Origin: Acidobacteriota bacterium
Lineage (GTDB): Bacteria; Acidobacteriota; Thermoanaerobaculia; Thermoanaerobaculales; Sulfomarinibacteraceae
Reading direction: 5' to 3'
DNA: 61,684 bases
NCBI GenBank assembly: GCA_015493585.1
Contig: WGCW01000062.1
Location: 1 to 61,684, forward strand
The position numbers were made by a program, and so were the translations under genes. Positions 1 to 61,684 of the stretch are shown here, in pieces (within the stretch, counting starts at the first letter, position 1; the number at the start of each line of letters is the position of its first letter). Under the pieces are notes generated by a model. It was not told the DNA's origin, ran no database searches, and saw only the letters and a list, made by a program, of their open reading frames with translations.

Positions 1-177
1 CAATCGCCGCGTCGTCGCCCGCTCAGAGAGGGGAAACTCCCCACGGTGACCGGCAATCCGGCTGTGAATGTGGTACCACGCCGCTACCCCCGAAACCTTC
101 CAACGCGCAACTCTGGCCATATGCAACTCCCCTGCGTGAACTGGGAAACAGGGTAGCGGGGGCGGTGAGCGGCGTCA

Positions 178-209
178 AGTAATCAACAGTGTCCCCTTTT
201 TTCTTTTTC
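178..209 (-). repeat. Degenerate copy of dispersed GGGGACA repeat
   Basis: On the minus strand this reads an A/G-rich run followed by GGGGACACTGTTGATTACT, a variant of the GGGGACAGTGTTGAATATCC element found at 22924, 52240 and 52377. The rest of positions 1-284 holds no gene I can support. Confidence 0.5.
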
Positions 210-284
210 ACCAGGTAGTCCTCAGTTGATTCGGCAGGCCCACTGGATTGCTGACCCCCGTTGATCGCGAGGGAACGGCCCTGA

Positions 285-1862
285 TTACGATGGCGCTGGT
301 GGTAGGACGATTTCGAGCACCTTCGTCAAAGCCGCAAGATCGGACAGAGCAAGGTCCACCTCATCCCTAAGCTCTGCGGTACGTTCGTGGACAATGCAGA
401 CGCTCCCACAGCCCGCATCGCGAGCAGCCTCAAGGTCGTAGCGCGAATCACCGACGGCGAGACAGGCTTCGGGATCGACGCCGAGCCTCGAACAGGCCTC
501 CACAAGCGGCGCGCCGGACGGCTTGTACAAGCCGGAATCGCGAGTAAGCACCACGTCGAACGCCAGGCCGAACTTCTCGAGCAAGATCGACGTGTTGGCC
601 CATGTGTTGTTCGTGACGAGTGCGGTGCCAAACCGCCGAGCGGCGAGCGCGGCAAGCAGGTCATGAACGCCCGGCTTGAGTGTCGCGCGTTGCGTTGCGT
701 CGCGTTCGATCGCCTCGAGCTCAGCCCAGGCCCGCTGCCGCTTGCCGGCGGGAAGCGCCTCGATGCCATCGATGAGCGAAGGCCCCTCCACTCCAAGCGC
801 GCGGCGGATCGCCGGCCAATCGTACGGTGAATCGATCAAGGTACCGTCCATGTCAAAGAGGACGGCACGGATCCCATCGAGCGCATCCGCGCGGAGGATC
901 TCGTCTCGTGGGAACCGGGGAACGGTTGCACACCCAGGTTGCCCCTCCCGTGCCTCCCCGATCCATGCGAGAGGCACACCGAGCCGGGTCAGGACAGCCT
1001 CCACCTCCGGCTTCGAGGACTGGCAGCACCCGATCAGCAACCCGCCAGAACCGATCAGCCCAAGCGGATCCATACCGAAAAGACGGCAGACATGCCGGGT
1101 ACTCTCCAAGATCGGGATGGCGCCAGGATCGGCGTCGATGGCACAGCCTGAGGCCGCACCCAGCTCATGGAGCGCCTCGCCCACGCCACCTTCCGTAACG
1201 TCGTGGAGCGCCACAACTCCCGGAACAGCCGCCAACGCCAGCGCCGGCTCAACCACGGAGATCCAGTCGGCTTCCAGGATCGCGTTGACCTGGGTCAACT
1301 CCTCGACGGGAACGGGCGAGGCAACCCGTTCGCCGAACCGTGCCAGGAGGATTGCGGTTCCCTCGAGCCCGGCCCACCCGGCAAAACCAACGTGATCCCC
1401 GGGAGCCAGACCGCCCGTCACGATGGCGCGTTCCTGCACCGGTCCAAGCATCGTTCCAACGATCACGCCGTGGCTAAGACCCGGGGTCACCTCGGTGTGA
1501 CCGCCGATCAGTGTCACGCCGAGCTGCTGGCACGCCGCAACGATCTCGTCGAGCAGTGCGCCAATGGAGGCCTCATCCGCCTCGCCGGGCGCGATCAACA
1601 TCACGACGGTCATCAGTGTTGGCCGGGCACCGCGTACCGCGATGTCGTTGGCGTTGACCTGAACGGTGAGCCGGCCCGCGTCGTGGCTGGTGAAGGAAAC
1701 CGGATCGGAAGCCACGGCCCAGAGCTGGCCGCCGATACGAACCAGCGCTGCATCCTCTCCGCACGCGGGCCCTAGCTCGACCTCCGGCGGCATCACACTG
1801 GCGAGGTGGCGGGAGATGAGCTCCCACGGTACCTTGCCCGGCGGCAACCGCCGTTCCCTCAC
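285..1862 (-). CDS. AIR synthase-like / HAD phosphatase fusion protein
   Basis: A 525-residue two-domain protein. Residues about 1-325 look like the AIR synthase (PurM/ThiL/HypE/SelD) superfamily: GPACGEDAAL (31-40), VNANDIAVRGARP (69-81) and LIGGHTEV (118-125) sit where that family binds ATP and phosphate. Residues about 331-525 are a HAD hydrolase of phosphoglycolate-phosphatase type: FDMDGTLIDS (336-345) carries the two catalytic aspartates, LVTNNT gives motif II, KPSG the motif III lysine and VGDSRYDLEAARDAG motif IV. The GTG start overlaps the stop of the upstream dehydrogenase gene by four bases (GTGA), so the two are probably translated together. Substrates of both halves are unknown; one domain may make a phosphorylated intermediate that the other handles, but that is inference. 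It lacks the Cys/Sec motif of SelD and the C-terminal Cys of HypE. Confidence 0.85.
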   Translation of the reverse strand: MRERRLPPGKVPWELISRHLASVMPPEVELGPACGEDAALVRIGGQLWAVASDPVSFTSHDAGRLTVQVNANDIAVRGARPTLMTVVMLIAPGEADEASIGALLDEIVAACQQLGVTLIGGHTEVTPGLSHGVIVGTMLGPVQERAIVTGGLAPGDHVGFAGWAGLEGTAILLARFGERVASPVPVEELTQVNAILEADWISVVEPALALAAVPGVVALHDVTEGGVGEALHELGAASGCAIDADPGAIPILESTRHVCRLFGMDPLGLIGSGGLLIGCCQSSKPEVEAVLTRLGVPLAWIGEAREGQPGCATVPRFPRDEILRADALDGIRAVLFDMDGTLIDSPYDWPAIRRALGVEGPSLIDGIEALPAGKRQRAWAELEAIERDATQRATLKPGVHDLLAALAARRFGTALVTNNTWANTSILLEKFGLAFDVVLTRDSGLYKPSGAPLVEACSRLGVDPEACLAVGDSRYDLEAARDAGCGSVCIVHERTAELRDEVDLALSDLAALTKVLEIVLPPAPS

Positions 1863-2872
1863 CGGTCGACGATCCGCACGACGGCATTGGCCGCCTTGAG
1901 CTGGCCGTGGCGCAGCCGGATCATCGCCTCTGGCAGATCCTCGAAGGCGAATACCTCGGCGCCCAACGCAAGATCGACGTGAGCCGCCAGCTCGAGCAGC
2001 TCCGCGGCATCGCGCCGATTGACGTTGTAGAGAGTGCGAATGTCTCTGCCCCAGAGGTTGCGTGAGTAATCGGCAATTTCAATGGGAGTCATGGCAACGG
2101 GCGCGAGAACTAACGTTCCACCAATCACGACGTCCCTCAGTGCCAGCTCAACGAGCTGACCGGCCGGCGGAAAGATCACGGAGGCGTCGAGCGTCACCGG
2201 CATCCCGGACTCGGCGGCGTTCCCAGCCCAGGCGGCACCGTGCTCCCGTGCACGCCGAAGGTTGTGCTCCGAGCGGCTCGAGACATAGACCTCGATGCCG
2301 AGATGGCGGGCAACCCGCAGGAGCGAGTCCGCCGTCGGCCCAAATCCGTACAGTCCCAACCGGTCGCCGACCCGCGCACCGGTCAGCCTGAATGCACAGT
2401 GACCGGCGACGCCCGGGCACATCAGCGGCGCCAGCTCCTCGATCGGCAACGGCACGTCTTTGAGAGCCAAGGCGGCATCGGCATCGGCGATCGTATATTC
2501 GGCAAAACCCCCGTCGAGATCCCAGCCAGTTGCCAGGAATTCGGGGCAGTAGTTTTCCCGGCCGGAGCGGCAGAAACGGCACGAGCCACAGGTGCGTCCC
2601 AGCCAGGTGACGCCGACCGGATCTCCCTCCTTCCAGCGGTTCACCTCTTCGCCGACGGCATCGATGACGCCGACAATCTCGTGGCCAAGGATGACCGGAG
2701 ACCGGTGGAGCGGCAGATCTCCTTCGGCGATGTGGACATCGGTGCGGCAGACCCCACACGCGAGCACGCGAATGCGCACTTGACGCGGTCCCGGAGCTGG
2801 ATCCGGCAGCTCAACCAGTTGGAGCGGCTTCTCGTCGATGGGTGCCTGATGATCGAGGATCCAAGCTTTCAT
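1859..2872 (-). CDS. Zinc-dependent alcohol dehydrogenase
   Basis: A 337-residue medium-chain dehydrogenase/reductase. ACGVCRTDVH (38-47) supplies the catalytic-zinc cysteine and GHE (63-65) the catalytic-site histidine and glutamate. CGSCRFCRSGRENYC (95-109) is the four-cysteine structural zinc lobe. A Rossmann segment with YGFGPTAD replaces the more usual GxGxxG. It likely oxidises or reduces an alcohol/aldehyde pair with NAD(P)(H) in the cytoplasm; the substrate cannot be told from sequence. A GGAGG site precedes the ATG, and the gene lies 12 bases after nnrD/E and overlaps the AIR/HAD gene, so all three look like one operon. Confidence 0.9.
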   Translation of the reverse strand: MKAWILDHQAPIDEKPLQLVELPDPAPGPRQVRIRVLACGVCRTDVHIAEGDLPLHRSPVILGHEIVGVIDAVGEEVNRWKEGDPVGVTWLGRTCGSCRFCRSGRENYCPEFLATGWDLDGGFAEYTIADADAALALKDVPLPIEELAPLMCPGVAGHCAFRLTGARVGDRLGLYGFGPTADSLLRVARHLGIEVYVSSRSEHNLRRAREHGAAWAGNAAESGMPVTLDASVIFPPAGQLVELALRDVVIGGTLVLAPVAMTPIEIADYSRNLWGRDIRTLYNVNRRDAAELLELAAHVDLALGAEVFAFEDLPEAMIRLRHGQLKAANAVVRIVDR

Positions 2873-2884
2873 GGTGTCCTCCCG

Positions 2885-4459
2885 TCACACGACGCGGGCC
2901 GCGCCGCAGGCATCGGCCGTGAGCTCTTCATATCCGGTCCGGTAGGACGCAACCGCCCGCGGCAGCGTTTCCAGCACCGTCCGGGCGGTCACCCCGTCAG
3001 CGCCGGACGCCCCGGCCGCAAGATCGCCGGCCAGACCGTGGAGAAAGACGCCGGCCTTGACCGCTGCCTCAACGTCGAGTCCGAGACCGGACATCGCGGC
3101 GATCGTACCTGTCAGCACGTCGCCGGAGCCTGCGGTTGCCAGGGCCGAGTTTCCGCTGACGTTGATGAACACGCGGCCATCCGGCGTCCCGATCAGCGAG
3201 TGCGCGCCTTTGAGTACGATAAAAGCATCCAGGCCCGCGGTCGTTTCCTGGAGGATCGGGATTGGATCCGCCGCGATGTCGGCGATGGTTCGGCCGGTCA
3301 GCCGGGCCATCTCGCCGAGGTGTGGCGTCAGGATCGTAGGAGCCGTCCGCCTCAGGACGATGTCGGTTTCCATGGCGATGGCAGTCAATCCGTCTCCATC
3401 CATTAACAACGGTCGCTCGACAGACTGTACCAGGCGGCGAGCCAACTGCTGCGTTTCATCGTCGAGCGAAAGACCGGGACCGACCACGACAAAATCGACC
3501 TTTTGCGCAAGCTGGACCAGCCCATCAAAGCCCTCGAGAGAGAGCGTACCGGCAAGCGTCTCCGGCTGCGGTGCGTAGACAATCTCGGGCGCGATCGCGG
3601 CCAAGTGCGGCACAACCGACCGCGGTGCGGCGAGCCGGGCGTACCCTCCACCGGCCTTGAGCATCGCCAACGCCGAAAAGGCAGGAGCCCCGAAGTAGCC
3701 CGAAGCGCCCGCAACAAACAGCGCATCTCCAAAGCTCCCCTTGTGCCCATCGGGACGGCGTGGCGGCAATGGCGCCGGCTGATTGATCTCCACGGTCACC
3801 TCGTCCCTGCCGGAAAGCTGTGGCGGGAACGAGATCCGGCACACGAAGAGGCGGCCACCCCATGCCGCTCCGGGATAGAGCAGGTTACCCCGCTTCGGGG
3901 CACCAAACGTCACTGTGAAATCTGCCTTGATCGCCGTCCCCCAGATACGGCCGGTGTTGCCGTCGACACCCGATGGAATATCGATGGCGACGACCGGCTT
4001 GCCCGAAGCGTTGACCGCTTCAATGACCTCGCGGTAGACCCCACCAACCTCGCGGCTGATCCCGGTCCCGAGCATGGCATCAACGATCACATCGCAGCGG
4101 CCAATGGCGTCTCGAATCCCCTCGACCGGCGGTTTGACCGCCAGTGACAGCCCGGCCTTCTCCACCATGGCGAGATGAAGGCGCGGCGCATCGTCGTACT
4201 TCGATGGGTCGCTGAGCAACAGAACCTGAACCTGGCCGCCCGAGGAATTGAGCTTCCGGGCCGTCACGAGCCCATCCCCTCCGTTATGGCCGCCACCTGC
4301 CAAGATGAGAAACCGTTTCCCGGCCACTCCTAGCTCGGAGAGGATCACGAAGTACACGGCCTCACCTGCGTTTTCCATCAGGATCTCTCCGGGGATGCCG
4401 TACGTCCCGATCGCTGTCCGGTCCATCGCCCGCATCTCTTCGACAGTACAGACCTTCAT
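2885..4459 (-). CDS. nnrDE: Bifunctional NAD(P)HX epimerase / ADP-dependent NAD(P)HX dehydratase
   Basis: A 524-residue metabolite-repair enzyme. The N-terminal half (about 1-215) is the NAD(P)HX epimerase (YjeF_N), with AGGGHNGGDG at 54-63. The C-terminal half (about 225-510) is the ribokinase-fold ADP-dependent (S)-NAD(P)HX dehydratase, with GHKGSFGDALFVAGA near its start and NSALATAGSGDVLTG (437-451) at the nucleotide site. Together they return hydrated NADH/NADPH to the active cofactor. I chose the ATG at 4459 rather than the in-frame GTG 18 bases upstream because GGGGAGGT, an ideal ribosome-binding site, lies between them and overlaps that GTG. First gene of a three-gene operon with a dehydrogenase, a sensible context for cofactor repair. 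Confidence 0.95.
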   Translation of the reverse strand: MKVCTVEEMRAMDRTAIGTYGIPGEILMENAGEAVYFVILSELGVAGKRFLILAGGGHNGGDGLVTARKLNSSGGQVQVLLLSDPSKYDDAPRLHLAMVEKAGLSLAVKPPVEGIRDAIGRCDVIVDAMLGTGISREVGGVYREVIEAVNASGKPVVAIDIPSGVDGNTGRIWGTAIKADFTVTFGAPKRGNLLYPGAAWGGRLFVCRISFPPQLSGRDEVTVEINQPAPLPPRRPDGHKGSFGDALFVAGASGYFGAPAFSALAMLKAGGGYARLAAPRSVVPHLAAIAPEIVYAPQPETLAGTLSLEGFDGLVQLAQKVDFVVVGPGLSLDDETQQLARRLVQSVERPLLMDGDGLTAIAMETDIVLRRTAPTILTPHLGEMARLTGRTIADIAADPIPILQETTAGLDAFIVLKGAHSLIGTPDGRVFINVSGNSALATAGSGDVLTGTIAAMSGLGLDVEAAVKAGVFLHGLAGDLAAGASGADGVTARTVLETLPRAVASYRTGYEELTADACGAARVV

Positions 4460-4656
4460 GTTCCACCTCCCCACCACTCTATCCTCGCACCTTTTGCAAG
4501 ACCCACCAAGCCCCGCAGCATGGTGAGCGGAACGTGCTGGTCCTCAGTCTGGGCCGAAAGCAACGAACGCGGGGAACGTCGCAGGCGTCGCCGCCGGGAG
4601 AAACGCCGCAATGGCGCACGGATTCATGCTCGCAGCAGGAGACCGGGCCAGCCCCA

Positions 4657-4680
4657 CGCCTGGAGGCCGGCCTCCAGGCG
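4657..4680. other. 24-bp perfect palindrome
   Basis: CGCCTGGAGGCC is followed directly by its exact reverse complement. It lies just downstream, in the sense of the minus-strand RRM gene, of that gene's terminator and upstream of nnrD/E. It may form an extra hairpin in RNA or be a dimeric-protein site. Confidence 0.6.
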
Positions 4681-4685
4681 ACATC

Positions 4686-4715
4686 AAAAAACCCCCTCCG
4701 CGAGGAGGGGGTTTT
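4686..4715 (-). terminator. Rho-independent terminator of the RRM gene
   Basis: An 8-bp all-matching stem (CCCCCTCC / GGAGGGGG) with a 4-base loop is followed on the minus strand by TTTTTT. It lies about 20 bases after the RRM stop. The plus-strand side also has four T's, so weak two-way action is possible. Confidence 0.85.
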
Positions 4716-4734
4716 GGATCCGTTGAATCCGGTT

Positions 4735-5025
4735 TTACCAGCGCTGGCGGTTACCGCCGCGGCTGCCACCGCGGTCGTTGCGCTCCTGCGCCTCGTTGAC
4801 ACGAATCTCGCGGCCGTCGAGCTCAGCGCCGTTGAGAGCTGCACTGGCCTTCGTAGCGGACTCGGAGTCAGCAAACGTCACGAAACCGAAGCCGCGCGAA
4901 CGGCCGCTGTCCCGGTCGGTGATCACCTTGGCCTCGGTCACCTCTCCATGCTTGGAAAAGGCGTCGTACAGCCCGGCGTCAGTGGTGTTCCAGCTCAGAT
5001 TACCAACAAACAACTTATTACCCAT
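4735..5025 (-). CDS. RRM-domain RNA-binding protein
   Basis: A 96-residue single-RRM protein of the bacterial glycine-rich RNA-binding type. KLFVGNLSW (4-12) is RNP2 and RGFGFVTF (44-51) is RNP1, with the aromatic residues that stack on RNA bases. After the RRM (about 4-80) comes a short Gly/Arg-rich tail (DRGGSRGGNRQRW). In cyanobacteria and other phyla such proteins are often cold- or stress-induced and act on mRNA. The gene is monocistronic: promoter at 5158-5185, a leader of about 125 bases, and a terminator at 4686-4715. A long leader ahead of a small RNA-binding protein suggests control at RNA level, possibly by its own product. Confidence 0.93.
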   Translation of the reverse strand: MGNKLFVGNLSWNTTDAGLYDAFSKHGEVTEAKVITDRDSGRSRGFGFVTFADSESATKASAALNGAELDGREIRVNEAQERNDRGGSRGGNRQRW

Positions 5026-5151
5026 AACTCTCTCTTCTCTCCTTGCCTCGCCAACTCATTTGCGTAAGTGGGAAGCCGTCTCAAAGGTCGCGATGAACGG
5101 TGGCCCGTCCATTCGTCGTTTGCTCCGCCCCAGCGGCGTGAGCTCCAAGGA
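5026..5151 (-). promoter_or_regulatory. Structured 5' leader of the RRM gene
   Basis: Between the predicted transcript start (about 5151) and the ATG, the minus-strand RNA can form at least two hairpins: CCGC-UGGG-GCGG, and GAAUGG with CCGUUC around an 8-base loop. The start codon is preceded by a purine-rich AGGAGAGAAGAGAG tract. No protein-like reading frame is convincing here. The call as a cis-regulatory leader rests on its length, pairing and the identity of the gene. Confidence 0.45.
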
Positions 5152-5157
5152 GGCTTA

Positions 5158-5185
5158 AGCATACAGGAATTTCTTTGGAATGCAA
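5158..5185 (-). promoter_or_regulatory. Sigma-70 promoter of the RRM gene
   Basis: On the minus strand TTGCAT (5185-5180), a 16-base spacer and TATGCT (5163-5158) match -35 and -10 elements. Transcription would start near 5151. Confidence 0.6.
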
Positions 5186-5276
5186 GGCCTTCCGCAGATC
5201 GGCTCGTTGGCCGCCCAAAAAACGCCCCGGAAACGAAACCGCGAACCGCCGGCCGGCCCCAGCACGGGGCGTCCCG

Positions 5277-5285
5277 TGGTAGGCT
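5277..5285 (+). promoter_or_regulatory. Extended -10 element, leaderless start at 5292
   Basis: TGGTAGGCT is a TGn-extended -10 hexamer ending exactly six bases before the GTG of the PpiC lipoprotein gene. The predicted transcript start falls on the start codon. Confidence 0.45.
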
Positions 5286-5291
5286 GCACAG

Positions 5292-6158
5292 GTGAGACGA
5301 TTTGGGACATCCGTCGCGCTGATTGCCGGCATGATTACCGTCGGGCTGACCGGCGCGTGCCGGTCGAAGCCGCCCGTCAATGTGATCGCAACCGTCGGTG
5401 ATCACCAGGTCCAGATCAAGGCGTTTCAAGGGTACCTCGCGTACGTGCTCGAGAAACCATGGCAATCCGTCGACGGACGTCTGGCAAGCGAGCTCCTGGA
5501 TCAGTTCCTGGATCAAGAAGTCATTGCAGCAGCGGCCAGGCTCCACAAGAGAATGGCTATTCCCGTTGAACCCGCTGCCAGATCGGCCATGGTGCGCGGG
5601 CTCCTCGATCATGTATGTGGTCCGGCTCCCACCCCATCTCCCGTGCTCGTCGAGAGCGAGACCGCCCGCCGGATGCGGCACGTGGAACCGGAGCGGGTTC
5701 GTGTCCGCCAGATGCTTCTTCCCACGCGAGCCCAGGCATTGGCCGCTGAGAAGCGGCTCCACGCCGGGGAAGATTTCATCGCGGTCTCCCGAACGATGAG
5801 CCTGGCGCCCAACGCGTCAGACGGCGGCAACCTCGGCATCATCGCCCGGGGTACGTTGCCGCCGGAGCTCGAAAAAGTCGTCTTTGCCCTCTCCCCAAAG
5901 GAAATTTCGAAGCCGGTACGAAGTCCCTCCGGGTATCACATCTTTCAGGTACTGGAAAAGATTCCGGCCGGCCCTCCCGACCGCCGCGCAACCGAGGCGC
6001 AGGTCCGCCAGGATTTGACAATCCAGTTGAGAGAGCGTCATATGCGCGCCTGTGTCGATCGGATGGCCAGTCAGCTCGGGGTACACGTTTTTCAGAGCCA
6101 CCTGTGGTTTCACTACAGTGGGCGTTATGCGGAGGAACAACATGAGGCAAAGAAGTAA
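5292..6158 (+). CDS. PpiC-type peptidyl-prolyl isomerase lipoprotein
   Basis: A 288-residue PrsA/PpiC-like protein. The N terminus has two arginines, a hydrophobic stretch and the lipobox LTGAC with Cys23, so it is probably a lipoprotein facing the periplasm. The parvulin rotamase domain is about residues 130-235: RVRQMLLPTRAQALAAEKRL, a DGGNLGIIARGTLPPELEK segment and PVRSPSGYHIFQVLEK are its typical strands. It would assist folding of exported proteins. It overlaps the next chaperone gene by 17 bases. The GTG start has no ribosome-binding site but sits directly after a -10-like element (see 5277-5285). Confidence 0.88.
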   Translation: MRRFGTSVALIAGMITVGLTGACRSKPPVNVIATVGDHQVQIKAFQGYLAYVLEKPWQSVDGRLASELLDQFLDQEVIAAAARLHKRMAIPVEPAARSAMVRGLLDHVCGPAPTPSPVLVESETARRMRHVEPERVRVRQMLLPTRAQALAAEKRLHAGEDFIAVSRTMSLAPNASDGGNLGIIARGTLPPELEKVVFALSPKEISKPVRSPSGYHIFQVLEKIPAGPPDRRATEAQVRQDLTIQLRERHMRACVDRMASQLGVHVFQSHLWFHYSGRYAEEQHEAKK

Positions 6159-7125
6159 GATCGTGACGCTGGCCATTGTGGCCCTCCTGACGGCAGCCGT
6201 TACAGTGGCGGGCCAGAAGGTGCTCGTCGAAGGGATCCTGGCCCGGGTCAACGACCGGATCATTACGATCAGCGATTTCAAAAAGAGGCTAGCTCAGGAG
6301 GTTGCACAGCTCCCCAAGAGGCTCACGCCCAAAGAATTCGATACGTTCGCCCATAAGCTCTTCGACTCGATGGTGGAGCAGGACATCCTTCTTGAGCGGG
6401 CCGCTGAGAAGAAGCTCACCGTTGACAAGAAGGACGTTGACCGGGCAATTGAGGCGCTCAAGAAGCGCAACCACCTGACGAGCGATCAGGCATTCAAGGA
6501 GGCTCTCAAGAGCGCAGGCTTGACGGAAGCGATGCTGCGCGAACGATACCGGGAAAACATGCTTGCCCAACGAGTACTCCAGTCGGAGATCAAGCCGAGC
6601 CAAATTACCACCGAGGAGTTGAAGCAGATCTACAAGAAGGAAAAGGACAAGTGGCGGCGTCCCGAGAAGGTCCATCTCGAACAACTCTTCTTCCCAGTTT
6701 CAGACAGCGCGAAGAATCGTCAGGAAGAGCTCAACCGCGTCCAGGGGCTGGTCACACGGGTCCGCCACGGTGCGGATCTCAAGGCCGAGGCGACCCTGGC
6801 CGGTGTGGCCATTCAAGATCTCGGCGAGATTCCGGTGTCGGATCTCCGCGCCCAGGTCCGGGATGCGCTGGAAGGGCTGAAGAACGGCCAGATTACGGAC
6901 CCGATCTCGACGGCGGGAGGTTTTCAGATCATCCGGCTGGTCAAACGGACGCCGGCCGGCTACCAACCGTTCGACCAAGTCGAGGAACAGATTCGGCGGG
7001 AGGTCTCCCAAAAGAAGTACAAGGAGCAGACCGACGGGTTGATCGAGAGCCTGAAGAAGCAGTACCTGGTCGAAGTTCATGAGGATCTTCTGGAAAAGGT
7101 GCTCAAAGGCGAGACCGATGGCTGA
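6142..7125 (+). CDS. SurA-like periplasmic chaperone/peptidyl-prolyl isomerase
   Basis: A 327-residue exported chaperone. After a cleavable signal (basic MRQR, hydrophobic core, AGQ), VEGILARVNDRIITISDFKK is the hallmark start of SurA-type N-terminal domains, followed by a helical region to about 170 and a parvulin domain at about 175-275 (EKVHLEQLFFPV, ISTAGGFQIIRLVKR). Likely role: escorting outer-membrane proteins, which fits the large barrel and secretin encoded in this window. Start at 6142 chosen because GGAGG lies six bases upstream; an in-frame ATG 15 bases earlier lacks this. It overlaps both neighbours, so the three-gene run 5292-8086 is one transcription unit. Confidence 0.88.
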   Translation: MRQRSKIVTLAIVALLTAAVTVAGQKVLVEGILARVNDRIITISDFKKRLAQEVAQLPKRLTPKEFDTFAHKLFDSMVEQDILLERAAEKKLTVDKKDVDRAIEALKKRNHLTSDQAFKEALKSAGLTEAMLRERYRENMLAQRVLQSEIKPSQITTEELKQIYKKEKDKWRRPEKVHLEQLFFPVSDSAKNRQEELNRVQGLVTRVRHGADLKAEATLAGVAIQDLGEIPVSDLRAQVRDALEGLKNGQITDPISTAGGFQIIRLVKRTPAGYQPFDQVEEQIRREVSQKKYKEQTDGLIESLKKQYLVEVHEDLLEKVLKGETDG

Positions 7126-8086
7126 GACACGCCTCTGGATCAAGGACCTTCGCCCGGGGAACGAGGTTTCCGAATCGTATGCGGTCCGCTCGGCCGATGT
7201 ACGCAAACGGCGTGGCGGCGGGAACTATCTCGCCCTGACCCTCGCCGACCGGACGGGGCAGGTCGCCGGGCTCGTGTGGGAAGGTGTGGACCGGATCGCA
7301 TCCGTGTGCCGGCCTGGGCGTGTCGTGCGCATCAAGGGACAGGTGCAACGCTACAATCAGCGGCTCCAGATCGTGATTCGCAGTGCGGAGCTCGTTCCCC
7401 AGGAGAAAATCGACGAGAGCGTCTACGTGCGAGCCTCGGAGATTGATCCGAACCTCCTTTGGGAGAGGCTGATGGGGCTGATCGAACACGTCAGCGATGA
7501 GCACCTGCGCCAGCTGCTCTACCGGATCTTCCAGGATCCTGATGTCGTTCAGCGGTTCCGTATCGCGCCGGCTGCTCGCTCGATGCACCATGCCTTCCGG
7601 TCGGGCCTGCTTGAGCACACCGTCTCGATGACGACGGCGGCCAAGACCCTCGCGGGGCACTACCGGCTGAACCAGGACCTCGTGACGGCCGGCGCGCTGC
7701 TCCACGATCTTGGAAAGATCTGGGAGCTGGAGTTGGGCCCCTCGATCGAATACACGGACGACGGCCGCCTCCTCGGACATCTCCCCATGGAGGTCCTGTA
7801 CGTTGAGAAGAAAATTGGGGAGCTCGCATCGTTTCCTCACGAGACGCGGCGCCAGCTCCTGCACATCCTGCTCGCTCACCATGGCGAGTACGCGTTCGGC
7901 TCACCACGCCGTCCCAAGACGCCAGAGGCGTTGCTCATTCACATGATCGATAACCTCGATGCCAAGATCTCCGGCATGCTCCAGGCCATCCACGACGGCG
8001 GCGAGACCCAGGAGGCTTGGACCGCCTACTCGCCGATACTTGAGCGCTATATCTACCGCCGGCGATTGGATGATGAGGACGAGTGA
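7118..8086 (+). CDS. YhaM-like 3'-5' exoribonuclease (OB fold plus HD domain)
   Basis: A 322-residue protein. Residues 1-95 form an OB-type nucleic-acid-binding fold (VRSADVRKRRGGGNYLALTL, RVVRIKGQVQRYN). Residues about 150-300 are an HD metal-dependent domain: H167, H196-D197 in LLHDLGK, then LLAHHGEYAFGSP and IDNLDAKI, a signature of the YhaM family. YhaM of Bacillus degrades RNA and single-stranded DNA from the 3' end. The ATG at 7118 overlaps the SurA stop by eight bases; an in-frame ATG at 7079 lies inside surA and is less likely. Its 3' end overlaps the convergent selenoprotein gene by 34 bases. Confidence 0.9.
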   Translation: MAETRLWIKDLRPGNEVSESYAVRSADVRKRRGGGNYLALTLADRTGQVAGLVWEGVDRIASVCRPGRVVRIKGQVQRYNQRLQIVIRSAELVPQEKIDESVYVRASEIDPNLLWERLMGLIEHVSDEHLRQLLYRIFQDPDVVQRFRIAPAARSMHHAFRSGLLEHTVSMTTAAKTLAGHYRLNQDLVTAGALLHDLGKIWELELGPSIEYTDDGRLLGHLPMEVLYVEKKIGELASFPHETRRQLLHILLAHHGEYAFGSPRRPKTPEALLIHMIDNLDAKISGMLQAIHDGGETQEAWTAYSPILERYIYRRRLDDEDE

Positions 8087-8316
8087 GCGTTTCCGCCCAC
8101 GCTTCGAATCTTCTCGATGATCTCGCGCGCTTCGGGGAAACGTCTGCTCTGATGCTTCGAGAAGATCAGACGGCCGTTGGCGATCACGTTGAACGCACCA
8201 CTTCCGCCGCGTACGAGCGTGGCGTGCTCTCCAAGTTGCCTCTCGATCTCGGCCGCCAAACTGGAGGCCCGGGGCCGATAGCTTCACACGACACAGTATT
8301 CAATGATGATATCCAC
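8053..8316 (-). CDS. SelT/SelW/SelH (Rdx) family selenoprotein, UGA = selenocysteine
   Basis: An 87-residue thioredoxin-like Rdx protein, missed by ordinary gene calling because codon 11 (8286-8284) is TGA. Reading from the GTG at 8316, which follows AAGGAGG by three bases, gives MDIIIEYCVVUSYRPRASSL, with the Rdx redox motif C8-V-V-U11. Beyond the UGA the frame stays open and matches the family: SLAAEIERQLGE, GSGAFNVIANGRLIFSK and RRFPEAREIIEKI. A hairpin can form about 10 bases after the UGA (CGGCC with GGCCG, inner GCC/GGC stem, loop UCCAGUUU), in the place of a bacterial SECIS. Its function is probably thiol redox, by family. It implies that the genome has selA, selB, selC and selD, none of which lie here. 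The tail (SSSSSNRRR) is low complexity and overlaps the yhaM-like gene. Confidence 0.88.
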
Positions 8317-8455
8317 GATGCCTCCTTGACGCCGCCGCCGGCGGCTGGCACCAGTGTAGCGTTCCCGTGGAGGATAGGCACGGCCCGGCGGCATGACCCA
8401 CACCCCAACGGCCTGGGCGTTTGCTCCGTATTGAGCAGAGGAAGAAGAAGAGGTG

Positions 8456-9091
8456 ATGGCGAAGAACCGTCTCAAGCTCGTCGCGTCGAATCGCGGGAAC
8501 CGGGAGCCCAAGCCGATGGATGACCGGGAGCTGGCCGAGGCTGCGAAGAACGGCGACGAAGAGGCGTTTGGAGCGCTCGTCGAGCGGTACGCGGGCGGGT
8601 TACACCGTGTCGTGTCACGAATGCTCGGTGACGAGGAGGAAGCGTGGGACGTGGTCCAAATGGCATGGCTGCGGGCGTGGCAACGGCTGGGGAAATACAA
8701 CCGCCGGTGGAGCTTTTCAACGTGGGTCTACCGCATCGCCACCAACCTTGCGATCGACGTGATCCGCGCCCGGTCAAGCCGGGAGCGCGCTCATCACGAG
8801 GGGGGCTCGGTGTGGCTCCGTCCCACCCCTGCACCGGATGGCTCGGCCGCGCTGGCCAACGAACGGGAGGTCGAGCAGGTTTTGAGCCGGCTCGTCTCCT
8901 GCTTGAGCCCCCAACAACGCGCAGCCTTCATCCTGCGCGAGGTCGAGGGCCTCGACACATCGGAGGTTGCGCGGGTGCTCGGGTGCTCAGCGGCGACAAT
9001 CCGCAACCACATCTTTCATGCCCGCCGGGCGCTCAGGAGGGAGCTCGAGCAAAGGTTCCCAGAGTACCTGCCTGGAAATGGGAGGGGCTAA
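8456..9091 (+). CDS. ECF-type RNA polymerase sigma factor
   Basis: A 211-residue sigma-70 family protein with region 2 at about 25-95 (EEAFGALVERYAGGLHRVV, WDVVQMAWLRAWQRLGKY, FSTWVYRIATNLAIDVIRAR) and region 4 at about 140-195 (LSPQQRAAFILREVEGLDT, EVARVLGCSAATIRNHIFHA). No region 3, as in the ECF group. It is followed after one base by a zinc-type anti-sigma gene and then by the whole secretion/pilus operon, so it probably controls that operon. ATG at 8456 preferred over the adjoining GTG; a purine-rich GAGGAAGAAGAAGAG lies upstream. Confidence 0.93.
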   Translation: MAKNRLKLVASNRGNREPKPMDDRELAEAAKNGDEEAFGALVERYAGGLHRVVSRMLGDEEEAWDVVQMAWLRAWQRLGKYNRRWSFSTWVYRIATNLAIDVIRARSSRERAHHEGGSVWLRPTPAPDGSAALANEREVEQVLSRLVSCLSPQQRAAFILREVEGLDTSEVARVLGCSAATIRNHIFHARRALRRELEQRFPEYLPGNGRG

Positions 9092-9092
9092 C

Positions 9093-9599
9093 ATGACCTG
9101 TGATCGATTTCTGGCGCTGATTGATGCGTATCTTGCCGATCAGCTCGACGGAGCGGAACGGGATGCCTGGAGGACTCATCTGGCCGCGTGTCCGGCATGC
9201 CGGCAGCGGGCCCTTGCCAAGGAACCAGCATTGATGTTTGCCGCCCTGCCGAAACGCGAGCCAAACGCGGCGGACATTTCTGCCTGTGCCAGCGGGGTGA
9301 GAAGCCTGATCCACCGGGACAACCTTGTTCACCGGCTCCACGTCCGCAGCCGGCGGTGGTTGGCCGCTGCGGCCACCGCCGTCATCATCCTGGGCGGTGG
9401 GCTCCTGTGGCATACCACACGCAGCCCGGAACCGAACCGCACCGCAGCTCGCCCGGCAACCCCCCAGGTTCAGATCACTGCGCCAGCGCCGGAGGTTGAC
9501 GTCGAAATGCCCGGAGATCATGTGCGAGTTTACCAGTTTGCGGTCGGTGGGGACGATATGGCCGTGACCTACGTCGTCAACCCCAGCATGGAGCTCTAA
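9093..9599 (+). CDS. Zinc-finger anti-sigma factor, single-pass membrane protein
   Basis: A 168-residue protein. Residues 1-45 form an anti-sigma domain with the ZAS motif H29-x3-C33-x2-C36 (HLAACPAC). A single membrane span lies at about 91-108 (AAAATAVIILGGGLLW). The C-terminal 55 residues, proline-rich at first, would be periplasmic and could sense an envelope signal. Start ATG at 9093 follows GGAGGGG and is one base after the sigma stop. The arrangement is a classic ECF/anti-sigma pair; the inducing signal is unknown. Confidence 0.88.
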   Translation: MTCDRFLALIDAYLADQLDGAERDAWRTHLAACPACRQRALAKEPALMFAALPKREPNAADISACASGVRSLIHRDNLVHRLHVRSRRWLAAAATAVIILGGGLLWHTTRSPEPNRTAARPATPQVQITAPAPEVDVEMPGDHVRVYQFAVGGDDMAVTYVVNPSMEL

Positions 9600-9602
9600 A
9601 AG

Positions 9603-10436
9603 ATGCGCCGTTTCTTTGTCGCCATTCTGTTTCCACTCCTCTTGGGTATTGTGCCCATCTCTCAGGCCGCTTCGACATCGGTCGTGCGGACCTTCCACCT
9701 CAAGCACCGCTCCGTCGGCGAGGTCAGCCAGGTCGTCCAGGGCCTGCTCTCTGCTCAGGGAAGTCTGACGGTTCATCCACGCAGTGGAGTCCTCACGGTT
9801 CAGGACACACCGGGGACGGTCCGTATGATCACCGAGATACTCAAGGAGATCGACGTCACGCCTCCGGTCTACCGCGTTGAGGTTCGACTGCTGGAGGCGA
9901 CCAACCATCCCAGGCGGGACGGCACCGCCCAGCCCGCACTCGATCCGAGGATCGTCCGGATGTTCCACTTCAAGGCTTACCGGCTCCTCGCGCGAACCAC
10001 TCTCGAATGGGATCAGCCGGGCCCAATTTCGGCTGACCTTGGCGGCGGCTACCAGCTCCGTGCACGGGCCCTGGCCAGACGCTTGGGCAATGGCACCCCA
10101 GTGACCCTCCAGGTCAAGACGGGCCCAGGCAAACCCAAAGTTAAAGCGGCAACCCCGATTCCTGCACTTGGTGCCAACGACCTGCTGATGGCGTGGAAGC
10201 TCGGTGGCCGCAATCTGCTGCGTTCGCTGCTGCATGTTCACCGGGTCGTGCTCGAAAACCTCAGTTTGACGGCACGGAAGGGGCGATCTGGGGGCTCGAC
10301 AGAAGTGCTGCGGAGTAACGTGGTCCTCTCGCCCTCGCAACGAATCGTTCTTGCTGCAAGCCCGGATGAGCATAGTCAGAAGGCGTTGATCCTCCTATTG
10401 AGGGCACTTCCGGTTCGTCAGGGAGCGGCGCACTAA
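9603..10436 (+). CDS. Exported secretin N-domain-like protein
   Basis: A 277-residue protein with a signal peptide (MRRFFVAILFPLLLGIVPISQA). Residues about 30-85 resemble the secretin short N domain: TFHLKHRSVGEVSQVVQGLL, then SLTVHPRSGVLTVQDTP and MITEILKEID, which match the repeat that packs in the periplasmic ring of GspD/PilQ. The remainder (about 90-277) is not recognised and lacks a secretin pore domain. It sits between the anti-sigma factor and gspF and overlaps gspF (TAATG). It may be an accessory ring or pilotin-like part of the secretion machine, but that is inference. Confidence 0.7.
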   Translation: MRRFFVAILFPLLLGIVPISQAASTSVVRTFHLKHRSVGEVSQVVQGLLSAQGSLTVHPRSGVLTVQDTPGTVRMITEILKEIDVTPPVYRVEVRLLEATNHPRRDGTAQPALDPRIVRMFHFKAYRLLARTTLEWDQPGPISADLGGGYQLRARALARRLGNGTPVTLQVKTGPGKPKVKAATPIPALGANDLLMAWKLGGRNLLRSLLHVHRVVLENLSLTARKGRSGGSTEVLRSNVVLSPSQRIVLAASPDEHSQKALILLLRALPVRQGAAH

Positions 10437-11644
10437 TGCCGGAATTCGTCTGCCGGCTTGGGACGCCGGATGGATCGGTGGTGCAGCAGCGGCGGATTGC
10501 GCTGTCCGCCGAAGCGCTCAGGCGCGAACTGGAGACCGAGGGATTCCACATCTTCTCGATCGAGGCGCCGCGGCTGCGGTTGCACCTGCCGTTTTTCGGC
10601 AGGCGGGAAAAGGTACCTAGTCAGGACTTCATGATCTTTAACACGCAGCTGAGGACGCTGGTACGTGCTGGCTTGCCGCTTGCGCAGTCGCTTGAGCTCC
10701 TCGCCGAGCAACAGACGAATCCGCATTTCAAAGCTGTGTTGAACAAGGTGTATCAGCAGGTGACAACGGGGGTTTCGCTCTCGGACGCCTTCCGCTCGAT
10801 GGGCGATGCGTTCCCCGCCCTGTACGCGAATACGCTTCGCGCGGGGGAACGTTCGGGAGATCTCGACGGCATGCTCGAGCGGTTTACCTCCTACCAGAAG
10901 CTGATGGAGTCGGCCCGGAAGAAGATCGTCGGCGCGCTAACCTATCCGGCCGTGTTGATTGTGCTTGCCATTGGTCTCGTATTTCTCCTGATGACGTACG
11001 TGATTCCGAACTTCACCGATTTCTACGCGCAGATGGGTGCGGAGCTTCCACTGCCAACGCGGATCATCATCACGATTGCAAACGTCATGCATGACGATAT
11101 CCTCTTTATCGCCGGCGGCATCATTGGAATCATCTGGGGCGCGCGCCTGTGGGCCCGGACACCGCGCGGACGCCGGACGCTCGACCGGTTCAAGCTCAAG
11201 ATCCCAATCGTTGGGCGGCTCGCGCACATGTTTGCACTTTCACAGTTCACAAGGTCGCTCGGCGTGATGCTCGCGGGCGGGCTCCCAATGGTGCCCGCGC
11301 TCGAAACCGCGTCGACATCGGTCAGCAATGGGTACGTTTCTGAACGTCTCCTCAGCTGCGTTCCTGAGGTCCGCGAGGGACAATCATTATCGGACTCGAT
11401 TGAGAAGACCGGCCTGGCCCCGGCACTCGCCCTGGCAATGATGCGTGTGGGAGAATCGACGGGCGCTTTGGCCGAGATGTTGACCAACACCTCGGAGTTC
11501 ATCGATGAGGAGATTGACTTTCTCCTCAATCGGGTGGTTACCCTGATGGAGCCGGCGGTGCTGGTGTTCATGGGCGTCGTGGTGGCGGGGTTGCTGCTGG
11601 CGGTTTATTATCCGCTCTTGACCCTGGTGACCCGGATGCGTTGA
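10436..11644 (+). CDS. gspF: Type II secretion/type IV pilus inner-membrane platform protein GspF/PilC
   Basis: A 402-residue polytopic protein with the family's duplicated domain: one at about 60-190 (FNTQLRTLVRAGLPLAQSLE) and one at about 265-390 (FTRSLGVMLAGGLPMVPALE). Membrane spans lie near 168-190, 215-235 and 370-392 (AVLVFMGVVVAGLLLAVYY). It couples the GspE ATPase to pseudopilin assembly. The ATG overlaps the previous stop by one base. Length is normal for the family. Confidence 0.95.
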   Translation: MPEFVCRLGTPDGSVVQQRRIALSAEALRRELETEGFHIFSIEAPRLRLHLPFFGRREKVPSQDFMIFNTQLRTLVRAGLPLAQSLELLAEQQTNPHFKAVLNKVYQQVTTGVSLSDAFRSMGDAFPALYANTLRAGERSGDLDGMLERFTSYQKLMESARKKIVGALTYPAVLIVLAIGLVFLLMTYVIPNFTDFYAQMGAELPLPTRIIITIANVMHDDILFIAGGIIGIIWGARLWARTPRGRRTLDRFKLKIPIVGRLAHMFALSQFTRSLGVMLAGGLPMVPALETASTSVSNGYVSERLLSCVPEVREGQSLSDSIEKTGLAPALALAMMRVGESTGALAEMLTNTSEFIDEEIDFLLNRVVTLMEPAVLVFMGVVVAGLLLAVYYPLLTLVTRMR

Positions 11645-11653
11645 GGGAGCAAC

Positions 11654-13297
11654 ATGACTGACGATCAAGATCTTGAAAACGCTGTCGCCATGCTGCGGTC
11701 GGAGACCGCCATCCACGAGGACAATGATCTCGCGGCGGCCGAGGAGCTGGCGCGCAAGATAGGTCTGCCGTTCGATCCGCTCGACGAATTTCACGTCGAT
11801 CCCGATCTTTTCAGAACGATCCCGGTCGAGACGATGCTGCGATACCAGTTCGTTCCAATACGGGAAACCGGAGGCGTGCTGCAAGTCGTCATGGCCGATC
11901 CATCGGACGTCGTGATGGTGAACGAGCTCGAAATGATCCTCGCGCGTCCCCTCGAGCTCTCCGTCGGGCCAGCCCACCGGATCTCCGATATCCTCGAAAA
12001 GTCGGAGTCAACCCAACGCGTCCTCGACGAGGCAACCGAAGGATTCCGGATGCAGCTCGTGCAGGAGGCGGAGGACGGCGAGGAGGTCCTCTCGATCGAC
12101 CGCATTACGGCGGACGCGTCCCCCATGATCCGGCTGGTCGATTCGATTCTTTTCAACGCGATTCAACGCCGTGCCTCGGATATTCATATCGAAACCCGGG
12201 ACCGTGAGGTCGTGGTCAAGTACCGGATCGATGGCGTGCTCTACCAGGCGATGGAGCCGATCGACAAGCGGCATCATTCGACGATCATCAGCCGAATCAA
12301 GGTGATGTCCGAGCTCGATATCGCCGAAAAACGGATCCCGCAGGATGGCCGCTTCAAGGTCAGGTTCTCGGGCAGAACGATCGATTTTCGCGTCTCGATC
12401 ATGCCGACCGTTCACGGGGAAGACGCGGTGATCAGAATCCTCGACAAGGAATCGGCCAACGCGGAGTTCAAGACGCTCAGTCTCGACGTCCTCGGCTTCG
12501 ACGAGGAGACCAAGCGTCAGCTGCGAAAGTTCATCCGTGAGCCGTACGGCATGGTCCTCGTGACGGGTCCGACCGGCTCGGGAAAAACCACGACGCTGTA
12601 CGCCTGCCTGTCCGAAATCGTCAGCTCCGAGGACAAGATCATCACGATCGAGGATCCTGTCGAGTACCAGCTCCGTGGCATCACGCAGATCCCCGTCAAT
12701 GAAAAGAAAGGGCTGACTTTCGCGCGAGGGCTGCGTTCCATCCTGCGGCACGACCCGGACAAGATCATGGTCGGCGAGATCCGGGACACCGAGACGGCAC
12801 AGATCGCAGTCCAGTCAGCCCTGACCGGCCACCTCGTGTTCACGACCGTGCACGCCAACAACGTCGTCGACGTGCTAGGCCGCTTCCTCAACATGAAGGT
12901 CGATCTCTACAACTTCGTCTCGGCGCTCAACTGTGTCCTGGCGCAACGCCTCGTCCGGAAGATCTGCACCCACTGTAAACGTCCGGTTCATGTGTCTCCC
13001 GAGCTGTTGGAAGAATCCGGGCTCGAGCCTGACCAGTATGCCGACTTCACCTTCTATGAAGGTGCAGGTTGCGTCGAGTGCAACGGTACGGGGTTTCTGG
13101 GACGGTGCGCCATCTCGGAGCTCTTGAACCTGTCCGATAACATCCGCGAGCTGATCATGCAGCGCCGTTCGGCGGCAGAGATCAAACGTGCCGCCAAGGC
13201 TGAGGGGATGCGCTTCCTCAGAGAAATCGCTCTGCAGAAGGTGTTCGCTGGAGAAACGACCCTACGCGAGGTCAACAAGGTGACATTCGTCGAATGA
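11654..13297 (+). CDS. gspE: Type II secretion/type IV pilus assembly ATPase GspE/PilB
   Basis: A 547-residue AAA-type secretion ATPase. The N-terminal MshEN-like domain spans about 30-150. Walker A GPTGSGKT is at about 305-312, followed by the Asp box (EDPVEYQL), Walker B (ILRHDPDKIMVGEIRD) and the His box (TGHLVFTTVHANN). A tetracysteine zinc motif, C438/C441 and C473/C476, identifies an extension ATPase rather than a retraction ATPase. It powers pseudopilus or pilus growth. It starts nine bases after gspF with a GGGAG site and overlaps pilM by four bases. Confidence 0.96.
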   Translation: MTDDQDLENAVAMLRSETAIHEDNDLAAAEELARKIGLPFDPLDEFHVDPDLFRTIPVETMLRYQFVPIRETGGVLQVVMADPSDVVMVNELEMILARPLELSVGPAHRISDILEKSESTQRVLDEATEGFRMQLVQEAEDGEEVLSIDRITADASPMIRLVDSILFNAIQRRASDIHIETRDREVVVKYRIDGVLYQAMEPIDKRHHSTIISRIKVMSELDIAEKRIPQDGRFKVRFSGRTIDFRVSIMPTVHGEDAVIRILDKESANAEFKTLSLDVLGFDEETKRQLRKFIREPYGMVLVTGPTGSGKTTTLYACLSEIVSSEDKIITIEDPVEYQLRGITQIPVNEKKGLTFARGLRSILRHDPDKIMVGEIRDTETAQIAVQSALTGHLVFTTVHANNVVDVLGRFLNMKVDLYNFVSALNCVLAQRLVRKICTHCKRPVHVSPELLEESGLEPDQYADFTFYEGAGCVECNGTGFLGRCAISELLNLSDNIRELIMQRRSAAEIKRAAKAEGMRFLREIALQKVFAGETTLREVNKVTFVE

Positions 13298-14202
13298 AAT
13301 TGGAACGTTTTTTCACGACGCCTCCCCCACCGGCAGCCTGGTCGCTTGCCGAGGATGGCATGGTGGTGCTGCACCGGGAAAAGAAAGGAGAGGAGCTGTG
13401 CGCGGGCGCCTTTCTCGAGCCGGGCGTGCTCGGCGTCGGCCCCGCCGGCCTGCAGAGCGTCGACCGGAACCGGTTGGGGCCCGTGCTGGCCAGCCTCCAG
13501 GAGCAGGTGCACGGGGTGCGCCGCCCCACAGTGATCGTGCCCACCGGCTGGGTCCGCGCCAATCTGCTCGAGCTCGAGACAGTGCCACGCCGCCGCGCCG
13601 ACCTTGACGAGGTCGTCAGGTGGCGGTTGAAGAAGGTGTTGCCGGTTCGGCCGGAGGAGCTCAGGTTCGATCTTGTCCAGATCGGCTCTGACCGCGAGGG
13701 GTCGAGACTGGTGTGCGTCTCGGGGCTCGAACGGGCCTATGCCGCGCTGGAAGCAGCGTTCGAGGACGCCGGGATGCAGCCGGCGATCGTGACACCCCGT
13801 GTCTTCGCCATTTCCGCTGTGGCCCCTCCCTCTTTAGAAACGGTCATGATCGTCCATCTCGATCGGACCGTGCTTTCAGTGCTGGTGATCCGGAAGGGGC
13901 GGATCGAGCTGCTTCGAACCAAGTGGCTCCCACAGAGCCGGCCGCTCGAACAAATCATCACCGGGGAGCTCAACCTGACGTTACTGTACCTGCGCGAGCG
14001 GCTCGAAATCGGTGGTGAAATCTGGATCGTGTGTGCCGCCGAGGGGGGCATGGAACCGGATACCATCGAAAACTGGATCCTCGAACAGGACATGCTCGAG
14101 CGACTTCCGGATCTGCCATCTCCGGCGTGTCCGGAACGGGAGAACCTCGACGTCAGCTTACTGCCACCGGCATTGGCGATGGTTCGTGGAGATCGCGTAT
14201 GA
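13294..14202 (+). CDS. pilM: PilM/GspL-like actin-fold assembly protein
   Basis: A 302-residue cytoplasmic protein resembling PilM: WSLAEDGMVVL near the N terminus, an SSRF-like middle, RRRADLDEVVRWRLKKVLPV and a diverged actin fold with MIVHLDRTVLSVLVIRKG. PilM with PilN and PilO forms the inner-membrane assembly platform. Motifs for nucleotide binding are weak, as in GspL-like members. It overlaps gspE (ATGA) and pilN (ATGA). The call rests partly on position in the cluster. Confidence 0.8.
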   Translation: MKLERFFTTPPPPAAWSLAEDGMVVLHREKKGEELCAGAFLEPGVLGVGPAGLQSVDRNRLGPVLASLQEQVHGVRRPTVIVPTGWVRANLLELETVPRRRADLDEVVRWRLKKVLPVRPEELRFDLVQIGSDREGSRLVCVSGLERAYAALEAAFEDAGMQPAIVTPRVFAISAVAPPSLETVMIVHLDRTVLSVLVIRKGRIELLRTKWLPQSRPLEQIITGELNLTLLYLRERLEIGGEIWIVCAAEGGMEPDTIENWILEQDMLERLPDLPSPACPERENLDVSLLPPALAMVRGDRV

Positions 14203-14771
14203 CAATCCCGAACCTCGCTTCCCGCCCGTTCATGAATACCCGGCCCGTTTGGTGGTTGACGGCCGTCGCCAGCGCGTTGGCCGTCTTCCTGCTGGCCGTC
14301 GATGTGCACCTCTACTATTCCGGGAGCCGAAAGCTCGACGAGCTCCTCGCGCAACGCGACCGGCTCGTCACGAGGCAGAGCGAGCTCGACCGGAGGGTCC
14401 GGCGCGATGTTGCCAGCTTGTCGAAGGTCCCGTGGAAGGCACTCAACGCAAGGGTCTCGCGGCTGAATGGAATTCTCGGTGGTCACGCATTCTCGTGGCT
14501 CAAGCTCCTCGACGATCTTGGACGGGTCCTCCCACGGCAAGTCAGGCTCTACCAGGTGTCCCCATCGGTCACCAAGGAGGGCTTTCAGCTAGGCCTCCGC
14601 GGCACCGCCAAGACGCGCGCCGCCATGATCCAGATGCTGGAAAACATGATCGCCGATCCTCACTTTTTCAACCCGCTCCCCCGTTCCGAAAGCACACCGG
14701 AAGCCTCGAAGAGTGCCGGATACGAGTTCATGCTTCGCGTCGGGTACCGGAGCCGGGAGGCCACACAATGA
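14199..14771 (+). CDS. pilN: PilN-like assembly protein
   Basis: A 190-residue single-span protein. NLASRPFMNTRPVW resembles the conserved N-terminal peptide by which PilN docks on PilM. One membrane helix is at about 18-39 (WLTAVASALAVFLLAVDVHL), then a coiled-coil segment (YYSGSRKLDELLAQRDRLV) and a ferredoxin-like periplasmic domain (DLGRVLPRQVRLYQVSPS, LRGTAKTRAAMIQMLENMI). The ATG at 14199 overlaps the pilM stop. Confidence 0.85.
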   Translation: MTIPNLASRPFMNTRPVWWLTAVASALAVFLLAVDVHLYYSGSRKLDELLAQRDRLVTRQSELDRRVRRDVASLSKVPWKALNARVSRLNGILGGHAFSWLKLLDDLGRVLPRQVRLYQVSPSVTKEGFQLGLRGTAKTRAAMIQMLENMIADPHFFNPLPRSESTPEASKSAGYEFMLRVGYRSREATQ

Positions 14772-15412
14772 GAGCCCGTAGCGTTGCCTGGTGGGCGCTC
14801 TGGCCGGTATGGGTCCCGGCCGTGGCGGTCCTTGCCGCCTCGCTGGCCGGCTATGTCTGGCTGAACGGCACAAACGTGGGTCGGCAGGCACAGGTCCAGA
14901 AGGAAGTCACCCAGCTCAAGGCACGGGTCGCTCATCTCGAAGCGCTCGACCGGGAGGCCTCTTCGAACCGGGCCGCCATGGTCAAGCTCGACCACGACCT
15001 GCACTCGGTCTATGGCTCGATCTTCGGCTCCCTCTCCGAGCGGCTCCCTGGAATCCTCAAGGCGATCGGATCATCCACACAAAAGGCGGGGCTCTTCCCA
15101 GAGAGGTACTCGTACAACGCAAAACGTGACGAGAAGCTCGATCTCGTCCGTTTCGGAATCCGATTTTCCGTGTCCGGCAATTACGTGCAGATCCGGAAGC
15201 TGCTGGCGGCGCTCCAGGCGAGCCCCGAGTTTTTCATCGTGGACCAGCTCCGTCTCGGCGGGGAAGCAGGAACGATGACCAATCAACTCAAGATCTCGAT
15301 CCACCTCAGCACCTACCTCGCCAAAGCTGACGAAATGCTCCTGAAAAGGCTAACCGGAGGGTTTGACCAGACGCCCTCAAAGGGCCGTAGCCAAAGGAGA
15401 ACCGGATCATGA
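14768..15412 (+). CDS. pilO: PilO-like assembly protein
   Basis: A 214-residue protein with one N-terminal membrane helix (about 8-33), a short coiled coil (VQKEVTQLKARVAHLEALDR) and a ferredoxin-like domain with RFGIRFSVSGNYVQIRKLLA and SPEFFIVDQLRL, the usual PilO pattern. It pairs with PilN in the periplasm. The ATG overlaps the pilN stop (ATGA). The C-terminal tail (KGRSQRRTGS) is basic and short. Confidence 0.85.
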   Translation: MRARSVAWWALWPVWVPAVAVLAASLAGYVWLNGTNVGRQAQVQKEVTQLKARVAHLEALDREASSNRAAMVKLDHDLHSVYGSIFGSLSERLPGILKAIGSSTQKAGLFPERYSYNAKRDEKLDLVRFGIRFSVSGNYVQIRKLLAALQASPEFFIVDQLRLGGEAGTMTNQLKISIHLSTYLAKADEMLLKRLTGGFDQTPSKGRSQRRTGS

Positions 15413-15472
15413 GGAGGGTCAGGATGCAGCCCGTGCCGCAGGAGCGTCCACCGGCCGCTGACGGAGGGTGCC

Positions 15473-16045
15473 GTGGATAAGGCTGAACGAAACCGGTTGA
15501 CCGTGCTCCTTGTCATCCTTGCAGCCGTACTGCTGATCTGGGTGATCGTCCAGCACCGGAGCGGTACCGGCGCTCACGGTGCCGGAAGCGCGGGCGAGGT
15601 CGCCTATGCGGCGGGAACCGTTCCGGCGCTAGATCTTGCGGCGCTGACACCGTTGCCGGAAACAAGCGCCAAGTTCCAACGCAATCCGTTCACCTTCGGC
15701 CGGCCCCCAACACCAACGCCGAATTTGACGCCGCGGCCAACGCTGCCGCCGCGGCCGACGCGCAGGCCCTGGCCCACCCCAACGCCATATGTCGTTCACA
15801 CAAAGGATGGCCGGACGCTGGGTCCACCCCCACGATTTACAGCGCAGTACATCGGGTATTTTGGACCGTCCAACTTGCCCATCGCCGTTTTCAAAGAGAA
15901 AAACCAGATCGAGATTGCCCCGCAGGGGGGCGTTCTCAACGATGTCTTCTTGATTCGAAAGGTCGGCTATGACTCGGTGGAGATCGGGTATGTCGGCTAT
16001 CCGGAGGAGGTCACGAAGCGTGTACCGCTTGCAGCCAAGAAATAG
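15473..16045 (+). CDS. PilP/GspC-like inner-membrane linker protein
   Basis: A 190-residue protein with one membrane span (about 9-27) and a periplasmic part. QRNPFTF echoes the (R)DPF motif of PilP/GspC, a Pro/Thr-rich linker follows (about 77-105), and the C-terminal domain (FTAQYIGYFGPS, PQGGVLNDVFLIRKVGYDSV) resembles the homology region that contacts the secretin. The GTG start is supported by GGAGGG five bases upstream. It lies directly before the secretin gene and overlaps its preferred start. Confidence 0.75.
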   Translation: MDKAERNRLTVLLVILAAVLLIWVIVQHRSGTGAHGAGSAGEVAYAAGTVPALDLAALTPLPETSAKFQRNPFTFGRPPTPTPNLTPRPTLPPRPTRRPWPTPTPYVVHTKDGRTLGPPPRFTAQYIGYFGPSNLPIAVFKEKNQIEIAPQGGVLNDVFLIRKVGYDSVEIGYVGYPEEVTKRVPLAAKK

Positions 16046-18446
16046 TCGAGCCCGTATGTGGCTAGCGATCGGCCTAGCCGGACTGATGTTCATGACGGGA
16101 TGTGCCACCCAGAAGGCGGCGCGCCAGGGTGAAAAGGCCGTTGAACACGAGAACTGGGACGGTGCGGTGTACTACTACCTGGAAGCGCTGGCAGCCGACC
16201 CAACGAACATCCACTACCGGATGGAGCTGATCAAGGCCCGCCAGAAGGCCGCCGAGGCCCACTTCAAACGCGGGATGACCCTCAAGGACCTTGGACGGCT
16301 GATGTCTGCGAAGAATGAGCTTCAAATGGCCGTTCAGCTGGATCCAACCAATCAGTACGCAGCTCAGGTCTTGAAAAAGGTTGAGAAGGATCTTGAGATA
16401 CTCGCCCGTCCTAACGGCAAGAAGACAATCGAGGAGATGAAAAAGAAGGCTGGCGAGATGAAGGTCAAGCCGCCAGTCCTCAATCCCAGGTCGCCCGAGC
16501 CGATCACACTAAGCTTCCCGAAGCCAAAGCCGGTCAAGGAGATTTACCGGGCGCTTGGAAAAGCGTACGGGTTCAACGTGCTTTTTGATCCGAAGCTCAA
16601 AAACACGAAGCTCTCCATCGAGCTCAGGGACGTCACGGCGAAGCAGGCACTCGAAATCGTCATGCAGGCCGCTGGCGAGTTCTACAAGGTCATCGATCCA
16701 AACACCATCATCATCGCGGATGACACGCCGCAAAACCGCAGGGATTACGAAGATCTCGTCATCAAGACCTTCTTCCTGTCCAACGCCGATGTCAAAGATG
16801 TCGACAAAGCGCTCCGGTCGTTGATCGAGGCCCGGCGGATTGCCACGGACAAGCAACTCAACGCGATCACAATCAGGGATACTGCAGATAAGGTCGCCAT
16901 TGCTGAGAAGCTGATCAAAACGCTGGACAAGGCCAAGGGCGAAGTCATGGTCGACGTCGAGTTGCTCGAGGTCAACTCGACCAAGTTGCAGGAGCTCGGG
17001 ACCGAGCTCTCGACCTACACAGTTGGGCTGAACCTCGACAACGCAAAAGTAACCGGCGGATCCGGGACCGACAACCCAATTTACCTCAACCAGCTCTCAA
17101 ACATCACCAACGGAGACTGGTCAGTCACTGTTCCCAACGTTCTGATCAACCTCGTCAAGTCGACGACCGACGCCACCTCGCTGGCGCAGCCGCAGATGAG
17201 GATCACGGAGGGTGAGAAAGGCTCTCTGGTCATCGGCCAAAAGACGCCAATCCCCGTAACGAGCTTCAACACCTCCAATACGATCGGCGGCAACATTGTG
17301 CCGCTGACCTCCTACCAATACCAGGATGTCGGCATCAAGATCAACGTCGAGCCGAGGGTCCATCACAACCGGGAGATCACACTCAAGGTCAAGGTCGAAG
17401 TGTCGCAAGTCGCCGGCACTGCACAGGGTGGTATGCCGATCATCGGGACGCGGACGATCGATACCGTCATCCGGCTCAAGGATGGCGAGACCAACATGCT
17501 GGTCGGTCTGTACAAAGAAGACAAAACGAAAACGGAAACGAAGACGCCTTTTCTTTCCTCGATTCCACTGATCGGAAAACTCTTTACGAACACCAAGACT
17601 CAAAAACAAACGACAGACCTCGTCTTGACCTTGACGCCGCACATTATCCGGTATCCCGATATCGAGCAGTCGGACCTTGCACCGATGTGGGTTGGTACCG
17701 AAAAGCGGATCTCGTACTACGGGAATTCGCCTCGTATCCGGTCCGGCCGCGGTTTCGAGGGACCATTTGGGAGCTCCGATATCAAGCCGGAGATCAATAC
17801 CCGCCGCCGGAAGCTCGACCAGCGAATCCGTCTCCGCCGGATCAAGCCGCGCGTATCGAAACCCATCATACGTGCGCCGAGAAGGGGTAGATCACTCATC
17901 CCTGGCAGCGGGCCGCTCAGCGCTCAGGGCGTCGAAACGGCCCAGGAGGGAGAAGGAGCGGACGAGACGGCCCAACCGGCGGCCGGTGGAACGAGCACTG
18001 AAGGGGTCGGCGGCCCGGCAGGACAGACGCTTTCATTGAGCCTGCAACCGGGCGTCATCTCGCTCCGGCCGGGCGTCACGACCAAGGTGCGGGTGGTGAT
18101 GCAGGGCTCTTCCGGCTCGTTCCAGGTACCGGTCGGCGTTTCATACGATGCCAGCCGGCTGAAGATTGTCAATGTCAAGCTAGGACAAGGCGTCGAGGAG
18201 AAGGGCGCCCAGGAGGCACCGTCAGCGGGCTGGGTCAACCTGAACCTGACGGTCGATCACCCAGATGCCGGCGCGCACCAAACCGTTGCAACTCTGACGC
18301 TGAAGGCGCTCCAACCCGGTCAAATACCCCTGGTCCTATCCTCCCAGGGTGCGTTGGATTCAAATGGTAACCTCCTGACGGTCTCGGCGGGACAGGCGAC
18401 GGTGTTTGTGCTCCGAGCTAACCGCGTCGTTGGGGATGGGGACTAA
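16020..18446 (+). CDS. gspD: Outer-membrane secretin GspD/PilQ-like lipoprotein with TPR and cohesin-type domains
   Basis: An 808-residue secretin. I chose the GTG at 16020: GGAGGAGG lies nine bases upstream and this start gives a basic leader before the hydrophobic core and lipobox FMTGC (Cys28). The ATG at 16056 would lose the basic residues. Domains in order: TPR-like helices (about 30-125); secretin and TonB short N domain (155-230, VKEIYRALGKAYGFNVLFDP); N1 domain (245-310); secretin pore (320-560; KDGETNMLVGLYKED and TPFLSSIPLIGKLF are diagnostic); a basic Pro/Arg linker; and a C-terminal cohesin-like beta domain (about 675-805, LQPGVISLRPGVTTKVRVVM). It forms the outer-membrane channel. 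Confidence 0.92.
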   Translation: MYRLQPRNSRARMWLAIGLAGLMFMTGCATQKAARQGEKAVEHENWDGAVYYYLEALAADPTNIHYRMELIKARQKAAEAHFKRGMTLKDLGRLMSAKNELQMAVQLDPTNQYAAQVLKKVEKDLEILARPNGKKTIEEMKKKAGEMKVKPPVLNPRSPEPITLSFPKPKPVKEIYRALGKAYGFNVLFDPKLKNTKLSIELRDVTAKQALEIVMQAAGEFYKVIDPNTIIIADDTPQNRRDYEDLVIKTFFLSNADVKDVDKALRSLIEARRIATDKQLNAITIRDTADKVAIAEKLIKTLDKAKGEVMVDVELLEVNSTKLQELGTELSTYTVGLNLDNAKVTGGSGTDNPIYLNQLSNITNGDWSVTVPNVLINLVKSTTDATSLAQPQMRITEGEKGSLVIGQKTPIPVTSFNTSNTIGGNIVPLTSYQYQDVGIKINVEPRVHHNREITLKVKVEVSQVAGTAQGGMPIIGTRTIDTVIRLKDGETNMLVGLYKEDKTKTETKTPFLSSIPLIGKLFTNTKTQKQTTDLVLTLTPHIIRYPDIEQSDLAPMWVGTEKRISYYGNSPRIRSGRGFEGPFGSSDIKPEINTRRRKLDQRIRLRRIKPRVSKPIIRAPRRGRSLIPGSGPLSAQGVETAQEGEGADETAQPAAGGTSTEGVGGPAGQTLSLSLQPGVISLRPGVTTKVRVVMQGSSGSFQVPVGVSYDASRLKIVNVKLGQGVEEKGAQEAPSAGWVNLNLTVDHPDAGAHQTVATLTLKALQPGQIPLVLSSQGALDSNGNLLTVSAGQATVFVLRANRVVGDGD

Positions 18447-18449
18447 GGC

Positions 18450-18920
18450 ATGATGAACGTTCGTTCGCACGCCGGCGAGCGCGGCTTCACCCTGGCTGAG
18501 CTGGTCATGGTGGCTGCCCTGATCACGATCCTTGCCGGGATCGTGCTGCCGGTCGCGAAGTATGCGGTCAAACGCCGCAAGGAGGCGGAGCTCCGCCTGG
18601 ACCTGCGGATGATGCGCAACGCCATCGACGAGTACAAGCGCATGGCGGATCAGGGCATGATCCAGGTCAAGATCGGCACGGAAGGCTATCCGCCCGATCT
18701 CGAGACGCTCGTCGAAGGAGTCAAGGTCGTCGGCAAAACGGCGAAGCACAAGTTCATGCGGCGCATCCCCAGGGACCCAATGACTGGCGAAACCAAGTGG
18801 GGATTGCGGTCCTACCAGGACGAGCCAAACTCGACGACCTGGGGCGGTCAGGACGTGTACGACGTCTACTCGCTGTCGGACGGGACGGCAATCGACGGTA
18901 CGAAGTACAAGGATTGGTGA
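18450..18920 (+). CDS. Type II secretion pseudopilin, GspG-like
   Basis: A 156-residue prepilin. GERG|FTLAELVMVAALITIL holds the prepilin peptidase site, with Phe at mature position 1 and Glu at +5. A hydrophobic helix is followed by a globular domain with PRDPMTGETKWGLRSY and DVYSLSDGTAIDGTKYKDW, the calcium-loop region typical of GspG. It forms part of the pseudopilus shaft. It directly follows the secretin gene. Confidence 0.9.
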   Translation: MMNVRSHAGERGFTLAELVMVAALITILAGIVLPVAKYAVKRRKEAELRLDLRMMRNAIDEYKRMADQGMIQVKIGTEGYPPDLETLVEGVKVVGKTAKHKFMRRIPRDPMTGETKWGLRSYQDEPNSTTWGGQDVYDVYSLSDGTAIDGTKYKDW

Positions 18921-18928
18921 GACACACG

Positions 18929-19369
18929 ATGGACGATACAAGACGTGAGTCACGTTTGAGAACCGGTCCGGCAGGGTTCACGCTGATTGAGCTGATCGTG
19001 GTCGTTGCGATCATCGGTATTCTCGCCACGATCGCCGTTCCTGCGATGAAAAACGCGCCACAGAAGGCCAGGGAGGCCGCGCTCAAGGAGGATCTGTTCA
19101 CGATGCGCTCGTGCATCGATCAGTACCTCGCCGACAAGGGGCACTACCCGCCGTCTCTGCAGGCGCTGGTCGACGCAGGCTACATGCGGCGGATCCCGGA
19201 AGATCCGATCACGAAATCAACCAAAACGTGGAAGGTCGACTACGCCGAAAGTGACCAGGACACCGACCTCCAGCCGCCCGACGAGCAGGGCGGGGGTCCA
19301 GGCATCATCGATGTGCACTCTGGGGCTCCGGGAACGGCTCTCGACGGAACGACGTACGCCGACTGGTAG
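18929..19369 (+). CDS. Type II secretion pseudopilin, GspG-like (second copy)
   Basis: A 146-residue prepilin: GPAG|FTLIELIVVVAIIGIL with Glu at +5, then a globular domain ending in DVHSGAPGTALDGTTYADW, closely parallel to the C terminus of the gene before it. The pair probably arose by tandem duplication. The ATG at 18929 is eight bases after the upstream stop; an in-frame ATG at 18797 lies within the upstream gene and would bury the cleavage site too deep. Confidence 0.9.
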   Translation: MDDTRRESRLRTGPAGFTLIELIVVVAIIGILATIAVPAMKNAPQKAREAALKEDLFTMRSCIDQYLADKGHYPPSLQALVDAGYMRRIPEDPITKSTKTWKVDYAESDQDTDLQPPDEQGGGPGIIDVHSGAPGTALDGTTYADW

Positions 19370-19371
19370 CG

Positions 19372-20088
19372 ATGCGGATTCGGATGAACTTGTTTGGCAT
19401 CATGCCGGCGCCCTCCGTACACGCCTCACGAACGGAGTTCGCTTCTGAAGGCGGCTTCACGCTCGTGGCTGTACTGGTCATCATCGCGGTCATGTCGATC
19501 ATGCTCGGCGTGATCATTCAGACGGCGACGTTCCAGATGAAGCGGGAAAAGGAAGAGGAGCTGATTTTCCGTGGCCATCAGTACGTCGAGGCGATCCGCC
19601 TGTTTCAGAGGAAGTACGGGCGGTACCCGATGTCATTGAAGGAAATCTGGAAAGCGAAACCCCGGGTGATCCGGAAGAAGTGGAAGGATCCGATCACGGA
19701 TTCGTATAACTGGGGGCTGGTCCATCCGGGGCAGGGCGTTCACAAGATCCGTCCGCCCCGTGTCGGAGGCTCTGGATTTGCGCCAACGCCGACCCCCACA
19801 CCGACGCCGACCCCCACACCACAACCCGGTGGCTCGGGCGGCTTTGGCGAACCACCCAAGGAAACCGGGCCAATCATTGGCGTGTTCTCCAGGAGCTGTG
19901 AGAAGAGCATTAAGATCGTCGATGGACGGCAAAAGTACTGCGAGTGGAAGTTCGTGCTCGAAAGCGCACTCCGCCGGCGTCCCGGCGTGCGTGGCCGGCC
20001 TCCCAGGGGTCTCCGTCCCCCAGTTCGCAGGCCACCTGGGGTGCGTAGACCACCTGTGCGCCGGCCCCCGATTCGCCGCTTCCACTGA
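19372..20088 (+). CDS. Atypical pseudopilin with Pro/Arg-rich basic tail
   Basis: A 238-residue prepilin-like protein. The leader is long (28 residues) and ends SEGG|FTLVAVLVIIAVMSIML. Mature position +5 is Ala rather than Glu, as in tip pseudopilin GspK and some minor pilins. A helical/globular region follows (KREKEEELIFRGHQYVEAIR, KWKDPITDSYNWGLVHPGQG), then (TP)6 coded by an 18-base repeat, and a very basic C terminus (about 200-238) of RP, RPP and RRPP units. It may cap the pseudopilus; the basic tail could bind acidic polymer or nucleic acid, which is inference. It ends the secretion operon. Confidence 0.82.
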   Translation: MRIRMNLFGIMPAPSVHASRTEFASEGGFTLVAVLVIIAVMSIMLGVIIQTATFQMKREKEEELIFRGHQYVEAIRLFQRKYGRYPMSLKEIWKAKPRVIRKKWKDPITDSYNWGLVHPGQGVHKIRPPRVGGSGFAPTPTPTPTPTPTPQPGGSGGFGEPPKETGPIIGVFSRSCEKSIKIVDGRQKYCEWKFVLESALRRRPGVRGRPPRGLRPPVRRPPGVRRPPVRRPPIRRFH

Positions 20089-20189
20089 ACGGCTCGCCAG
20101 ACACGACGGTGCAACGCTTTGCGCCTCCACCGCGCTCGCTCCACCAGCACAAAAGAGAGCCAGGGGGTGGTGTACACTCCGCGCTGAAC

Positions 20190-21416
20190 ATGGGACGCCC
20201 CGACTCTCCTCCCGCGTTGCTGGTCAGCCCGCTTCCCGGACGCCGCACACTCTGCCTCAGCGTCCGTGTCCTGCACGGTGCGGCCCACGATCCAGCCACG
20301 ATGGCAGGAGCGACACACCTTGTGGAGCATCTGATGCTCCGGCGCTGTGGGGGCCGGGAGCGGCTCCAATTGGCCCAACAGGTCGACCGGCTCGGTGGTG
20401 GTGTCGATGCCTGGACCGGTGCCGAGTCGATGGGCTTGACCGTTGAAACGACGATCGATGCCCTCGAAGAGGCAACCGGTTTAATCGAGGACGCCGTGCT
20501 TGATCCCACATTCGCGCCGGAAGATATCGACCTTGAACGCCGCATCGCCATCGCCGAGCTTGATCTGGCGCGTTCCGATCCCGAGGATCGCGTGGAAGAG
20601 CTCCTGCTCGAAGCCGCGTGGAGAGGCCATCCGTTGTCCCGGCCCATCATCGGCGATGTTGCGTCGCTCGGCCGGCTGACGCCTGACGCGTTGCGCCGGC
20701 ACCATGGGGCGCTCATTCGCCATGGCCGGCTGCTCGTGACCGTCGCCGGAGACATCGACGCGTTCGAGGTCACCTCCCGGTTGACCCGGCTGCCGCTCGC
20801 AGTGCCGCCCGTTTCTGAGCCACTGCCGCCGCTCGCATGGGCTGGCGGAAGACGGAGCGAGGCCGTCGGCCCGGGAGAGCAGGTGCACGCCCGGCTCGCG
20901 TTTCCCACGCCTGGATCGGGCTCCCCCGCACTGGCCGGGCTGGCCGTGCTCAACCGGATTCTCGGCGTTGGTGCGTCAAGCCGGCTCTTCCAGCGGTTGC
21001 GTGAGGAGGAGGGGCTGACGTACGACGTCTTTTCCGCCCTCGTCCTTCGCCAACCCGGCGGCCTGCTCGAGATCGGCTGGGCCTGTGGGAAAGAGCAGTT
21101 TGCACAGGCACGACGGCTCGTGGTGGAAGAGCTGGATCGCCTCGTCTCCACCCTTCAGGCTGAGGAGGTCGAAATTGCCGTCGAGGCCATTACCCGCGGG
21201 CTCGAGATGGATGCCGAGGACCCATCCGTCCGGGTGGCGCTCGAGGCCGACGAGCGGATCGAACGTGGCCGGCGTTTCGATCTCGAGACGATTCTTGCTG
21301 AGCTCCACAAGGTCACAGTTCCGGGTGTGCGGGAGCTTGCCGCTCAGGTGCTCGATCTGCGGGTTGCCGCAGCCGCCCTCTGCGGGCCGGAGGGTGTCGA
21401 GGAGCAGGTTGCATGA
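20190..21416 (+). CDS. M16 family zinc peptidase
   Basis: A 408-residue single-chain M16 (pitrilysin/processing-peptidase) protein. The inverted zinc motif HLVEH lies near residue 43, and the distal glutamate is in [19 protein letters not shown]. The two halves carry the usual paired M16 folds. Start is uncertain: the ATG at 20190 has no clear ribosome-binding site, but a TACACT -10-like hexamer lies 11 bases upstream. The frame stays open to 20109. It overlaps dut by four bases, so it may be co-expressed with it. Confidence 0.85.
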
Positions 21417-21859
21417 AGGTGACGATTGGCATCCGCCACCTCGATCACGCCCGCGGGCTTGATCTTCCCACGTACGCGACGGCAGGCTCATCGGGCGCTG
21501 ATCTTGCGGCCGCCATCGATGAGCCGCTCGTCCTCAAGCCGATGGACCGTGCTGCCGTCCCGACCGGCCTCGTGCTTGAAATCCCCGAGGGGTTTGAGGG
21601 TCAGGTGCGGCCGCGCTCGGGCCTGGCCCTGAAACACGGTGTGACCGTCGCCAACGCCCCCGGAACGATCGATGCCGACTACCGGGGGGAGGTCCATGTC
21701 CTCCTCGTCAATCTCGGACCGGAGCCCGTGACCATTGTCCGGGGCCAGCGCATCGCGCAGCTGGTCATCGCGCCGGCCATTCGCGCTGACTTTCAACTGA
21801 CCAGCACCCCGAGCCCAACGCAACGTGGCAGCGGGGGGTTTGGCTCGACGGGACGCTGA
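21413..21859 (+). CDS. dut: Deoxyuridine 5'-triphosphate nucleotidohydrolase (dUTPase)
   Basis: A 148-residue trimeric-type dUTPase with all five motifs: [10 protein letters not shown] (24-33), PRSGLA (67-72), [10 protein letters not shown] (84-93), [10 protein letters not shown] (110-119) and [10 protein letters not shown] (138-147). It hydrolyses dUTP to dUMP, keeping uracil out of DNA and feeding dTMP synthesis. The ATG overlaps the M16 peptidase stop, and the next gene follows its stop without a gap. Confidence 0.97.
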
Positions 21860-22672
21860 ATGGACATTTCGATCCTCGCCTCAGGCTCATCTGGCAATGC
21901 GGTGCTCTTCTCGTCCGGTTCGAGCTCCGTGCTCGTCGACGCGGGGATTTCAGCATTGGCGATCCGGCGCCGGCTTGCGGCGTGTGGGCGATCGATCGGC
22001 GAAGTTGACGCACTGGCAATCACGCACGAGCATTCGGATCACATTCGAGGCGCCGAGGTCCTCCTGCGGCACAATCCGATCCCCGTCTGGGCCACGGCAG
22101 GCACTTGGTCCGCCCTGCCTTTCAGGACCCAGAGCGGCGGCGAGCTCCTCTCCGGACAGAGCCTGCGTCTCAACGGTCTCACGCTGACACCAGTCGCCAC
22201 GAGCCACGACGCCGCAGAACCGGTTGCCATGATCATCGACGATGGCGACATCCGGGCCGCCCTCTGCACCGATACGGGCGTCATGACGCCCCTTCTGCTC
22301 GAGCGGCTGCGCGGGTGCGATCTCCTCCTGCTCGAGGCCAACCACGATGCCGACATGCTCCGCCACGGGCCGTACCCATGGTTCCTCAAGCAACGCATCG
22401 CGTCGCGCCACGGCCACCTGGCCAATCATCAGGCTCAGGACGCTCTCGACCGGATCGCCGGTCCAGCGCTCAAGGCGGTCATCGGGATGCACCTCTCCGC
22501 CGAGAACAACCGGCCGGACCTCGTCGAAACGGCGCTTGGGAACGTTCTTCCCGCACGCATCACCGTGGCCGCTGCCACCCGCTCGCAGATCCTTCAGCTG
22601 ACCGCCGATGGCAGTGCCGTCCGGCTTGATGCAGTCCCACTCCCCCCGGCCAGACGCCGCCGCCCGGCCTGA
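21860..22672 (+). CDS. Metallo-beta-lactamase-fold hydrolase (YycJ/WalJ-like)
   Basis: A 270-residue MBL-fold protein. ILASGSSGNAVLF at the N terminus and THEHSDHIRG (55-64; H56, H58, D60, H61 bind metal) are typical of the YycJ/WalJ group of DNA/RNA-processing MBL enzymes. TSHDA and CTDTGVM provide further metal ligands. The ATG abuts the dut stop. Its substrate is not settled by sequence. No terminator follows; the gene-free repeat island begins. Confidence 0.88.
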   Translation: MDISILASGSSGNAVLFSSGSSSVLVDAGISALAIRRRLAACGRSIGEVDALAITHEHSDHIRGAEVLLRHNPIPVWATAGTWSALPFRTQSGGELLSGQSLRLNGLTLTPVATSHDAAEPVAMIIDDGDIRAALCTDTGVMTPLLLERLRGCDLLLLEANHDADMLRHGPYPWFLKQRIASRHGHLANHQAQDALDRIAGPALKAVIGMHLSAENNRPDLVETALGNVLPARITVAAATRSQILQLTADGSAVRLDAVPLPPARRRRPA

Positions 22673-23643
22673 CCCGGCGCAACGGTCCCACCCCCTCGCA
22701 CCAGATATGGCTCCCGAAGACTGATGAGAAGGTCTGACGAAAGCTGTGAGAAAAACGAGAGCTTGCGTGGTTGCAGGGCGACAAGACCGTGCCGGCTGGC
22801 AGCCGCCAGTATCGCGCGCCAACGGTGTGGCACGTGACCCAGCTTCATGTACCGCGGATTCACGGTACAGACCTCCTAGGGCCACAATACGCATCCCTCC
22901 CCATCCGTCTTCAACCTCAAGTAGGGGACAGTGTTGAATATCCGCCACGACCAGGGAACGAGAAACGCTCGTTCCCCCCACCCAGATTCTTCGTCGGCTC
23001 CGCCTCCTCAGAATGACATATCCCTCCCTGTCATCCTGAGCCGAAGGCGAAGGATCTCGCCTCCTCTCAACTAACAGTCATTGCATCACGTGGGAGGAAA
23101 CAGCGTAACGTAGTGATAACTTGCAACTTCGAGAAACCGCACCTGAATCCCTCTTAGTCGACCGTCTCGGTGCCCCGCACTGGGGAGGTGGATGCTCAGA
23201 ATGATAGCCTTCCCCTGTCATCCTGAGCGGTGCGCCAAAGGCGCGGCGCGAAGGATCTGGGTGAGGGGTCCGGACGCGCCGGTCATTCTTTCTTGCTTGT
23301 CTCGACTAAAACGGAGCGCGCGGACCTCGCCAAGACCGCAGGGTTGGGGACGGTGTTGGACTCATCTGAGCCTTCCTCTGCGAGCCTCTGCGGCCTCCGC
23401 AGTTACGTTTTCCAGATGGATGTTGTGTCAGAAGGAGCAAGGGACGGTGTTGAACGTATCTAACATCCGGGATTTTGTTGACGGCGGCATACTCAAGGAG
23501 CTCCGCCCCTCACCATCCGAATCGCTGCAACCTTGAGCTCACGACACAGCCGGCGCCGTCCCACGCGAACATCTCCTTGTCCAGTATCCAGGCTCCTTCA
23601 CGTGTCCACAAGACTGAGGGAACTCCGGTTGTTCAGTGCTTTG
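22673..23643. repeat. Gene-free island of dispersed repeats
   Basis: About one kilobase without a supportable gene. It holds GGGGACAGTGTTGAATATCC (22924-22943) and degenerate copies at 23346 and 23441-23460; a 9-bp stem hairpin GGGAACGAG/CTCGTTCCC (22954-22976); a CCAGATTCTTCGTCGGCTCC module (22982-23017); two TCATCCTGAG...GAAGGATCT elements (23031-23057 and 23218-23260); and a CCTTCCTCTGCG/CTCTGCGG module (23361-23410). The same modules recur at 51955-52395. Short open frames across it are made of repeat sequence. The first 250 bases, before 22924, show nothing I recognise. Confidence 0.7.
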
Positions 23644-23671
23644 AAAAAAAGGGAGGCCTGAAAGGCCTCCC
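23644..23671 (-). terminator. Rho-independent terminator of the cytochrome operon
   Basis: On the minus strand GGGAGGCCT, a 3-base loop, AGGCCTCCC and then TTTTTTT: a 9-bp perfect stem with a U tract, about 22 bases after the octaheme cytochrome stop. Confidence 0.93.
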
Positions 23672-23693
23672 CGGGGTTCTTGTTCTCATCGGG

Positions 23694-25508
23694 TCACTTA
23701 CCACGGTTGAGCTCTTCGATGATCTTGGCATGCGCCTCAGTCTGGCTTTGCTGGGACGATTCGTCTGTATCCCACCAGCCGCCGCCTGGACCGTAGTACT
23801 CCATCAGCTCGTTGGCGTTTTTCACCTCGAAGGTGCTCTTCCAAACTCCGATGTCGGGTGTGATCCCAAAGCCCCAGAGGTTGACCTTGAGCGAGTGGCA
23901 GCTCACTGCACACGAGTTTGGCATCCCGCCCTGGTTCTGGTAGGCGAGGGTCTTCTCAGGCGGAATCACCTCAAAGGTATGGGAATGGATGTCGAAATTG
24001 ATGGCCGACTTGGCCACTTCCGGCATGTGGCACTTGGTGCAGCGGGAGAGCCCCATCTTGCGGTCCGGGGCATACGGGTGATGCGTATGTTTGCGTACCG
24101 CCTCGCCAATCGCCTCGACGTTGTTTGCATAATCAGCGACCATCTCCGGCTCGATTCCAAAGTCGTCGGCATGGCATGAAAGGCACAGCGTGTCGTTGTC
24201 CACCGCGGTCTTAAAGGTGATTCCATCGTCCTCGCGTTCTTCGACGATCATATGTTCGTTCGAGCTTCCATGGGCATCGTGGCATGTGATGCAGGTAACC
24301 TCGTCATCGGTGCTCGTGGACATCGCGCTTGTTGAGAAGTCCTGGAACTGCTGGTGGTGCTGCTTTGAGGTCTTGCCGTCGGGCCAGCGGCCGGCCGCAT
24401 CGGTCCAGAAGTCAGAGAGCGGCTGACCGATGCCGGGATACCACTGGGTGTTTGTGGCATCGTTGTACGGCCAGTCATGAGTCCCGTTGGGCACCGACTT
24501 CACCCGCACGTGACACTGCTCGCAAATCTCGTTCTGGCCTTCACGGTCGAGCTTGGCCGGATTGATGATCTTTGACGGATCGCCGCCTCCAAGGATGTGG
24601 GCGGAGCCGGGACCGTGGCAGGCCTCGCACTGGATGTTAAGGATGTCGACGTTGCCGTCGTGGTCATAGTCGAAGTAACTCGGGTCGTCCTGGTTGTAGA
24701 GCACCGCCAGGTAGGGCGTGTACTTCCACTCGCCGCTCGTGGTTTTTTGCAGATTCTTAATCCCCGTCGTATGACAGCCGATGCACTTTTCGGAGTACTG
24801 ACGCGAGTTCTCGGCCGCGAGCTCGGCCGCGGTCGTCGACGGGTTGAACTTCGGCTGGTGATTGGCGTCGTACCATGCGTCAGCGTGGTATAGCACATAC
24901 TGGTGAGTCTTCTCGTTGAACTGGATCGGCGAAACATAGTTGTCGACGGAGTAGCCATCGGCCGTATCAGACACCGGCACGCGAACCAGAAAACGCTGTT
25001 TCCAGTCGCCGGTACCGCCCTGCGTGCAGACGACCGGCATTTTGTCCTGCCCAATCGTGATGTAATACGTACCGTTTTCCACGGACAGGATCGGCGCATT
25101 GGGTTTATACGGGTCGAAAACCGAGGAGATGGTGTTGAAGTCCAGCCGCTGCTCGAAGTCGTCGACGCCGTTCTGGTCATAGTCTGCGACGACTCCCCTC
25201 CCAGGAATCAGCGAGTACTGAACCATCGGCCGGCGGAGCGCCTCGAAGTGCTTCGTGTTGCGCAAAGCTGGTTTGTTGTGGCAGGCCAAGCAAAACTCGG
25301 CACCGACGTAGACGCCCTTCTCGAGCTGTTGGGCTGTGTAAAGCGACTGAAGTCTCTGCACCCCCTGCGTGACGGTGGTGGCAGTTACCGGTCGTATCAG
25401 CTTCACCGAGCGGACTTTGTGGCTACTGCGCAGTTTGGGCCCACCCGCCGAAGCGGCGGTCACAACACCGAGGACCAAAACGGCTGCAAGAATCGGGATA
25501 CGCCTCAT
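23694..25508 (-). CDS. Octaheme c-type cytochrome
   Basis: A 604-residue exported cytochrome with a signal peptide (cleavage near AASAGG). It has seven CxxCH motifs (CLACH at C73, CIGCH at C242, then CEACH, CEQCH, CITCH, CLSCH, CTKCH) and an eighth of the form CAVSCH (CxxxCH), so probably eight hemes. About 165 heme-free residues separate hemes 1 and 2, containing DYDQNGVDDFEQR, which resembles a calcium-binding EF-like loop; YFDYDHDGNVDI later is another. There is no lipobox. It follows the decaheme gene by 26 bases with a strong AGGAGGT site. Likely the periplasmic or exported redox partner of the MtrAB-like conduit; an enzymatic role of the octaheme reductase kind is also possible. Confidence 0.85.
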   Translation of the reverse strand: MRRIPILAAVLVLGVVTAASAGGPKLRSSHKVRSVKLIRPVTATTVTQGVQRLQSLYTAQQLEKGVYVGAEFCLACHNKPALRNTKHFEALRRPMVQYSLIPGRGVVADYDQNGVDDFEQRLDFNTISSVFDPYKPNAPILSVENGTYYITIGQDKMPVVCTQGGTGDWKQRFLVRVPVSDTADGYSVDNYVSPIQFNEKTHQYVLYHADAWYDANHQPKFNPSTTAAELAAENSRQYSEKCIGCHTTGIKNLQKTTSGEWKYTPYLAVLYNQDDPSYFDYDHDGNVDILNIQCEACHGPGSAHILGGGDPSKIINPAKLDREGQNEICEQCHVRVKSVPNGTHDWPYNDATNTQWYPGIGQPLSDFWTDAAGRWPDGKTSKQHHQQFQDFSTSAMSTSTDDEVTCITCHDAHGSSNEHMIVEEREDDGITFKTAVDNDTLCLSCHADDFGIEPEMVADYANNVEAIGEAVRKHTHHPYAPDRKMGLSRCTKCHMPEVAKSAINFDIHSHTFEVIPPEKTLAYQNQGGMPNSCAVSCHSLKVNLWGFGITPDIGVWKSTFEVKNANELMEYYGPGGGWWDTDESSQQSQTEAHAKIIEELNRGK

Positions 25509-25534
25509 ATTGACCTCCTTTGTCCCGTAGGGAG

Positions 25535-26386
25535 TTACTCAAAAAGCCGTGGATCACGGTTCGAGCCGTGGATCCCCTGGTGACACGTCTGGCACGCACG
25601 GTAGCGCGCCTTCGTCAGATCATGGAACGCCGCCACGTCGGCGTGACACTCCAGACAGAGGTCGCTGACGTTGCGTCTCGTGAGCTGCCACGGGTTCATC
25701 GAACCGTGCGGCTCGTGACAGGCCACACATCCATCCACCTCCCGCGGTGGATGGGGATACACGAACGGGCCAGCCTTCCCCGTGTGGCACCTGATGCATA
25801 CCCCACCGTTGGCGAGCATTTTCAGGCGGCCGCGCTCGCTCTGCCCGTGAGGATCGTGGCATTCGGTGCACGCGAAGGGATGGTGCGCGCCCTCACGATG
25901 GGCGTACGGGAGGTTGAACGCCGCCGCCTCGGTTATGTGGCAGCTCCCACAGAGCTTGACTGGCTCGGCCTTGAGCATGTGGGCCACGTTGGACGGGGTA
26001 TGCCCCGGCTGGTGACAATCCAGACACGCCACCCCGTTGCGTACATGGGCCGGAGTGGACAGCTCAAGGCCGGCCTGCCGGTCCGCGTGACACTGCAGGC
26101 AGACCTTGCTCGTGGGTCGCTGTACGATGTTCGTGGTGGAGGGATCGTTGATGTGAGCCGTTCCCGGGCCATGACACGCGACGCACGCCCGCTCCAGAAT
26201 CTTGTGAGAGACCTTCGCCATCGCCCGCCCATGGGGCCCCGCGAGGAACGCCGCAGCCACATCGACGTGGCAGGTCGCGCAGGTATCAGCGGTAACCGGC
26301 TCTCCGGCCCGGGCCAGGGGCGCCACGATCAGGGCCGTCAGGCCAACCAAGAATCCAGCCAGCATCGTTATCATCCGCCGCATCAT
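25535..26386 (-). CDS. Decaheme c-type cytochrome, MtrA/DmsE-like
   Basis: A 283-residue exported protein with a signal peptide (ending near ARAGEP) and ten CxxCH motifs: CATCH (C36), CVACH, CLQCH, CLDCH, CGSCH, CTECH, CIRCH, CVACH, CLECH, CQTCH. Ten hemes in under 300 residues is the density of MtrA/DmsE/PioA, which form a heme wire through an outer-membrane barrel. The start overlaps the stop of the MtrB-like barrel gene (TGATG), the same pairing as in known mtrAB/pioAB loci. Two successive ATGs (26386, 26383) are possible starts. Confidence 0.92.
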   Translation of the reverse strand: MMRRMITMLAGFLVGLTALIVAPLARAGEPVTADTCATCHVDVAAAFLAGPHGRAMAKVSHKILERACVACHGPGTAHINDPSTTNIVQRPTSKVCLQCHADRQAGLELSTPAHVRNGVACLDCHQPGHTPSNVAHMLKAEPVKLCGSCHITEAAAFNLPYAHREGAHHPFACTECHDPHGQSERGRLKMLANGGVCIRCHTGKAGPFVYPHPPREVDGCVACHEPHGSMNPWQLTRRNVSDLCLECHADVAAFHDLTKARYRACQTCHQGIHGSNRDPRLFE

Positions 26387-28239
26387 CAGAAGCCCCAGTG
26401 CAGAGCGAGGCCATACCGGGCGACGCTGAAGTCGTCCACTTGGGCCCGTTTTTCATCGTACGACCAGTACTGTCCGAAAACGCCGGCCATCAGCCGGCCG
26501 GACACCGTGAAATCGAAACGCACCGCCGCGTTCCACGCGTCAACTGGCCACGTTTTCCCCTGGTCCGTCAGCCAAGCCAGCCGGCAGGTTAGCCTCCGTG
26601 ATGTATCACCAATCCTGGCGAAGGCGGACAGTCGCCGGACCGACGTGTCGTAAAGCGATGTTCCATGATCCCCGGTCGGTAGGATGAGACCGGTATTGGT
26701 GGAAAGATCGAGGACCGACGCATCCATTCCGACCGACGTGTTTCCCCCGGCCGGCGTCCACATGAGGGCCGTGCCGATGGCCGTCGAATTGGTCGAAAGA
26801 TCAGAAACGCCGCGGGAATTGTCGGTGCCCTCGTATCGCCCGTGGACATTGAGAACCCACGCTTTGCCAATGTGGGACCTCATCCGGATGGTCACCCGGT
26901 TGACCGTCTCCGGGTCTGTCCTGAAGACATACTCCTGGAAGGATCCATGCTCGTACTCGACACTCCCCTGGAATCGCCGTCCAAGGTTGAGCGAAGCGCC
27001 CGCCACGGCCCCGCTGGAATCCCGATTGACGTCCACCCGGGTTCCCTCCTTCGTGAGCCGCCATGTGACATCGCGGCTCGCCGCCAATCCGCCGGCCCAG
27101 ACGGACCAGCGGTTCTTGCGGTACTCGACCTCGAGACGGCCCCTCGTGTCGGTCGTGTCGAACCGTCCCGTGTCATCGATCGGCGTGCTCAGCTCCAGCG
27201 CAGCGCCGGTCGGATTGAGGGCCTTGAGCAGCCGCTCCCCGAGCAGGCTGGAATCAGAGCTGGCGTCGCGATAATCAGCGGAGAAACGGACCCGCCAGGG
27301 CCCGCCGAGCCGAAAGGCGAGGCGGTAGGCTCCGGCCAGCGTATCCGTTGACGCGGATCCCACCAGGTCATCCAGGAACTGAATCGTACCGACCCGTCCC
27401 TCGTCTACGGCGAAGCTCTCCCATCCTGCCCCGGTCGCATCGAGGTCTACCGAGCTCCAGAGGACGGAGAGAACCGTCTCGACACGGCCCCGCGCATAGC
27501 TCGCCGTGGCCCGCCCGGAGGGGACGTCCTGGCGCTCATGCATCGTGGTTCCGACGTCCGTGAGGCGGTCGGGATCGGTGGGGTCGAGAGAGACGCTCCC
27601 CGCCGGCGACCAGCGATTCCGCCGGTCGTAGGTCGAGTAGATCGCCTCGATGTCGAGCACCACCGGCAGGCTCTTCGTCACGAGCCTCAGGCTTCCCTCA
27701 TTCATCGTCTCGTCGAGGGCAACGTGCAGTGGGTAGAGGTTATTGAGGCCGTAGAAAGGCCTGAAGACCGTGCCGCTGCGCTGGACGTGGCGGACGTTCA
27801 GCGTCAGCGTCGCTGCGCTCCAGCCCGTCAACCTGACCCTGCCGCTCCAGCGCGTGATGTTCCATCGGTCGGTCCTGGCCCCCAGGTCAGACTGGGAGAG
27901 ACCAAAAAAGGTGTCCCGCCGATCGTACCTCACAGCTACCGACCAGTCCTTCCCCGGCGCGAAGCTCAGGCGACCGTGCTCGGTCGGCTCGGCCTGGCCA
28001 AACCCCCACGCCTGAAGATGGAATCGCGGCCGCTGCCGGGTCTTCATCGCCAGATCCAAGCTCTCGAGCACGAAGCCCTGATCCAGCGCCTGTTGACTCC
28101 GGAAGCTATTCTCACTCCCCGCCGCGTTCTGCCACACGTAACCGATCCCGATCTCGCCCTGCCATGTCTGTGCAGCAATCGGTGACACGGCGAGCCCCGC
28201 TGTCACAAGGGCGGCGCCGGCACATCTCAGCCGGACCAT
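26386..28239 (-). CDS. Outer-membrane beta-barrel, MtrB/PioB-like
   Basis: A 617-residue protein from the ATG at 28239, which gives a clear signal peptide (MVRLRCAGAALVTAGL...IAAQ). The mature chain is full of alternating amphipathic strands (WSVAVRYDRRDTF, RVRLTGWSAATLTLNVRH, RLTCRLAWLTD) and ends in phenylalanine (LALHWGF), the mark of outer-membrane barrels. Size and pairing with a decaheme cytochrome fit the MtrB/PioB sheath. It lacks the N-terminal CxxC of Shewanella MtrB. An in-frame ATG at 28365 would add 42 residues before the signal and is less likely. First gene of a three-gene operon. Confidence 0.85.
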   Translation of the reverse strand: MVRLRCAGAALVTAGLAVSPIAAQTWQGEIGIGYVWQNAAGSENSFRSQQALDQGFVLESLDLAMKTRQRPRFHLQAWGFGQAEPTEHGRLSFAPGKDWSVAVRYDRRDTFFGLSQSDLGARTDRWNITRWSGRVRLTGWSAATLTLNVRHVQRSGTVFRPFYGLNNLYPLHVALDETMNEGSLRLVTKSLPVVLDIEAIYSTYDRRNRWSPAGSVSLDPTDPDRLTDVGTTMHERQDVPSGRATASYARGRVETVLSVLWSSVDLDATGAGWESFAVDEGRVGTIQFLDDLVGSASTDTLAGAYRLAFRLGGPWRVRFSADYRDASSDSSLLGERLLKALNPTGAALELSTPIDDTGRFDTTDTRGRLEVEYRKNRWSVWAGGLAASRDVTWRLTKEGTRVDVNRDSSGAVAGASLNLGRRFQGSVEYEHGSFQEYVFRTDPETVNRVTIRMRSHIGKAWVLNVHGRYEGTDNSRGVSDLSTNSTAIGTALMWTPAGGNTSVGMDASVLDLSTNTGLILPTGDHGTSLYDTSVRRLSAFARIGDTSRRLTCRLAWLTDQGKTWPVDAWNAAVRFDFTVSGRLMAGVFGQYWSYDEKRAQVDDFSVARYGLALHWGF

Positions 28240-28400
28240 CACCACGGGCCCATCTCCCAGCAGCCAAGCCACCTTCGGCGGCTGAGCACGTGATTCTGAG
28301 ACAATTCGTTCAGTGAAGGTCTTGAGCTTGTCTTCACAGACGTATACCCAAAGACACGCCTCCATTCTCCGAATTTACTTGCACGATGGCTCATAAAATC

Positions 28401-28429
28401 AATATATTATATGTCCCCGTCCATGTCAA
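28401..28429 (-). promoter_or_regulatory. Consensus sigma-70 promoter of the MtrB/MtrA/octaheme operon
   Basis: On the minus strand TTGACA (28429-28424), a 17-base spacer and TATATT (28406-28401). The -35 is a perfect consensus and the spacing ideal. Transcription would start near 28394, giving about 155 bases of leader before the ATG at 28239. An overlapping TATAAT is spaced too closely (12) from the same -35. Confidence 0.8.
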
Positions 28430-28839
28430 GCCCTCGGCAGTGAAGGTGCACCTAGCTATCGTGGCGAGCGTCGAGGGATCTGCGTTGGATGGAACCAGCA
28501 GAAAGAAAATCACCAGGGAGAGTCGGCTGCGGGCTTGTCTCCCCACATCACGACACTGGCGCAACCTTCTCTCATTCAGTCGTGATCGTGGCTCAAGCCA
28601 CTCTCACCGGCCCGGTTTCCAGGATACGAGGTCATGCGGCGTACCTGGTCATTTCTCCTCGCCCTGTGAGATGAGGGCGTGCAGGATAGCCGATGCGGGC
28701 TACCGGCGAAGCTCCTATACGGGCTGGGGAAGGTATGGCCGATTGCGCGCAGCCACAGCCTCGAGTGGAGGGACAAGCCGGGGTTAACGATGGTGCGCTT
28801 TGTATATGAACTTGCTGAATTGTGAAGATAGGCAAAATC

Positions 28840-28868
28840 TTGCGAAAATGCGGCGGCGTCAATAGAGT
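28840..28868 (+). promoter_or_regulatory. Candidate promoter of the 20-heme cytochrome gene
   Basis: TTGCGA (28840-28845), a 17-base spacer and TAGAGT (28863-28868), with the start codon 38 bases beyond and a GGAGG site between. Confidence 0.5.
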
Positions 28869-28906
28869 AGGCGTGCCACTGAAACGGGCCCGCAACGGAG
28901 GAACGC

Positions 28907-30922
28907 ATGGATCGAGACGACATGCCCACCGGAAATTCTTCGCATCCAGACGAACAGGTGCAGAAAGGCTCAATCGAGCCACCCCGGGACCGTCAGCGTT
29001 TGATGAGGATGGTCTTGGCGGCCGTCATCGTCATCGTGATCGTTGGCGCCGCGTTCTGGATCTTCCTACGCGCTACCGGAAGCCCCCATTACTACAAAGC
29101 GATGCCCTGGTTGACCGAATACGTGACCTCGTGGAGCCACTCGTCTCACAAGAACGTGCCGTGCCGGACCTGCCATTTTGGCCCCGGCGCCAGTGGAGAC
29201 ATCCGTACCCAACGCGTCGGGGTCGCCCTCGCCATCCAAAGACTGACAGGCACGGGAGACACATCGGCGTTCCGGCATATCAACAACAAAGGGTGCACCG
29301 AGCACGGCTGTCACGCCGGCCTCCTCAAGGGTGGCACGATCGAGTGGCATGGCGTCAGGTTCTCCCATGCAGATCACTTGGGGAAGATCAAGCGGGGGAT
29401 CACGCTTGAGTGTACGACGTGTCATCAGAGCTTGGTCCACGGCAACGGCACTTCAGTCGTCAACACGTCCTCCTGCACGATCTGCCACTTCAAGAACCTC
29501 GGCTGGGGCGAGGACATCTCGAGATGTCAGCTCTGTCATGACGTCACCAGGCTTGCCAAGGCCCGGTACAACCACAAGCTCGTTCTCGCCAAAAAAATCC
29601 CGTGTCTGGACTGTCATGCCGGCGTCAACCGGGGGCATGGAACCGTCGACAAGAACCGGTGCGTGGCGTGCCACACGGCGGGTGACCGGGTGAAGAAATA
29701 CTCGGACTTCGCCTTGATTCACAAGATACACGTGACAGGCCAAGGGTTCCCGTGCACCTTCTGCCACGAGACGATCGAACACAAGAACCGTCCCCTCTCG
29801 ATCACGTCTTCCGAGGATTGCACGGCCTGCCACCGTGATGCCCACGTCTCGACGAGAAGCCTCTACCTCGGTATCAACGCGGCTTCTCCGGGCGCGGGAG
29901 CTCACCCCGACGCGATGGCGGCGGTCCACGTCCACTGCCAGGGCTGTCATACCTCCTGGAAGAAGCGCCCGGACGTTGCAACGCGCTACCCAACCGCTGC
30001 ATCGTGCAACTCGTGTCACGGACCCGGATACGGCAGGATCCTTCACCAGTGGTCGCAGATCCTCAGGCGTGATCTCGCCGCGGCCCGCACGGCGGTGTCG
30101 GGCGCCAGAACCGCCGTTGCGTCCAGCCGTTCCGCCACGGCACGAGCGGATCTCCATGCGGCGTCCACCATGCTCCGCCAGGTCGAGGCCGGACACGGTG
30201 AGCACAACATCGTCTTTGCCGCAACACAGCTTGACGGAGCCATTCAGAAGGCCAATGCAGCCCTGCACGCAGCTGGAAGCCAGCGGTTGTTCCCCCGGCT
30301 CGCCGACGCAAAGAAACTGACAGCGAACGCCTGTGCACGCTGCCACTTCAATCCACCGGCCACCGTCATGTACAAGGGCAAGCCGTTCCCGCACGGCAAA
30401 CATATCGCCGCCGTTGGGGACTGCGAGTCATGCCACACGCCGTACTCCGACCATGGCAAGCTCGCGTGGGGCAAGGAAGCATGTGGCACGTGTCACGGCG
30501 GGGTCCCACTGCCGCATCCGGCGAACTTCCGCTCTCAGATGGGCCGTTACGTCAAGAAGGCTGGCTTCGATACCTGTCTCCAGTGTCACAACACCACCGA
30601 GTCCCAGGAGAGGTGCACGCCATGCCACGAGGGCGGTCCCAAAAAGGTGGTCACCTGGCATGGGATGCCGTTCAGTCACGAAAATCACGCCAAACACGGC
30701 ATCGAGTGCACGACCTGCCACACTGAGCTCAAAGCGCACGGTGGCATCAGCCTGAGCCCGAAGGAATGCAACGCCTGCCACGGCGTCCCAATGCCGCACC
30801 CGGATGATTTCGTCGAGACGCACGGCAAGCTGTTTACAGAGCACAAGCTCGAGCTCGACACGTGTTCAACGTGCCACGAAGGAGGCATGCCCGGCAAGTT
30901 CTGCCAGACCTGCCACGGCTGA
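28907..30922 (+). CDS. Membrane-anchored 20-heme c-type cytochrome
   Basis: A 671-residue protein with a 32-residue cytoplasmic N terminus and one uncleaved-looking membrane helix (about 33-56), so it is probably anchored in the inner membrane facing the periplasm. I count 19 CxxCH motifs plus one CTEHGCH (CxxxxCH, C130), starting with CRTCH at C86 and ending with CQTCH four residues from the C terminus. Hemes 1-11 and 12-20 form two groups, split by about 100 heme-free helical residues (372-475). The single-helix anchor recalls NapC/CymA quinol dehydrogenases. A GGAGG site is five bases before the ATG. It is divergent from the MtrB/MtrA-like operon and likely passes electrons to it. Confidence 0.9.
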   Translation: MDRDDMPTGNSSHPDEQVQKGSIEPPRDRQRLMRMVLAAVIVIVIVGAAFWIFLRATGSPHYYKAMPWLTEYVTSWSHSSHKNVPCRTCHFGPGASGDIRTQRVGVALAIQRLTGTGDTSAFRHINNKGCTEHGCHAGLLKGGTIEWHGVRFSHADHLGKIKRGITLECTTCHQSLVHGNGTSVVNTSSCTICHFKNLGWGEDISRCQLCHDVTRLAKARYNHKLVLAKKIPCLDCHAGVNRGHGTVDKNRCVACHTAGDRVKKYSDFALIHKIHVTGQGFPCTFCHETIEHKNRPLSITSSEDCTACHRDAHVSTRSLYLGINAASPGAGAHPDAMAAVHVHCQGCHTSWKKRPDVATRYPTAASCNSCHGPGYGRILHQWSQILRRDLAAARTAVSGARTAVASSRSATARADLHAASTMLRQVEAGHGEHNIVFAATQLDGAIQKANAALHAAGSQRLFPRLADAKKLTANACARCHFNPPATVMYKGKPFPHGKHIAAVGDCESCHTPYSDHGKLAWGKEACGTCHGGVPLPHPANFRSQMGRYVKKAGFDTCLQCHNTTESQERCTPCHEGGPKKVVTWHGMPFSHENHAKHGIECTTCHTELKAHGGISLSPKECNACHGVPMPHPDDFVETHGKLFTEHKLELDTCSTCHEGGMPGKFCQTCHG

Positions 30923-31036
30923 TCGATACGGCGGCCGCTCATCGGTGTGTATCCACCGGCCGCTGACCGGCTGGTGAACGTCTCTGCCTGTGGCACCCGT
31001 CGCTCGGGGTTCTTTCGCGATGTTCTCCCACCTCCG

Positions 31037-31045
31037 TGATACAGT
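31037..31045 (+). promoter_or_regulatory. Extended -10 element upstream of dodecin
   Basis: TGATACAGT is a TGn-extended -10 hexamer. A transcript start near 31052 would leave a 20-base leader with a GGAGGT site before the ATG. Confidence 0.45.
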
Positions 31046-31072
31046 TGAATGTGAATCATCTGGAGGTGCAGC

Positions 31073-31279
31073 ATGTCGAGCAAGGTCTACAAGAAAATTC
31101 GTGTTGTCGGGTGCTCCAGCGAGAGCTATCAGGACGCCATCGCCGAAGCGATCACGCGGACCGCAGAGTCGGTACATGGATCCGCATGGTTTGAGGTGAT
31201 CCAACTGACGGGCGCCATCACCGACGGCAAGCCAACCGAATGGCAAGCGACGGTCGACGTCTCCTTCAAGGTCGACTAA
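31073..31279 (+). CDS. Dodecin
   Basis: A 68-residue protein of the dodecin family, which forms 12-mer shells that bind flavins (and coenzyme A in some bacteria). KKIRVVGCSSESYQDAI, AITRTAESVHGSAWFEVIQL and WQATVDVSFKV match the beta-alpha-beta-beta fold; the tryptophan in SAWFEV stacks on the flavin in this family. GGAGGT lies six bases upstream of the ATG. It stands alone, possibly a flavin buffer for this flavin- and heme-rich respiratory cell. Confidence 0.95.
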   Translation: MSSKVYKKIRVVGCSSESYQDAIAEAITRTAESVHGSAWFEVIQLTGAITDGKPTEWQATVDVSFKVD

Positions 31280-31396
31280 CTTCCCGCGACGGATCGGGGA
31301 TCTTCGCCACGAAGGGTTGCCGGCGGTTCACTCCAGTACACCCGCGATTGTGGCGGCAGCGACCGGCCAGGTGAGACGGTGTGCGAGGTGTATGCC

Positions 31397-31426
31397 TTTA
31401 CAGCGTAGCCCTGGCTCGGGTATCCT
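31397..31426 (+). promoter_or_regulatory. Candidate promoter of the RDD gene
   Basis: TTTACA (31397-31402), an 18-base spacer and TATCCT (31421-31426); the RDD start is about 90 bases beyond. Confidence 0.45.
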
Positions 31427-31519
31427 GTGGCTGGTCCCAGAAAAAGTCTCCGGCGCCGGTCACGTACGTGATCCGTGCCACGCGTGGAACATGATTAAAG
31501 AGAAGATGGAGGAACGCAC

Positions 31520-32050
31520 ATGACCGAAACCAATCAGCCCGCACCACCACCACCACCGGCCCCAGCCGAGGCCGTTCCGCCTCCGCCGCCGGCGCAAGCG
31601 CCGGTTCCGGCGTCCGGCGGGAAAGCCGAAATCGGCAAGCGTTTTCTCGCTGCTCTGATCGACGGCGTACTCGCGTTCATTGTCGGGTTTATCCCGTTCG
31701 TCGGAGGTCTGATCGGTGCTGCGTACATGCTGGCGCGTGATGGGATGGACATCGACTTCATGGACCGCAGGTCGATTGGGAAGAAAGCGATGAAGCTCCG
31801 TCCGGTCAGGCTTGACGGACAGCCGATGGATCTTGAAACCTCCTTGAAGCGAAACTTCGTCTTCGCCATCGGTCCGATTGCGGAGGTTTTTGCATTCATC
31901 CCCGTTATTGGCTGGGCGGTTGCCATTCTGCTCGGTGTGACGGCACTCATCCTGATCATCATCGAAATCGTCCTGGTCGTTTCCGACAGTGAGGGACGGC
32001 GTCTCGGCGACAAGGTCGGTGAGACTAAGGTGATCGAGGTCAACGAGTAG
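31520..32050 (+). CDS. RDD family membrane protein with Pro-rich N terminus
   Basis: A 176-residue protein. Residues about 6-32 are a Pro/Ala-rich cytoplasmic or linker stretch. The RDD domain follows: KRFLAALIDGVLAFIVGFIP, then RRSIGKKAMKLRPVRLDGQP with the conserved basic loop, and further spans near 112-130 and 135-152. RDD proteins are poorly characterised; some act as sodium/proton exchangers. A GGAGG site is seven bases before the ATG. It is followed by a PTS IIA-like gene after 64 bases. Confidence 0.88.
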   Translation: MTETNQPAPPPPPAPAEAVPPPPPAQAPVPASGGKAEIGKRFLAALIDGVLAFIVGFIPFVGGLIGAAYMLARDGMDIDFMDRRSIGKKAMKLRPVRLDGQPMDLETSLKRNFVFAIGPIAEVFAFIPVIGWAVAILLGVTALILIIIEIVLVVSDSEGRRLGDKVGETKVIEVNE

Positions 32051-32114
32051 CACGGCTGCGGCCGCACCACCAGCGCGCGGTTGCATGGCCAACGGTGGGT
32101 CAAGAAGGAGGCGT

Positions 32115-32585
32115 GTGCCGGCATTCCACCTTTCGCAATACATGAGGACAGAACAGATCCTCATCGCTCCGCCCGTCCAGAACCGGGAAGAGCTGTTTGC
32201 AGCGTTCGCCAAGCTTCTCGTCAGCCGCAACCTCGTGCGGACGGCGGAAGATGTGGTCCGCGCCCTGAGCGAAAGGGAGGTTATCCTCTCGACCGGGATC
32301 GGAGGTGGCGTGGCGGCACCCCACGCGCAGCTGGAGATGGAACCGGACATGATCATCGCCGCCTCGACGCACCCCGGCGGCCTCGACTATCCAACGCTCG
32401 ATGGCCAACCCGTCCGGCTGGCCTTTTGCCTGCTGGCAGCTCCAGGCGCTCGTGCGCAACATCTGGCGGCGCTGGCCCGGATCGCCCGGATCGCGCGTCA
32501 TCGCGAGGGCGTCCGGTTGCTGGCCAAAGCGCAGAACCAGGAAGATTTTCTTACGCGGCTGGCCCGCTTCGAGGGGGGTGTGTGA
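32115..32585 (+). CDS. PTS EIIA type-2 (fructose/nitrogen-type) domain protein
   Basis: A 156-residue stand-alone EIIA domain. GIGGGVAAPH (61-70) contains His70, the residue phosphorylated by HPr-type donors in this family, and ARIARIARHREGVRLLAKA is the typical C-terminal helix. I chose the GTG at 32115 because FHLSQYM aligns with the usual start of the domain and AAGGAGG lies just upstream, though at a tight three-base spacing; the ATG at 32142 is the alternative. No PTS permease is nearby, so a regulatory role is likelier than sugar uptake. It abuts the PII-like gene and precedes two antiporter genes. Confidence 0.85.
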   Translation: MPAFHLSQYMRTEQILIAPPVQNREELFAAFAKLLVSRNLVRTAEDVVRALSEREVILSTGIGGGVAAPHAQLEMEPDMIIAASTHPGGLDYPTLDGQPVRLAFCLLAAPGARAQHLAALARIARIARHREGVRLLAKAQNQEDFLTRLARFEGGV

Positions 32586-32915
32586 GTGCAGCTTCTCATG
32601 ATGATCGTGCACCACGAGGAGGTGCTCGACGAGGTCCTCTCGACACTCGTCGAGCACGGGCTTCAGGATACGATCGTTCTCGAGTCACAGACGGCGCTCG
32701 GCCTGCTGGAACGGGATCTGCCGATTTTTGCCGGGATTCGCGCACTGGTTCCTGGAGGGCTGGACTTCTGCCGCACCATCCTGTGCGGCATCGAGGACGA
32801 TGGTGCCATCAGAGAGGTCCTCGCATCGCTCAAGGATATCGACGTCCCCAACGTCGCAGGCGAACCCGCAACAACTGCGTTTGTCATCCCGCTGAGCGCC
32901 ATGCTGACGTTGTAG
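32586..32915 (+). CDS. PII-like regulatory protein (small, unrecognised family)
   Basis: A 109-residue protein starting with GTG immediately after the EIIA stop. MMIVHHEEVLDEVLSTLVEHG, then a variable middle and AFVIPLSAML at the end give a beta-alpha-beta pattern like PII/CutA ferredoxin folds. The PII T-loop and nucleotide motifs are not evident, so the call is structural inference only. Its place between an EIIA protein and two transporters suggests that it senses a ligand and modulates transport. Confidence 0.55.
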   Translation: MQLLMMIVHHEEVLDEVLSTLVEHGLQDTIVLESQTALGLLERDLPIFAGIRALVPGGLDFCRTILCGIEDDGAIREVLASLKDIDVPNVAGEPATTAFVIPLSAMLTL

Positions 32916-32964
32916 CGGCGCCCCTGACACCGGCGCACCCCACCGGGTGGCCGGGAGGCCAGCG

Positions 32965-34140
32965 ATGCTGAAGGGGACGCTCGCCTTCGTCCTGTTGCTC
33001 TTCCTCGCGCTTGCGGGTGCCGACCTCAAGCGGCGGTTGTCCCACGGCGGCCGCCGGTTCCCCGGGTTTGAAAGCTTCGTCACGGTGTTGATCGGCGCCG
33101 GGCTCGGCAACGCTGGTTTCCGGCTCTTCCCGCCAGATCTCATGACGGTCCTTCGGCCGGTCGTGTTGCTGGGTTTGACCTGGATCGGCCTCCTGGTTGG
33201 GCTTCAGTTCGACCTTCGTCTTCTGCGATCGATCGAGCCCTGGCAACGGTGGACCGGTTTCCTCGTACCGGCCGGGGCCGGTTTGGCTTCGGGTGCCGCC
33301 GCCTTGGCGGCCGGGATCGGCCTGGGTGCAAGTCTCGTTCTTGCGGCGGTGGCGATGGTCAGCTCGCCCCGCTTGATGGGGGTCTTCCTCCGGTCTGGGC
33401 CGCCGGCCGACCGGTCCACCATGCGGCTGATCCGGCTCGTCGCCGCCCTTGCGAGCACGCCGGCTCTCCTCCTCTACGGCGCCGGTACGACCCTGATCGC
33501 TCCCTCGGACGGTGGTCCACGCCTCCTCGCTGCCACCTTGGGAGGTACGGCGCTCGCCATCGTGCTTGGGTACGCAACGATCATGCTGCTGCGCCGTGAG
33601 CACGAGGAGATTCATGTCCTCGCCCTCCTGGTTGGTGTTGTCGCCCTTCTCGCAGGCGCGGCAACGATGATCCGGGTCGAGCCGATGCTGACGGCGGCGA
33701 TCGCAGGCAGCATCATTGCGAACCGTGGGCACCTCGCGCATCGGGCGCTCAAAGCAGCTCACGCCATCGAGGCGCCGATGCTGACCGCCATCCTGGTGCT
33801 ACTTGGAGCGTGGTGGCTGCCGCACGTTCCCGCTCTGGCCGCCTGCGGTGTGCTTGTCGCCGTTCGCGGGATCTCTCTCCTGGCTGGAGGTGAGGTGATC
33901 CGGGGTGCGGCGCACCGGCATGGCATCCAGCTCCGGGCTCGATGCCCCGGTCTGGGCCTGCTTCCGCACGGGCCGCTCGCCCTGGCGCTGCTCATCGGCG
34001 GAGCGGTCACGGGGAGCGTGGACGCGGCGTTTGCGGGAGGGCTCTTTGTGGCTCTCGTCATCAACCATGCGATCGGCGAGATCTGGATGCACGGCGTGCT
34101 CTTTGCCCAAACCGGTCCAGATGCCGGAGTCAACCGGTGA
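32965..34140 (+). CDS. Polytopic antiporter-like membrane protein
   Basis: A 391-residue protein with about 11-12 hydrophobic segments. It resembles the monovalent cation:proton antiporter fold in layout (VLLGLTWIGLLVGLQFDLRL, GAALAAGIGLGASLVLAAVA) but lacks the clearest conserved motifs. GGGAGG lies seven bases before the ATG at 32965, which I prefer to the one at 32947. It overlaps the next gene by four bases (GTGA), so two related membrane proteins are made together, perhaps as a heteromer. Confidence 0.65.
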   Translation: MLKGTLAFVLLLFLALAGADLKRRLSHGGRRFPGFESFVTVLIGAGLGNAGFRLFPPDLMTVLRPVVLLGLTWIGLLVGLQFDLRLLRSIEPWQRWTGFLVPAGAGLASGAAALAAGIGLGASLVLAAVAMVSSPRLMGVFLRSGPPADRSTMRLIRLVAALASTPALLLYGAGTTLIAPSDGGPRLLAATLGGTALAIVLGYATIMLLRREHEEIHVLALLVGVVALLAGAATMIRVEPMLTAAIAGSIIANRGHLAHRALKAAHAIEAPMLTAILVLLGAWWLPHVPALAACGVLVAVRGISLLAGGEVIRGAAHRHGIQLRARCPGLGLLPHGPLALALLIGGAVTGSVDAAFAGGLFVALVINHAIGEIWMHGVLFAQTGPDAGVNR

Positions 34141-35423
34141 GATGGTTCTTCCTCGTCAGCGTCGCGGCCGTGGTCTGGCTGCTCCGTGCGCTGCCCGGCT
34201 TCGTTCCAGCCGACTCAGCAGCGTCGGCTCTCGTGGCTTTCGGGCTTCTGACGATCGGGGGCGAGCTGGCGGGCGAGGTGGCCGGACGGCTCAAGGTGCC
34301 GCGCATCACGGGATACCTCGTGCTCGGCATGGTGTTCGGCCCGTTCCTGTTCGGGCTGATCTCGCCGCACGACCTCGAGGCGTTGCGTGTCTTCGAGGAG
34401 CTTGCTCTCGGACTGATCGCGCTGACAGCCGGGGGGGAGCTCCAGATCGCCTCGCTCCGAAAACGCTGGAAGGTGATCGTTGGGATCACGGCGAGCCACG
34501 CCGCCGGGATCCTCCTCCTCGCCGCCGGGATCTTCTGGCTGATTCTGCACATTTTCCCGTTCTTGGGGACGCTGAGCCCTGCGGAGATGGCCGGAGCTGC
34601 GGCTCTGATCGGCATCATCACAGTGGCCAAGTCCCCGGCAACCACGATCGCCGTCATCACCGAGATGAAGGCCGGGGGCAACCTCGTCGACACCGTTCTC
34701 GGGATCACGGTCCTCAAGGACATCGTCATCCTCATCCTGTTCACCTGGGTCAACGGGCTCGTCCACGGCTGGATCGGCGGTTCGGCTGCTGCTGGCTCCG
34801 GGGTCACCTCGCTGGCGGCAACGGTTGGCCTGTCGCTGCTCGCCGGCACCGCCCTCGGTCTGCTCCTCGGGATCTACCTTTCGAAGGTCGGCCTGCATCC
34901 GGAGATCACGGTCCTCGCCGTCGTCCTGCTTTCGATGGAGATCGCCCACGGCAGCGGGCTCGAGCACCTGCTGGTCTGCATGGCAGCGGGGTTCACGGCT
35001 CGCAACCTCTTTCCAACCGCTGCGACCGGGTTTCTCCATGCGCTCGAACGGTCTTCACCACCGATCTACGTCGTGTTCTTCGGGCTCATCGGCGCCGGCC
35101 TGAACCTTGGGGTCTTTGCGGCCGCTTGGGCCGCGGTGCTCGTTCTCGTTGTGGTCCGGCTCGCGCTCGTCTGGGGCGTCACCGGCGTCACGGCTCGAGC
35201 CCTCGGTGCAGAGACGCCCGTTCGCCGCTGGGCGTGGATGGGCTTCATCGCGCAGGCCGGGCTCTCCCTCGGCCTGGCAGCGCGCGTGGCGCGGGAGCTG
35301 CCGGGCTTCGGGGGCGCCCTGGCCACCGTCGTGGTCGGGGCCGTCGTGGTCAATCAGATCATCGGACCTATCCTGTGGCGGCACGCGCTGATCGCCAGCG
35401 GCGAGGCCCACACCGGCCGTTGA
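34137..35423 (+). CDS. Cation:proton antiporter (CPA family)
   Basis: A 428-residue, about 12-span protein. LKVPRITGYLVLGMVFGPFL, GLIALTAGGELQI, ITVAKSPATTIAVITEMKAG and MGFIAQAGLSLGLA are the regions conserved in CPA2/KefB/NapA-type exchangers. It would swap sodium or potassium for protons across the inner membrane. The GTG start overlaps the stop of the companion membrane protein. It lacks the C-terminal TrkA/RCK domain; the PII-like and EIIA proteins of the operon could supply the regulation that an RCK domain gives elsewhere. Confidence 0.85.
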   Translation: MRWFFLVSVAAVVWLLRALPGFVPADSAASALVAFGLLTIGGELAGEVAGRLKVPRITGYLVLGMVFGPFLFGLISPHDLEALRVFEELALGLIALTAGGELQIASLRKRWKVIVGITASHAAGILLLAAGIFWLILHIFPFLGTLSPAEMAGAAALIGIITVAKSPATTIAVITEMKAGGNLVDTVLGITVLKDIVILILFTWVNGLVHGWIGGSAAAGSGVTSLAATVGLSLLAGTALGLLLGIYLSKVGLHPEITVLAVVLLSMEIAHGSGLEHLLVCMAAGFTARNLFPTAATGFLHALERSSPPIYVVFFGLIGAGLNLGVFAAAWAAVLVLVVVRLALVWGVTGVTARALGAETPVRRWAWMGFIAQAGLSLGLAARVARELPGFGGALATVVVGAVVVNQIIGPILWRHALIASGEAHTGR

Positions 35424-35446
35424 ACGGACCAGCTGCCGGCCCGGCC

Positions 35447-36016
35447 CTATCCGTTCTGGACGTTCCAGAGATCCCGGACGGCGGGATCGTCCCACGAGAT
35501 CCTGTGCTCGTCCGGATCGTGCACATCGAAAGGCCGGGTCACGATGTAGAAAAGCGCGCACCGGTCGGTCAGGGGACGGTACCCGTGTGCAACTCCCGGG
35601 GGAATCTTGACCCAGAGATCGCGGCCCCCCCCGGCAACGATCGTCTGCGTCTGACCGCTCGTCGGCGAGGCTGCCCTGAGATCCCAGAGTACGATCTTCA
35701 TCTTGCTGTCTGGAGGACAGAACCAGACGTCGGTCTGTTTGAGGTGGTAGTGCATCCCTTTGACCGTCGTTTTGAGATCGACGATCGAGTAGTTCATCTG
35801 GGCGACTTCGATCCCGTCGAAGAAGCGGACCAGCTCCTCCGAGGCCGGATCCGACGCCCGGTTGCGGTAGATTTCGAGGAACAGGCCGCGGTCATCGACG
35901 TGACGCCGCAGTGACAGCACTTCGACACCGTCAATGCTCTGGGGGGGGCCATACCTCTTGACCGATCCCCGGTGCGCCGGAAGGATGTCGACGGGCTGCA
36001 GCTCATGCGTGCTCAT
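35447..36016 (-). CDS. dTDP-4-dehydrorhamnose 3,5-epimerase-like cupin
   Basis: A 189-residue RmlC-type protein. DRGLFLEIYR, MNYSIVDLKTTVKGMHYHLK (with the catalytic-type histidine in GMHYH), LWDLRAASPTSGQ and VKIPPGVAHGYRPL follow the RmlC pattern. It probably epimerises a nucleotide-linked 4-keto sugar for surface polysaccharide. No rmlA, rmlB or rmlD is adjacent. Start at 36016 chosen for the GGAGG site; a longer frame to 36139 lacks support. It is convergent with the antiporter gene and divergent from comF. Confidence 0.85.
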   Translation of the reverse strand: MSTHELQPVDILPAHRGSVKRYGPPQSIDGVEVLSLRRHVDDRGLFLEIYRNRASDPASEELVRFFDGIEVAQMNYSIVDLKTTVKGMHYHLKQTDVWFCPPDSKMKIVLWDLRAASPTSGQTQTIVAGGGRDLWVKIPPGVAHGYRPLTDRCALFYIVTRPFDVHDPDEHRISWDDPAVRDLWNVQNG

Positions 36017-36078
36017 GGAACCTCCCCGCACCAAGGGTAGCCCGGTTCCGGCTGCGTGACAATCACCACCATCGTTTC

Positions 36079-36087
36079 TGCTAGGAT
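36079..36087 (+). promoter_or_regulatory. Extended -10 element, leaderless start at 36094
   Basis: TGCTAGGAT is a TGn-extended -10 hexamer ending exactly six bases before the GTG of the comF gene, so the transcript likely begins at the start codon. Confidence 0.5.
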
Positions 36088-36093
36088 GACGGC

Positions 36094-36816
36094 GTGCGTG
36101 CGTCCGCTGTCCCCGCCCGCGTCTTCGAAGTGCTTGCACCGGCCGTGTGCTTCCTCTGCGGGATGCCGCTTGCGATGGAGGATCGCGGAATGTGCGCCGG
36201 CTGCTGGAGCACGGTCATTCCCGTTCCCGACACCCGCTGTCAGCGGTGCGGCGGCGAGACGGATGGCGGGGAGCCGCTTTGCCTGAGCTGCGCCACCCAG
36301 CCACCTCCGCAGGCGAGTACGACGGTGTGGGGCGAGTATGACGGCACACTGAGGCGCGCGATCCTCGCCTTGAAGCATCACGGACGCGATGAGCTCGCCA
36401 GACCGCTCGGGCACCGGCTGGCCGTCCGGCTCGCGTCACGCCCGTGGCTTGAGAACGTCGACGCCGTTGTTCCGGTCCCGTCGCACCCCCTCCGGCGCGC
36501 GCAGCGCGGGTGGGTCGCGGCGGAGCTTCTGGCACGTGTGGTCGCGAAGGATCTCGAACGTCCGTTCGTCCGGGCGCTGAGGCGGCACGGGATTGGGCTG
36601 CAGGTCAGACGCACGCGGGCGCAGCGGCACGACCTCGGTGCCAACTCGTTTCGTGCCGTCAAGCGGCCTCACCGGCGCACAATTCTTCTGATAGATGATG
36701 TCACGACGACGGGCGCCACACTGCGCCGCGCGACGCAAGCGCTCCTCGATGCGGGCGCCGCTGCGGTTCACTGTGCCGCCCTCTCCATCGCTCTCGATCC
36801 ACGGAGGCTTGTATGA
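36094..36816 (+). CDS. comF: ComF family phosphoribosyltransferase-like protein
   Basis: A 240-residue protein. An N-terminal zinc-ribbon part has paired cysteines (CFLC, CAGC, CQRC, CLSC), and the C-terminal PRTase domain has VVPVPSHPLRRAQRGW and the PRPP loop ILLIDDVTTTGATLRRA. ComF proteins are needed for DNA uptake in transformable bacteria, where they act with the translocated strand. That fits a cell that also carries a pilus-like machine, but this is inference. GTG start without a ribosome-binding site, placed right after a -10 element. It overlaps the proline dehydrogenase gene. Confidence 0.92.
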   Translation: MRASAVPARVFEVLAPAVCFLCGMPLAMEDRGMCAGCWSTVIPVPDTRCQRCGGETDGGEPLCLSCATQPPPQASTTVWGEYDGTLRRAILALKHHGRDELARPLGHRLAVRLASRPWLENVDAVVPVPSHPLRRAQRGWVAAELLARVVAKDLERPFVRALRRHGIGLQVRRTRAQRHDLGANSFRAVKRPHRRTILLIDDVTTTGATLRRATQALLDAGAAAVHCAALSIALDPRRLV

Positions 36817-37724
36817 GTCTGTTCGATACGTTGATCAAACACGGGTTGCCCTTGATCCCGAAATTCGTCGTGGGGCAAGTGGCAAAACGGTACGTCGCTG
36901 GCGAAACCCTCGACGATGCCTGCCGGACGATCCGTCAGCTCAACGCCGAAGGCATCATGGCAACCGTCGACGTCCTCGGTGAAGAGATCGTCGAGCGCGA
37001 CAAGGTCGAAGCGGCCGTCGCGACCTACATCAAGGTGTTCGACACGATCGAAGAGCTGCACCTCGATTGCAACGTGTCGATCAAGCTGACCATGCTCGGC
37101 CTGAGAATCGACGAAGCGTACTGCCTGGACAACGTTCGCAAGATCCTCGACGTGGCAGCCTCTCACGGCAATTTCGTCCGGATCGACATGGAGGATCACA
37201 CCTGCACCGATTTCACCCTCCGCGCCTATCGGACGCTCCGCGAGGAGTATGACAACGTCGGGATCGTGCTCCAGGCACGGCTGCGCCGTACCCTCGGCGA
37301 CATCGGAAGCCTTAAGGATCTGACACCGAACGTCCGCCTGTGCAAGGGCATCTACGTCGAACCGAGGCAGCGCGCCTGGCTGGGGTACGACACCGTCCGT
37401 GCCAACTTCATCGCCGCGCTCGACAAACTCCTGAAAAACGGCTCGTACGTCGGGATTGGCACCCACGATGAGCATCTCGTGTGGGCCGGAATGGCTGCCG
37501 TCGACCGCCTGGGGCTGACCCCCGATCAGTACGAATTCCAGATGCTTCTTGGCGTCGATCCCGAGCTCAGGCGGATCATCCTCGAGAGCGGACACCGCCT
37601 GAGGGTGTACGTCCCCTTCGGGCCCGACTGGTACCCGTACTCGACGCGACGGCTCCGTGAGAACCCTGCCGTGGCCAAGCACGTCATGCGGGCGATGTTC
37701 GGCCTTCGTCCCAAGGCGTCGTAA
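36813..37724 (+). CDS. Proline dehydrogenase
   Basis: A 303-residue FAD-dependent PRODH with the TIM-barrel motifs NVSIKLTMLGL, FVRIDMEDHTCTD, VRLCKGIYVEP, YVGIGTHDEHLV, QMLLGVD and VYVPFGPDWYPYSTRRLREN. The last contains the arginine pair that binds the substrate carboxylate. It oxidises proline to pyrroline-5-carboxylate and sends electrons to the quinone pool, so it could feed the respiratory chain of this cell. It is the single-domain form; the partner P5C dehydrogenase is not in the window. The ATG overlaps the comF stop. Confidence 0.95.
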   Translation: MSLFDTLIKHGLPLIPKFVVGQVAKRYVAGETLDDACRTIRQLNAEGIMATVDVLGEEIVERDKVEAAVATYIKVFDTIEELHLDCNVSIKLTMLGLRIDEAYCLDNVRKILDVAASHGNFVRIDMEDHTCTDFTLRAYRTLREEYDNVGIVLQARLRRTLGDIGSLKDLTPNVRLCKGIYVEPRQRAWLGYDTVRANFIAALDKLLKNGSYVGIGTHDEHLVWAGMAAVDRLGLTPDQYEFQMLLGVDPELRRIILESGHRLRVYVPFGPDWYPYSTRRLRENPAVAKHVMRAMFGLRPKAS

Positions 37725-37781
37725 CCGCCTTCGCCTCGCGCGGACAAACGCCCCAGCGATGTTGGGCAACCGCCCAGATCG

Positions 37782-37811
37782 AAAAAGGCCCGGGAGCGCT
37801 GCCCCCGGGCC
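37782..37811 (-). terminator. Rho-independent terminator after the M16 peptidase gene
   Basis: GGCCCGGG and CCCGGGCC form an 8-bp stem; on the minus strand it is followed by TTTTT. It lies 25 bases after the stop of the minus-strand peptidase gene. Confidence 0.85.
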
Positions 37812-37836
37812 GGATTGATGTGGTGATGAGAACGCC

Positions 37837-40560
37837 TTACTTCGGAGCTGGACCCTGGGTCACCTGCACGAAGGCGTTGGGGCGAACCCAGGTGGCAAAG
37901 GCCTTCTGAATCGCCTGGGGCGTCATCTTCAGGTAGCGTTGCGCGGCCAGCACCGGTTCATCGAGCGGAAGGCCGCGGTCAACACGGTCGAGCAACCCTC
38001 GGGCGATCGCTCCAACGCTCGCTTCGGACAGTGGAATCTGCCGCAGGAGCAGCGCCTTAGCCTTGGCGAGCTCAGTCGCGGTCACCGGCGCTTCCTGCAT
38101 CTTCTTTAGGTTCCGGACGATCATCGCCCGCGCTTTCGAGACGTTCTTCGGGTAACAGCCGTAGCGGATCGTATACCGGGCCCGCGTTTGACGCACGTCG
38201 AAGCGGGGAACGACGTAGTAGACAAGCCCCGCCTTCTCCCGGAGATCGCGGTAGAGACGGGAGGCGTAGAAGCCGCCCCCGAGGATCCTGTTGCCGACCT
38301 CGAGTGCGTAGTAGTCGGGGTTCGACCGGACGAGCCCGAGCGTCTCTGCGAGCATGACGTTGTCCTGGACTCGGCTGGAATCCGGAACGGCATGGATCGA
38401 CGGAGCGTTGAGCGGAACCTTCGGCAGCTCAGTTGGGGGTTTGGCCCCCTCGGCCTTCCACGACCCAAAGTACTTGGCAACGATCGCCTTGGCCCGCTCG
38501 GGCGTGATTTTGCCGATGACGACGACCGTGGTGAGATCGGGGCGGAATACCTTTGCGTAGTATGCCTTGACGTCGCCGAGCGTCAGCGCTCCAACGGTCT
38601 TCGGCGTTGCCTGCCGGAGCACCGGATCACCCTTCGGATAGAGCGCCTTGTCGATCGCACGTTGGAACAGGTAGTCGGGGCTCTGCAGGACACCGGCCAG
38701 CGACCGTGCCACCATCATCTTCTCGATCATGAATGCCTGAGGTGGCAGCGCGGGGTGGAGCTCGTTGTCGGCCAGGAGCTGCACGGCCCGGTCGAAATGA
38801 TCGGCCAGTGCGGTCGCCTGGAAGTCAGTTCCCGCGCTCGCAGATGCTCCAATGTCGTCAAGTGCCTTCTGAAACGCCACGCGGTCCAGTGTTGTCGTAC
38901 CGAAGGAGAAGAGCCGGTCCAGCACCTGGTCGACCCCTTCCTTCCCGTGCGCCGCCTCCAGATCCGGATTATTCTTGACGTGACCGAAGAGCTTGACGGT
39001 ACTGCTGACCTCCTCGGGCTGAACGATCAGCTTGAGACCGTTCGGGAGCGTGGTCACGACCGGATGGATGCTGGTCTTCGGCACGAAGACCTTCGCCAGC
39101 TCGGCCTTGGCCCAGGCGGGCAGCTCGACCGGCTTTGGATTCTTCGGCGTGAATGACTCGTGCCCGCCGAACCCCTTCGACGAGATCGGCTTGCCGGAGG
39201 GCTGCGGTGTGAGGACGGCGACGATCGCATGATCGAGGTCGAGGTATTTCTTTGCCACGCGGTTGACATCGGCGACGGTGACCTTCTCGATCGCGTCGAT
39301 ATCGTCCTGCGGCGAGTGTTTGCCCTCGACCGCGAGCGCCTGGGACCATTCCATGGCGAGACCCATGACGGAGTTCTTCTGATCCTCTGCGTCGGTCAGC
39401 TCACGCCGCTTGGCAGCGAGGACCAGATCGGCGGGCAGCCCCTTGGCCGCATCGGCGGCAAGGATCTGCTTGACCTGGCCGACGAGCGCCTTGGTGTCAG
39501 CACCCTTCGGGAAGACGGCGATCGAGAATCCGAGCCCGGCCTTCGGCAAGGCAGACGCCTGGAATCCGGCATAGAGCGCCTTGCCCTTCGGCACCAGCGC
39601 GTAGAGGCTCCCACGTTTGCTGCTGAGCACGTCCGCCAGCACCAGGCTGGCCGCATAGTCCGGGCTGTCGTACCCCGGCATCCGGAACGACACAATGGCA
39701 AGCCCGTACGGAAGATCGGTCGTCAGGTGCAGCTCGGCCGGCTTCACCGGCTTGAGGTTGACCTCCGGACGTGGAGGAATCTTCTTCGCCGGAATCGGTC
39801 CAAACAACTTCTTGATCGTTTGGAGCGTTGCGGCAGGATCGACGTCACCGACGACGACGAGGATCGCGTTGTTGGGCGCATACCAGGTGTCCCAGAACTT
39901 CTTCAGCATCTTGCCGGTGGTCTTGTCGAAGGAAGCCTTGGTCCCGAGAGCGTCATGCTCGTACGGCGTTCCGGCAAACATTGCCTTGAGGAGCTTCGTG
40001 TAGAAGACGTACTGCGGATTGGAAAGATCCTGGGCGACCTCCTGTTCGATGGCACCACGTTCTTGATCCCAGAGCTTCTCGTCGTCGAGCACCCCGCTCA
40101 TCCGGATTGCCTGCACGTGCAACGCCACGTCGAGGTCCTGGGCGGGAACGTTGAAGAAATACTGTGTAACGGTTTGCTGGGTATCGGCGTTCATGTCGCC
40201 GCCCATGCCAGCGATGATATCGGCGAGCTGGGAGGCCGAGAGCCCAGGACTGCCGCGGAACATCATGTGCTCCTGAGCGTGCGCCGTGCCTGGGAACCCC
40301 TCCGGGGCCTCGTTCGATCCAACCTTGTAGTTGACGATCGTCGTGGCGACCGGCGCGAGCGTGTTCCGGACAATGACGACTTTCAGACCGTTCGCAAGCG
40401 TCGCTCGCAACACGTTGCCCTGCGCCGCCGGGGATGCTGCTGCCATCCCCTGCACTGGCAACATGAGCATGGCCACGGCCATCACGGCCGCAGCAACTGC
40501 CGGGAGCCACCGGAGCCGCCCCCGCCGGGTCCCACTGAGTTTAGATGTCGGACATGTCAT
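37837..40560 (-). CDS. Exported two-domain M16 zinc peptidase
   Basis: A 907-residue protein with a signal peptide (basic RRGRLRW, hydrophobic core, ending near GMAAA). The N-terminal half is catalytic: HAQEH (94-98) is the inverted zinc site and WDQERGAIEQEVAQD holds the downstream glutamate. The C-terminal half (about 490-907) has the same fold but no HxxEH, as in pitrilysin-type tandem M16 enzymes. It would degrade peptides in the periplasm. The ATG at 40560 follows AGGAGG by six bases; a longer frame to 40638 lacks a site. It ends in a terminator. Confidence 0.92.
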   Translation of the reverse strand: MTCPTSKLSGTRRGRLRWLPAVAAAVMAVAMLMLPVQGMAAASPAAQGNVLRATLANGLKVVIVRNTLAPVATTIVNYKVGSNEAPEGFPGTAHAQEHMMFRGSPGLSASQLADIIAGMGGDMNADTQQTVTQYFFNVPAQDLDVALHVQAIRMSGVLDDEKLWDQERGAIEQEVAQDLSNPQYVFYTKLLKAMFAGTPYEHDALGTKASFDKTTGKMLKKFWDTWYAPNNAILVVVGDVDPAATLQTIKKLFGPIPAKKIPPRPEVNLKPVKPAELHLTTDLPYGLAIVSFRMPGYDSPDYAASLVLADVLSSKRGSLYALVPKGKALYAGFQASALPKAGLGFSIAVFPKGADTKALVGQVKQILAADAAKGLPADLVLAAKRRELTDAEDQKNSVMGLAMEWSQALAVEGKHSPQDDIDAIEKVTVADVNRVAKKYLDLDHAIVAVLTPQPSGKPISSKGFGGHESFTPKNPKPVELPAWAKAELAKVFVPKTSIHPVVTTLPNGLKLIVQPEEVSSTVKLFGHVKNNPDLEAAHGKEGVDQVLDRLFSFGTTTLDRVAFQKALDDIGASASAGTDFQATALADHFDRAVQLLADNELHPALPPQAFMIEKMMVARSLAGVLQSPDYLFQRAIDKALYPKGDPVLRQATPKTVGALTLGDVKAYYAKVFRPDLTTVVVIGKITPERAKAIVAKYFGSWKAEGAKPPTELPKVPLNAPSIHAVPDSSRVQDNVMLAETLGLVRSNPDYYALEVGNRILGGGFYASRLYRDLREKAGLVYYVVPRFDVRQTRARYTIRYGCYPKNVSKARAMIVRNLKKMQEAPVTATELAKAKALLLRQIPLSEASVGAIARGLLDRVDRGLPLDEPVLAAQRYLKMTPQAIQKAFATWVRPNAFVQVTQGPAPK

Positions 40561-40639
40561 GCAAAACCTCCTTTTGATCAAACATCTCTCACGGGTGCGC
40601 GGACCCTCCGCCCACGCCGCGTCAGCATACTCTCCCACC

Positions 40640-41533
40640 TTATACGGCGCTCGGCGTCACAGGTTCTTGCCGCCGCAGAACGAGCCACAGACTCGATCCG
40701 ATGACGAGCGCACCGCCCGCAATCGCCCACGCGGTTGGTACCAGCCCGAAGATCAGCAGATCGCCGATCAGCGACCACACCGGTCCGGCGTACGAGGCCG
40801 CCGCCACCACGGTCGCTTTGTCGAGCGCATACGCCCGGGTCATCAGCAGCTGCCCCGCCGTTGCAGCGAGAGCGACCCCGGCGAGCGCCGGCCAGAGTGA
40901 GGGCGACGGCAGGCGGAACCCGCCGTGTGTCACGAGGATTCCAAGCGCCGCTAACGCCGCAACTCCCCCATGGAACCAGAAGACGATCACCCGCGCGGCA
41001 TCGGTGGCCCCGAGCTTTCGCAGGGCGATATGCGCACCGGCGGAAAAGACAACGGAGAAGAGCGCCCACAGGCCATACAGTGATCCGACCGCCAGGTTTG
41101 GACCGATCAGCAACGCGCATCCTGCGAAACCGATCGCAAGGATGAGCCACTCTCCCGTGCCCGCTCGTTCCCGGCGGCCGAGCACGAGCGGGGCGGCAAT
41201 GGCGATGATCACCGGGCGCAGCTTGCCGATCAGGTTGAGATCAACGAGCGAGAGTCCGCGCGCCGCAACCGCATATCCGACCATTGCGGAAAATCCAAAG
41301 AGGAGCCGCCACGCAAATGCCCGCCGGTTCTGGATCCTCAGGCTTTGGCCGCGGGCCAGGACAAAGAGCAGCGGGGTGCTGATGACCCCCCGCCACAGAA
41401 CGACCTCGAACCCCGACAGCTCGCTCCGGACGATCTTGACCAGGGCGGTCATCGTGACGAACGCCAAAGATGCCGCGAGCATCAACAACGGCCCGCCACG
41501 CACGAGCTGAAGCCTACGGCTGGGAGCGGTCAC
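40640..41533 (-). CDS. EamA/DMT family transporter
   Basis: A 297-residue, ten-span protein made of two EamA repeats (about 10-137 and 155-285). LVKIVRSELSGFEVVLWRGV and AAASYAGPVWSLIGDLLIFG are the typical segments. It probably exports or imports small metabolites; the substrate is unknown. GTG start. It follows the unrecognised 589-residue gene by 15 bases and may be co-transcribed with it. Confidence 0.88.
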   Translation of the reverse strand: MTAPSRRLQLVRGGPLLMLAASLAFVTMTALVKIVRSELSGFEVVLWRGVISTPLLFVLARGQSLRIQNRRAFAWRLLFGFSAMVGYAVAARGLSLVDLNLIGKLRPVIIAIAAPLVLGRRERAGTGEWLILAIGFAGCALLIGPNLAVGSLYGLWALFSVVFSAGAHIALRKLGATDAARVIVFWFHGGVAALAALGILVTHGGFRLPSPSLWPALAGVALAATAGQLLMTRAYALDKATVVAAASYAGPVWSLIGDLLIFGLVPTAWAIAGGALVIGSSLWLVLRRQEPVTPSAV

Positions 41534-41548
41534 GGAATCCGTCCGCGC

Positions 41549-43318
41549 TTATCCGATCTCGAGCCAGCGGAACCAAATCGGATGGTTCTTCTTGTACCAC
41601 CTGAGCACGTCGAGGATCAGAGCCTTCTTGTCCGGCGGTAAGACTTCGTCGTCGACCCGGTCGAGGTGCACCCGAATCCGGTCCTCGGCCAGGTACTCGA
41701 GCGCCTCGGAGGCCAGCGTTTCGAGCTCGTTGCGGATTCGTCCCGAATCGGAGATCTTGACGGCTCGCGTCCGGTAGTCCTGGCCCGCGTAGAACCGGTC
41801 GAGCAGCGGCAGAAAGACGTACCGCATCGCATCGGCCGGTTCGGTCAGCCGAAGCGTCAGCGTCACCCGCAGAACGCCTTCCCGGGTTGCCGCACGGGAT
41901 GTGACCCGGTACACGCCCGGCTCGACCTCCTCGACGCCGGGCGTTCCCGAGTATGGATCGGGCAACATCGAGCCCGCGAGCGCGAGCACGTGCCATTCCT
42001 TGTTCGGGAACAGATCATCGACCGTCATCGTTCGCTGGCCGGCCGGCATCCCGGCATCCCGCGCGTTCCGGATGATCGCCGCGTACTCCTCAATCTCTGC
42101 GGCCGTTACGTCCCGTTCGAGAACCCGGCTCAAACCCGCGCCGAAATCTTCCGATTCCGGATCGAGCTGCATGATCAGCCACTCCCGGTCGTACGGAATC
42201 TTGAACTTCGAGGAGAAGAGGCACATGGAGGTCCGGTTTCCGAGAACCGGGTCGAGGCTCGCCGCCTGCATCGCTTCGGCCGACGCCGCATAGCCATCGC
42301 AGAGGAAGAGATGCTCGCTCCCCTCGGAGTCTGTGAACGGCCCGACGTGGTAGGTTGGGGCGTACGTTCCCGATTCGGTGAACGCCTCCATCCCAGTATC
42401 GGGAATCGTCCACCCATCCTCGATCAGATGCACGCCGAGATCACGCCACGTCTGCCATAGCTTGCCGATCCGTGTTTCGCGGGAGGGGCCACCCAGAGTC
42501 CACACATGGACATGATCTGGGGTGATTCCTGGATACGCAGCCTGGATTGCCTCAAGCACGAGCTTGCGCGGCGTCCTGTAGTCGATCAGCACTGACTGTT
42601 CCGCGGCTTGCCGGACCACCGCTTCCGGCAGCGTCAGCGAACCCATGTACCCCTCGTACGGACGGGCGACCCGCAACGGCTGATCGAACAGGTGCAGCAC
42701 GGACAACGGCCCGGTCGGAGCACCCTTGGCGAAACGCGAGGTGTTTTCCAGTGTATCGACCGCTCCGCCCCACACCGTGATACCCGCCGTCTGGACCTCG
42801 CGCCAGAAGTCGTTCCACTCGTAGCCGGGATCGTTGATCAGCCGGTGCACCCGGCGGTCGAGGAAACGCGCCACCTGAGGCCTGGCGTACACGCGGCCAA
42901 AACCGAGAAGCGGGTTTGAGCCCATCTCCGGAGTCTCACCGGCCTTTGGCATCAGCCCTTCACCGAGGCTGATCATGACGGCATGGTTCTCGGGAAGTGC
43001 CCGGGTCAGGTACCACAACGCCTCAGACAACGCATAGGCGGAGATCGCGTCGGCATCCTTCTTCACACGGTTGATCCCGGCCTTGTCGAGCCCCTTCCCC
43101 TCGCCGTACCGGCCGAAGAGGCGCGTTCCCAGCGAGGTCACGGCCACGCTCATGATGAACGCCCGTTCGAGCGACATCCCCACGAACGAGTGCTCCGCAG
43201 CCGGCTCTTCCCCCTCCCAGCTCTCCTCGACGTCTTCCAGCCATAGATGAAACCTGCCCAAAATCGACCGTGTGTCATACACCCACTGGGCCACCCGGTT
43301 CTTTCGTTGCATCTCCAT
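41549..43318 (-). CDS. Unrecognised 589-residue protein
   Basis: I do not recognise this family. From the ATG at 43318 (GGAGGT seven bases upstream; the longer frame to 43474 is not supported) it encodes 589 residues without a signal peptide or clear membrane span, so it looks cytoplasmic. It has an N-terminal helical region (LWLEDVEESWEGEEPAAEHS), a middle with VHVWTLGGPSRETRIGKLW and HLFLCDGYAASAEAMQAASL, and a charged helical C terminus. The DGYAASAEAMQAA segment and VWTLGGP might mark a nucleotide or sugar-binding fold, but I cannot assign one. It lies divergent from the FecR/mreB operon and 15 bases before a DMT transporter gene. Confidence 0.85.
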   Translation of the reverse strand: MEMQRKNRVAQWVYDTRSILGRFHLWLEDVEESWEGEEPAAEHSFVGMSLERAFIMSVAVTSLGTRLFGRYGEGKGLDKAGINRVKKDADAISAYALSEALWYLTRALPENHAVMISLGEGLMPKAGETPEMGSNPLLGFGRVYARPQVARFLDRRVHRLINDPGYEWNDFWREVQTAGITVWGGAVDTLENTSRFAKGAPTGPLSVLHLFDQPLRVARPYEGYMGSLTLPEAVVRQAAEQSVLIDYRTPRKLVLEAIQAAYPGITPDHVHVWTLGGPSRETRIGKLWQTWRDLGVHLIEDGWTIPDTGMEAFTESGTYAPTYHVGPFTDSEGSEHLFLCDGYAASAEAMQAASLDPVLGNRTSMCLFSSKFKIPYDREWLIMQLDPESEDFGAGLSRVLERDVTAAEIEEYAAIIRNARDAGMPAGQRTMTVDDLFPNKEWHVLALAGSMLPDPYSGTPGVEEVEPGVYRVTSRAATREGVLRVTLTLRLTEPADAMRYVFLPLLDRFYAGQDYRTRAVKISDSGRIRNELETLASEALEYLAEDRIRVHLDRVDDEVLPPDKKALILDVLRWYKKNHPIWFRWLEIG

Positions 43319-43473
43319 ACTGCACCTCCGCGTGAAGACTGTGCCACGAATCCGCTTCGCGCTCAACCCGGGGCTCCAGTGGCGGTTTGATGCGAGAACA
43401 GCCGCCCCCGTGTCCCAGGCTCTTGCCCATCGTTCGAAGGACGTGTTACCTTGCCGCTGGAGACGGCAACACA

Positions 43474-44895
43474 ATGGCTCGTGGCTTCGAAATCGACTGG
43501 GTTGTGGTTCGTGTCATCACGCTGAAGCGTGTGCTGGCCTTGACGGCCACTGGGCTCGTCGCGGCAGCGCTCTTGTTTTTCGCGTACAACAGCCTGCATC
43601 TTCCACCTGAGGCTCTCGCCCGAAGGGCAATCGAGCAGGCCCATCGAGCTTCTTCCGCCCTGGCTGGAAAGCCAATCGCGAAGACGTGGAATAAGGAAAT
43701 TCAGCTCGCTCGTCAGCAACTCAAACAGGCGCAAGGGGCGTACGATGCGGAAAAGTGGGGCCGCGCCCGGGAGCTGGCCGACGACGCACGCCAACGGTTC
43801 GAGGCGGTGCTCGGAGCGGGTGAAGCGCAGGTGACGGGCGTCGGTCAAGTCTTCAGCCTGGAGGGCGATGTCTCGATCCAGAGAGCGGGCAGATCAGATT
43901 GGATGGCGGCTCACGAGAGAATGCCACTGTTTGACGGGGACTTTATCAGGACCGGCCAGGATGGTTCCGCGGAGATTCTGTTCTCCGACGGAACGCTGTA
44001 CCGGATCTCCCCGGAAACACTGCTCGAGATTCACCGGCAACGCCGGAAATCCAGCCCGGCCTCGGTCAAGATGGTCGTTGGACGCATCAACGTCTTCACG
44101 TCGTCTGAAAAGTCCACGGTGACGACACAGACGGCGCGCACACGGATCGACAGGGAAAGCCGCGTCGCGCTCGATGTAGGTCAAAAGGACAAAACCACGC
44201 GCATCGCTGCCTTCGTGGGGGGCGCTCAGGTTCAGGGGGCCGGCGGCGGCTCCGTGATCGTGCATTCGCATCAACGCGTTGTTGCGATGGCGAACGGGAA
44301 GCTCTCACAAACCGCACCGATCCCCCGGGCACCAACGCCGCTCGCACCACCAAACAACGATGTTTTCGATCTCGCGTCCTCGCCGATTATCGTGTTGAAA
44401 TGGCAGCTTCCGGGCGGCGCTGTTCACGCCAGGCTTCAAGTAAGCCGGTCAAGGCGCTTCGCTCACGACACCCTTGATATCGATACCGTCACCGGTCACA
44501 ACGACTGGGCCAAGCTCAAGGCCGTGGCCCCGGGCACATATTTTTGGAGGGTGGCCGCCCTCGATGCTCTGGGCACGCGCTCGATATGGAGTCAGGTCAT
44601 GCGGTTCCAGGTCACCTCGGCAGGAGCGCTCCTCCCCCTGAATGACCGGAAACCGCCGATGCTTGAGGTGGAGCCGGCTCGCCAGATGGGGCAGCTCTTC
44701 ATCATCGAGGGTAAGACGGACGTCGGCGCGACGGTCACCATCAACGGAGAGCCGGTCGACGTCGACGCGGACGGCCACTTCCGGAAAGCCGTCGAAGTGC
44801 GGAAGGCCGGGTGGAACGAACTGGTCGTCACGGCAGTTGACCCATCCGGCAACGAGACGCAGCGCCGGCAGCGTGTGTACGTGGAGGTTTATTGA
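43474..44895 (+). CDS. FecR-domain protein with single membrane anchor
   Basis: A 473-residue protein. A membrane helix lies at about 19-37 (LALTATGLVAAALLFFAYNS), then a helical repeat region (QLARQQLKQAQGAYDAEKWG), a FecR domain (about 120-245; FSLEGDVSIQRAG, LFDGDFIRTGQDGSAEILFS) and C-terminal beta domains, the last with TVTINGEPVDVDADGHF, a bacterial Ig-like motif. It would sit in the inner membrane with its domains in the periplasm, perhaps contacting peptidoglycan or the rod complex. The stop overlaps the mreB start (TGATG), so it heads the cell-shape operon. ATG at 43474 has a GGAGA site. Confidence 0.85.
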   Translation: MARGFEIDWVVVRVITLKRVLALTATGLVAAALLFFAYNSLHLPPEALARRAIEQAHRASSALAGKPIAKTWNKEIQLARQQLKQAQGAYDAEKWGRARELADDARQRFEAVLGAGEAQVTGVGQVFSLEGDVSIQRAGRSDWMAAHERMPLFDGDFIRTGQDGSAEILFSDGTLYRISPETLLEIHRQRRKSSPASVKMVVGRINVFTSSEKSTVTTQTARTRIDRESRVALDVGQKDKTTRIAAFVGGAQVQGAGGGSVIVHSHQRVVAMANGKLSQTAPIPRAPTPLAPPNNDVFDLASSPIIVLKWQLPGGAVHARLQVSRSRRFAHDTLDIDTVTGHNDWAKLKAVAPGTYFWRVAALDALGTRSIWSQVMRFQVTSAGALLPLNDRKPPMLEVEPARQMGQLFIIEGKTDVGATVTINGEPVDVDADGHFRKAVEVRKAGWNELVVTAVDPSGNETQRRQRVYVEVY

Positions 44896-45920
44896 TGCGT
44901 TTGTCCAGTCTCTTGGGGCTGCTCTCGTCCGATCTGGCGATCGATCTCGGCACGGCAACGACCCTCGTCTACATCCGGGGCCGGGGAATCGTCGTCGCTG
45001 AACCGTCGATGGTGGCGCGCAACCGTGTGACCAACCGCGTCGAGGCGGTCGGCGCGAAGGCCAAAGAGATGCTTGGAAAGACTCCGGGAAATATCGAGGC
45101 CATCCGGCCGATGAAGGACGGGGTCATCGCAGATTTCGAGGTGACCGAGCGAATGCTCGACTTTTTCATCAAGAAAGCGCACGGCCGGTCATTTCTCGTG
45201 CGTCCGCGAATCATCATCTCGGTTCCATCGGAGATTACGCAGGTCGAAAAGCGCGCCGTCAAAGACACCGCATTGAAGGCTGGCGCCAGCGAAGTCTACC
45301 TGATCGATCAGGCGATGGCTGCTGCAATTGGCGCCGGGCTTCCGATCACCGAGCCGTCGGGAAATATGATCGTCGACATCGGGGGAGGGACGACCGATGT
45401 GGCGGTCATCTCTCTGGCCGGCGTCGTGTATTCGCGTTCCGTTCGGATCGCCGGCAACGAGATGGATGAGGCGGTCATCGGCTACATCAAGAAGAAGTAC
45501 AACCTCCTGATCGGCGAACGAACCGCCGAGCAGATCAAGATCGAGATCGGCTCGGCGTACCCTCTGGATGAGCCGCTGAGCATGGAAATCAAGGGGCGTG
45601 ATCTGGTCGAAGGAGTCCCCAAGAACCTGACGGTGACGGACGAAGAGATCCGGGAGGCATTGGCGGAAACGGTATCGACGATCGTCGATACCGTCCGGAA
45701 CGCCTTGGAAAGGACCCCACCGGAGCTCTCCGCGGACATTATCGACAAGGGGATTATTCTGGCCGGTGGCGGCTCACTCTTGAAGAATCTGGACAAGCGT
45801 ATCCGGGAAGAAACGGGGTTGCCGGTGGCCCATGCGGAAGACCCGGGCTCAGCCGTCGTACGCGGGACCGGGATGATGCTCACCAACATCCACCTGCTGC
45901 GAAAAATTGCAATTCACTGA
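44895..45920 (+). CDS. mreB: Rod shape-determining protein MreB
   Basis: A 341-residue actin homologue. IDLGTATTLVYIRGRG and VDIGGGTTDVAVISL are the phosphate loops, and GIILAGGGSLLKNLDKRI the adenosine loop. MreB filaments under the inner membrane guide the elongation complex that builds lateral cell wall, so the cell is probably rod-shaped. Start ATG at 44895 overlaps the FecR gene stop by one base. Confidence 0.98.
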   Translation: MRLSSLLGLLSSDLAIDLGTATTLVYIRGRGIVVAEPSMVARNRVTNRVEAVGAKAKEMLGKTPGNIEAIRPMKDGVIADFEVTERMLDFFIKKAHGRSFLVRPRIIISVPSEITQVEKRAVKDTALKAGASEVYLIDQAMAAAIGAGLPITEPSGNMIVDIGGGTTDVAVISLAGVVYSRSVRIAGNEMDEAVIGYIKKKYNLLIGERTAEQIKIEIGSAYPLDEPLSMEIKGRDLVEGVPKNLTVTDEEIREALAETVSTIVDTVRNALERTPPELSADIIDKGIILAGGGSLLKNLDKRIREETGLPVAHAEDPGSAVVRGTGMMLTNIHLLRKIAIH

Positions 45921-45987
45921 GCGGAGCAGCGGCCGTACGGCGACGTGCTGCTGCCGGATGAACCTCTGGCAGCACGAAGGGTAGGGC

Positions 45988-46833
45988 GTGGAGGTCATGG
46001 TACGGATCCTTCCAAGATCTCGTTCCCGGAGTTTGCGAGTACTCCTCATCTGGATCCTCCTGGAGCTCATCGCCGGGGGTCAGGTCCGCTCCAGAAGTGG
46101 GACGGCGTTGGGATCATGGCTGCACGCGGTGGTGTCACCGGTGATCACGGCGGGAAGGGTGCTGGTGCACGGCGTTCAAAACCTCTCGTGGGGGTTCGGA
46201 AACACGTGGAACCTCGTTAGCGAGAACACGCGACTGCGCGAGGCCCTGGCCGCCCAGCGCGCCCGCACCCTCGTTCTCGAGAACAGCCTCCACATCCAGA
46301 ACGAGGCGGATCATCTCGTGGTGCACTATCCAGGTTTTGTCACACATGGCCGCATTGAGACGTGTCTCGTGAGAAACCTCGACAACGGCCTGATGAAGAT
46401 CAGTGGAGGTTGGAGTGATGGCATCCATCGTGACGCTCCGATCTTGGCCGGCCTGGGAGTTGCTGGCCGTGTGATCCGGAGCGGACCACATTCGAGCTGG
46501 GTGGAGCTCTTGACGAGAGCCACAGCGGCCGTGGCCGTTGAGATCAAGGATTCCGGGATCCCGGCTCTGGCAGCAGGAACGGGCACATCAAGCCTCAGGA
46601 TCGAGTACATTCCACGACGCGCCCATGTGCTCAAGGCGATGGTGTTGACGACGAGCGGTGCGGATGGAATCTATCCGCCGGGGCTGCCGGTCGCCCGGAT
46701 CACGAAGGTCCGTGAAGGGAATGGACCGTTCCTCGAGGTCCGGGCGACACCCCTTGCCGACCTCGGACGGATCCACGTCTGTCTCGTCTTGGTGGACTGG
46801 CCGCAGCGCCGACCCGGGGAGCGGATGCCATGA
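45988..46833 (+). CDS. mreC: Rod shape-determining protein MreC
   Basis: A 281-residue protein with one N-terminal span (about 17-33), a coiled-coil region (about 75-105, ENTRLREALAAQRARTLVLE) and two periplasmic beta domains (GRVIRSGPHSSWVELLTRAT; SGADGIYPPGLPVARITKV). MreC links the MreB filaments to PBP2 in the periplasm. GTG at 45988 is used; an ATG three codons later is possible. It overlaps mreD by four bases. Confidence 0.93.
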   Translation: MEVMVRILPRSRSRSLRVLLIWILLELIAGGQVRSRSGTALGSWLHAVVSPVITAGRVLVHGVQNLSWGFGNTWNLVSENTRLREALAAQRARTLVLENSLHIQNEADHLVVHYPGFVTHGRIETCLVRNLDNGLMKISGGWSDGIHRDAPILAGLGVAGRVIRSGPHSSWVELLTRATAAVAVEIKDSGIPALAAGTGTSSLRIEYIPRRAHVLKAMVLTTSGADGIYPPGLPVARITKVREGNGPFLEVRATPLADLGRIHVCLVLVDWPQRRPGERMP

Positions 46834-47324
46834 TCCTGGTTTTGCTCGTCTTGGCGACGTTTGGGGCGCAGGCGGTGCTCACCGTTCCCGGTGCGCCTCC
46901 ATGGGCCAGCTCAACCTTACTACCGCTCGTCTGGGTTGTGTGGCTCGCCATGCAGCCTGAGGAACGCCACCCGTTCATCGTCGCGATCGTCCTCGGCCTG
47001 GTGTGGGATGCTCTTTTCGAACCGGTGATCGGTCCCGGCGGCATCGCCTTCAGCGCCGCCCTCCTTGTGGTGATGTGGCTGGCGATGCATGTTGCTGACC
47101 GGTCACCGCTGGCCTGGGGCGGGGGCGGCGCCATTGCCGCTGCGTCCACCCTTCTGGTGCGGCATGTGGCCCTTGTGCCACTCGGGCTCGCCGGCCGGAT
47201 CGACGCTGCTCCTCTTCTGAGAAGTATCGGGCTGACAGCGGGATGGTGCCTGATCGTTGGATGGATTGTGCAGGCCAATCTTGCCGGGCATTGGCGCCGG
47301 TTGCGGGCCCGAAAGCTCCGCTGA
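46830..47324 (+). CDS. mreD: Rod shape-determining protein MreD
   Basis: A 164-residue, five-span membrane protein of MreD type, recognised mainly by size, hydrophobicity (VLGLVWDALFEPVIGPGGIA is the most family-like segment) and its place between mreC and mrdA. It overlaps mreC (ATGA) and is one base from mrdA. Confidence 0.88.
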   Translation: MILVLLVLATFGAQAVLTVPGAPPWASSTLLPLVWVVWLAMQPEERHPFIVAIVLGLVWDALFEPVIGPGGIAFSAALLVVMWLAMHVADRSPLAWGGGGAIAAASTLLVRHVALVPLGLAGRIDAAPLLRSIGLTAGWCLIVGWIVQANLAGHWRRLRARKLR

Positions 47325-47325
47325 G

Positions 47326-49128
47326 ATGCGTCTGAGAGAAGATCTGTCTCCGTACCGGCGCCGGGCGCACGTGCTCTTCCTCATCGTGTTGGCCGCGCTG
47401 ATCCTGATTCTGCTTCGGCTCTTTTCGATGGAAGTGCTGCACGGCCCCGCCTGGCGGCGCATGGCCGAGAACAACCGCCTGCGAACCATTCCGCTGGAAC
47501 CACGCCGCGGAAGAATCTACGACCGGAACGGCACCATCCTCGCAGAGAACAAGCCCTCGTTTCAGCTCCTTGTATTCCCCGATGAGATGCGCTCGGTAGG
47601 TCAAACATGCCTTTTTTTGGCACGCATCGGCCTCGGACGGGCGGCCGATCTCGAGCGGCTTCTTCGCGGTTGGACGGGCCGTTCGATGGCTCCACGCATC
47701 ATCGCCGACAACCTGAGTTGGACCCAGGTACTCCGCATCAGGAGTCACCAGAGTGACCATCCGGAGCTCTCGATCCTCACCGGGACCCGCCGCAGCTATC
47801 CGGTTGGCGGGCTGGCGGCCCACGCTGTCGGATATCTGAGACACATTTCCCGAACCGAGCTCGCCGCCCACCCTGGGCTTGACCCCAACACCCTGGTCGG
47901 GGCGAGCGGCGTCGAGCAGCTCGAAAACCCCGTTCTTGCAGGAGTTTCTGGGGAGCGGAAGGCTGTCGCATCGGCCATCGGCCAACAACTCGGGGTTGTT
48001 TCCGAGAAACCTGCGATCCCCGGGCACGATCTGACGCTGACCCTCGATATGCGGTTGCAACGTGCCGCCGCCGAGGCTCTGGGATCCCGCCAGGGGGCAG
48101 TCGCTGCTCTAGACCCACGGACCGGAGCCATTCGCGTCCTGTATTCCTCGCCCACCTTCGATCCGAACATGTTCACCGGTCATCTGACGCCATCGCAGTG
48201 GACGAGCCTGAGCGCAGATCCGGCCCACCCCCTTCAGGACAGGGCGCTCCAGGGTGTGTATCCACCCGGATCGACGATCAAGCCGTTCTACGCTCTCGAA
48301 GCGCTTGTCCAAGGTGTGGCGACACCACAGTGGACAGTTACCTGCCGGGGGTCAACGGTCCTGTTTGGACATACCTTTCACTGCTGGAGGCGTGGTGGGC
48401 ACGGACGGGTTTCCATGGTGCGGTCGCTTGAAGTCTCGTGCGATATCTACTATTACCACCTTGGCGTCAACCTCGGCATCGAACGGATGGCGGCATGGCT
48501 CGGAAAGTTCGGGTTCGGCCACGCCACGGGAAGCGGGTTCCCCGGGGAACGGGCAGGGCTCGTGGCAACGCCGGCGTGGGTCGAACGCGTCCGGCACCAC
48601 CGGTGGTACCCCGGGACGACAGTCTCGGTCGCGATCGGGCAGGGGCCTATCCTCGTGACGCCGCTTCAGCTGGCACGAGCCTACGCGGCGCTTGCGAACG
48701 GCGGGCATCTGATCGTTCCCCACATCGTCGAAGGGATGAGCCCAGCTCCGGCGATCTCGCTCAACATCCCACCGGATGACCTCAACGTTGTTCGCCGTGG
48801 CTTGTGGGCCGTCGTCCATGGTTCTGAGGGGACCGCCCGGCGTTTCAAAGCCCTTCCGATGGCAGGCAAGACTGGCACTGCCCAGGTCGCCAGCGCCAAG
48901 GAAGGTGTCCGGAACCAGGACCTCGCATGGAAACTGCGTCACCATGCGCTCTTCGTGGGCTGGGCGCCGGCCGGTGATCCCCGGATCGTCGTCGCCGCTA
49001 TCGTCGAGCACGGGGGAGAGGGTGCCTCCGCAGCCGCTCCGGTCGTCGCCGCCGTCATCCAGGCGGCGCTTGCGGGCAATGCGAAGCCACCGGCTGCCCT
49101 GCCAGCCGGCACATCTGGCCCTCAGTGA
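47326..49128 (+). CDS. mrdA: Penicillin-binding protein 2 (elongation transpeptidase)
   Basis: A 600-residue class B PBP with an N-terminal anchor (about 16-35), the dimerisation domain (EPRRGRIYDRNGTILAENKP) and a transpeptidase domain: S316-T-I-K319 holds the nucleophilic serine, S371-C-D the second motif and K515-T-G-T the third. It cross-links peptidoglycan along the side wall with RodA. The second motif is SCD instead of the usual SxN, which occurs in PBP2 proteins. Penicillin binding is expected from the family. Confidence 0.97.
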   Translation: MRLREDLSPYRRRAHVLFLIVLAALILILLRLFSMEVLHGPAWRRMAENNRLRTIPLEPRRGRIYDRNGTILAENKPSFQLLVFPDEMRSVGQTCLFLARIGLGRAADLERLLRGWTGRSMAPRIIADNLSWTQVLRIRSHQSDHPELSILTGTRRSYPVGGLAAHAVGYLRHISRTELAAHPGLDPNTLVGASGVEQLENPVLAGVSGERKAVASAIGQQLGVVSEKPAIPGHDLTLTLDMRLQRAAAEALGSRQGAVAALDPRTGAIRVLYSSPTFDPNMFTGHLTPSQWTSLSADPAHPLQDRALQGVYPPGSTIKPFYALEALVQGVATPQWTVTCRGSTVLFGHTFHCWRRGGHGRVSMVRSLEVSCDIYYYHLGVNLGIERMAAWLGKFGFGHATGSGFPGERAGLVATPAWVERVRHHRWYPGTTVSVAIGQGPILVTPLQLARAYAALANGGHLIVPHIVEGMSPAPAISLNIPPDDLNVVRRGLWAVVHGSEGTARRFKALPMAGKTGTAQVASAKEGVRNQDLAWKLRHHALFVGWAPAGDPRIVVAAIVEHGGEGASAAAPVVAAVIQAALAGNAKPPAALPAGTSGPQ

Positions 49129-49190
49129 TGCCTGCGGATCCCAGCAACGCCTCTCGCAGCCAGGTCCTCCAGCTGGACGGATGTCCACGG

Positions 49191-49196
49191 TACACT
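49191..49196 (+). promoter_or_regulatory. -10-like element, leaderless start at 49203
   Basis: TACACT ends six bases before the GTG of rodA. No ribosome-binding site precedes the GTG, which fits a leaderless internal transcript in the cell-shape operon. Confidence 0.4.
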
Positions 49197-49202
49197 TAAC
49201 CC

Positions 49203-50279
49203 GTGGAGAATCGCATCGATCCGTGGCTCCTCTTGGCCGTCTTCGTCATTCTGGCGAGTTCTGCCACAATGCTCGCATCGCTCAACCACGTCATCGGTGG
49301 ACATCTCTTTGCGCGGCAGGTGCTCTGGGCTGTTCTCGGCATGTTTGTGCTGTGGCTCGTTTCCCGTTTTTCGAGCGTTGCTCTGGTACGGCTGACTCCG
49401 GCGTTCTACGGCGGAGCGCTCGCGTTGCTCGTGGCCGTGTTGGTCATCGGCCAGGTACGGAGCGGAACCCGTGGCTGGTTCGTCATTGGCCCCGTCTCAT
49501 TTCAACCGAGTGAAATCGCCCGGCTGGCGACGGCGATGATGGTCGCGGCGTGGTATGCAGGCCGGAAGGAGACGCGGTTTACGGCCGGCAGCATCCTGGT
49601 GCTGATGGTGCTGATCGGCCTCCCGGTCGCCCTGATCCTGGTGCAGCCGGATCTCGGCGTGGCACTGACGTATCTGCCAATCGCCGTCGCAGCACTGTGG
49701 ATCGGCGGCCTTCCGGCACGGGCCTGGATCGCCATCGGGGTGGTGGGAATCCTGCTCGCCGGAGCGGCATGGACCTGGGGGCTCAAACCGTACCAGAAGG
49801 ACCGGATCCTGACGGTTCTGGAGCCGGCCCGGGATCCGTTCGGGGCCGGTTATCAGGTTCGTCAGTCAAAGATTGCCATCGGCTCTGGCATGGTGGTTGG
49901 GCAGGGGCTCGGCCGTGGGAGCCAGTCGGTTCTCCGGTTTCTCCCCGCACAGCACACGGACTTCATCTTTGCAGCCTGGGCCGAGGCAACCGGTTTTGCT
50001 GGAAGCACGGTGCTTCTGGCAGCGTACGCACTACTCCTGTGGCGCATCTTAAGGACGGCGCTCGCCGCCAAGGATCGCTTCGGTCTGACCGTTTCGGCTT
50101 TGATCGGCGCCTGGCTGGCGTTTCAGATTCTCGTCAACCTATCGATGGTCGTCGGATTGCTCCCGACGACCGGAATCACGCTCCCGTTGTTCAGTTACGG
50201 TGGCAGTTCCCTCGTGACGACGTGCGCCACGCTCGGTGTCGTCAGCGCAGTCTGGAGGGACCGGTTTGTCAACGCATGA
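49203..50279 (+). CDS. rodA: RodA peptidoglycan glycosyltransferase
   Basis: A 358-residue SEDS protein with about ten spans. RSGTRGWFVIGPVSFQPSEI, VQPDLGVALTYLPI, LRFLPAQHTDFIFAAWAEAT and TTGITLPLFSYGGSSLVTTC are the family signatures; the WDxxDFIF-like aspartate (in HTDFIF) is catalytic in SEDS enzymes. It polymerises lipid II with PBP2. GTG start; stop overlaps the RNase G gene. Confidence 0.96.
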   Translation: MENRIDPWLLLAVFVILASSATMLASLNHVIGGHLFARQVLWAVLGMFVLWLVSRFSSVALVRLTPAFYGGALALLVAVLVIGQVRSGTRGWFVIGPVSFQPSEIARLATAMMVAAWYAGRKETRFTAGSILVLMVLIGLPVALILVQPDLGVALTYLPIAVAALWIGGLPARAWIAIGVVGILLAGAAWTWGLKPYQKDRILTVLEPARDPFGAGYQVRQSKIAIGSGMVVGQGLGRGSQSVLRFLPAQHTDFIFAAWAEATGFAGSTVLLAAYALLLWRILRTALAAKDRFGLTVSALIGAWLAFQILVNLSMVVGLLPTTGITLPLFSYGGSSLVTTCATLGVVSAVWRDRFVNA

Positions 50280-51766
50280 ATGAAACATTCCTCTACCTGT
50301 CAGTCAACCCGTTCGAAACACGGGTCGCGCTCAGAGAAAATGGGCGGCTCGTCAGCTACCGTGCAGAGCGTTCCCGGGCCGCCTCGCTCGTCGGGAACCT
50401 GTACAAGGGAAGGGTCAGCCGGGTGCTCCCCGGAATGGAAGCCGCGTTCGTCGATATTGGCGTTGGCCGCGATGGGTTCCTTTACGTCCGGGAGGCCGGC
50501 GCCGTGGCCGACGATTTCAACGAGCTGTTCCTCGATGCCGACGATCAGCCCCCCGAGAGACGTCCGGCCGGTCTCCCGATCGAGGATCTCCTCCGCGAGG
50601 GACAGGAAATTCTGGTCCAGGTCATCAAAGATGGCCTCGGCTCTAAGGGAACACGCCTGACGAGCCACGTAACACTCCCGGGCAGGTTCCTCGTGTACCT
50701 GCCGACAATCCCGCATTACGGCGTATCCCGGCGCATCAGAGACGACGGAGAGCGCAAGAGGCTCCGGGCGATTGTCGAATCGTTCGGCGGGCAAGGCGGA
50801 TGGATCGTCAGGACGGCCGGTGAGGGGCAGGGACCGGACGAGCTCGAGGCCGACCGCGCCGAGCTGGTCGCGCGTTGGGAACGGATTCACGAGGCCGCAG
50901 AAAAGGCCCACGCCCCGAGCTTGATCCATGCCGAGCTCAGCCCGATCCTCCGGACCGTGAGAGACCTCTTCACCGAGGCGGTTGCCAAGTGCTGGGTCGA
51001 CGATGTCGAAACGTATCAGGAGGTCCTGGAGTTCCTCGATGCCAACGATCCGGCGCTTATTCCGCGGGTCAAGCTCTTCCGGCAACCCGGCGATCTCATG
51101 TCAGCCTTCGGGATTGACCGCGAGCTCGAAAAGGCGTTGCGCCCCAAGATCTGGCTCCGCTCGGGCGGCTACCTGGTGCTTAATCAGACCGAAGCGCTCG
51201 TCGCCATCGACGTCAACACCGGGAAGTTCATCGGACGTTCATCCCTGGAGGAAACTGTCCTGCGCATTAACCTGGAGGCAGCGCACGAGATCGGACGGCA
51301 GCTGCGGCTCCGGGACCTCGGTGGGATCATCGTCATCGATTTCATCGATATGGAGCGCCGGGAAAACCGTCAGGCCGTGTACGACGCGCTGGCACGAGAG
51401 CTCGAGCAGGACCCGGCCCGGTCGACCCTGCTGCCAATGAGCGAGATCGGCCTCGTCCAGCTAACGCGGAAGCGGACACGTCCGAGCCTCGACCGCACTC
51501 TGAGCCGGCCCTGTCCGTACTGCCACGGCACCGGGCGGATCAAGTCCTTGCCAACGCTCTGCCTGGAGATCCGGCGCGCCATCCTTCGGACCGCAGAGGA
51601 GGAACAGTCGAGGGAGATCTTCGTTGTCGTCCATCCCGAGGTTTCTCAGTACCTGCAGGGACCGTACCGGGAAATCCTCCGCGAGCTCGAGACCGAGCAC
51701 TCCCTCCAGGTGACCGTCCGCGAAAGCTCGACCTTCCACATCGAGCAGTTCGAGATCCTCGCCTGA
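50276..51766 (+). CDS. rng: Ribonuclease G/E family endoribonuclease
   Basis: A 496-residue RNase G-like protein. It has the N-terminal S1/RNase H-like part (LYKGRVSRVLPGMEAAFVDI, GRDGFLYVREA), the metal-binding aspartates in VAIDVNTGKF and VIDFIDMERRENR, and the zinc-link CPYCHGTG. It cuts single-stranded RNA, including rRNA precursors and mRNA. Length matches RNase G rather than RNase E, which has a long C-terminal scaffold. Linkage to mre genes is widespread in bacteria. The ATG overlaps the rodA stop. Confidence 0.95.
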   Translation: MNETFLYLSVNPFETRVALRENGRLVSYRAERSRAASLVGNLYKGRVSRVLPGMEAAFVDIGVGRDGFLYVREAGAVADDFNELFLDADDQPPERRPAGLPIEDLLREGQEILVQVIKDGLGSKGTRLTSHVTLPGRFLVYLPTIPHYGVSRRIRDDGERKRLRAIVESFGGQGGWIVRTAGEGQGPDELEADRAELVARWERIHEAAEKAHAPSLIHAELSPILRTVRDLFTEAVAKCWVDDVETYQEVLEFLDANDPALIPRVKLFRQPGDLMSAFGIDRELEKALRPKIWLRSGGYLVLNQTEALVAIDVNTGKFIGRSSLEETVLRINLEAAHEIGRQLRLRDLGGIIVIDFIDMERRENRQAVYDALARELEQDPARSTLLPMSEIGLVQLTRKRTRPSLDRTLSRPCPYCHGTGRIKSLPTLCLEIRRAILRTAEEEQSREIFVVVHPEVSQYLQGPYREILRELETEHSLQVTVRESSTFHIEQFEILA

Positions 51767-52452
51767 AGGGGAGGCCGTTGTGGAGGACCGGCCGGGACCC
51801 GAGGGCGTTGCGGCGCCGGGAAGGCTAATCAGGATCGGATAGGAAGGCGCCGGATTTACCTTCACCCCAAGAAATGGCCGGAATCACATTTACCCTCAAA
51901 GCCCCCACAACCCACCTCCAGAACCACAATTCCCAACCAAAGGCGACACCGTTGCATCTGATCCTTCCTCTGCGCACCTCCGCGCCCTCCGCGGTTGCGT
52001 TCTCCCTGCAGTCAATCCCCCCGCTCAGATCCTTCGCCGCGCGCCTTCGGCACGCGACTCAGGATGACATGGGAGGGAAGGCGTTACCTTCGGCACGCGA
52101 CTCAGGATGACACGGGAGGGAAGGCGTTACCTTCGGCACGCGACTCAGGATGACACGGGAGGGCGGAGCGTTTCGCCTTCGGCTCAGGATGATGGCTGTA
52201 CCTGCGGCAGATCGCCCAGGATGGCATTGTGGAGGAGATGGGGACAGTGTTGAATATCCGTCGGCGGTCGTAGCGGTTTTGAGCGGCGTGGCGTGAGATG
52301 CGAGGCATTGGAGCCCCCGCCCAGATTCCTCGTCGGCTCCGCCTCCTCGGAATGACAGCTCTTTCTGTGAGGAGATGGGGACAGTGTTGAATATCGCCCC
52401 GTACAGCGCAACAACCTCAATTCGCCTTTGGCACACGGTATGGGGGGCTCTC
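51767..52452. repeat. Second gene-free repeat island
   Basis: About 700 bases without a supportable gene. Contents: a CTTCCTCTGCG/CTCCGCGG module (51955-52002) matching 23361-23410; a 43-base tandem repeat (52045-52163); GGGGACAGTGTTGAATATCC at 52240-52259 and 52377-52395, each after GAGGAGATG; and a CCAGATTCCTCGTCGGCTCC module (52321-52356) matching 22982-23017. Short frames here are translated repeats. Confidence 0.7.
52045..52163. repeat. 43-bp tandem repeat, about 2.8 copies
   Basis: Units begin at 52045, 52088 and 52131 with CTTCGGCACGCGACTCAGG and continue through GATGACAYGGGAGGGAAGG. Copies differ by about one base. It is built from the same TCATCCTGAG element as the island at 22.7-23.6 kb. 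Confidence 0.8.
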
Positions 52453-52461
52453 TGCTACCCT
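52453..52461 (+). promoter_or_regulatory. Extended -10 element, near-leaderless start at 52469
   Basis: TGCTACCCT is a TGn-extended -10-like hexamer ending seven bases before the ATG of the DUF2298 gene. Confidence 0.35.
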
Positions 52462-52468
52462 CGGGGCG

Positions 52469-55400
52469 ATGTCGCGGCATCGAACATGGATCCTGCTCTT
52501 TATCCTCGCGGCCGCCGCCCGGCTGCTGACGCAGGGCTGGGATTCCGGTCTCCTCTCGCCTCACCCCGACGAGCGTCAGGTCGCCTTTGTTGCAGCAAAG
52601 ACCACCCACTGGCTCAGCGATCCGGGGTTCTACGCCTATGGCGCGCTGCACTTTCAGGCGGTCCGGGCGTTCACCTCTCTCCTCGGTGAGCCGGCAACGT
52701 ACCGGGGGCTCCTGCTTGGGGGTCGCGGACTCTCACTCTTTGCAAGCCTTCTGGCGCTCGCGATCGGTTTTCTCCTGGCAGAGAAGGCGTGGGGCGAACG
52801 GACGGCGGCAGCATTCCTCATGCTGGCCGCGCTCGTGCCGCTCGACCTGCAGCAATCGCACTTCGCCACGGTTGAAGCCCACCACGCGGCGTGGGTGATG
52901 CTCGCCCTGGCGGCGTGCTGGTGGCTTGCCCAAACCGGTGGTACGGCGGCAGCGGCCCTCGCGGGAGTTGCGGTTGGGGCGTCTTTGGCGGTCAAGATTT
53001 CGTCGATTGGGCTGGTCGTACCTCTGGCAGTCGCCGTGGCGCTGGTGATGCGCAGACGCGGCGCCGTGCGAGCTGCAAGCCTGACCGCCGTCCTGCTGGC
53101 GGGTGCACTGGCCTCCTTCTGGATTGGGGAGCCGTGGGCCTTTGCGAAAGCAGACCCGCCGCTCGCGCTCGTGGCGGGCTTGATCGTGGCGGCGATCGTG
53201 CTGGCATGGACGGAGCGAACCAGGCGGACGGCCGTGGGAGGCTGGATCGGGGCCTTTACCGCGCTGGCCGGGGCGGCCGCGACGTACGCGTGGGGTCCCT
53301 GGATCAACCCGAGCTGGCTGGCCGGGGTTGGTGCGCAAGTCGCGATGGTCACCGGCCGGGCCGACCTGCCGTACGTCCGCGTCTACCGGCACACACCAGC
53401 GATTCTGTACCCGCTCGGACAACTGGCGATGTGGGGTCTGGGACCCGCCCTGGTGCTCGCCGTCCTCGGAGCGGGAGGCGCCGGCGCCTGGTGGAGCGTG
53501 CGGCGCTGGCGGAGGTGGCGCGCCGGCCGGTGGACCCCCGGCATGGCGCTCGTCCTCATCCTGCTCGCGTGGCTGATCCCGACGGCATGCCGCCTGGCGA
53601 CGCTGCGCGTCAAGTACCTCCGGTACTGGGAGCCATTGGTCATTCCCAGCGCGCTGCTCGCGGCGTGGGCGCTGGCTCGCCTGCGGCGGCGGCGCTGGCT
53701 GCGGTGGGGCGTGATTGCACTGACCGCCGTCTGGGGTATCGCCTACCTGTGGGCGTTCGCGCAACCGCACCCGCACCGTACCGCTGCGCGCTGGCTCGAT
53801 CAGGCGATCGAACCGGGAGCGGCCGTCGCATTCGAGTCATGGGACGAACGGTTGGGGCTGAGTGTGCCACACACCGAGGTCACCCTGCCCTCATACGACC
53901 TGCCCGATTCGAACCAGAAGGCGCTTCGCTGGTGCCGGCAACTGGCGAAGGCGGACTGGGTGGTCCTGACGTCAAACCGGATCCGGAAGACCATCTTGAC
54001 CAACCGCGACCGGTTTCCGCGAACCGCCCGGCTCTACGAGCTCCTGCTGAGCGGCCGTGCGGGATTCATCCCCCTGACCGTCGCCGAGCGCGCACCACGG
54101 CTGTTCGGCCTGAGCTTTCCCGTGCAGCGTGCCGATGAGAGCTTCGTCAACTACGAGTTCCCGCGGGTCGTGATCCTCAAACGGATCGCCGTGGTGGACC
54201 CCCGGGTCCTCGCCACTGAAGCCAGCCGCCCGCTCCCCGGCCTCGACGGGCTGTCGTCACGCGCCCTGGAGGCACGGTTCATAGCGGTTTTGCCAAGGAT
54301 CCCGGCAACGCCCCGGGCCGCCGCACAGATCACCGGCACGGTGGTGTGGCTCGCCGTGTTCGCCCTGCTGGCGCTTGCCGCGTGGCTCCTCATGCTGCCG
54401 CTGGTCCGCTCGTTGCCGGATGCCGGGATCGGGCTCGCGGCGGTCACGGGGTGGACCGGCTTTGCCTGGCTCGCATGGATCGGCGACCGGCTCGGCGTAT
54501 GGCCCGCCACAGCCGCGTTCCAGACCTGGCTCTTCTTCGCCGTCCTTGCGGCCGCAGCCTTCGTGGGGGTCCGGCACCGCGGAGATGTGGCACGGCCCAT
54601 TGGAAAGAACCGCCGCGGCATGATGATGACCGGTGGAATCATGGCGGCTGTGTGGCTCATCTTTCTCGCAGCCAGACTGTGGAACCCGGCGATTTTCTGG
54701 GGCGAGAAGCCGATGGATTTCACGTTCCTCAACGCCTTCGTCAACGCGGTCCACTGGCCGCCCGGCGAGCCGTGGATGGCCGGGATGCCGTTGCACTACT
54801 ATGCGTTCGGCGAGGTCCTGGCCGCCGTTCCGGTTCACCTGGCGGGCGTTGCAGCGGCGGTCGGCTACAACTTGATGGCAGCGACGCTTCCCGCGCTGGC
54901 CGCAGGCGTCCTCGCGACGCTCGGGCTCGGTTTGGCCAGGAGGCGTTGGCGTGGCGAGGCCGCGTGGCTGCTCCCCCTGCTCGTGCTGCTGACGGGAAAC
55001 CTGGCCTGGCCGTTCCTCGGCGGGCTCGCCCGGGCACACCGCTGGTTCGATCTCTGGTGGGCGACCTCGCGCGTCATCCCCGGCTTCGCCATCGACGAGT
55101 ACCCGTTGTGGACCGCCTTGTTTGCCGATCTCCACGCTCACTTCTTTGCCCTGCCCGTCGTGCTCTCGGCGCTAGCCTGGGGATGGCTGGCCGTGCGCCG
55201 CCGCCGCGCGTGGGGCGCCGTCGCAATCCTTGGCGTGACCGTCGCCGTCCTTGCCGCAACGAGCCCGTGGGATCTGATTCTGGTGACGTTCGCCCTCGGG
55301 GCTGGAACACTGTTCGCCGCACGGCGGCCCGGACGGGGGATTGCCCGGCTCGCCGCAGCCGCAGCGGTGAGCGCCACCACCGCTGCCCCATTCCTGTTTG

Positions 55401-56416
55401 ACCTCGCCGCGTGGCTCGGTCACGGTGCCGCAGAGGGTGGGTTCTTCCTGACCCACCAAGGGTTTGCGCCGGCATGGGCGATCCTCCGGCACCTCGGCGT
55501 CTTCCTGATCCCACTCGTCGTGGCCGCCTGCATCACTGTAGGACGGTGGTTGGCCGTTGCCGTTCCGCTCGGTGGCGTGGGGGTCATCCTCGGATTGGGA
55601 TTCGGTTCGCCGGCCGCCGCGGTTGGGCTGGCAGCGGCCTCACTGTTCGGCACGGCCGCAACGTCGGAGCAACGCCGGACGAACCGGCTCGCATGGATTC
55701 TGGCCACCGTCGCGATGCTGGCCGTGGCCGGCGCGGAACGGTTCACCCTGATGGACCGCATGAACACACTGTTCAAGCTGTACAACGGCATCTGGATCCT
55801 GCTGGCCGGCTCTCTCGGCATGCTGCTGCTCCGGCGTCAGGGCAGACGGGGCCGGGTGCTGCTGTGGGTGTGGCTGCCGCTGGAGATCGCTGGACTCGTC
55901 AACCTGCCACTCGGAATCGCCCAGGGATGGCTCCAGCCGCGGATCAGCTCGCCCCGGCCGACGCTTGACGGAACGGCGTACCTGCCGGAGCACGATCCAC
56001 AGACATGGTTCCTCGTCCGGATGCTCCGCGCCACCGCCCGGCCGGACGACGTGCTTGCCGAAGCCGCCGGCCCCTCCTACCGGGAGTACACACGGCTGTC
56101 AATGAACACCGGCCTCCCGACTGTACTCGGCTGGTCGTGGCATCTTCAACAGCGCGGCCAAAGCCTGACAGAGATCGAGGCGCGTGCCGCCGCGCTCAGG
56201 ACGCTCTACGCCTCGAACGATCCAGCCTCCGGGCGAGCGGTGCTGAAGCGGTACCACATCCGCTTCATCGCGCTTGGGGACCTCGAACGGCGGACGTACC
56301 GGATCACCGTTTCCGATCCGTTCGCGGGCCTGGGATGCGTCCATCCGCTCGCCGGGCGTGACGGCGCCGCGCTCTTCCTCGTCGTACCGCCGGGATGCGG
56401 TACGATCGGGCTATGA
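52469..56416 (+). CDS. Giant DUF2298 membrane protein with N-terminal ArnT/PMT-like glycosyltransferase region
   Basis: A 1315-residue polytopic protein. Residues about 1-600 look like a GT-C glycosyltransferase of the ArnT/PMT type: SPHPDERQVAF with an acidic first-loop motif, LVPLDLQQSHFATVEAHHA, many spans, then a soluble domain. Residues about 660-1315 are DUF2298: EKPMDFTFLNAF (746-757), MPLHYYAFGEVLAA, DEYPLWTALFADLHAHFFAL, MDRMNTLFKLYNGIWILLA and REYTRLSMNTGLPTVLGW. It probably moves sugars from a lipid carrier onto an extracytoplasmic acceptor, by fold. The gene overlaps tlyA by four bases and opens the surface-glycan segment of the window. Confidence 0.88.
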   Translation: MSRHRTWILLFILAAAARLLTQGWDSGLLSPHPDERQVAFVAAKTTHWLSDPGFYAYGALHFQAVRAFTSLLGEPATYRGLLLGGRGLSLFASLLALAIGFLLAEKAWGERTAAAFLMLAALVPLDLQQSHFATVEAHHAAWVMLALAACWWLAQTGGTAAAALAGVAVGASLAVKISSIGLVVPLAVAVALVMRRRGAVRAASLTAVLLAGALASFWIGEPWAFAKADPPLALVAGLIVAAIVLAWTERTRRTAVGGWIGAFTALAGAAATYAWGPWINPSWLAGVGAQVAMVTGRADLPYVRVYRHTPAILYPLGQLAMWGLGPALVLAVLGAGGAGAWWSVRRWRRWRAGRWTPGMALVLILLAWLIPTACRLATLRVKYLRYWEPLVIPSALLAAWALARLRRRRWLRWGVIALTAVWGIAYLWAFAQPHPHRTAARWLDQAIEPGAAVAFESWDERLGLSVPHTEVTLPSYDLPDSNQKALRWCRQLAKADWVVLTSNRIRKTILTNRDRFPRTARLYELLLSGRAGFIPLTVAERAPRLFGLSFPVQRADESFVNYEFPRVVILKRIAVVDPRVLATEASRPLPGLDGLSSRALEARFIAVLPRIPATPRAAAQITGTVVWLAVFALLALAAWLLMLPLVRSLPDAGIGLAAVTGWTGFAWLAWIGDRLGVWPATAAFQTWLFFAVLAAAAFVGVRHRGDVARPIGKNRRGMMMTGGIMAAVWLIFLAARLWNPAIFWGEKPMDFTFLNAFVNAVHWPPGEPWMAGMPLHYYAFGEVLAAVPVHLAGVAAAVGYNLMAATLPALAAGVLATLGLGLARRRWRGEAAWLLPLLVLLTGNLAWPFLGGLARAHRWFDLWWATSRVIPGFAIDEYPLWTALFADLHAHFFALPVVLSALAWGWLAVRRRRAWGAVAILGVTVAVLAATSPWDLILVTFALGAGTLFAARRPGRGIARLAAAAAVSATTAAPFLFDLAAWLGHGAAEGGFFLTHQGFAPAWAILRHLGVFLIPLVVAACITVGRWLAVAVPLGGVGVILGLGFGSPAAAVGLAAASLFGTAATSEQRRTNRLAWILATVAMLAVAGAERFTLMDRMNTLFKLYNGIWILLAGSLGMLLLRRQGRRGRVLLWVWLPLEIAGLVNLPLGIAQGWLQPRISSPRPTLDGTAYLPEHDPQTWFLVRMLRATARPDDVLAEAAGPSYREYTRLSMNTGLPTVLGWSWHLQQRGQSLTEIEARAAALRTLYASNDPASGRAVLKRYHIRFIALGDLERRTYRITVSDPFAGLGCVHPLAGRDGAALFLVVPPGCGTIGL

Positions 56417-57174
56417 GCCATCCGAAACGCCGTCTCGATGTGGTCCTGACCGAGCGCGGTCTTGCTCCATCGCGAACCCGGGCGCAGGCGTTGATCCTCG
56501 CCGCCAAGGTGCGCGTTGCTGGACAGACCGTGACGAAGGCCGGCACACCAACCGATCCCGACGCGCCGATCGAGGTCGACACCCCCGAGCATCCGTTCGT
56601 TTCCCGCGGGGGGCTCAAGCTCCAGGCCGCGCTCGATGCGTTCGGCATCGATCCGTCCGGGCGGGACTGCCTCGACGTCGGGGCCTCGACCGGCGGGTTC
56701 ACCGACCTGCTGTTGCAGCGGGGCGCCCGGCGTGTCATTGCGCTTGATGTCGGCCACAACCAGCTCGACTGGAAGCTCCGGTCCGATCCACGGGTCCACG
56801 TCATGGAAGGTGTCAACGCCCGGACGCTTGGACCGGACGACCTGCCATACCCCGTCACCCTGGCCGTCGCCGACGTGTCGTTCATCTCACTGAGGCTCGT
56901 CATTCCAGCGATCCTGCCCCATCTCAAGCCGGGCGGCATCTTGATCTGCCTGATCAAGCCACAGTTCGAGGCGGGCCGGGAGCAGGTCGGCAAGGGTGGC
57001 ATTGTCCGGGACGAGCGGATCCGCCGCGAGACGATCGGCCGTACCGTCGCAGCGCTCTCCGGCCTTGGCCTCGAGCTGATCGGCACGGTCCCCTCTCCGA
57101 TTCGTGGTCAGAAGGGCAACCTCGAAGAGCTCGCCGCCTTTCGCAAACCGGAGCCAGATAGCGCAACTGCGTAA
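56413..57174 (+). CDS. tlyA: TlyA family rRNA 2'-O-methyltransferase
   Basis: A 253-residue protein with an N-terminal S4 RNA-binding domain (RRLDVVLTERGLAPSRTRAQ) and an RrmJ/FtsJ-like methyltransferase: CLDVGASTGGFTDLLLQRGA is the SAM site, K69 in SRGGLKL and VADVSFISL, LIKPQF and KGNLEE provide the K-D-K-E residues. TlyA of mycobacteria methylates 16S and 23S rRNA 2'-hydroxyls. The ATG overlaps the DUF2298 stop; a TACGAT hexamer also sits six bases before it. Its 3' end overlaps the convergent gene by 67 bases. Confidence 0.95.
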   Translation: MSHPKRRLDVVLTERGLAPSRTRAQALILAAKVRVAGQTVTKAGTPTDPDAPIEVDTPEHPFVSRGGLKLQAALDAFGIDPSGRDCLDVGASTGGFTDLLLQRGARRVIALDVGHNQLDWKLRSDPRVHVMEGVNARTLGPDDLPYPVTLAVADVSFISLRLVIPAILPHLKPGGILICLIKPQFEAGREQVGKGGIVRDERIRRETIGRTVAALSGLGLELIGTVPSPIRGQKGNLEELAAFRKPEPDSATA

Positions 57175-58865
57175 CGGATCAGCCTCAGCTCCCGGCCGGG
57201 AAGGTGCACAACCTGCGCCTTCACTGGCCGCCAGCCATCCGCGGCCGCACGCAGACTCAGGCGCGTGCTGAGGCCAAGGTTCGCGTCGTTCGCGGAGGCA
57301 AAGACCCACGTACGCACGTTCCCGGCTCGCAACCGTGCCAGAAGATCGGGCAGGCCGTGCGCAGACGTGACGAGCAGAAAGCGGCGCCGGCTCCAGATCG
57401 GCGCTCCCAGCTCGGGAAGGTAAAAGGTGTCTGTGACGACCACTTCTCCAGGCGTGGTGTGCGCAGCCAGTGCTGCCTCGAATGCGGCGTTGCCCCGCGT
57501 TACGTGGACGAGCAGCGCCATGCCAAAGAGCTGGATGGCAACGGCCGACACGATCGTTACCGCAACCGCCGCCCGATCCAGGCGCGTGGCATCACGGAGG
57601 CCGGGAAGCCGTGACGCCAGCAGCACGGTCAAGAGCAGCACGACGGGCAGGTAGAGACGCGCCCCCCACTGGTAGCCGCCATCGACCGGGCTCGCCACCA
57701 GAAAGACCACGGCGAACCCGCCCGCGACGGCCCCAACCGTGATGGCTGCCCGGTGCTCGTCACGCGTGTGGCGATGGCCATGGGCCAGGAGGAGCGGCAG
57801 AGCCGCCAGCACGACCCACACCGCGGTCGCCGAGCGTACGGGAAACGCCGATGCCGGAGAGGTACCGCCGAGGAGCCGGACGCCCGGCGCAACGACCGCC
57901 GCCACGAGCCCCGCCGCGATCGATCCCATGCCCGCAAGGCGCGTGCTCCGGGCCGTTGGCCGCCGGACGGCCAGCACAAGCGCGATGAGCCACACGGCGA
58001 GCGCCAGACCACACCAGAGATCGGGAACAAACAGCCGCCGCACTGTTTTGAGTCGACACATGATGAATGGGACCTCGTATACATGCCTGCCCGTCATGAC
58101 CGCCACGATGTGGACCGGCAGCCACGCGCCGAGCGTCAGACGTTGCAGGACTGCGCCCGCCACGACACCGAGTATGCCGCCAACTCCAGCGGCCGCCGAG
58201 TCCCGCACACCCTCCCGGTTCCGGCGCCACACGAGCGGCACCGCCGCCAGCGCCAGGAACAGAAAGCCCTCCGTGCGGATCCAGCCGGCAATCCCGGCCA
58301 CGAGACCTGCCAGAAGCCAGATCGTCTCACGCCGTGTGCCGCGATCGAGCGCCGCCAGTACCAGCGCCATCGCACCGAGCACGGCGGCCGCCATCAGCGC
58401 GTGTGCCCACATGCAGGAGCCGTAGAACATCAGCGGAGTCGTGCCGAGCACCAGCGCCATCCCCATTGCGACCGGGACACGTCCACCGCTGAGACGGGCG
58501 GCCAGCCAACCGGCGAGCCACGCGGCCAGCAGTGCCGAGAGCACCGAAACGATCAAGAATGCCCGGACACCGAACAACGGGTAGCCGGGAGCGGCGATGA
58601 GGGAATAGAGAAACGGGAAGAAGGAAACGACGCGCCCGTGAACGGACGTCATCGACACCGGGAGGTTCTTCAGCCCGGGATCGAGGGGCCTCGCAGGGTA
58701 TGTGATGGCGCGTGGCCACGGTCCTCCAGCGGCGAACGCCTGAGTCTGGAGGAGCTTCGGGCCAGCGTCACCGCTGAAGAAGCCCGCCGGCGTGCGTGTT
58801 GAGGTGACAAACAACATCGGCAGGACGGCGAGCAGAACGCACACGGCCGGGACGAAGCGTCTCAC
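57108..58865 (-). CDS. Polytopic membrane protein, GT-C glycosyltransferase-like
   Basis: A 585-residue protein from the GTG at 58865; a longer frame to 58931 is possible. About 11 spans are followed by a C-terminal soluble region (about 480-585). FFSGDAGPKLLQTQAF resembles the first periplasmic loop of GT-C enzymes, which carries the catalytic acidic residue, and MTSVHGRVVSFFPFLYSLIA follows. Likely role: transfer of a sugar from a lipid-linked donor in surface-glycan synthesis. Lies divergent from the GT2-methyltransferase gene. No other domain is recognised. Confidence 0.75.
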   Translation of the reverse strand: MRRFVPAVCVLLAVLPMLFVTSTRTPAGFFSGDAGPKLLQTQAFAAGGPWPRAITYPARPLDPGLKNLPVSMTSVHGRVVSFFPFLYSLIAAPGYPLFGVRAFLIVSVLSALLAAWLAGWLAARLSGGRVPVAMGMALVLGTTPLMFYGSCMWAHALMAAAVLGAMALVLAALDRGTRRETIWLLAGLVAGIAGWIRTEGFLFLALAAVPLVWRRNREGVRDSAAAGVGGILGVVAGAVLQRLTLGAWLPVHIVAVMTGRHVYEVPFIMCRLKTVRRLFVPDLWCGLALAVWLIALVLAVRRPTARSTRLAGMGSIAAGLVAAVVAPGVRLLGGTSPASAFPVRSATAVWVVLAALPLLLAHGHRHTRDEHRAAITVGAVAGGFAVVFLVASPVDGGYQWGARLYLPVVLLLTVLLASRLPGLRDATRLDRAAVAVTIVSAVAIQLFGMALLVHVTRGNAAFEAALAAHTTPGEVVVTDTFYLPELGAPIWSRRRFLLVTSAHGLPDLLARLRAGNVRTWVFASANDANLGLSTRLSLRAAADGWRPVKAQVVHLPGRELRLIRYAVALSGSGLRKAASSSRLPF

Positions 58866-58942
58866 AGCGCCATCGTAACGGCGTGGCAACCGTGAGGCAA
58901 ATGGCTCACGCCAACGGCCGCTGCGGTACAATGTGGGCGCTG

Positions 58943-60385
58943 ATGGATTCCGTCAAGCTCTCCGTGCTGATGCCCGTGTTCAACGAGCAGTTCCTCGTCC
59001 GGACGGCCGTCGAGCGCGTGCTCGCCTTTCGCGATCCTCGCGTCTCTTGCTTGGAGCTCGTGATCGTCGATGATGGCTCGACCGACCGGACACCGGAGGT
59101 GTTGCACTCCTTGGCCGCTGCCCACCCGGAGATCCATTTCATCCCCCAACAGGTCAACCGGGGCAAGGGAGCGGCGGTCCGCACCGCGATCGAGGCCGCT
59201 ACGGGCGATCTCGCCATCGTCCAAGACGCCGATCTCGAGTACGATCCCTCCGACTGGAGCCGGATGCTGACGCCGTTCTTCGAGGCCGAGGCGGACGCCG
59301 TGTACGGCTCGCGTTTCCTCCAGGGGGAGTACCGCCGGGTTCTCTACTTCCGCCACACCCTGGGGAACCGGCTGCTCACGCTGCTTTCGAATGTGGCGAC
59401 CGACCTCAACCTGTCCGACATGGAGACCTGCTACAAGATGGTCCGGATGGAGTTGCTGCGTTCGATCCCGCTGCGGTCGAACGACTTCTCGTTCGAGCCC
59501 GAGATCACCGCCAAGCTCGCCAAGCGGGGGGCACGGATCTTCGAGGTTCCGATCCGCTATGCCGGCCGGACGTACGAGGAGGGGAAGAAGATCCGGTTCC
59601 GGCATGCGGTGACAGCCACGGCGGCAATCGTCAAGTGGTGGCTGATCGACGATCTGTACCGTGCAGACCGTTACGGTGCCGAGATCCTGACGAGCCTGAG
59701 CGAGGCCCCACGCTTCAACCGCTGGATGGCCGATACCATCCGCCCTTTCCTCGGCCGTAACATCCTCGAGATCGGAGCGGGGATCGGCAACATCACGTTT
59801 CAGATGCTCCCGCGCGACCGGTACCTGGCGACCGATGTCAATCCGGACTACCTCCAGTTTCTGCGCAACCGGGCGCATGGACGTCCCTACCTCGAGGTCG
59901 GCACACTTGACCTGCTCGACAGCGATGGCTTCGAGCGCCTCAAGACGCAATTCGACACCGTGATCTGTCTGAACGTGCTCGAGCACGTCGAGGATGAGGC
60001 CACGGCACTGGCCAACCTGTTCCGGGCGCTCGAACCGGGCGGACGTGCGATCGTCCTGGTCCCGCGTGGAAAATGGCTGTTTTCATCGTTGGACCGCGCG
60101 CTCGGACACCAAAAACGGTACACCAGGACCGAGCTGAAGGACGCAATTCAAGCTGCTGGTTTTGACCTTCTCTCCATAACGGTGTTCAACAGGATTGGCA
60201 CACCGGGCTGGCTCCTCAATGGAAAAATCCTCCACCGCCGCACACTGCCACGGCTCCAGATGAAGCTCCTCAATGTTGTTGTGCCGGCCGTACGCCGCAT
60301 CGACCGGTTCCTCCCGTGGCCCGCCCTCAGCCTGATCGCCGTTGCTGTCAAGCCGCCGGCCGGTGCCGGACCTTCGTCCGGCTGA
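58943..60385 (+). CDS. GT2 glycosyltransferase / SAM methyltransferase fusion
   Basis: A 480-residue two-domain enzyme. Residues 1-225 are a GT-A fold family 2 glycosyltransferase: LSVLMPVFNEQFLV, VIVDDGSTDRTPE, QDADLEYDP (the DxD-type metal site) and GSRFLQGEYRR, close to dolichol-/undecaprenyl-phosphate sugar synthases. Residues about 265-440 are a class I methyltransferase: ILEIGAGIGNITFQML, ATDVNPDYL and VICLNVLEHVEDE. It may make a lipid-linked sugar and methylate the same or a linked product. Start at ATG 58943 preferred; a TACAAT -10-like hexamer lies ten bases before it. It is followed by the O-antigen ligase gene after 18 bases. Confidence 0.88.
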   Translation: MDSVKLSVLMPVFNEQFLVRTAVERVLAFRDPRVSCLELVIVDDGSTDRTPEVLHSLAAAHPEIHFIPQQVNRGKGAAVRTAIEAATGDLAIVQDADLEYDPSDWSRMLTPFFEAEADAVYGSRFLQGEYRRVLYFRHTLGNRLLTLLSNVATDLNLSDMETCYKMVRMELLRSIPLRSNDFSFEPEITAKLAKRGARIFEVPIRYAGRTYEEGKKIRFRHAVTATAAIVKWWLIDDLYRADRYGAEILTSLSEAPRFNRWMADTIRPFLGRNILEIGAGIGNITFQMLPRDRYLATDVNPDYLQFLRNRAHGRPYLEVGTLDLLDSDGFERLKTQFDTVICLNVLEHVEDEATALANLFRALEPGGRAIVLVPRGKWLFSSLDRALGHQKRYTRTELKDAIQAAGFDLLSITVFNRIGTPGWLLNGKILHRRTLPRLQMKLLNVVVPAVRRIDRFLPWPALSLIAVAVKPPAGAGPSSG

Positions 60386-60403
60386 CACAGGAACGCTTGA
60401 ACG

Positions 60404-61684
60404 ATGCGCGCTGGGAACGGAAACGGCCAAGGCCCAGTTGGAGCGAACGCGCGCGTGCCGCTCGGGTGGTGGCCGTGGATGCTGGCCGGGCTGTTCTTTT
60501 TGGAAGTAGCGTTCTTCTGGCCCGCCGGTCTCGATCAGTTTCTCCTTCCGAAGGAAGCGCTCCTGGTTGCGGGGGTCGCGGTCGTCCTGCTGGCGCTCTT
60601 CGTCGAACGGAACATACACGGTACCGGCCGCACGTCGCTTCCCCTCCCTCTGCCCATTGCGGCCTTCGGCGCGTGGGCGCTCATCGCTCCTATCGGTGTC
60701 AGCCGGAACCTGCCGCTCCACTTGTTGGGGGCGTTGGAGCTGAGCGCGCTCATTGCCGTCGCCGTCCTGGCCCAGACGCTCAGGGAGGAATCCGGCGCTG
60801 ATGGTATTCGCCTCCTCTCCGGGGCGGCAGCGCTCGCCGTTTTACTCCTGGCCCTGCTGACGCTGCTGCAGGCGCTCGGCCTCGATCCGGTTCAGCAGTT
60901 CCTCGGTCTCAAACCGGCCCGCCCCGGCCGTTGGCGGATCCTGACGACGATCGGAAACCCGAATTGGACGGCGGAGTTACTGGCGGCGGGGCTGCCGCTC
61001 GCCTTGGCGGTGCTCGCATCCCCGCGGCCGGCCGGGCGATGGCGCCGTACAGCTGTGGTGACGTTGGCCGTTTTCACCGCAGCGGCTACTGGCGTGACGG
61101 GCTCGCGTGGCGGGCTCGTCGCGCTCGCTGCCGGGGTCTCCGTGTTGTGGTTCTTGACCGTTCGGCCCCAACCCCGGACGCGCATTGTTCGCATGGCGGT
61201 GCTCGGGCTCGTGCTCCTGGCCGTGGGGGGCGTCACGGCGCTCGGCACCGGTGCCTCGAGATGGCGCAGCCTCCCACCGATCACCGGCCGGCTCGGGCTT
61301 TGGGCGGCGGGCGGGCGGCTCGTCATCACCGCACCTCTGCGCGGCCGGGGCCTCAAGCAAATTGAGCTGATGTTGCCGGAAGCTCTCGAGCGGGTCGTCA
61401 GCCGGGCAGGCCCGAGGATCCGGCGTTGGCTGCCAAGCACCCTCCCCGACCGGCTGGACAACGATCTCCTTCAAACCGCCGTCGCTGGAGGGATCCCGGC
61501 CGCCCTGCTTTTGTTGGCCATCTATGGAATCTCCCTGCGCCGGTCGTGGCGGCGGGCCCAAATAGGCACAGCGGTCCTCGACGCCGGCATCGCCGGGTCG
61601 CTCGTCGCGCTCGGCATCGGTTCTCTCAGCTCGTCCCCGCTCCACACCCCAGCGACCGCCGTACTCTTTTGGACGCTCGTGGGG
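60404..61684 (+). CDS. O-antigen ligase family membrane protein (3' partial)
   Basis: An open frame of 427 codons runs from the ATG at 60404 off the end of the window. It encodes about nine or ten spans with the Wzy/WaaL motifs GNPNWTAELLAAGLPL, TGSRGGLVALAAGV and GRLVITAPLRGRGLKQIELM, which contain the conserved arginine and glycine residues of the large periplasmic loop. It probably ligates or polymerises surface polysaccharide. The stop codon and any C-terminal TPR domain lie beyond the window. An AGGA site is 12 bases upstream. Confidence 0.88.
   Translation, partial: MRAGNGNGQGPVGANARVPLGWWPWMLAGLFFLEVAFFWPAGLDQFLLPKEALLVAGVAVVLLALFVERNIHGTGRTSLPLPLPIAAFGAWALIAPIGVSRNLPLHLLGALELSALIAVAVLAQTLREESGADGIRLLSGAAALAVLLLALLTLLQALGLDPVQQFLGLKPARPGRWRILTTIGNPNWTAELLAAGLPLALAVLASPRPAGRWRRTAVVTLAVFTAAATGVTGSRGGLVALAAGVSVLWFLTVRPQPRTRIVRMAVLGLVLLAVGGVTALGTGASRWRSLPPITGRLGLWAAGGRLVITAPLRGRGLKQIELMLPEALERVVSRAGPRIRRWLPSTLPDRLDNDLLQTAVAGGIPAALLLLAIYGISLRRSWRRAQIGTAVLDAGIAGSLVALGIGSLSSSPLHTPATAVLFWTLVG

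Follow-up and report, generated by a model that had tools for sequence, protein, structure and literature searches.

A minus-strand frame in the 61,684-nucleotide stretch of Acidobacteriota DNA that we analyzed (here called the window) is very probably a functional gene for a SelW-like (Rdx) selenoprotein, a redox protein into which selenocysteine (Sec) would be inserted at an in-frame UGA through the action of SelB on a hairpin located shortly downstream (Table 1). A selenoprotein had been proposed here in an earlier note made from the DNA letters, and that interpretation is supported. Insertion of Sec at codon 11 is strongly supported by comparative sequence evidence, because the UGA is conserved, cysteine is the sole alternative at its column, the hairpin that follows it covaries and has a G-U loop, and the genome carries a complete insertion kit. 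The gene is a well-supported new member of the SelW-like family and not a new kind, since SelW-like CxxU proteins are already listed as a bacterial family in sections of PMC1794560, PMC2398784, and PMC13188914.

TABLE 1 Positions in the window of the putative selenoprotein gene, its signals, and its neighbors
Feature	Position	Strand	Details
SelW-like (Rdx) selenoprotein CDS (very probable)	8053..8316	-	GTG start, TAG stop (8055-8053); translated with TGA=U
In-frame TGA, codon 11, probably read as selenocysteine (CVVU)	8284..8286	-	TGA column conserved among homologues
Ribosome binding site AAGGAGG	8321..8327	-	4 nt upstream of GTG; read directly
Predicted bSECIS-like hairpin GGCCTCCAGTTTGGCGGCC	8251..8269	-	Own fold -9.5 kcal/mol; wobble-wobble covariation; loop codon AGT 8262-8260
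YhaM-like protein, OB-fold plus HD domain (context)	7079..8086	+	Pfam PF01336, PF01966
Divergent ECF sigma factor gene (context)	8453..9091	+	Pfam Sigma70_r2, r4_2

Reading frame, protein family, and predicted fold

The letters agree with the earlier description of a minus-strand frame that opens at a GTG preceded by AAGGAGG and runs through EYCVV into a TGA. From 8316 to 8053 the frame has no stop other than the codon 11 TGA before its TAG. Translated with TGA as U, it yields a product of 87 residues that begins VDIIIEYCVV-U-SYRPRASSLAAEIERQLGE..., with Sec at residue 11 and the CVVU motif at residues 8 to 11. Translation with table 11 ends at the TGA. As a selenoprotein gene truncated by the standard code after ten residues, it is a clean example. 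No minus-strand site ahead of the Rdx gene came out of a scan for promoters and terminators. The gene had been described as lying opposite yhaM, which holds for a 34-base tail-to-tail overlap (8053 to 8086); the other 230 bases lie between yhaM and the sigma factor gene.

The complete Rdx domain that had been claimed, with CxxU at the site of the redox pair, was recovered by the Pfam Rdx model (PF10262), which covers residues 3 to 71 with an E value of 1.1e-18 and 67.7 bits against a gathering cut-off of 22.6. TIGR02174 (CXXU_selWTH) also matched, giving 54.9 bits against its cut-off of 34.2. The top-scoring NCBIfam model was NF041051 (SelTWH_Campy, SelT/SelW/SelH family [seleno]protein), which aligned to residues 4 to 70 with 84.3 bits; this falls just below the curated cut-off of 88, so the protein was not assigned to that equivalog. 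A structure model built from nine aligned sequences, with Cys substituted for Sec, had a pLDDT of 84.7, with low confidence beyond about residue 70, and predicts a thioredoxin-like SelW fold. Its top 21 PDB matches were SelW-related or other Rdx bacterial proteins. Among these structures, the Cys-type bacterial SelW-related proteins 2fa8, 2p0g, 2obk, 2oka, 2ojl, and 3dex are alike in fold, with query TM-scores of 0.76 to 0.79 at 26 to 29% sequence identity. In the alignments with 2ojl and 2fa8 the motif falls at the same place, but those proteins have Cys where this one would have Sec. Mouse SelW (2npb) and human MIEN1/C17orf37 (2ljk) share the fold family, although the relationship is distant.

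Conservation of the UGA codon among relatives

Rdx matches were found in 52 of 59 relatives and in 117 of 396 genomes spread across the phylum. The codon at column 11 was read in 152 same-phylum matches, comprising 32 loci from the searches and 120 fetched stretches, and proved to be TGA in 141, TGC in 7, and TGT in 1, with the column not reached in 3. The earlier note had proposed alignment with homologues to see whether Sec or Cys occupies this position, and the 149 that reach it have TGA (141) or Cys (8). A cysteine stands three residues ahead of the TGA in 140 of the 141, the remaining one being cut by a contig edge. In the first 38 loci, TGA was at the same column in all 38 and the protein was conserved on both sides of it, in agreement with the claim that conserved protein continues past the UGA. 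One locus from a same-genus genome (L023) and one from the Acidobacteriota MAG JAADFN010000025.1 (L052) are the same gene, leaving 37 independent loci; that all of them keep the TGA and the flanking protein argues that the frame did not arise by chance. Comparison of 39 post-UGA codons with a congener gave a dN of 0.18 and a dS of 0.83, indicating purifying selection.

All eight Cys proteins continue differently beyond the motif, with RWLLRAAW or something similar, and represent another Rdx subgroup. The search query itself carried Cys at column 11, so Cys forms were not disfavored, with remote Cys-type Rdx proteins likely under-sampled. No Cys version of the present SelW-like subgroup occurred among the 152 same-phylum matches. 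Since the Cys proteins found belong to a different subgroup, Sec may be the ancestral and required form of this one, tying it to selenium in the phylum, a suggestion that we offer tentatively and rate as somewhat short of probable. If true, the subgroup would offer a way to study why certain proteins do not revert to Cys.

Selenium machinery in the source genome and across the phylum

The source genome, of which the window is contig C62, comprises 3.1 Mb in 194 contigs and is 99.6% complete. The earlier note had named selA, selB, selC, and selD as the genes to look for, and all four are present: selA on C1, selB on C102 as an open frame of 653 codons, the tRNA-Sec gene (selC) on C69 with anticodon TCA, confirmed by ARAGORN, and selD twice, on C16 and C116. 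Judged by this gene content, the genome should decode Sec. UGA-type Rdx is found in 109 of the 117 matched phylum genomes, and selB is found in 105 of those 109, compared with 151 of 287 other phylum genomes (Fisher p 3e-19, a test that ignores relatedness). The four UGA-type genomes without a selB match are MAGs with completeness of 90, 75, 64, and 75%. Eight genomes were Cys-only, six of them with selB.

A covarying hairpin after the UGA

The earlier note had proposed folding the bases after the UGA to look for a bSECIS, and a predicted bSECIS-like hairpin that covaries at wobble positions was found there, its loop 21 to 22 nt past the UGA. In its commonest version the hairpin occupies codons +5 to +11, counted from the UGA, and reads G-GCC-GCC, loop GGU-CU, G-GCG-GCC. 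The E. coli fdhF element likewise has a GGUCU loop, which is bound by SelB; in animal selenoproteins, the SECIS is located in the 3'-UTR. Three hairpin pairs link third codon positions, namely, +7/+9, +6/+10, and +5/+11. Pairing was observed in 131, 130, and 87, respectively, of 135 distinct sequences, versus 101, 107, and 57 after shuffling, which ignores relatedness. A fairer control is to ask how these pairs rank among every wobble pair in the same set of sequences; of the 136 tested in codons +3 to +20, covariation was highest for +6/+10, second for +7/+9, and third for +5/+11. At +7/+9, C-G is replaced by G-C in 16 sequences of five families; at +6/+10, C-G becomes T-A, G-C, or G-T in 17 sequences; and at +5/+11, G-C becomes A-T, C-G, T-A, or T-G in 29. 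The outermost pair, +5/+11, is the weakest, being unpaired in 48 of the 135. Codon choice in the loop is also skewed: at codon +8, Ser is encoded by AGU in 48 of 49 cases (versus 5.8% later in the same genes) and Gly by GGU in 53 of 62 (versus 16.3%). With covariation seen over this many distinct sequences, the bSECIS alignment is well supported for the SelW-like genes of a single phylum.

In the window copy the loop reads AGU UUG, and the stem is interrupted by a single U.C mismatch. The bSECIS limits given in a section of PMC13188914 are a loop of 3 to 9 nt with G in the first two places, a stem of 4 to 16 bp, a position 16 to 37 nt after the UGA, and a minimum free energy of -7.5 or lower. 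This copy falls within them, with a loop of GUU or AGUUU, seven pairs around one mismatch, a distance of 21 to 22 nt, and -9.5 kcal/mol. One finding speaks against the conserved stem: in this copy, the energetically best fold of the 45 bases downstream of the UGA is a different, longer hairpin (-18.1 kcal/mol). The foot of that alternative stem would presumably be covered by a ribosome positioned at the UGA. Folding z-scores of the 45 bases were weak (-1.04 for this copy, with a mean of about -1.6 over 38 loci), and the wobble-pair test was therefore used in place of free-energy folding. An Rfam search of the whole window at gathering thresholds gave no match.

Alternative readings and gene neighborhood

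Termination of the frame at codon 11 under table 11 is what a plain stop would give, the frame being then a decayed Rdx pseudogene or the result of a sequencing error. We rejected this reading, which appears extremely improbable, because 141 of 152 matches keep the TGA, and these come from numerous families and from assemblies made independently; the selection acting on the protein beyond the TGA and the lack of any other stop in the frame also argue against it. An open frame past the UGA cannot by itself distinguish Sec from another residue, such as Trp, inserted by a recoded or suppressor tRNA. This too was rejected and seems scarcely credible, given that the TGA is conserved, that Cys is the only alternative at the column, and that the hairpin covaries. 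Moreover, TGA ends 9 of the 17 window genes annotated by eye and is thus a usual stop here, and the genome encodes a tRNA-Sec with anticodon TCA along with selA, selB, and selD.

The neighborhood invites a different proposal about function, in which the Rdx selenoprotein is the redox sensor for the regulon of the divergent ECF sigma factor and a zf-HC2 protein. The sigma gene is divergent from the Rdx gene in the window and is followed by a zf-HC2 gene, and within the same family 9 of 11 loci have yhaM next to Rdx and 9 of 11 have the sigma gene there. In the 28 loci from outside the family, whose flanks covered roughly 1.5 to 3 kb, neither neighbor was found next to Rdx, and so the yhaM-Rdx-sigma order (7079 to 9599 in the window) may be plain inheritance. 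Gene order as a functional clue is kept only within the family, and we consider a sigma-linked sensor very unlikely.

For a functional SelW-like selenoprotein gene, the favored reading, SelB loaded with Sec-tRNA-Sec would bind the hairpin loop and bring selenocysteine to a ribosome positioned at the UGA. Fold and motif suggest a small thiol/selenol oxidoreductase of the thioredoxin fold, in which the C8/U11 pair may form and break a selenenylsulfide bond. A role in peroxide or thiol homeostasis would be a guess.

Relation to known bacterial selenoproteins

SelW-like proteins were among the bacterial selenoproteins listed in 2006 in a portion of PMC1794560 that also counts Acidobacteria selenoproteins and reports few or no Cys homologues of SelW-like proteins in Sec-containing organisms. 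Global Ocean Sampling data gave 427 Sec and 56 Cys forms of SelW-like proteins, according to part of PMC2398784. The bacterial SelW-like (SELENOW-like) selenoproteins of PF10262, as presented in parts of PMC1794560, PMC2398784 (Table 2), and PMC13188914, share with the present protein the Rdx domain, a CxxU in the N-terminal loop, a UGA followed by a bSECIS-like hairpin, and the Sec machinery. We see no difference of kind from them; the sequence is new and comes from an Acidobacteriota genome. It adds no new type of biology, SelW-like Sec proteins having been reported in 2006 (PMC1794560, in part). For most of these bacterial selenoproteins the substrates are unknown, as stated in a passage of PMC13188914. 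The program deep-Sep was run on an Acidobacteriota genome with three known selenoprotein genes, as described in part of PMC12013277. PMC5029168 had no passage on Acidobacteria or SelW, and none of the papers listed in our literature searches dealt with this particular gene.

Other selenium-related genes

An in-frame TGA occurs in one further gene, on contig C169 (13138 to 13536, minus strand), which encodes a PrxU-like peroxiredoxin with the sequence FTFVUPTE; in another copy, also on C169, the sequence is FTFVCPTE. The presence of this gene in the genome counts in favor of the selenoprotein reading of the Rdx frame. The best NCBIfam model for the UGA copy was NF040737 (PrxU), at 255 bits for a 133-residue piece, the cut-off of 270 applying to the whole protein. 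The peroxiredoxin UGA is followed by a hairpin whose loop region is GGUC. Formate dehydrogenase alpha (TIGR01591), sought in the genome as a further selenium user, was not found, two pieces scoring under the cut-off, and a genome search for tRNA 2-selenouridine synthase (TIGR03167) gave no match.

One frame in the window (285 to 1862, minus strand) combines AIR synthase-related domains with a HAD hydrolase domain and matches the selD model only weakly, at 46 bits. The selD on C16 (1014 to 3263 of locus L019, minus strand) is fused, in one open frame, behind a class V aminotransferase (cysteine desulfurase-like) domain. The selD on C116 (1375 to 3887 of locus L020, minus strand) is fused behind a Se_S_carrier domain (DUF3343, PF11823) and adjoins a second class V aminotransferase gene.

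Follow-up and report, generated by a model that had tools for sequence, protein, structure and literature searches.

The locus lies in a window of 61,684 nucleotides, which is the whole stretch of DNA that was analysed. The four open reading frames and the heme motif counts of 10, 8 and 20 given in the original prediction were confirmed from the reading frames, and the features of the locus are as follows.

23650 to 23672, minus strand: candidate intrinsic terminator, 22 bases past the octaheme stop, with a 10-bp stem and a T6 tail (pattern match only)
23694 to 25508, minus strand: OcwA-related octaheme c-type cytochrome, 604 aa, with seven CXXCH motifs and one CX3CH motif (CAVSCH, residue 533); proposed terminal oxidoreductase
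25535 to 26386, minus strand: MtrA/DmsE-like decaheme c-type cytochrome, 283 aa, with ten CXXCH motifs (TIGR03508, PDB 6r2q_A)
26386 to 28365, minus strand: barrel-like protein, 659 aa, with the mature start probably near 28239 and the signal peptide MVRLRCAGAALVTAGLAVSPIAAQ
28401 to 28429, minus strand: candidate promoter of sigma-70 type for the trio, TTGACA-17-TATATT, 11/12 (consensus match only)
28907 to 30922, plus strand: 20-heme cytochrome, 671 aa, inner-membrane-anchored, with 19 CXXCH motifs and one CX4CH motif (CTEHGCH, residue 130)

Since the octaheme and 20-heme proteins each carry one non-standard motif, the predicted total of 38 hemes holds only when both the CX3CH and the CX4CH are counted; each is invariant in its family. 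With regard to a chance origin of the heme motifs, no other reading frame of at least 100 aa in the window contains more than one CXXCH.

Organization and conservation of the minus-strand trio

Judged by its sequence features, the trio is a single operon, read in the order barrel, decaheme and octaheme, based on the overlapping or closely spaced genes, the promoter- and terminator-like bounds and the shared gene order. The overlap of decaheme and barrel that had been predicted is one base long, the barrel stop and the decaheme start being joined in TGATG, and a strong ribosome-binding site is present in the trio. The promoter pattern was found twice in the region, against 1.3 expected, and the terminator pattern seven times, against 5.2 expected, with the candidate on the octaheme side having the longest stem.

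The same order and strand were found in 28 loci from many Acidobacteriota families, and two further distinct loci have the octaheme first. Across 31 triplets, the distances of barrel and decaheme are correlated with r = 0.95. The distances of the octaheme are less well correlated with those of the conduit genes (about 0.6), and in some loci the octaheme stands without the trio; both observations were counted against the explanation that we favor. In three genomes (L049, L051 and L053), a ten-heme protein of 696 aa comes directly after the trio, accompanied by a decaheme and a barrel of its own. The two 696-aa proteins that were tested score 460 and 455 bits, above the OmcA/MtrC cut-off of 209. 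Apparent fusions of barrel and decaheme in relatives, seen as frames of 739-1346 aa around the decaheme, were rejected, as the frames examined are out-of-frame open stretches in DNA of high G+C.

The barrel and the decaheme cytochrome

The decaheme cytochrome matches the solved MtrA structure (6r2q_A, E = 4.6e-23) and the TIGR03508 model (E = 1.2e-50), where its 172.3 bits lie under the cut-off of 192.2, and in hhalign it aligned with the Photobacterium decaheme at 99.9%. All ten CXXCH motifs are invariant in 20 homologues, and ten more histidines are candidate distal ligands, nine of them invariant and one present in 95% of these homologues.

The barrel is more divergent. Its match to the MtrB/PioB family PF11854 (E = 0.0014, 18 bits) is under the cut-off of 23, and the library profile search with the window barrel returned nothing above cut-off. 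Among 18 homologues, PF11854 weakly matches two and the GSU2204 family weakly matches 13, and the wider barrel family gave a few weak OMP_b-brl matches. Searches of the PDB with the barrel sequence and with its profile gave no match, and hhalign of the family against the Photobacterium barrel in the MtrB position, a single sequence and thus a weak reference, was not significant. The protein displays 26 strand-like peaks compared with 16.2±2.7 in shuffled sequences, a known-type MtrB control also giving 26, and its C-terminal residue is Phe. Based on the barrel-like strand pattern and the C-terminal Phe, we infer that it is an outer-membrane barrel. Structure predictions for the barrel and the octaheme, made with three sequences per alignment, reached pLDDT values of only 27 and 30. 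Considering the two MtrA matches together with the correlated pairing, the proposal of an MtrA-in-barrel-type conduit is supported.

The octaheme cytochrome and its proposed place in the conduit

All eight heme motifs of the octaheme protein are invariant in 23 aligned homologues. The first matches of its profile are the surface reductase OcwA of Thermincola potens (6i5b, E = 1.2e-23) and a 'multiheme cytochrome cf' chain (6qvm, E = 4.6e-9), and hhalign aligned it with OcwA at 99.7% over 245 columns. By these alignments, the octaheme is homologous to OcwA over the C-terminal heme core. Other assignments were not adopted. An octaheme tetrathionate reductase (OTR) was rejected by profile, as only one of 23 homologues matches the TIGR04315 model, with E = 0.55. 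As a truncated MtrC, the protein scores 29.1 against PF22113, just under the cut-off of 30, and this score was given no weight because the same model matches the 20-heme and 23-heme proteins. An MccA-like layout, which judged from motif and spacing would lack the counterpart of OcwA heme 5, is not claimed because it is heme 7 that finds no partner in the program alignments.

The original prediction stated that no OmcA/MtrC lipoprotein is encoded, and this was true genome-wide, the best TIGR03507 score being 26.4 against a cut-off of 209.3. Of the two cases that it named for the outer partner (the octaheme or none), the octaheme gained support as the likely one. We favor, with a probability of about 0.6, the reading that the trio would be a trans-outer-membrane conduit with the OcwA-type octaheme as its terminal oxidoreductase and the 20-heme protein separate from it. 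The MtrA-like decaheme inside the MtrB-sized barrel would pass electrons over the outer membrane, as homology and the conserved pairing suggest. The octaheme, Sec-secreted and lacking a lipid anchor, would dock at the outer end of the conduit and fill the place of MtrC with an OcwA-type fold, and at least one of its hemes is likely open for substrate.

The location of the octaheme outside the cell is a proposal, because its signal is of a plain Sec type, with the lipobox absent from the window protein and nearly all homologues, and because the OcwA superfamily also includes periplasmic enzymes. It is possible, though we think it rather doubtful, that barrel and decaheme form a conduit with a bare outer end, as in PioAB and MtoAB, and that the octaheme works in the periplasm as an enzyme or a carrier, for example in nitrogen or sulfur oxyanion reduction or as a donor to the conduit. 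The missing lipobox and the occurrence of the gene on its own agree with such a role, as does the wider OcwA/c554/NrfA/MccA superfamily, in which an enzyme role is possible; OcwA is itself able to reduce nitrite and hydroxylamine (PMC6703420), and according to Baker et al. an octaheme predicted to be periplasmic lies next to some mtrCAB clusters (PMC8805035). However, the octaheme keeps a constant third place in the operon across many families, its closest solved relatives are cell-surface cytochromes and its profile is not that of OTR. We also suggest, quite tentatively and as a somewhat unlikely case, that the octaheme may be no outer-sphere wire end and may instead act outside the cell as a multi-electron enzyme with open-site hemes, which would use electrons from the conduit to convert a soluble substrate. 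Such an extracellular cytochrome-enzyme partner was found in no described MtrAB system.

Electron supply, direction and comparison with known conduits

A single hydrophobic segment near the N-terminus of the 20-heme protein (residues 36-54) agrees with the predicted inner-membrane anchor. By its position and occurrence, the gene is a separate, divergent transcription unit outside the conduit module. The original prediction placed it in a four-gene block, as a one-chain bridge between the quinone pool and the conduit. A single 38-heme path of this kind draws on the divergent arrangement in the window, the one membrane anchor and the NapC/NirT-type quinol dehydrogenase ancestry visible in the two distant homologues, which alone match PF03264 (E = 2.6e-13). 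However, the 20-heme gene adjoins the trio in this genome only, and its co-occurrence with the octaheme, which is present in four of seven 20-heme genomes, is not significant (Fisher p = 0.23); two of the genomes (G007 and G010) encode the 20-heme protein and lack both octaheme and trio. The window protein has no PF03264 match. As the N-terminal NapC-type quinol dehydrogenase is kept in distant homologues and is lost, together with its first heme, in the window clade, a one-chain bridge is unlikely, and we regard the four-gene path as a whole as highly improbable. The recurrent neighbor is instead a gene for a 23-heme protein (in G005, G007 and G010), which in G005, where this was tested, has a C-terminal cytochrome-b domain. 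The 20-heme protein is probably a wire through the periplasm that receives its electrons from a CbcL-like quinol oxidase. In our preferred scheme, quinol would be oxidized by separate cytochrome-b-containing proteins of this genome, a 23-heme CbcL-like copy (on contig C101) and an 11-heme/b-type pair (C186), and the 20-heme protein would most likely relay electrons from such an oxidizer through the periplasm.

No sequence feature fixes the direction of electron flow, and outward respiration fits slightly better. The acceptor would most likely be an Fe(III) or Mn(IV) oxide or some other acceptor outside the cell, the host being a presumed sulfur-metabolizing anaerobe whose genome carries dissimilatory sulfur genes. 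A module that works inward seems unlikely to us. In such a scheme, Fe(II), an electrode or a partner cell would be the electron donor, and the CbcL-like protein would pass the electrons on to the quinone pool. The MtrAB homologues PioAB and MtoAB do run inward and usually have no MtrC, and organisms of either type carry homologues of CbcL/MtoC (PMC6295460, PMC4245776), but the OcwA-type reductase partner and the dissimilatory sulfur genes slightly favor outward respiration.

Taken together, the module probably carries electrons over the outer membrane to or from an OcwA-related surface cytochrome. It unites an MtrA-type conduit of diderms with a surface reductase type described in a Gram-positive bacterium. 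The module is widespread in Acidobacteriota, with two copies in a genome that also carries dissimilatory sulfur genes, and would be missed by searches that demand MtrC or an above-cut-off MtrB score. It is also a short, testable gene set. In marine Acidobacteriota, a role in metal reduction has been proposed for related clusters of multiheme and beta-barrel proteins (PMC8528874).

Compared with MtrCAB/MtrAB of Shewanella, PioAB and MtoAB, the module shares a decaheme homologous to MtrA, an adjacently encoded barrel of MtrB size and the conduit logic. It differs in a barrel that scores under the PF11854 cut-off, in the order barrel-decaheme-octaheme and in a third partner from another cytochrome family, with no OmcA/MtrC gene in this genome. 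The Geobacter pair GSU2203/GSU2204 likewise joins a decaheme and a barrel, to which both window proteins are weakly similar, but these are far under the cut-offs (144.6 versus 325 and 13 versus 350) and have the octaheme as a third gene; a true pair of this type is encoded elsewhere in the genome (349 and 536 bits, above the cut-offs). The 23-heme protein resembles CbcL/MtoC/MtrH in its multiheme and membrane cytochrome-b architecture, and published homologues have up to 23 motifs (PMC6295460), whereas in the 20-heme protein there is only one anchor and the cytochrome b domain is absent. With OcwA, a surface reductase of the Gram-positive Thermincola (PMC6703420), the octaheme shows significant homology over hemes 3-9. 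Its HH384/385 and HH476/477 align with the His-His motifs over the two open hemes of OcwA (PMC6703420), the first of them being kept in less than half of the aligned family. In contrast to OcwA, it has eight hemes rather than nine, leaving OcwA heme 7 unmatched, ends in a CX3CH motif, has a longer stretch between hemes 1 and 2, and is encoded alongside an outer-membrane conduit in a diderm.

Gene set and the conserved unit

The four proteins of the predicted electron conduit were confirmed in the window, where they lie as follows together with two flanking patterns.

Just upstream of the barrel, minus strand: promoter-like site (11 of 12 match; a pattern match, not proof)
28365-26386, minus strand: predicted barrel
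26386-25535, minus strand: MtrA-like decaheme cytochrome
25508-23694, minus strand: octaheme cytochrome
About 22 bases after the octaheme, minus strand: 10-bp GC-rich hairpin with six T (a pattern match, not proof)
28907-30922, plus strand: 20-heme cytochrome

The total of 38 hemes in the original prediction is reached when two non-standard motifs are counted, but CXXCH alone falls short. The decaheme has 10 CXXCH, the octaheme seven CXXCH and one CX3CH, and the 20-heme protein 19 CXXCH and one CX4CH, where the CX3CH and CX4CH motifs are each invariant in their own family. Among the other window ORFs of 100 aa or more, none has more than one CXXCH.

The barrel, decaheme and octaheme genes are one unit. 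The barrel stop overlaps the decaheme start in TGATG, and 26 bases separate the decaheme stop from the octaheme start, which is preceded by AAAGGAGGT. When 60 regions from relatives were scanned with profiles, the order barrel-decaheme-octaheme was found in 28 loci, which is a count and not a frequency, as the regions were picked through decaheme, octaheme or 20-heme matches. The order octaheme-barrel-decaheme was found in two further distinct loci; a third such case, L049, was not counted separately because its barrel and decaheme are common to an already counted trio. The trio loci come from the window's own family, its order and its class, as well as from other families of the phylum. Of 396 genomes drawn evenly over the phylum, 24 encode the octaheme and 79 a broad-type decaheme. 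The distance correlation was 0.95 between barrel and decaheme and about 0.6 between either of them and the octaheme; considering that shared descent feeds all three values, only the contrast between them is informative.

The host genome (3.1 Mb, 194 contigs, 99.6% complete), of which the window is one contig, has a second complete trio (contig C122, 9045-13562 of L041) that is 47-61% identical to the window's, with 59% for the decaheme. A GSU2203/GSU2204 decaheme-barrel pair, both over cut-offs, is a third conduit of this genome (contig C87, 1846-4618 of L076). In the window, 3.6 kb separates the octaheme gene from the end of a type II secretion/type IV pilus-like cluster (9603-20088, plus strand; Secretin_N, T2SSF, T2SSE, Secretin and a weak N-methylation motif), and the sister genome's trio shows no such neighbour. 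Surface cytochromes are exported by systems of this type in other bacteria. Since DsrA (590.8 bits, cut-off 392.9) and AprA, QmoC and Sat, all above cut-offs, are encoded, the host resembles the dissimilatory-sulfur Acidobacteriota of marine sediment (PMC8528874). Between qmoC and sat on contig C105, a 654-aa protein (7909-9873 of L085) combines 9 CXXCH with a sulfite-exporter-like membrane domain of the TauE/SafE type (151.6 bits) in one chain, and may be a cytochrome-linked transporter of sulfite or sulfonate.

Relatives of the three proteins

The decaheme is homologous to the solved chain 6r2q_A; PMC12133095 supports reading this chain as the MtrA subunit in the MtrCAB structure from Shewanella baltica, the database molecule name being a mislabel. 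It is also homologous to a decaheme of Photobacterium whose gene has an OmcA/MtrC-like gene on one side and a barrel gene on the other. Because its NCBIfam score is below the DmsE cut-off, we named it MtrA/DmsE-like. Its ten conserved non-motif His residues equal the number required for bis-His ligation of ten hemes. In the case of the barrel, the family is divergent and the links of the window protein to PF11854 and GSU2204 are weak. No alpha-helical membrane segment was found in the barrel, and its C-terminal residue is Phe. By a crude script of our own, the family alignment has 26 strand-like peaks, versus 16.2±2.7 in shuffles; the Photobacterium barrel also gave 26, and the octaheme control showed no excess.

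The top match of the octaheme profile was OcwA, the surface reductase of Gram-positive Thermincola (E=1.2e-23), followed by 'multiheme cytochrome cf' 6qvm (4.6e-9) and then by cytochrome c554 and MtrA. We take 6qvm, by name and length, as OmhA from Carboxydothermus ferrireducens, and 6i5b was taken as OcwA because the residue numbers published for the His-His motifs of OcwA agree with this chain after one constant shift; both database entries are silent on this. The two His-His motifs of OcwA align with HH384/385 and HH476/477 of the window octaheme, and heme 7 of OcwA has no counterpart in hmmsearch, mafft and hhalign alignments. In OcwA, these motifs lie over the open hemes 2 and 5 (PMC6703420). 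The window octaheme could plausibly have open-site hemes, though they are not a family rule because, among 23 aligned members, the first pair is often incomplete (both His in 10) and the leading His of the second is variable, with H477 invariant. Separately, two 15-heme proteins of 943 and 923 aa (8732-11563 of L069 and 7768-10539 of L070) have an N-terminal half 43-45% identical to the octaheme and another multiheme region as the remainder, which reads as a natural domain swap of the octaheme head.

The 20-heme gene is not linked to the trio

The original prediction placed the 20-heme gene, which is oriented divergently from the trio, in one four-gene block, and this arrangement is not kept in relatives. 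In the sister genome, the region upstream of the trio is assembled without the 20-heme gene, which lies on a separate contig; trio and 20-heme gene are also on different contigs in G005 and G021, and G007 and G010 have the 20-heme gene without octaheme and trio. Co-occurrence of the 20-heme and octaheme genes showed no significant link (Fisher p=0.23; few cases, low power). Distant homologues in L065 and L066 have a NapC/NirT N-terminus (PF03264, 2.6e-13) with the heme motif FCVTCHYM, where the window protein has YYKAMPW. With an unlinked gene and the NapC-type heme motif missing, it is unlikely that this protein bridges quinone pool and conduit in one chain.

In G005, G007 and G010, the 20-heme gene neighbours a 23-heme protein and a further gene of 353-368 aa; in G005, where the neighbours were tested, the former has a cytochrome-b domain and the latter is radical SAM. 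The host genome's 23-heme protein (76% identity) is on a 3.6-kb contig with its neighbours out of view. On one contig of the sister genome, the 23-heme gene lies ~17 kb from the trio, and an 11-heme gene, followed by a gene of 333 aa, lies ~5 kb from it; the latter two are the counterpart of the pair on contig C186, in which the second protein is similar to the cytochrome-b region of the 23-heme protein. The most economical reading of these sequences is that the 20-heme protein descends from a NapC-type quinol dehydrogenase, lost its quinol-side heme and would now be the periplasmic relay of a CbcL-like enzyme.

An AmmeMemoRadiSam-system radical SAM enzyme (14667-15773 of L062; 286.8 bits, cut-off 220) adjoins the 23-heme CbcL-like gene, and L063 and L064 have similar-sized genes at that position. 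In a relative, L065 (8951-15638) runs from the NapC-type 20-heme gene through 4-heme, 18-heme, cytochrome-b561-like and 8-heme genes, with no trio nearby.

Proposed electron path and known systems

In the path we propose, quinol would be oxidised by CbcL-like proteins and electrons would flow outward through the decaheme inserted in the barrel to the octaheme, the putative terminal oxidoreductase outside the cell. The gene set, its homologies, the conservation of the trio and the unlinked 20-heme gene are observations, and the path built on them is an inference. The octaheme in the role of MtrC is the weakest step, since it has no lipid anchor and its superfamily includes periplasmic enzymes. 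In three genomes (L049, L051 and L053), the octaheme trio directly adjoins an MtrC-MtrA-barrel set, with OmcA/MtrC over cut-off in both of those tested. This arrangement supports an extracellular role for the octaheme, but it also shows that in these loci the octaheme is more than a substitute for MtrC.

In our literature search, which covered mainly open-access journal articles, no description of an MtrA-like/barrel/OcwA-like unit was found. MtrCAB in Acidobacteriia, and a predicted periplasmic octaheme that adjoins other mtrCAB clusters, have been described (PMC8805035). Multiheme cytochrome and beta-barrel clusters are common to marine Acidobacteriota MAGs and Thermoanaerobaculum aquaticum and are proposed for metal-oxide reduction (PMC8528874); clusters of a similar kind had already been suspected in Acidobacteriota.
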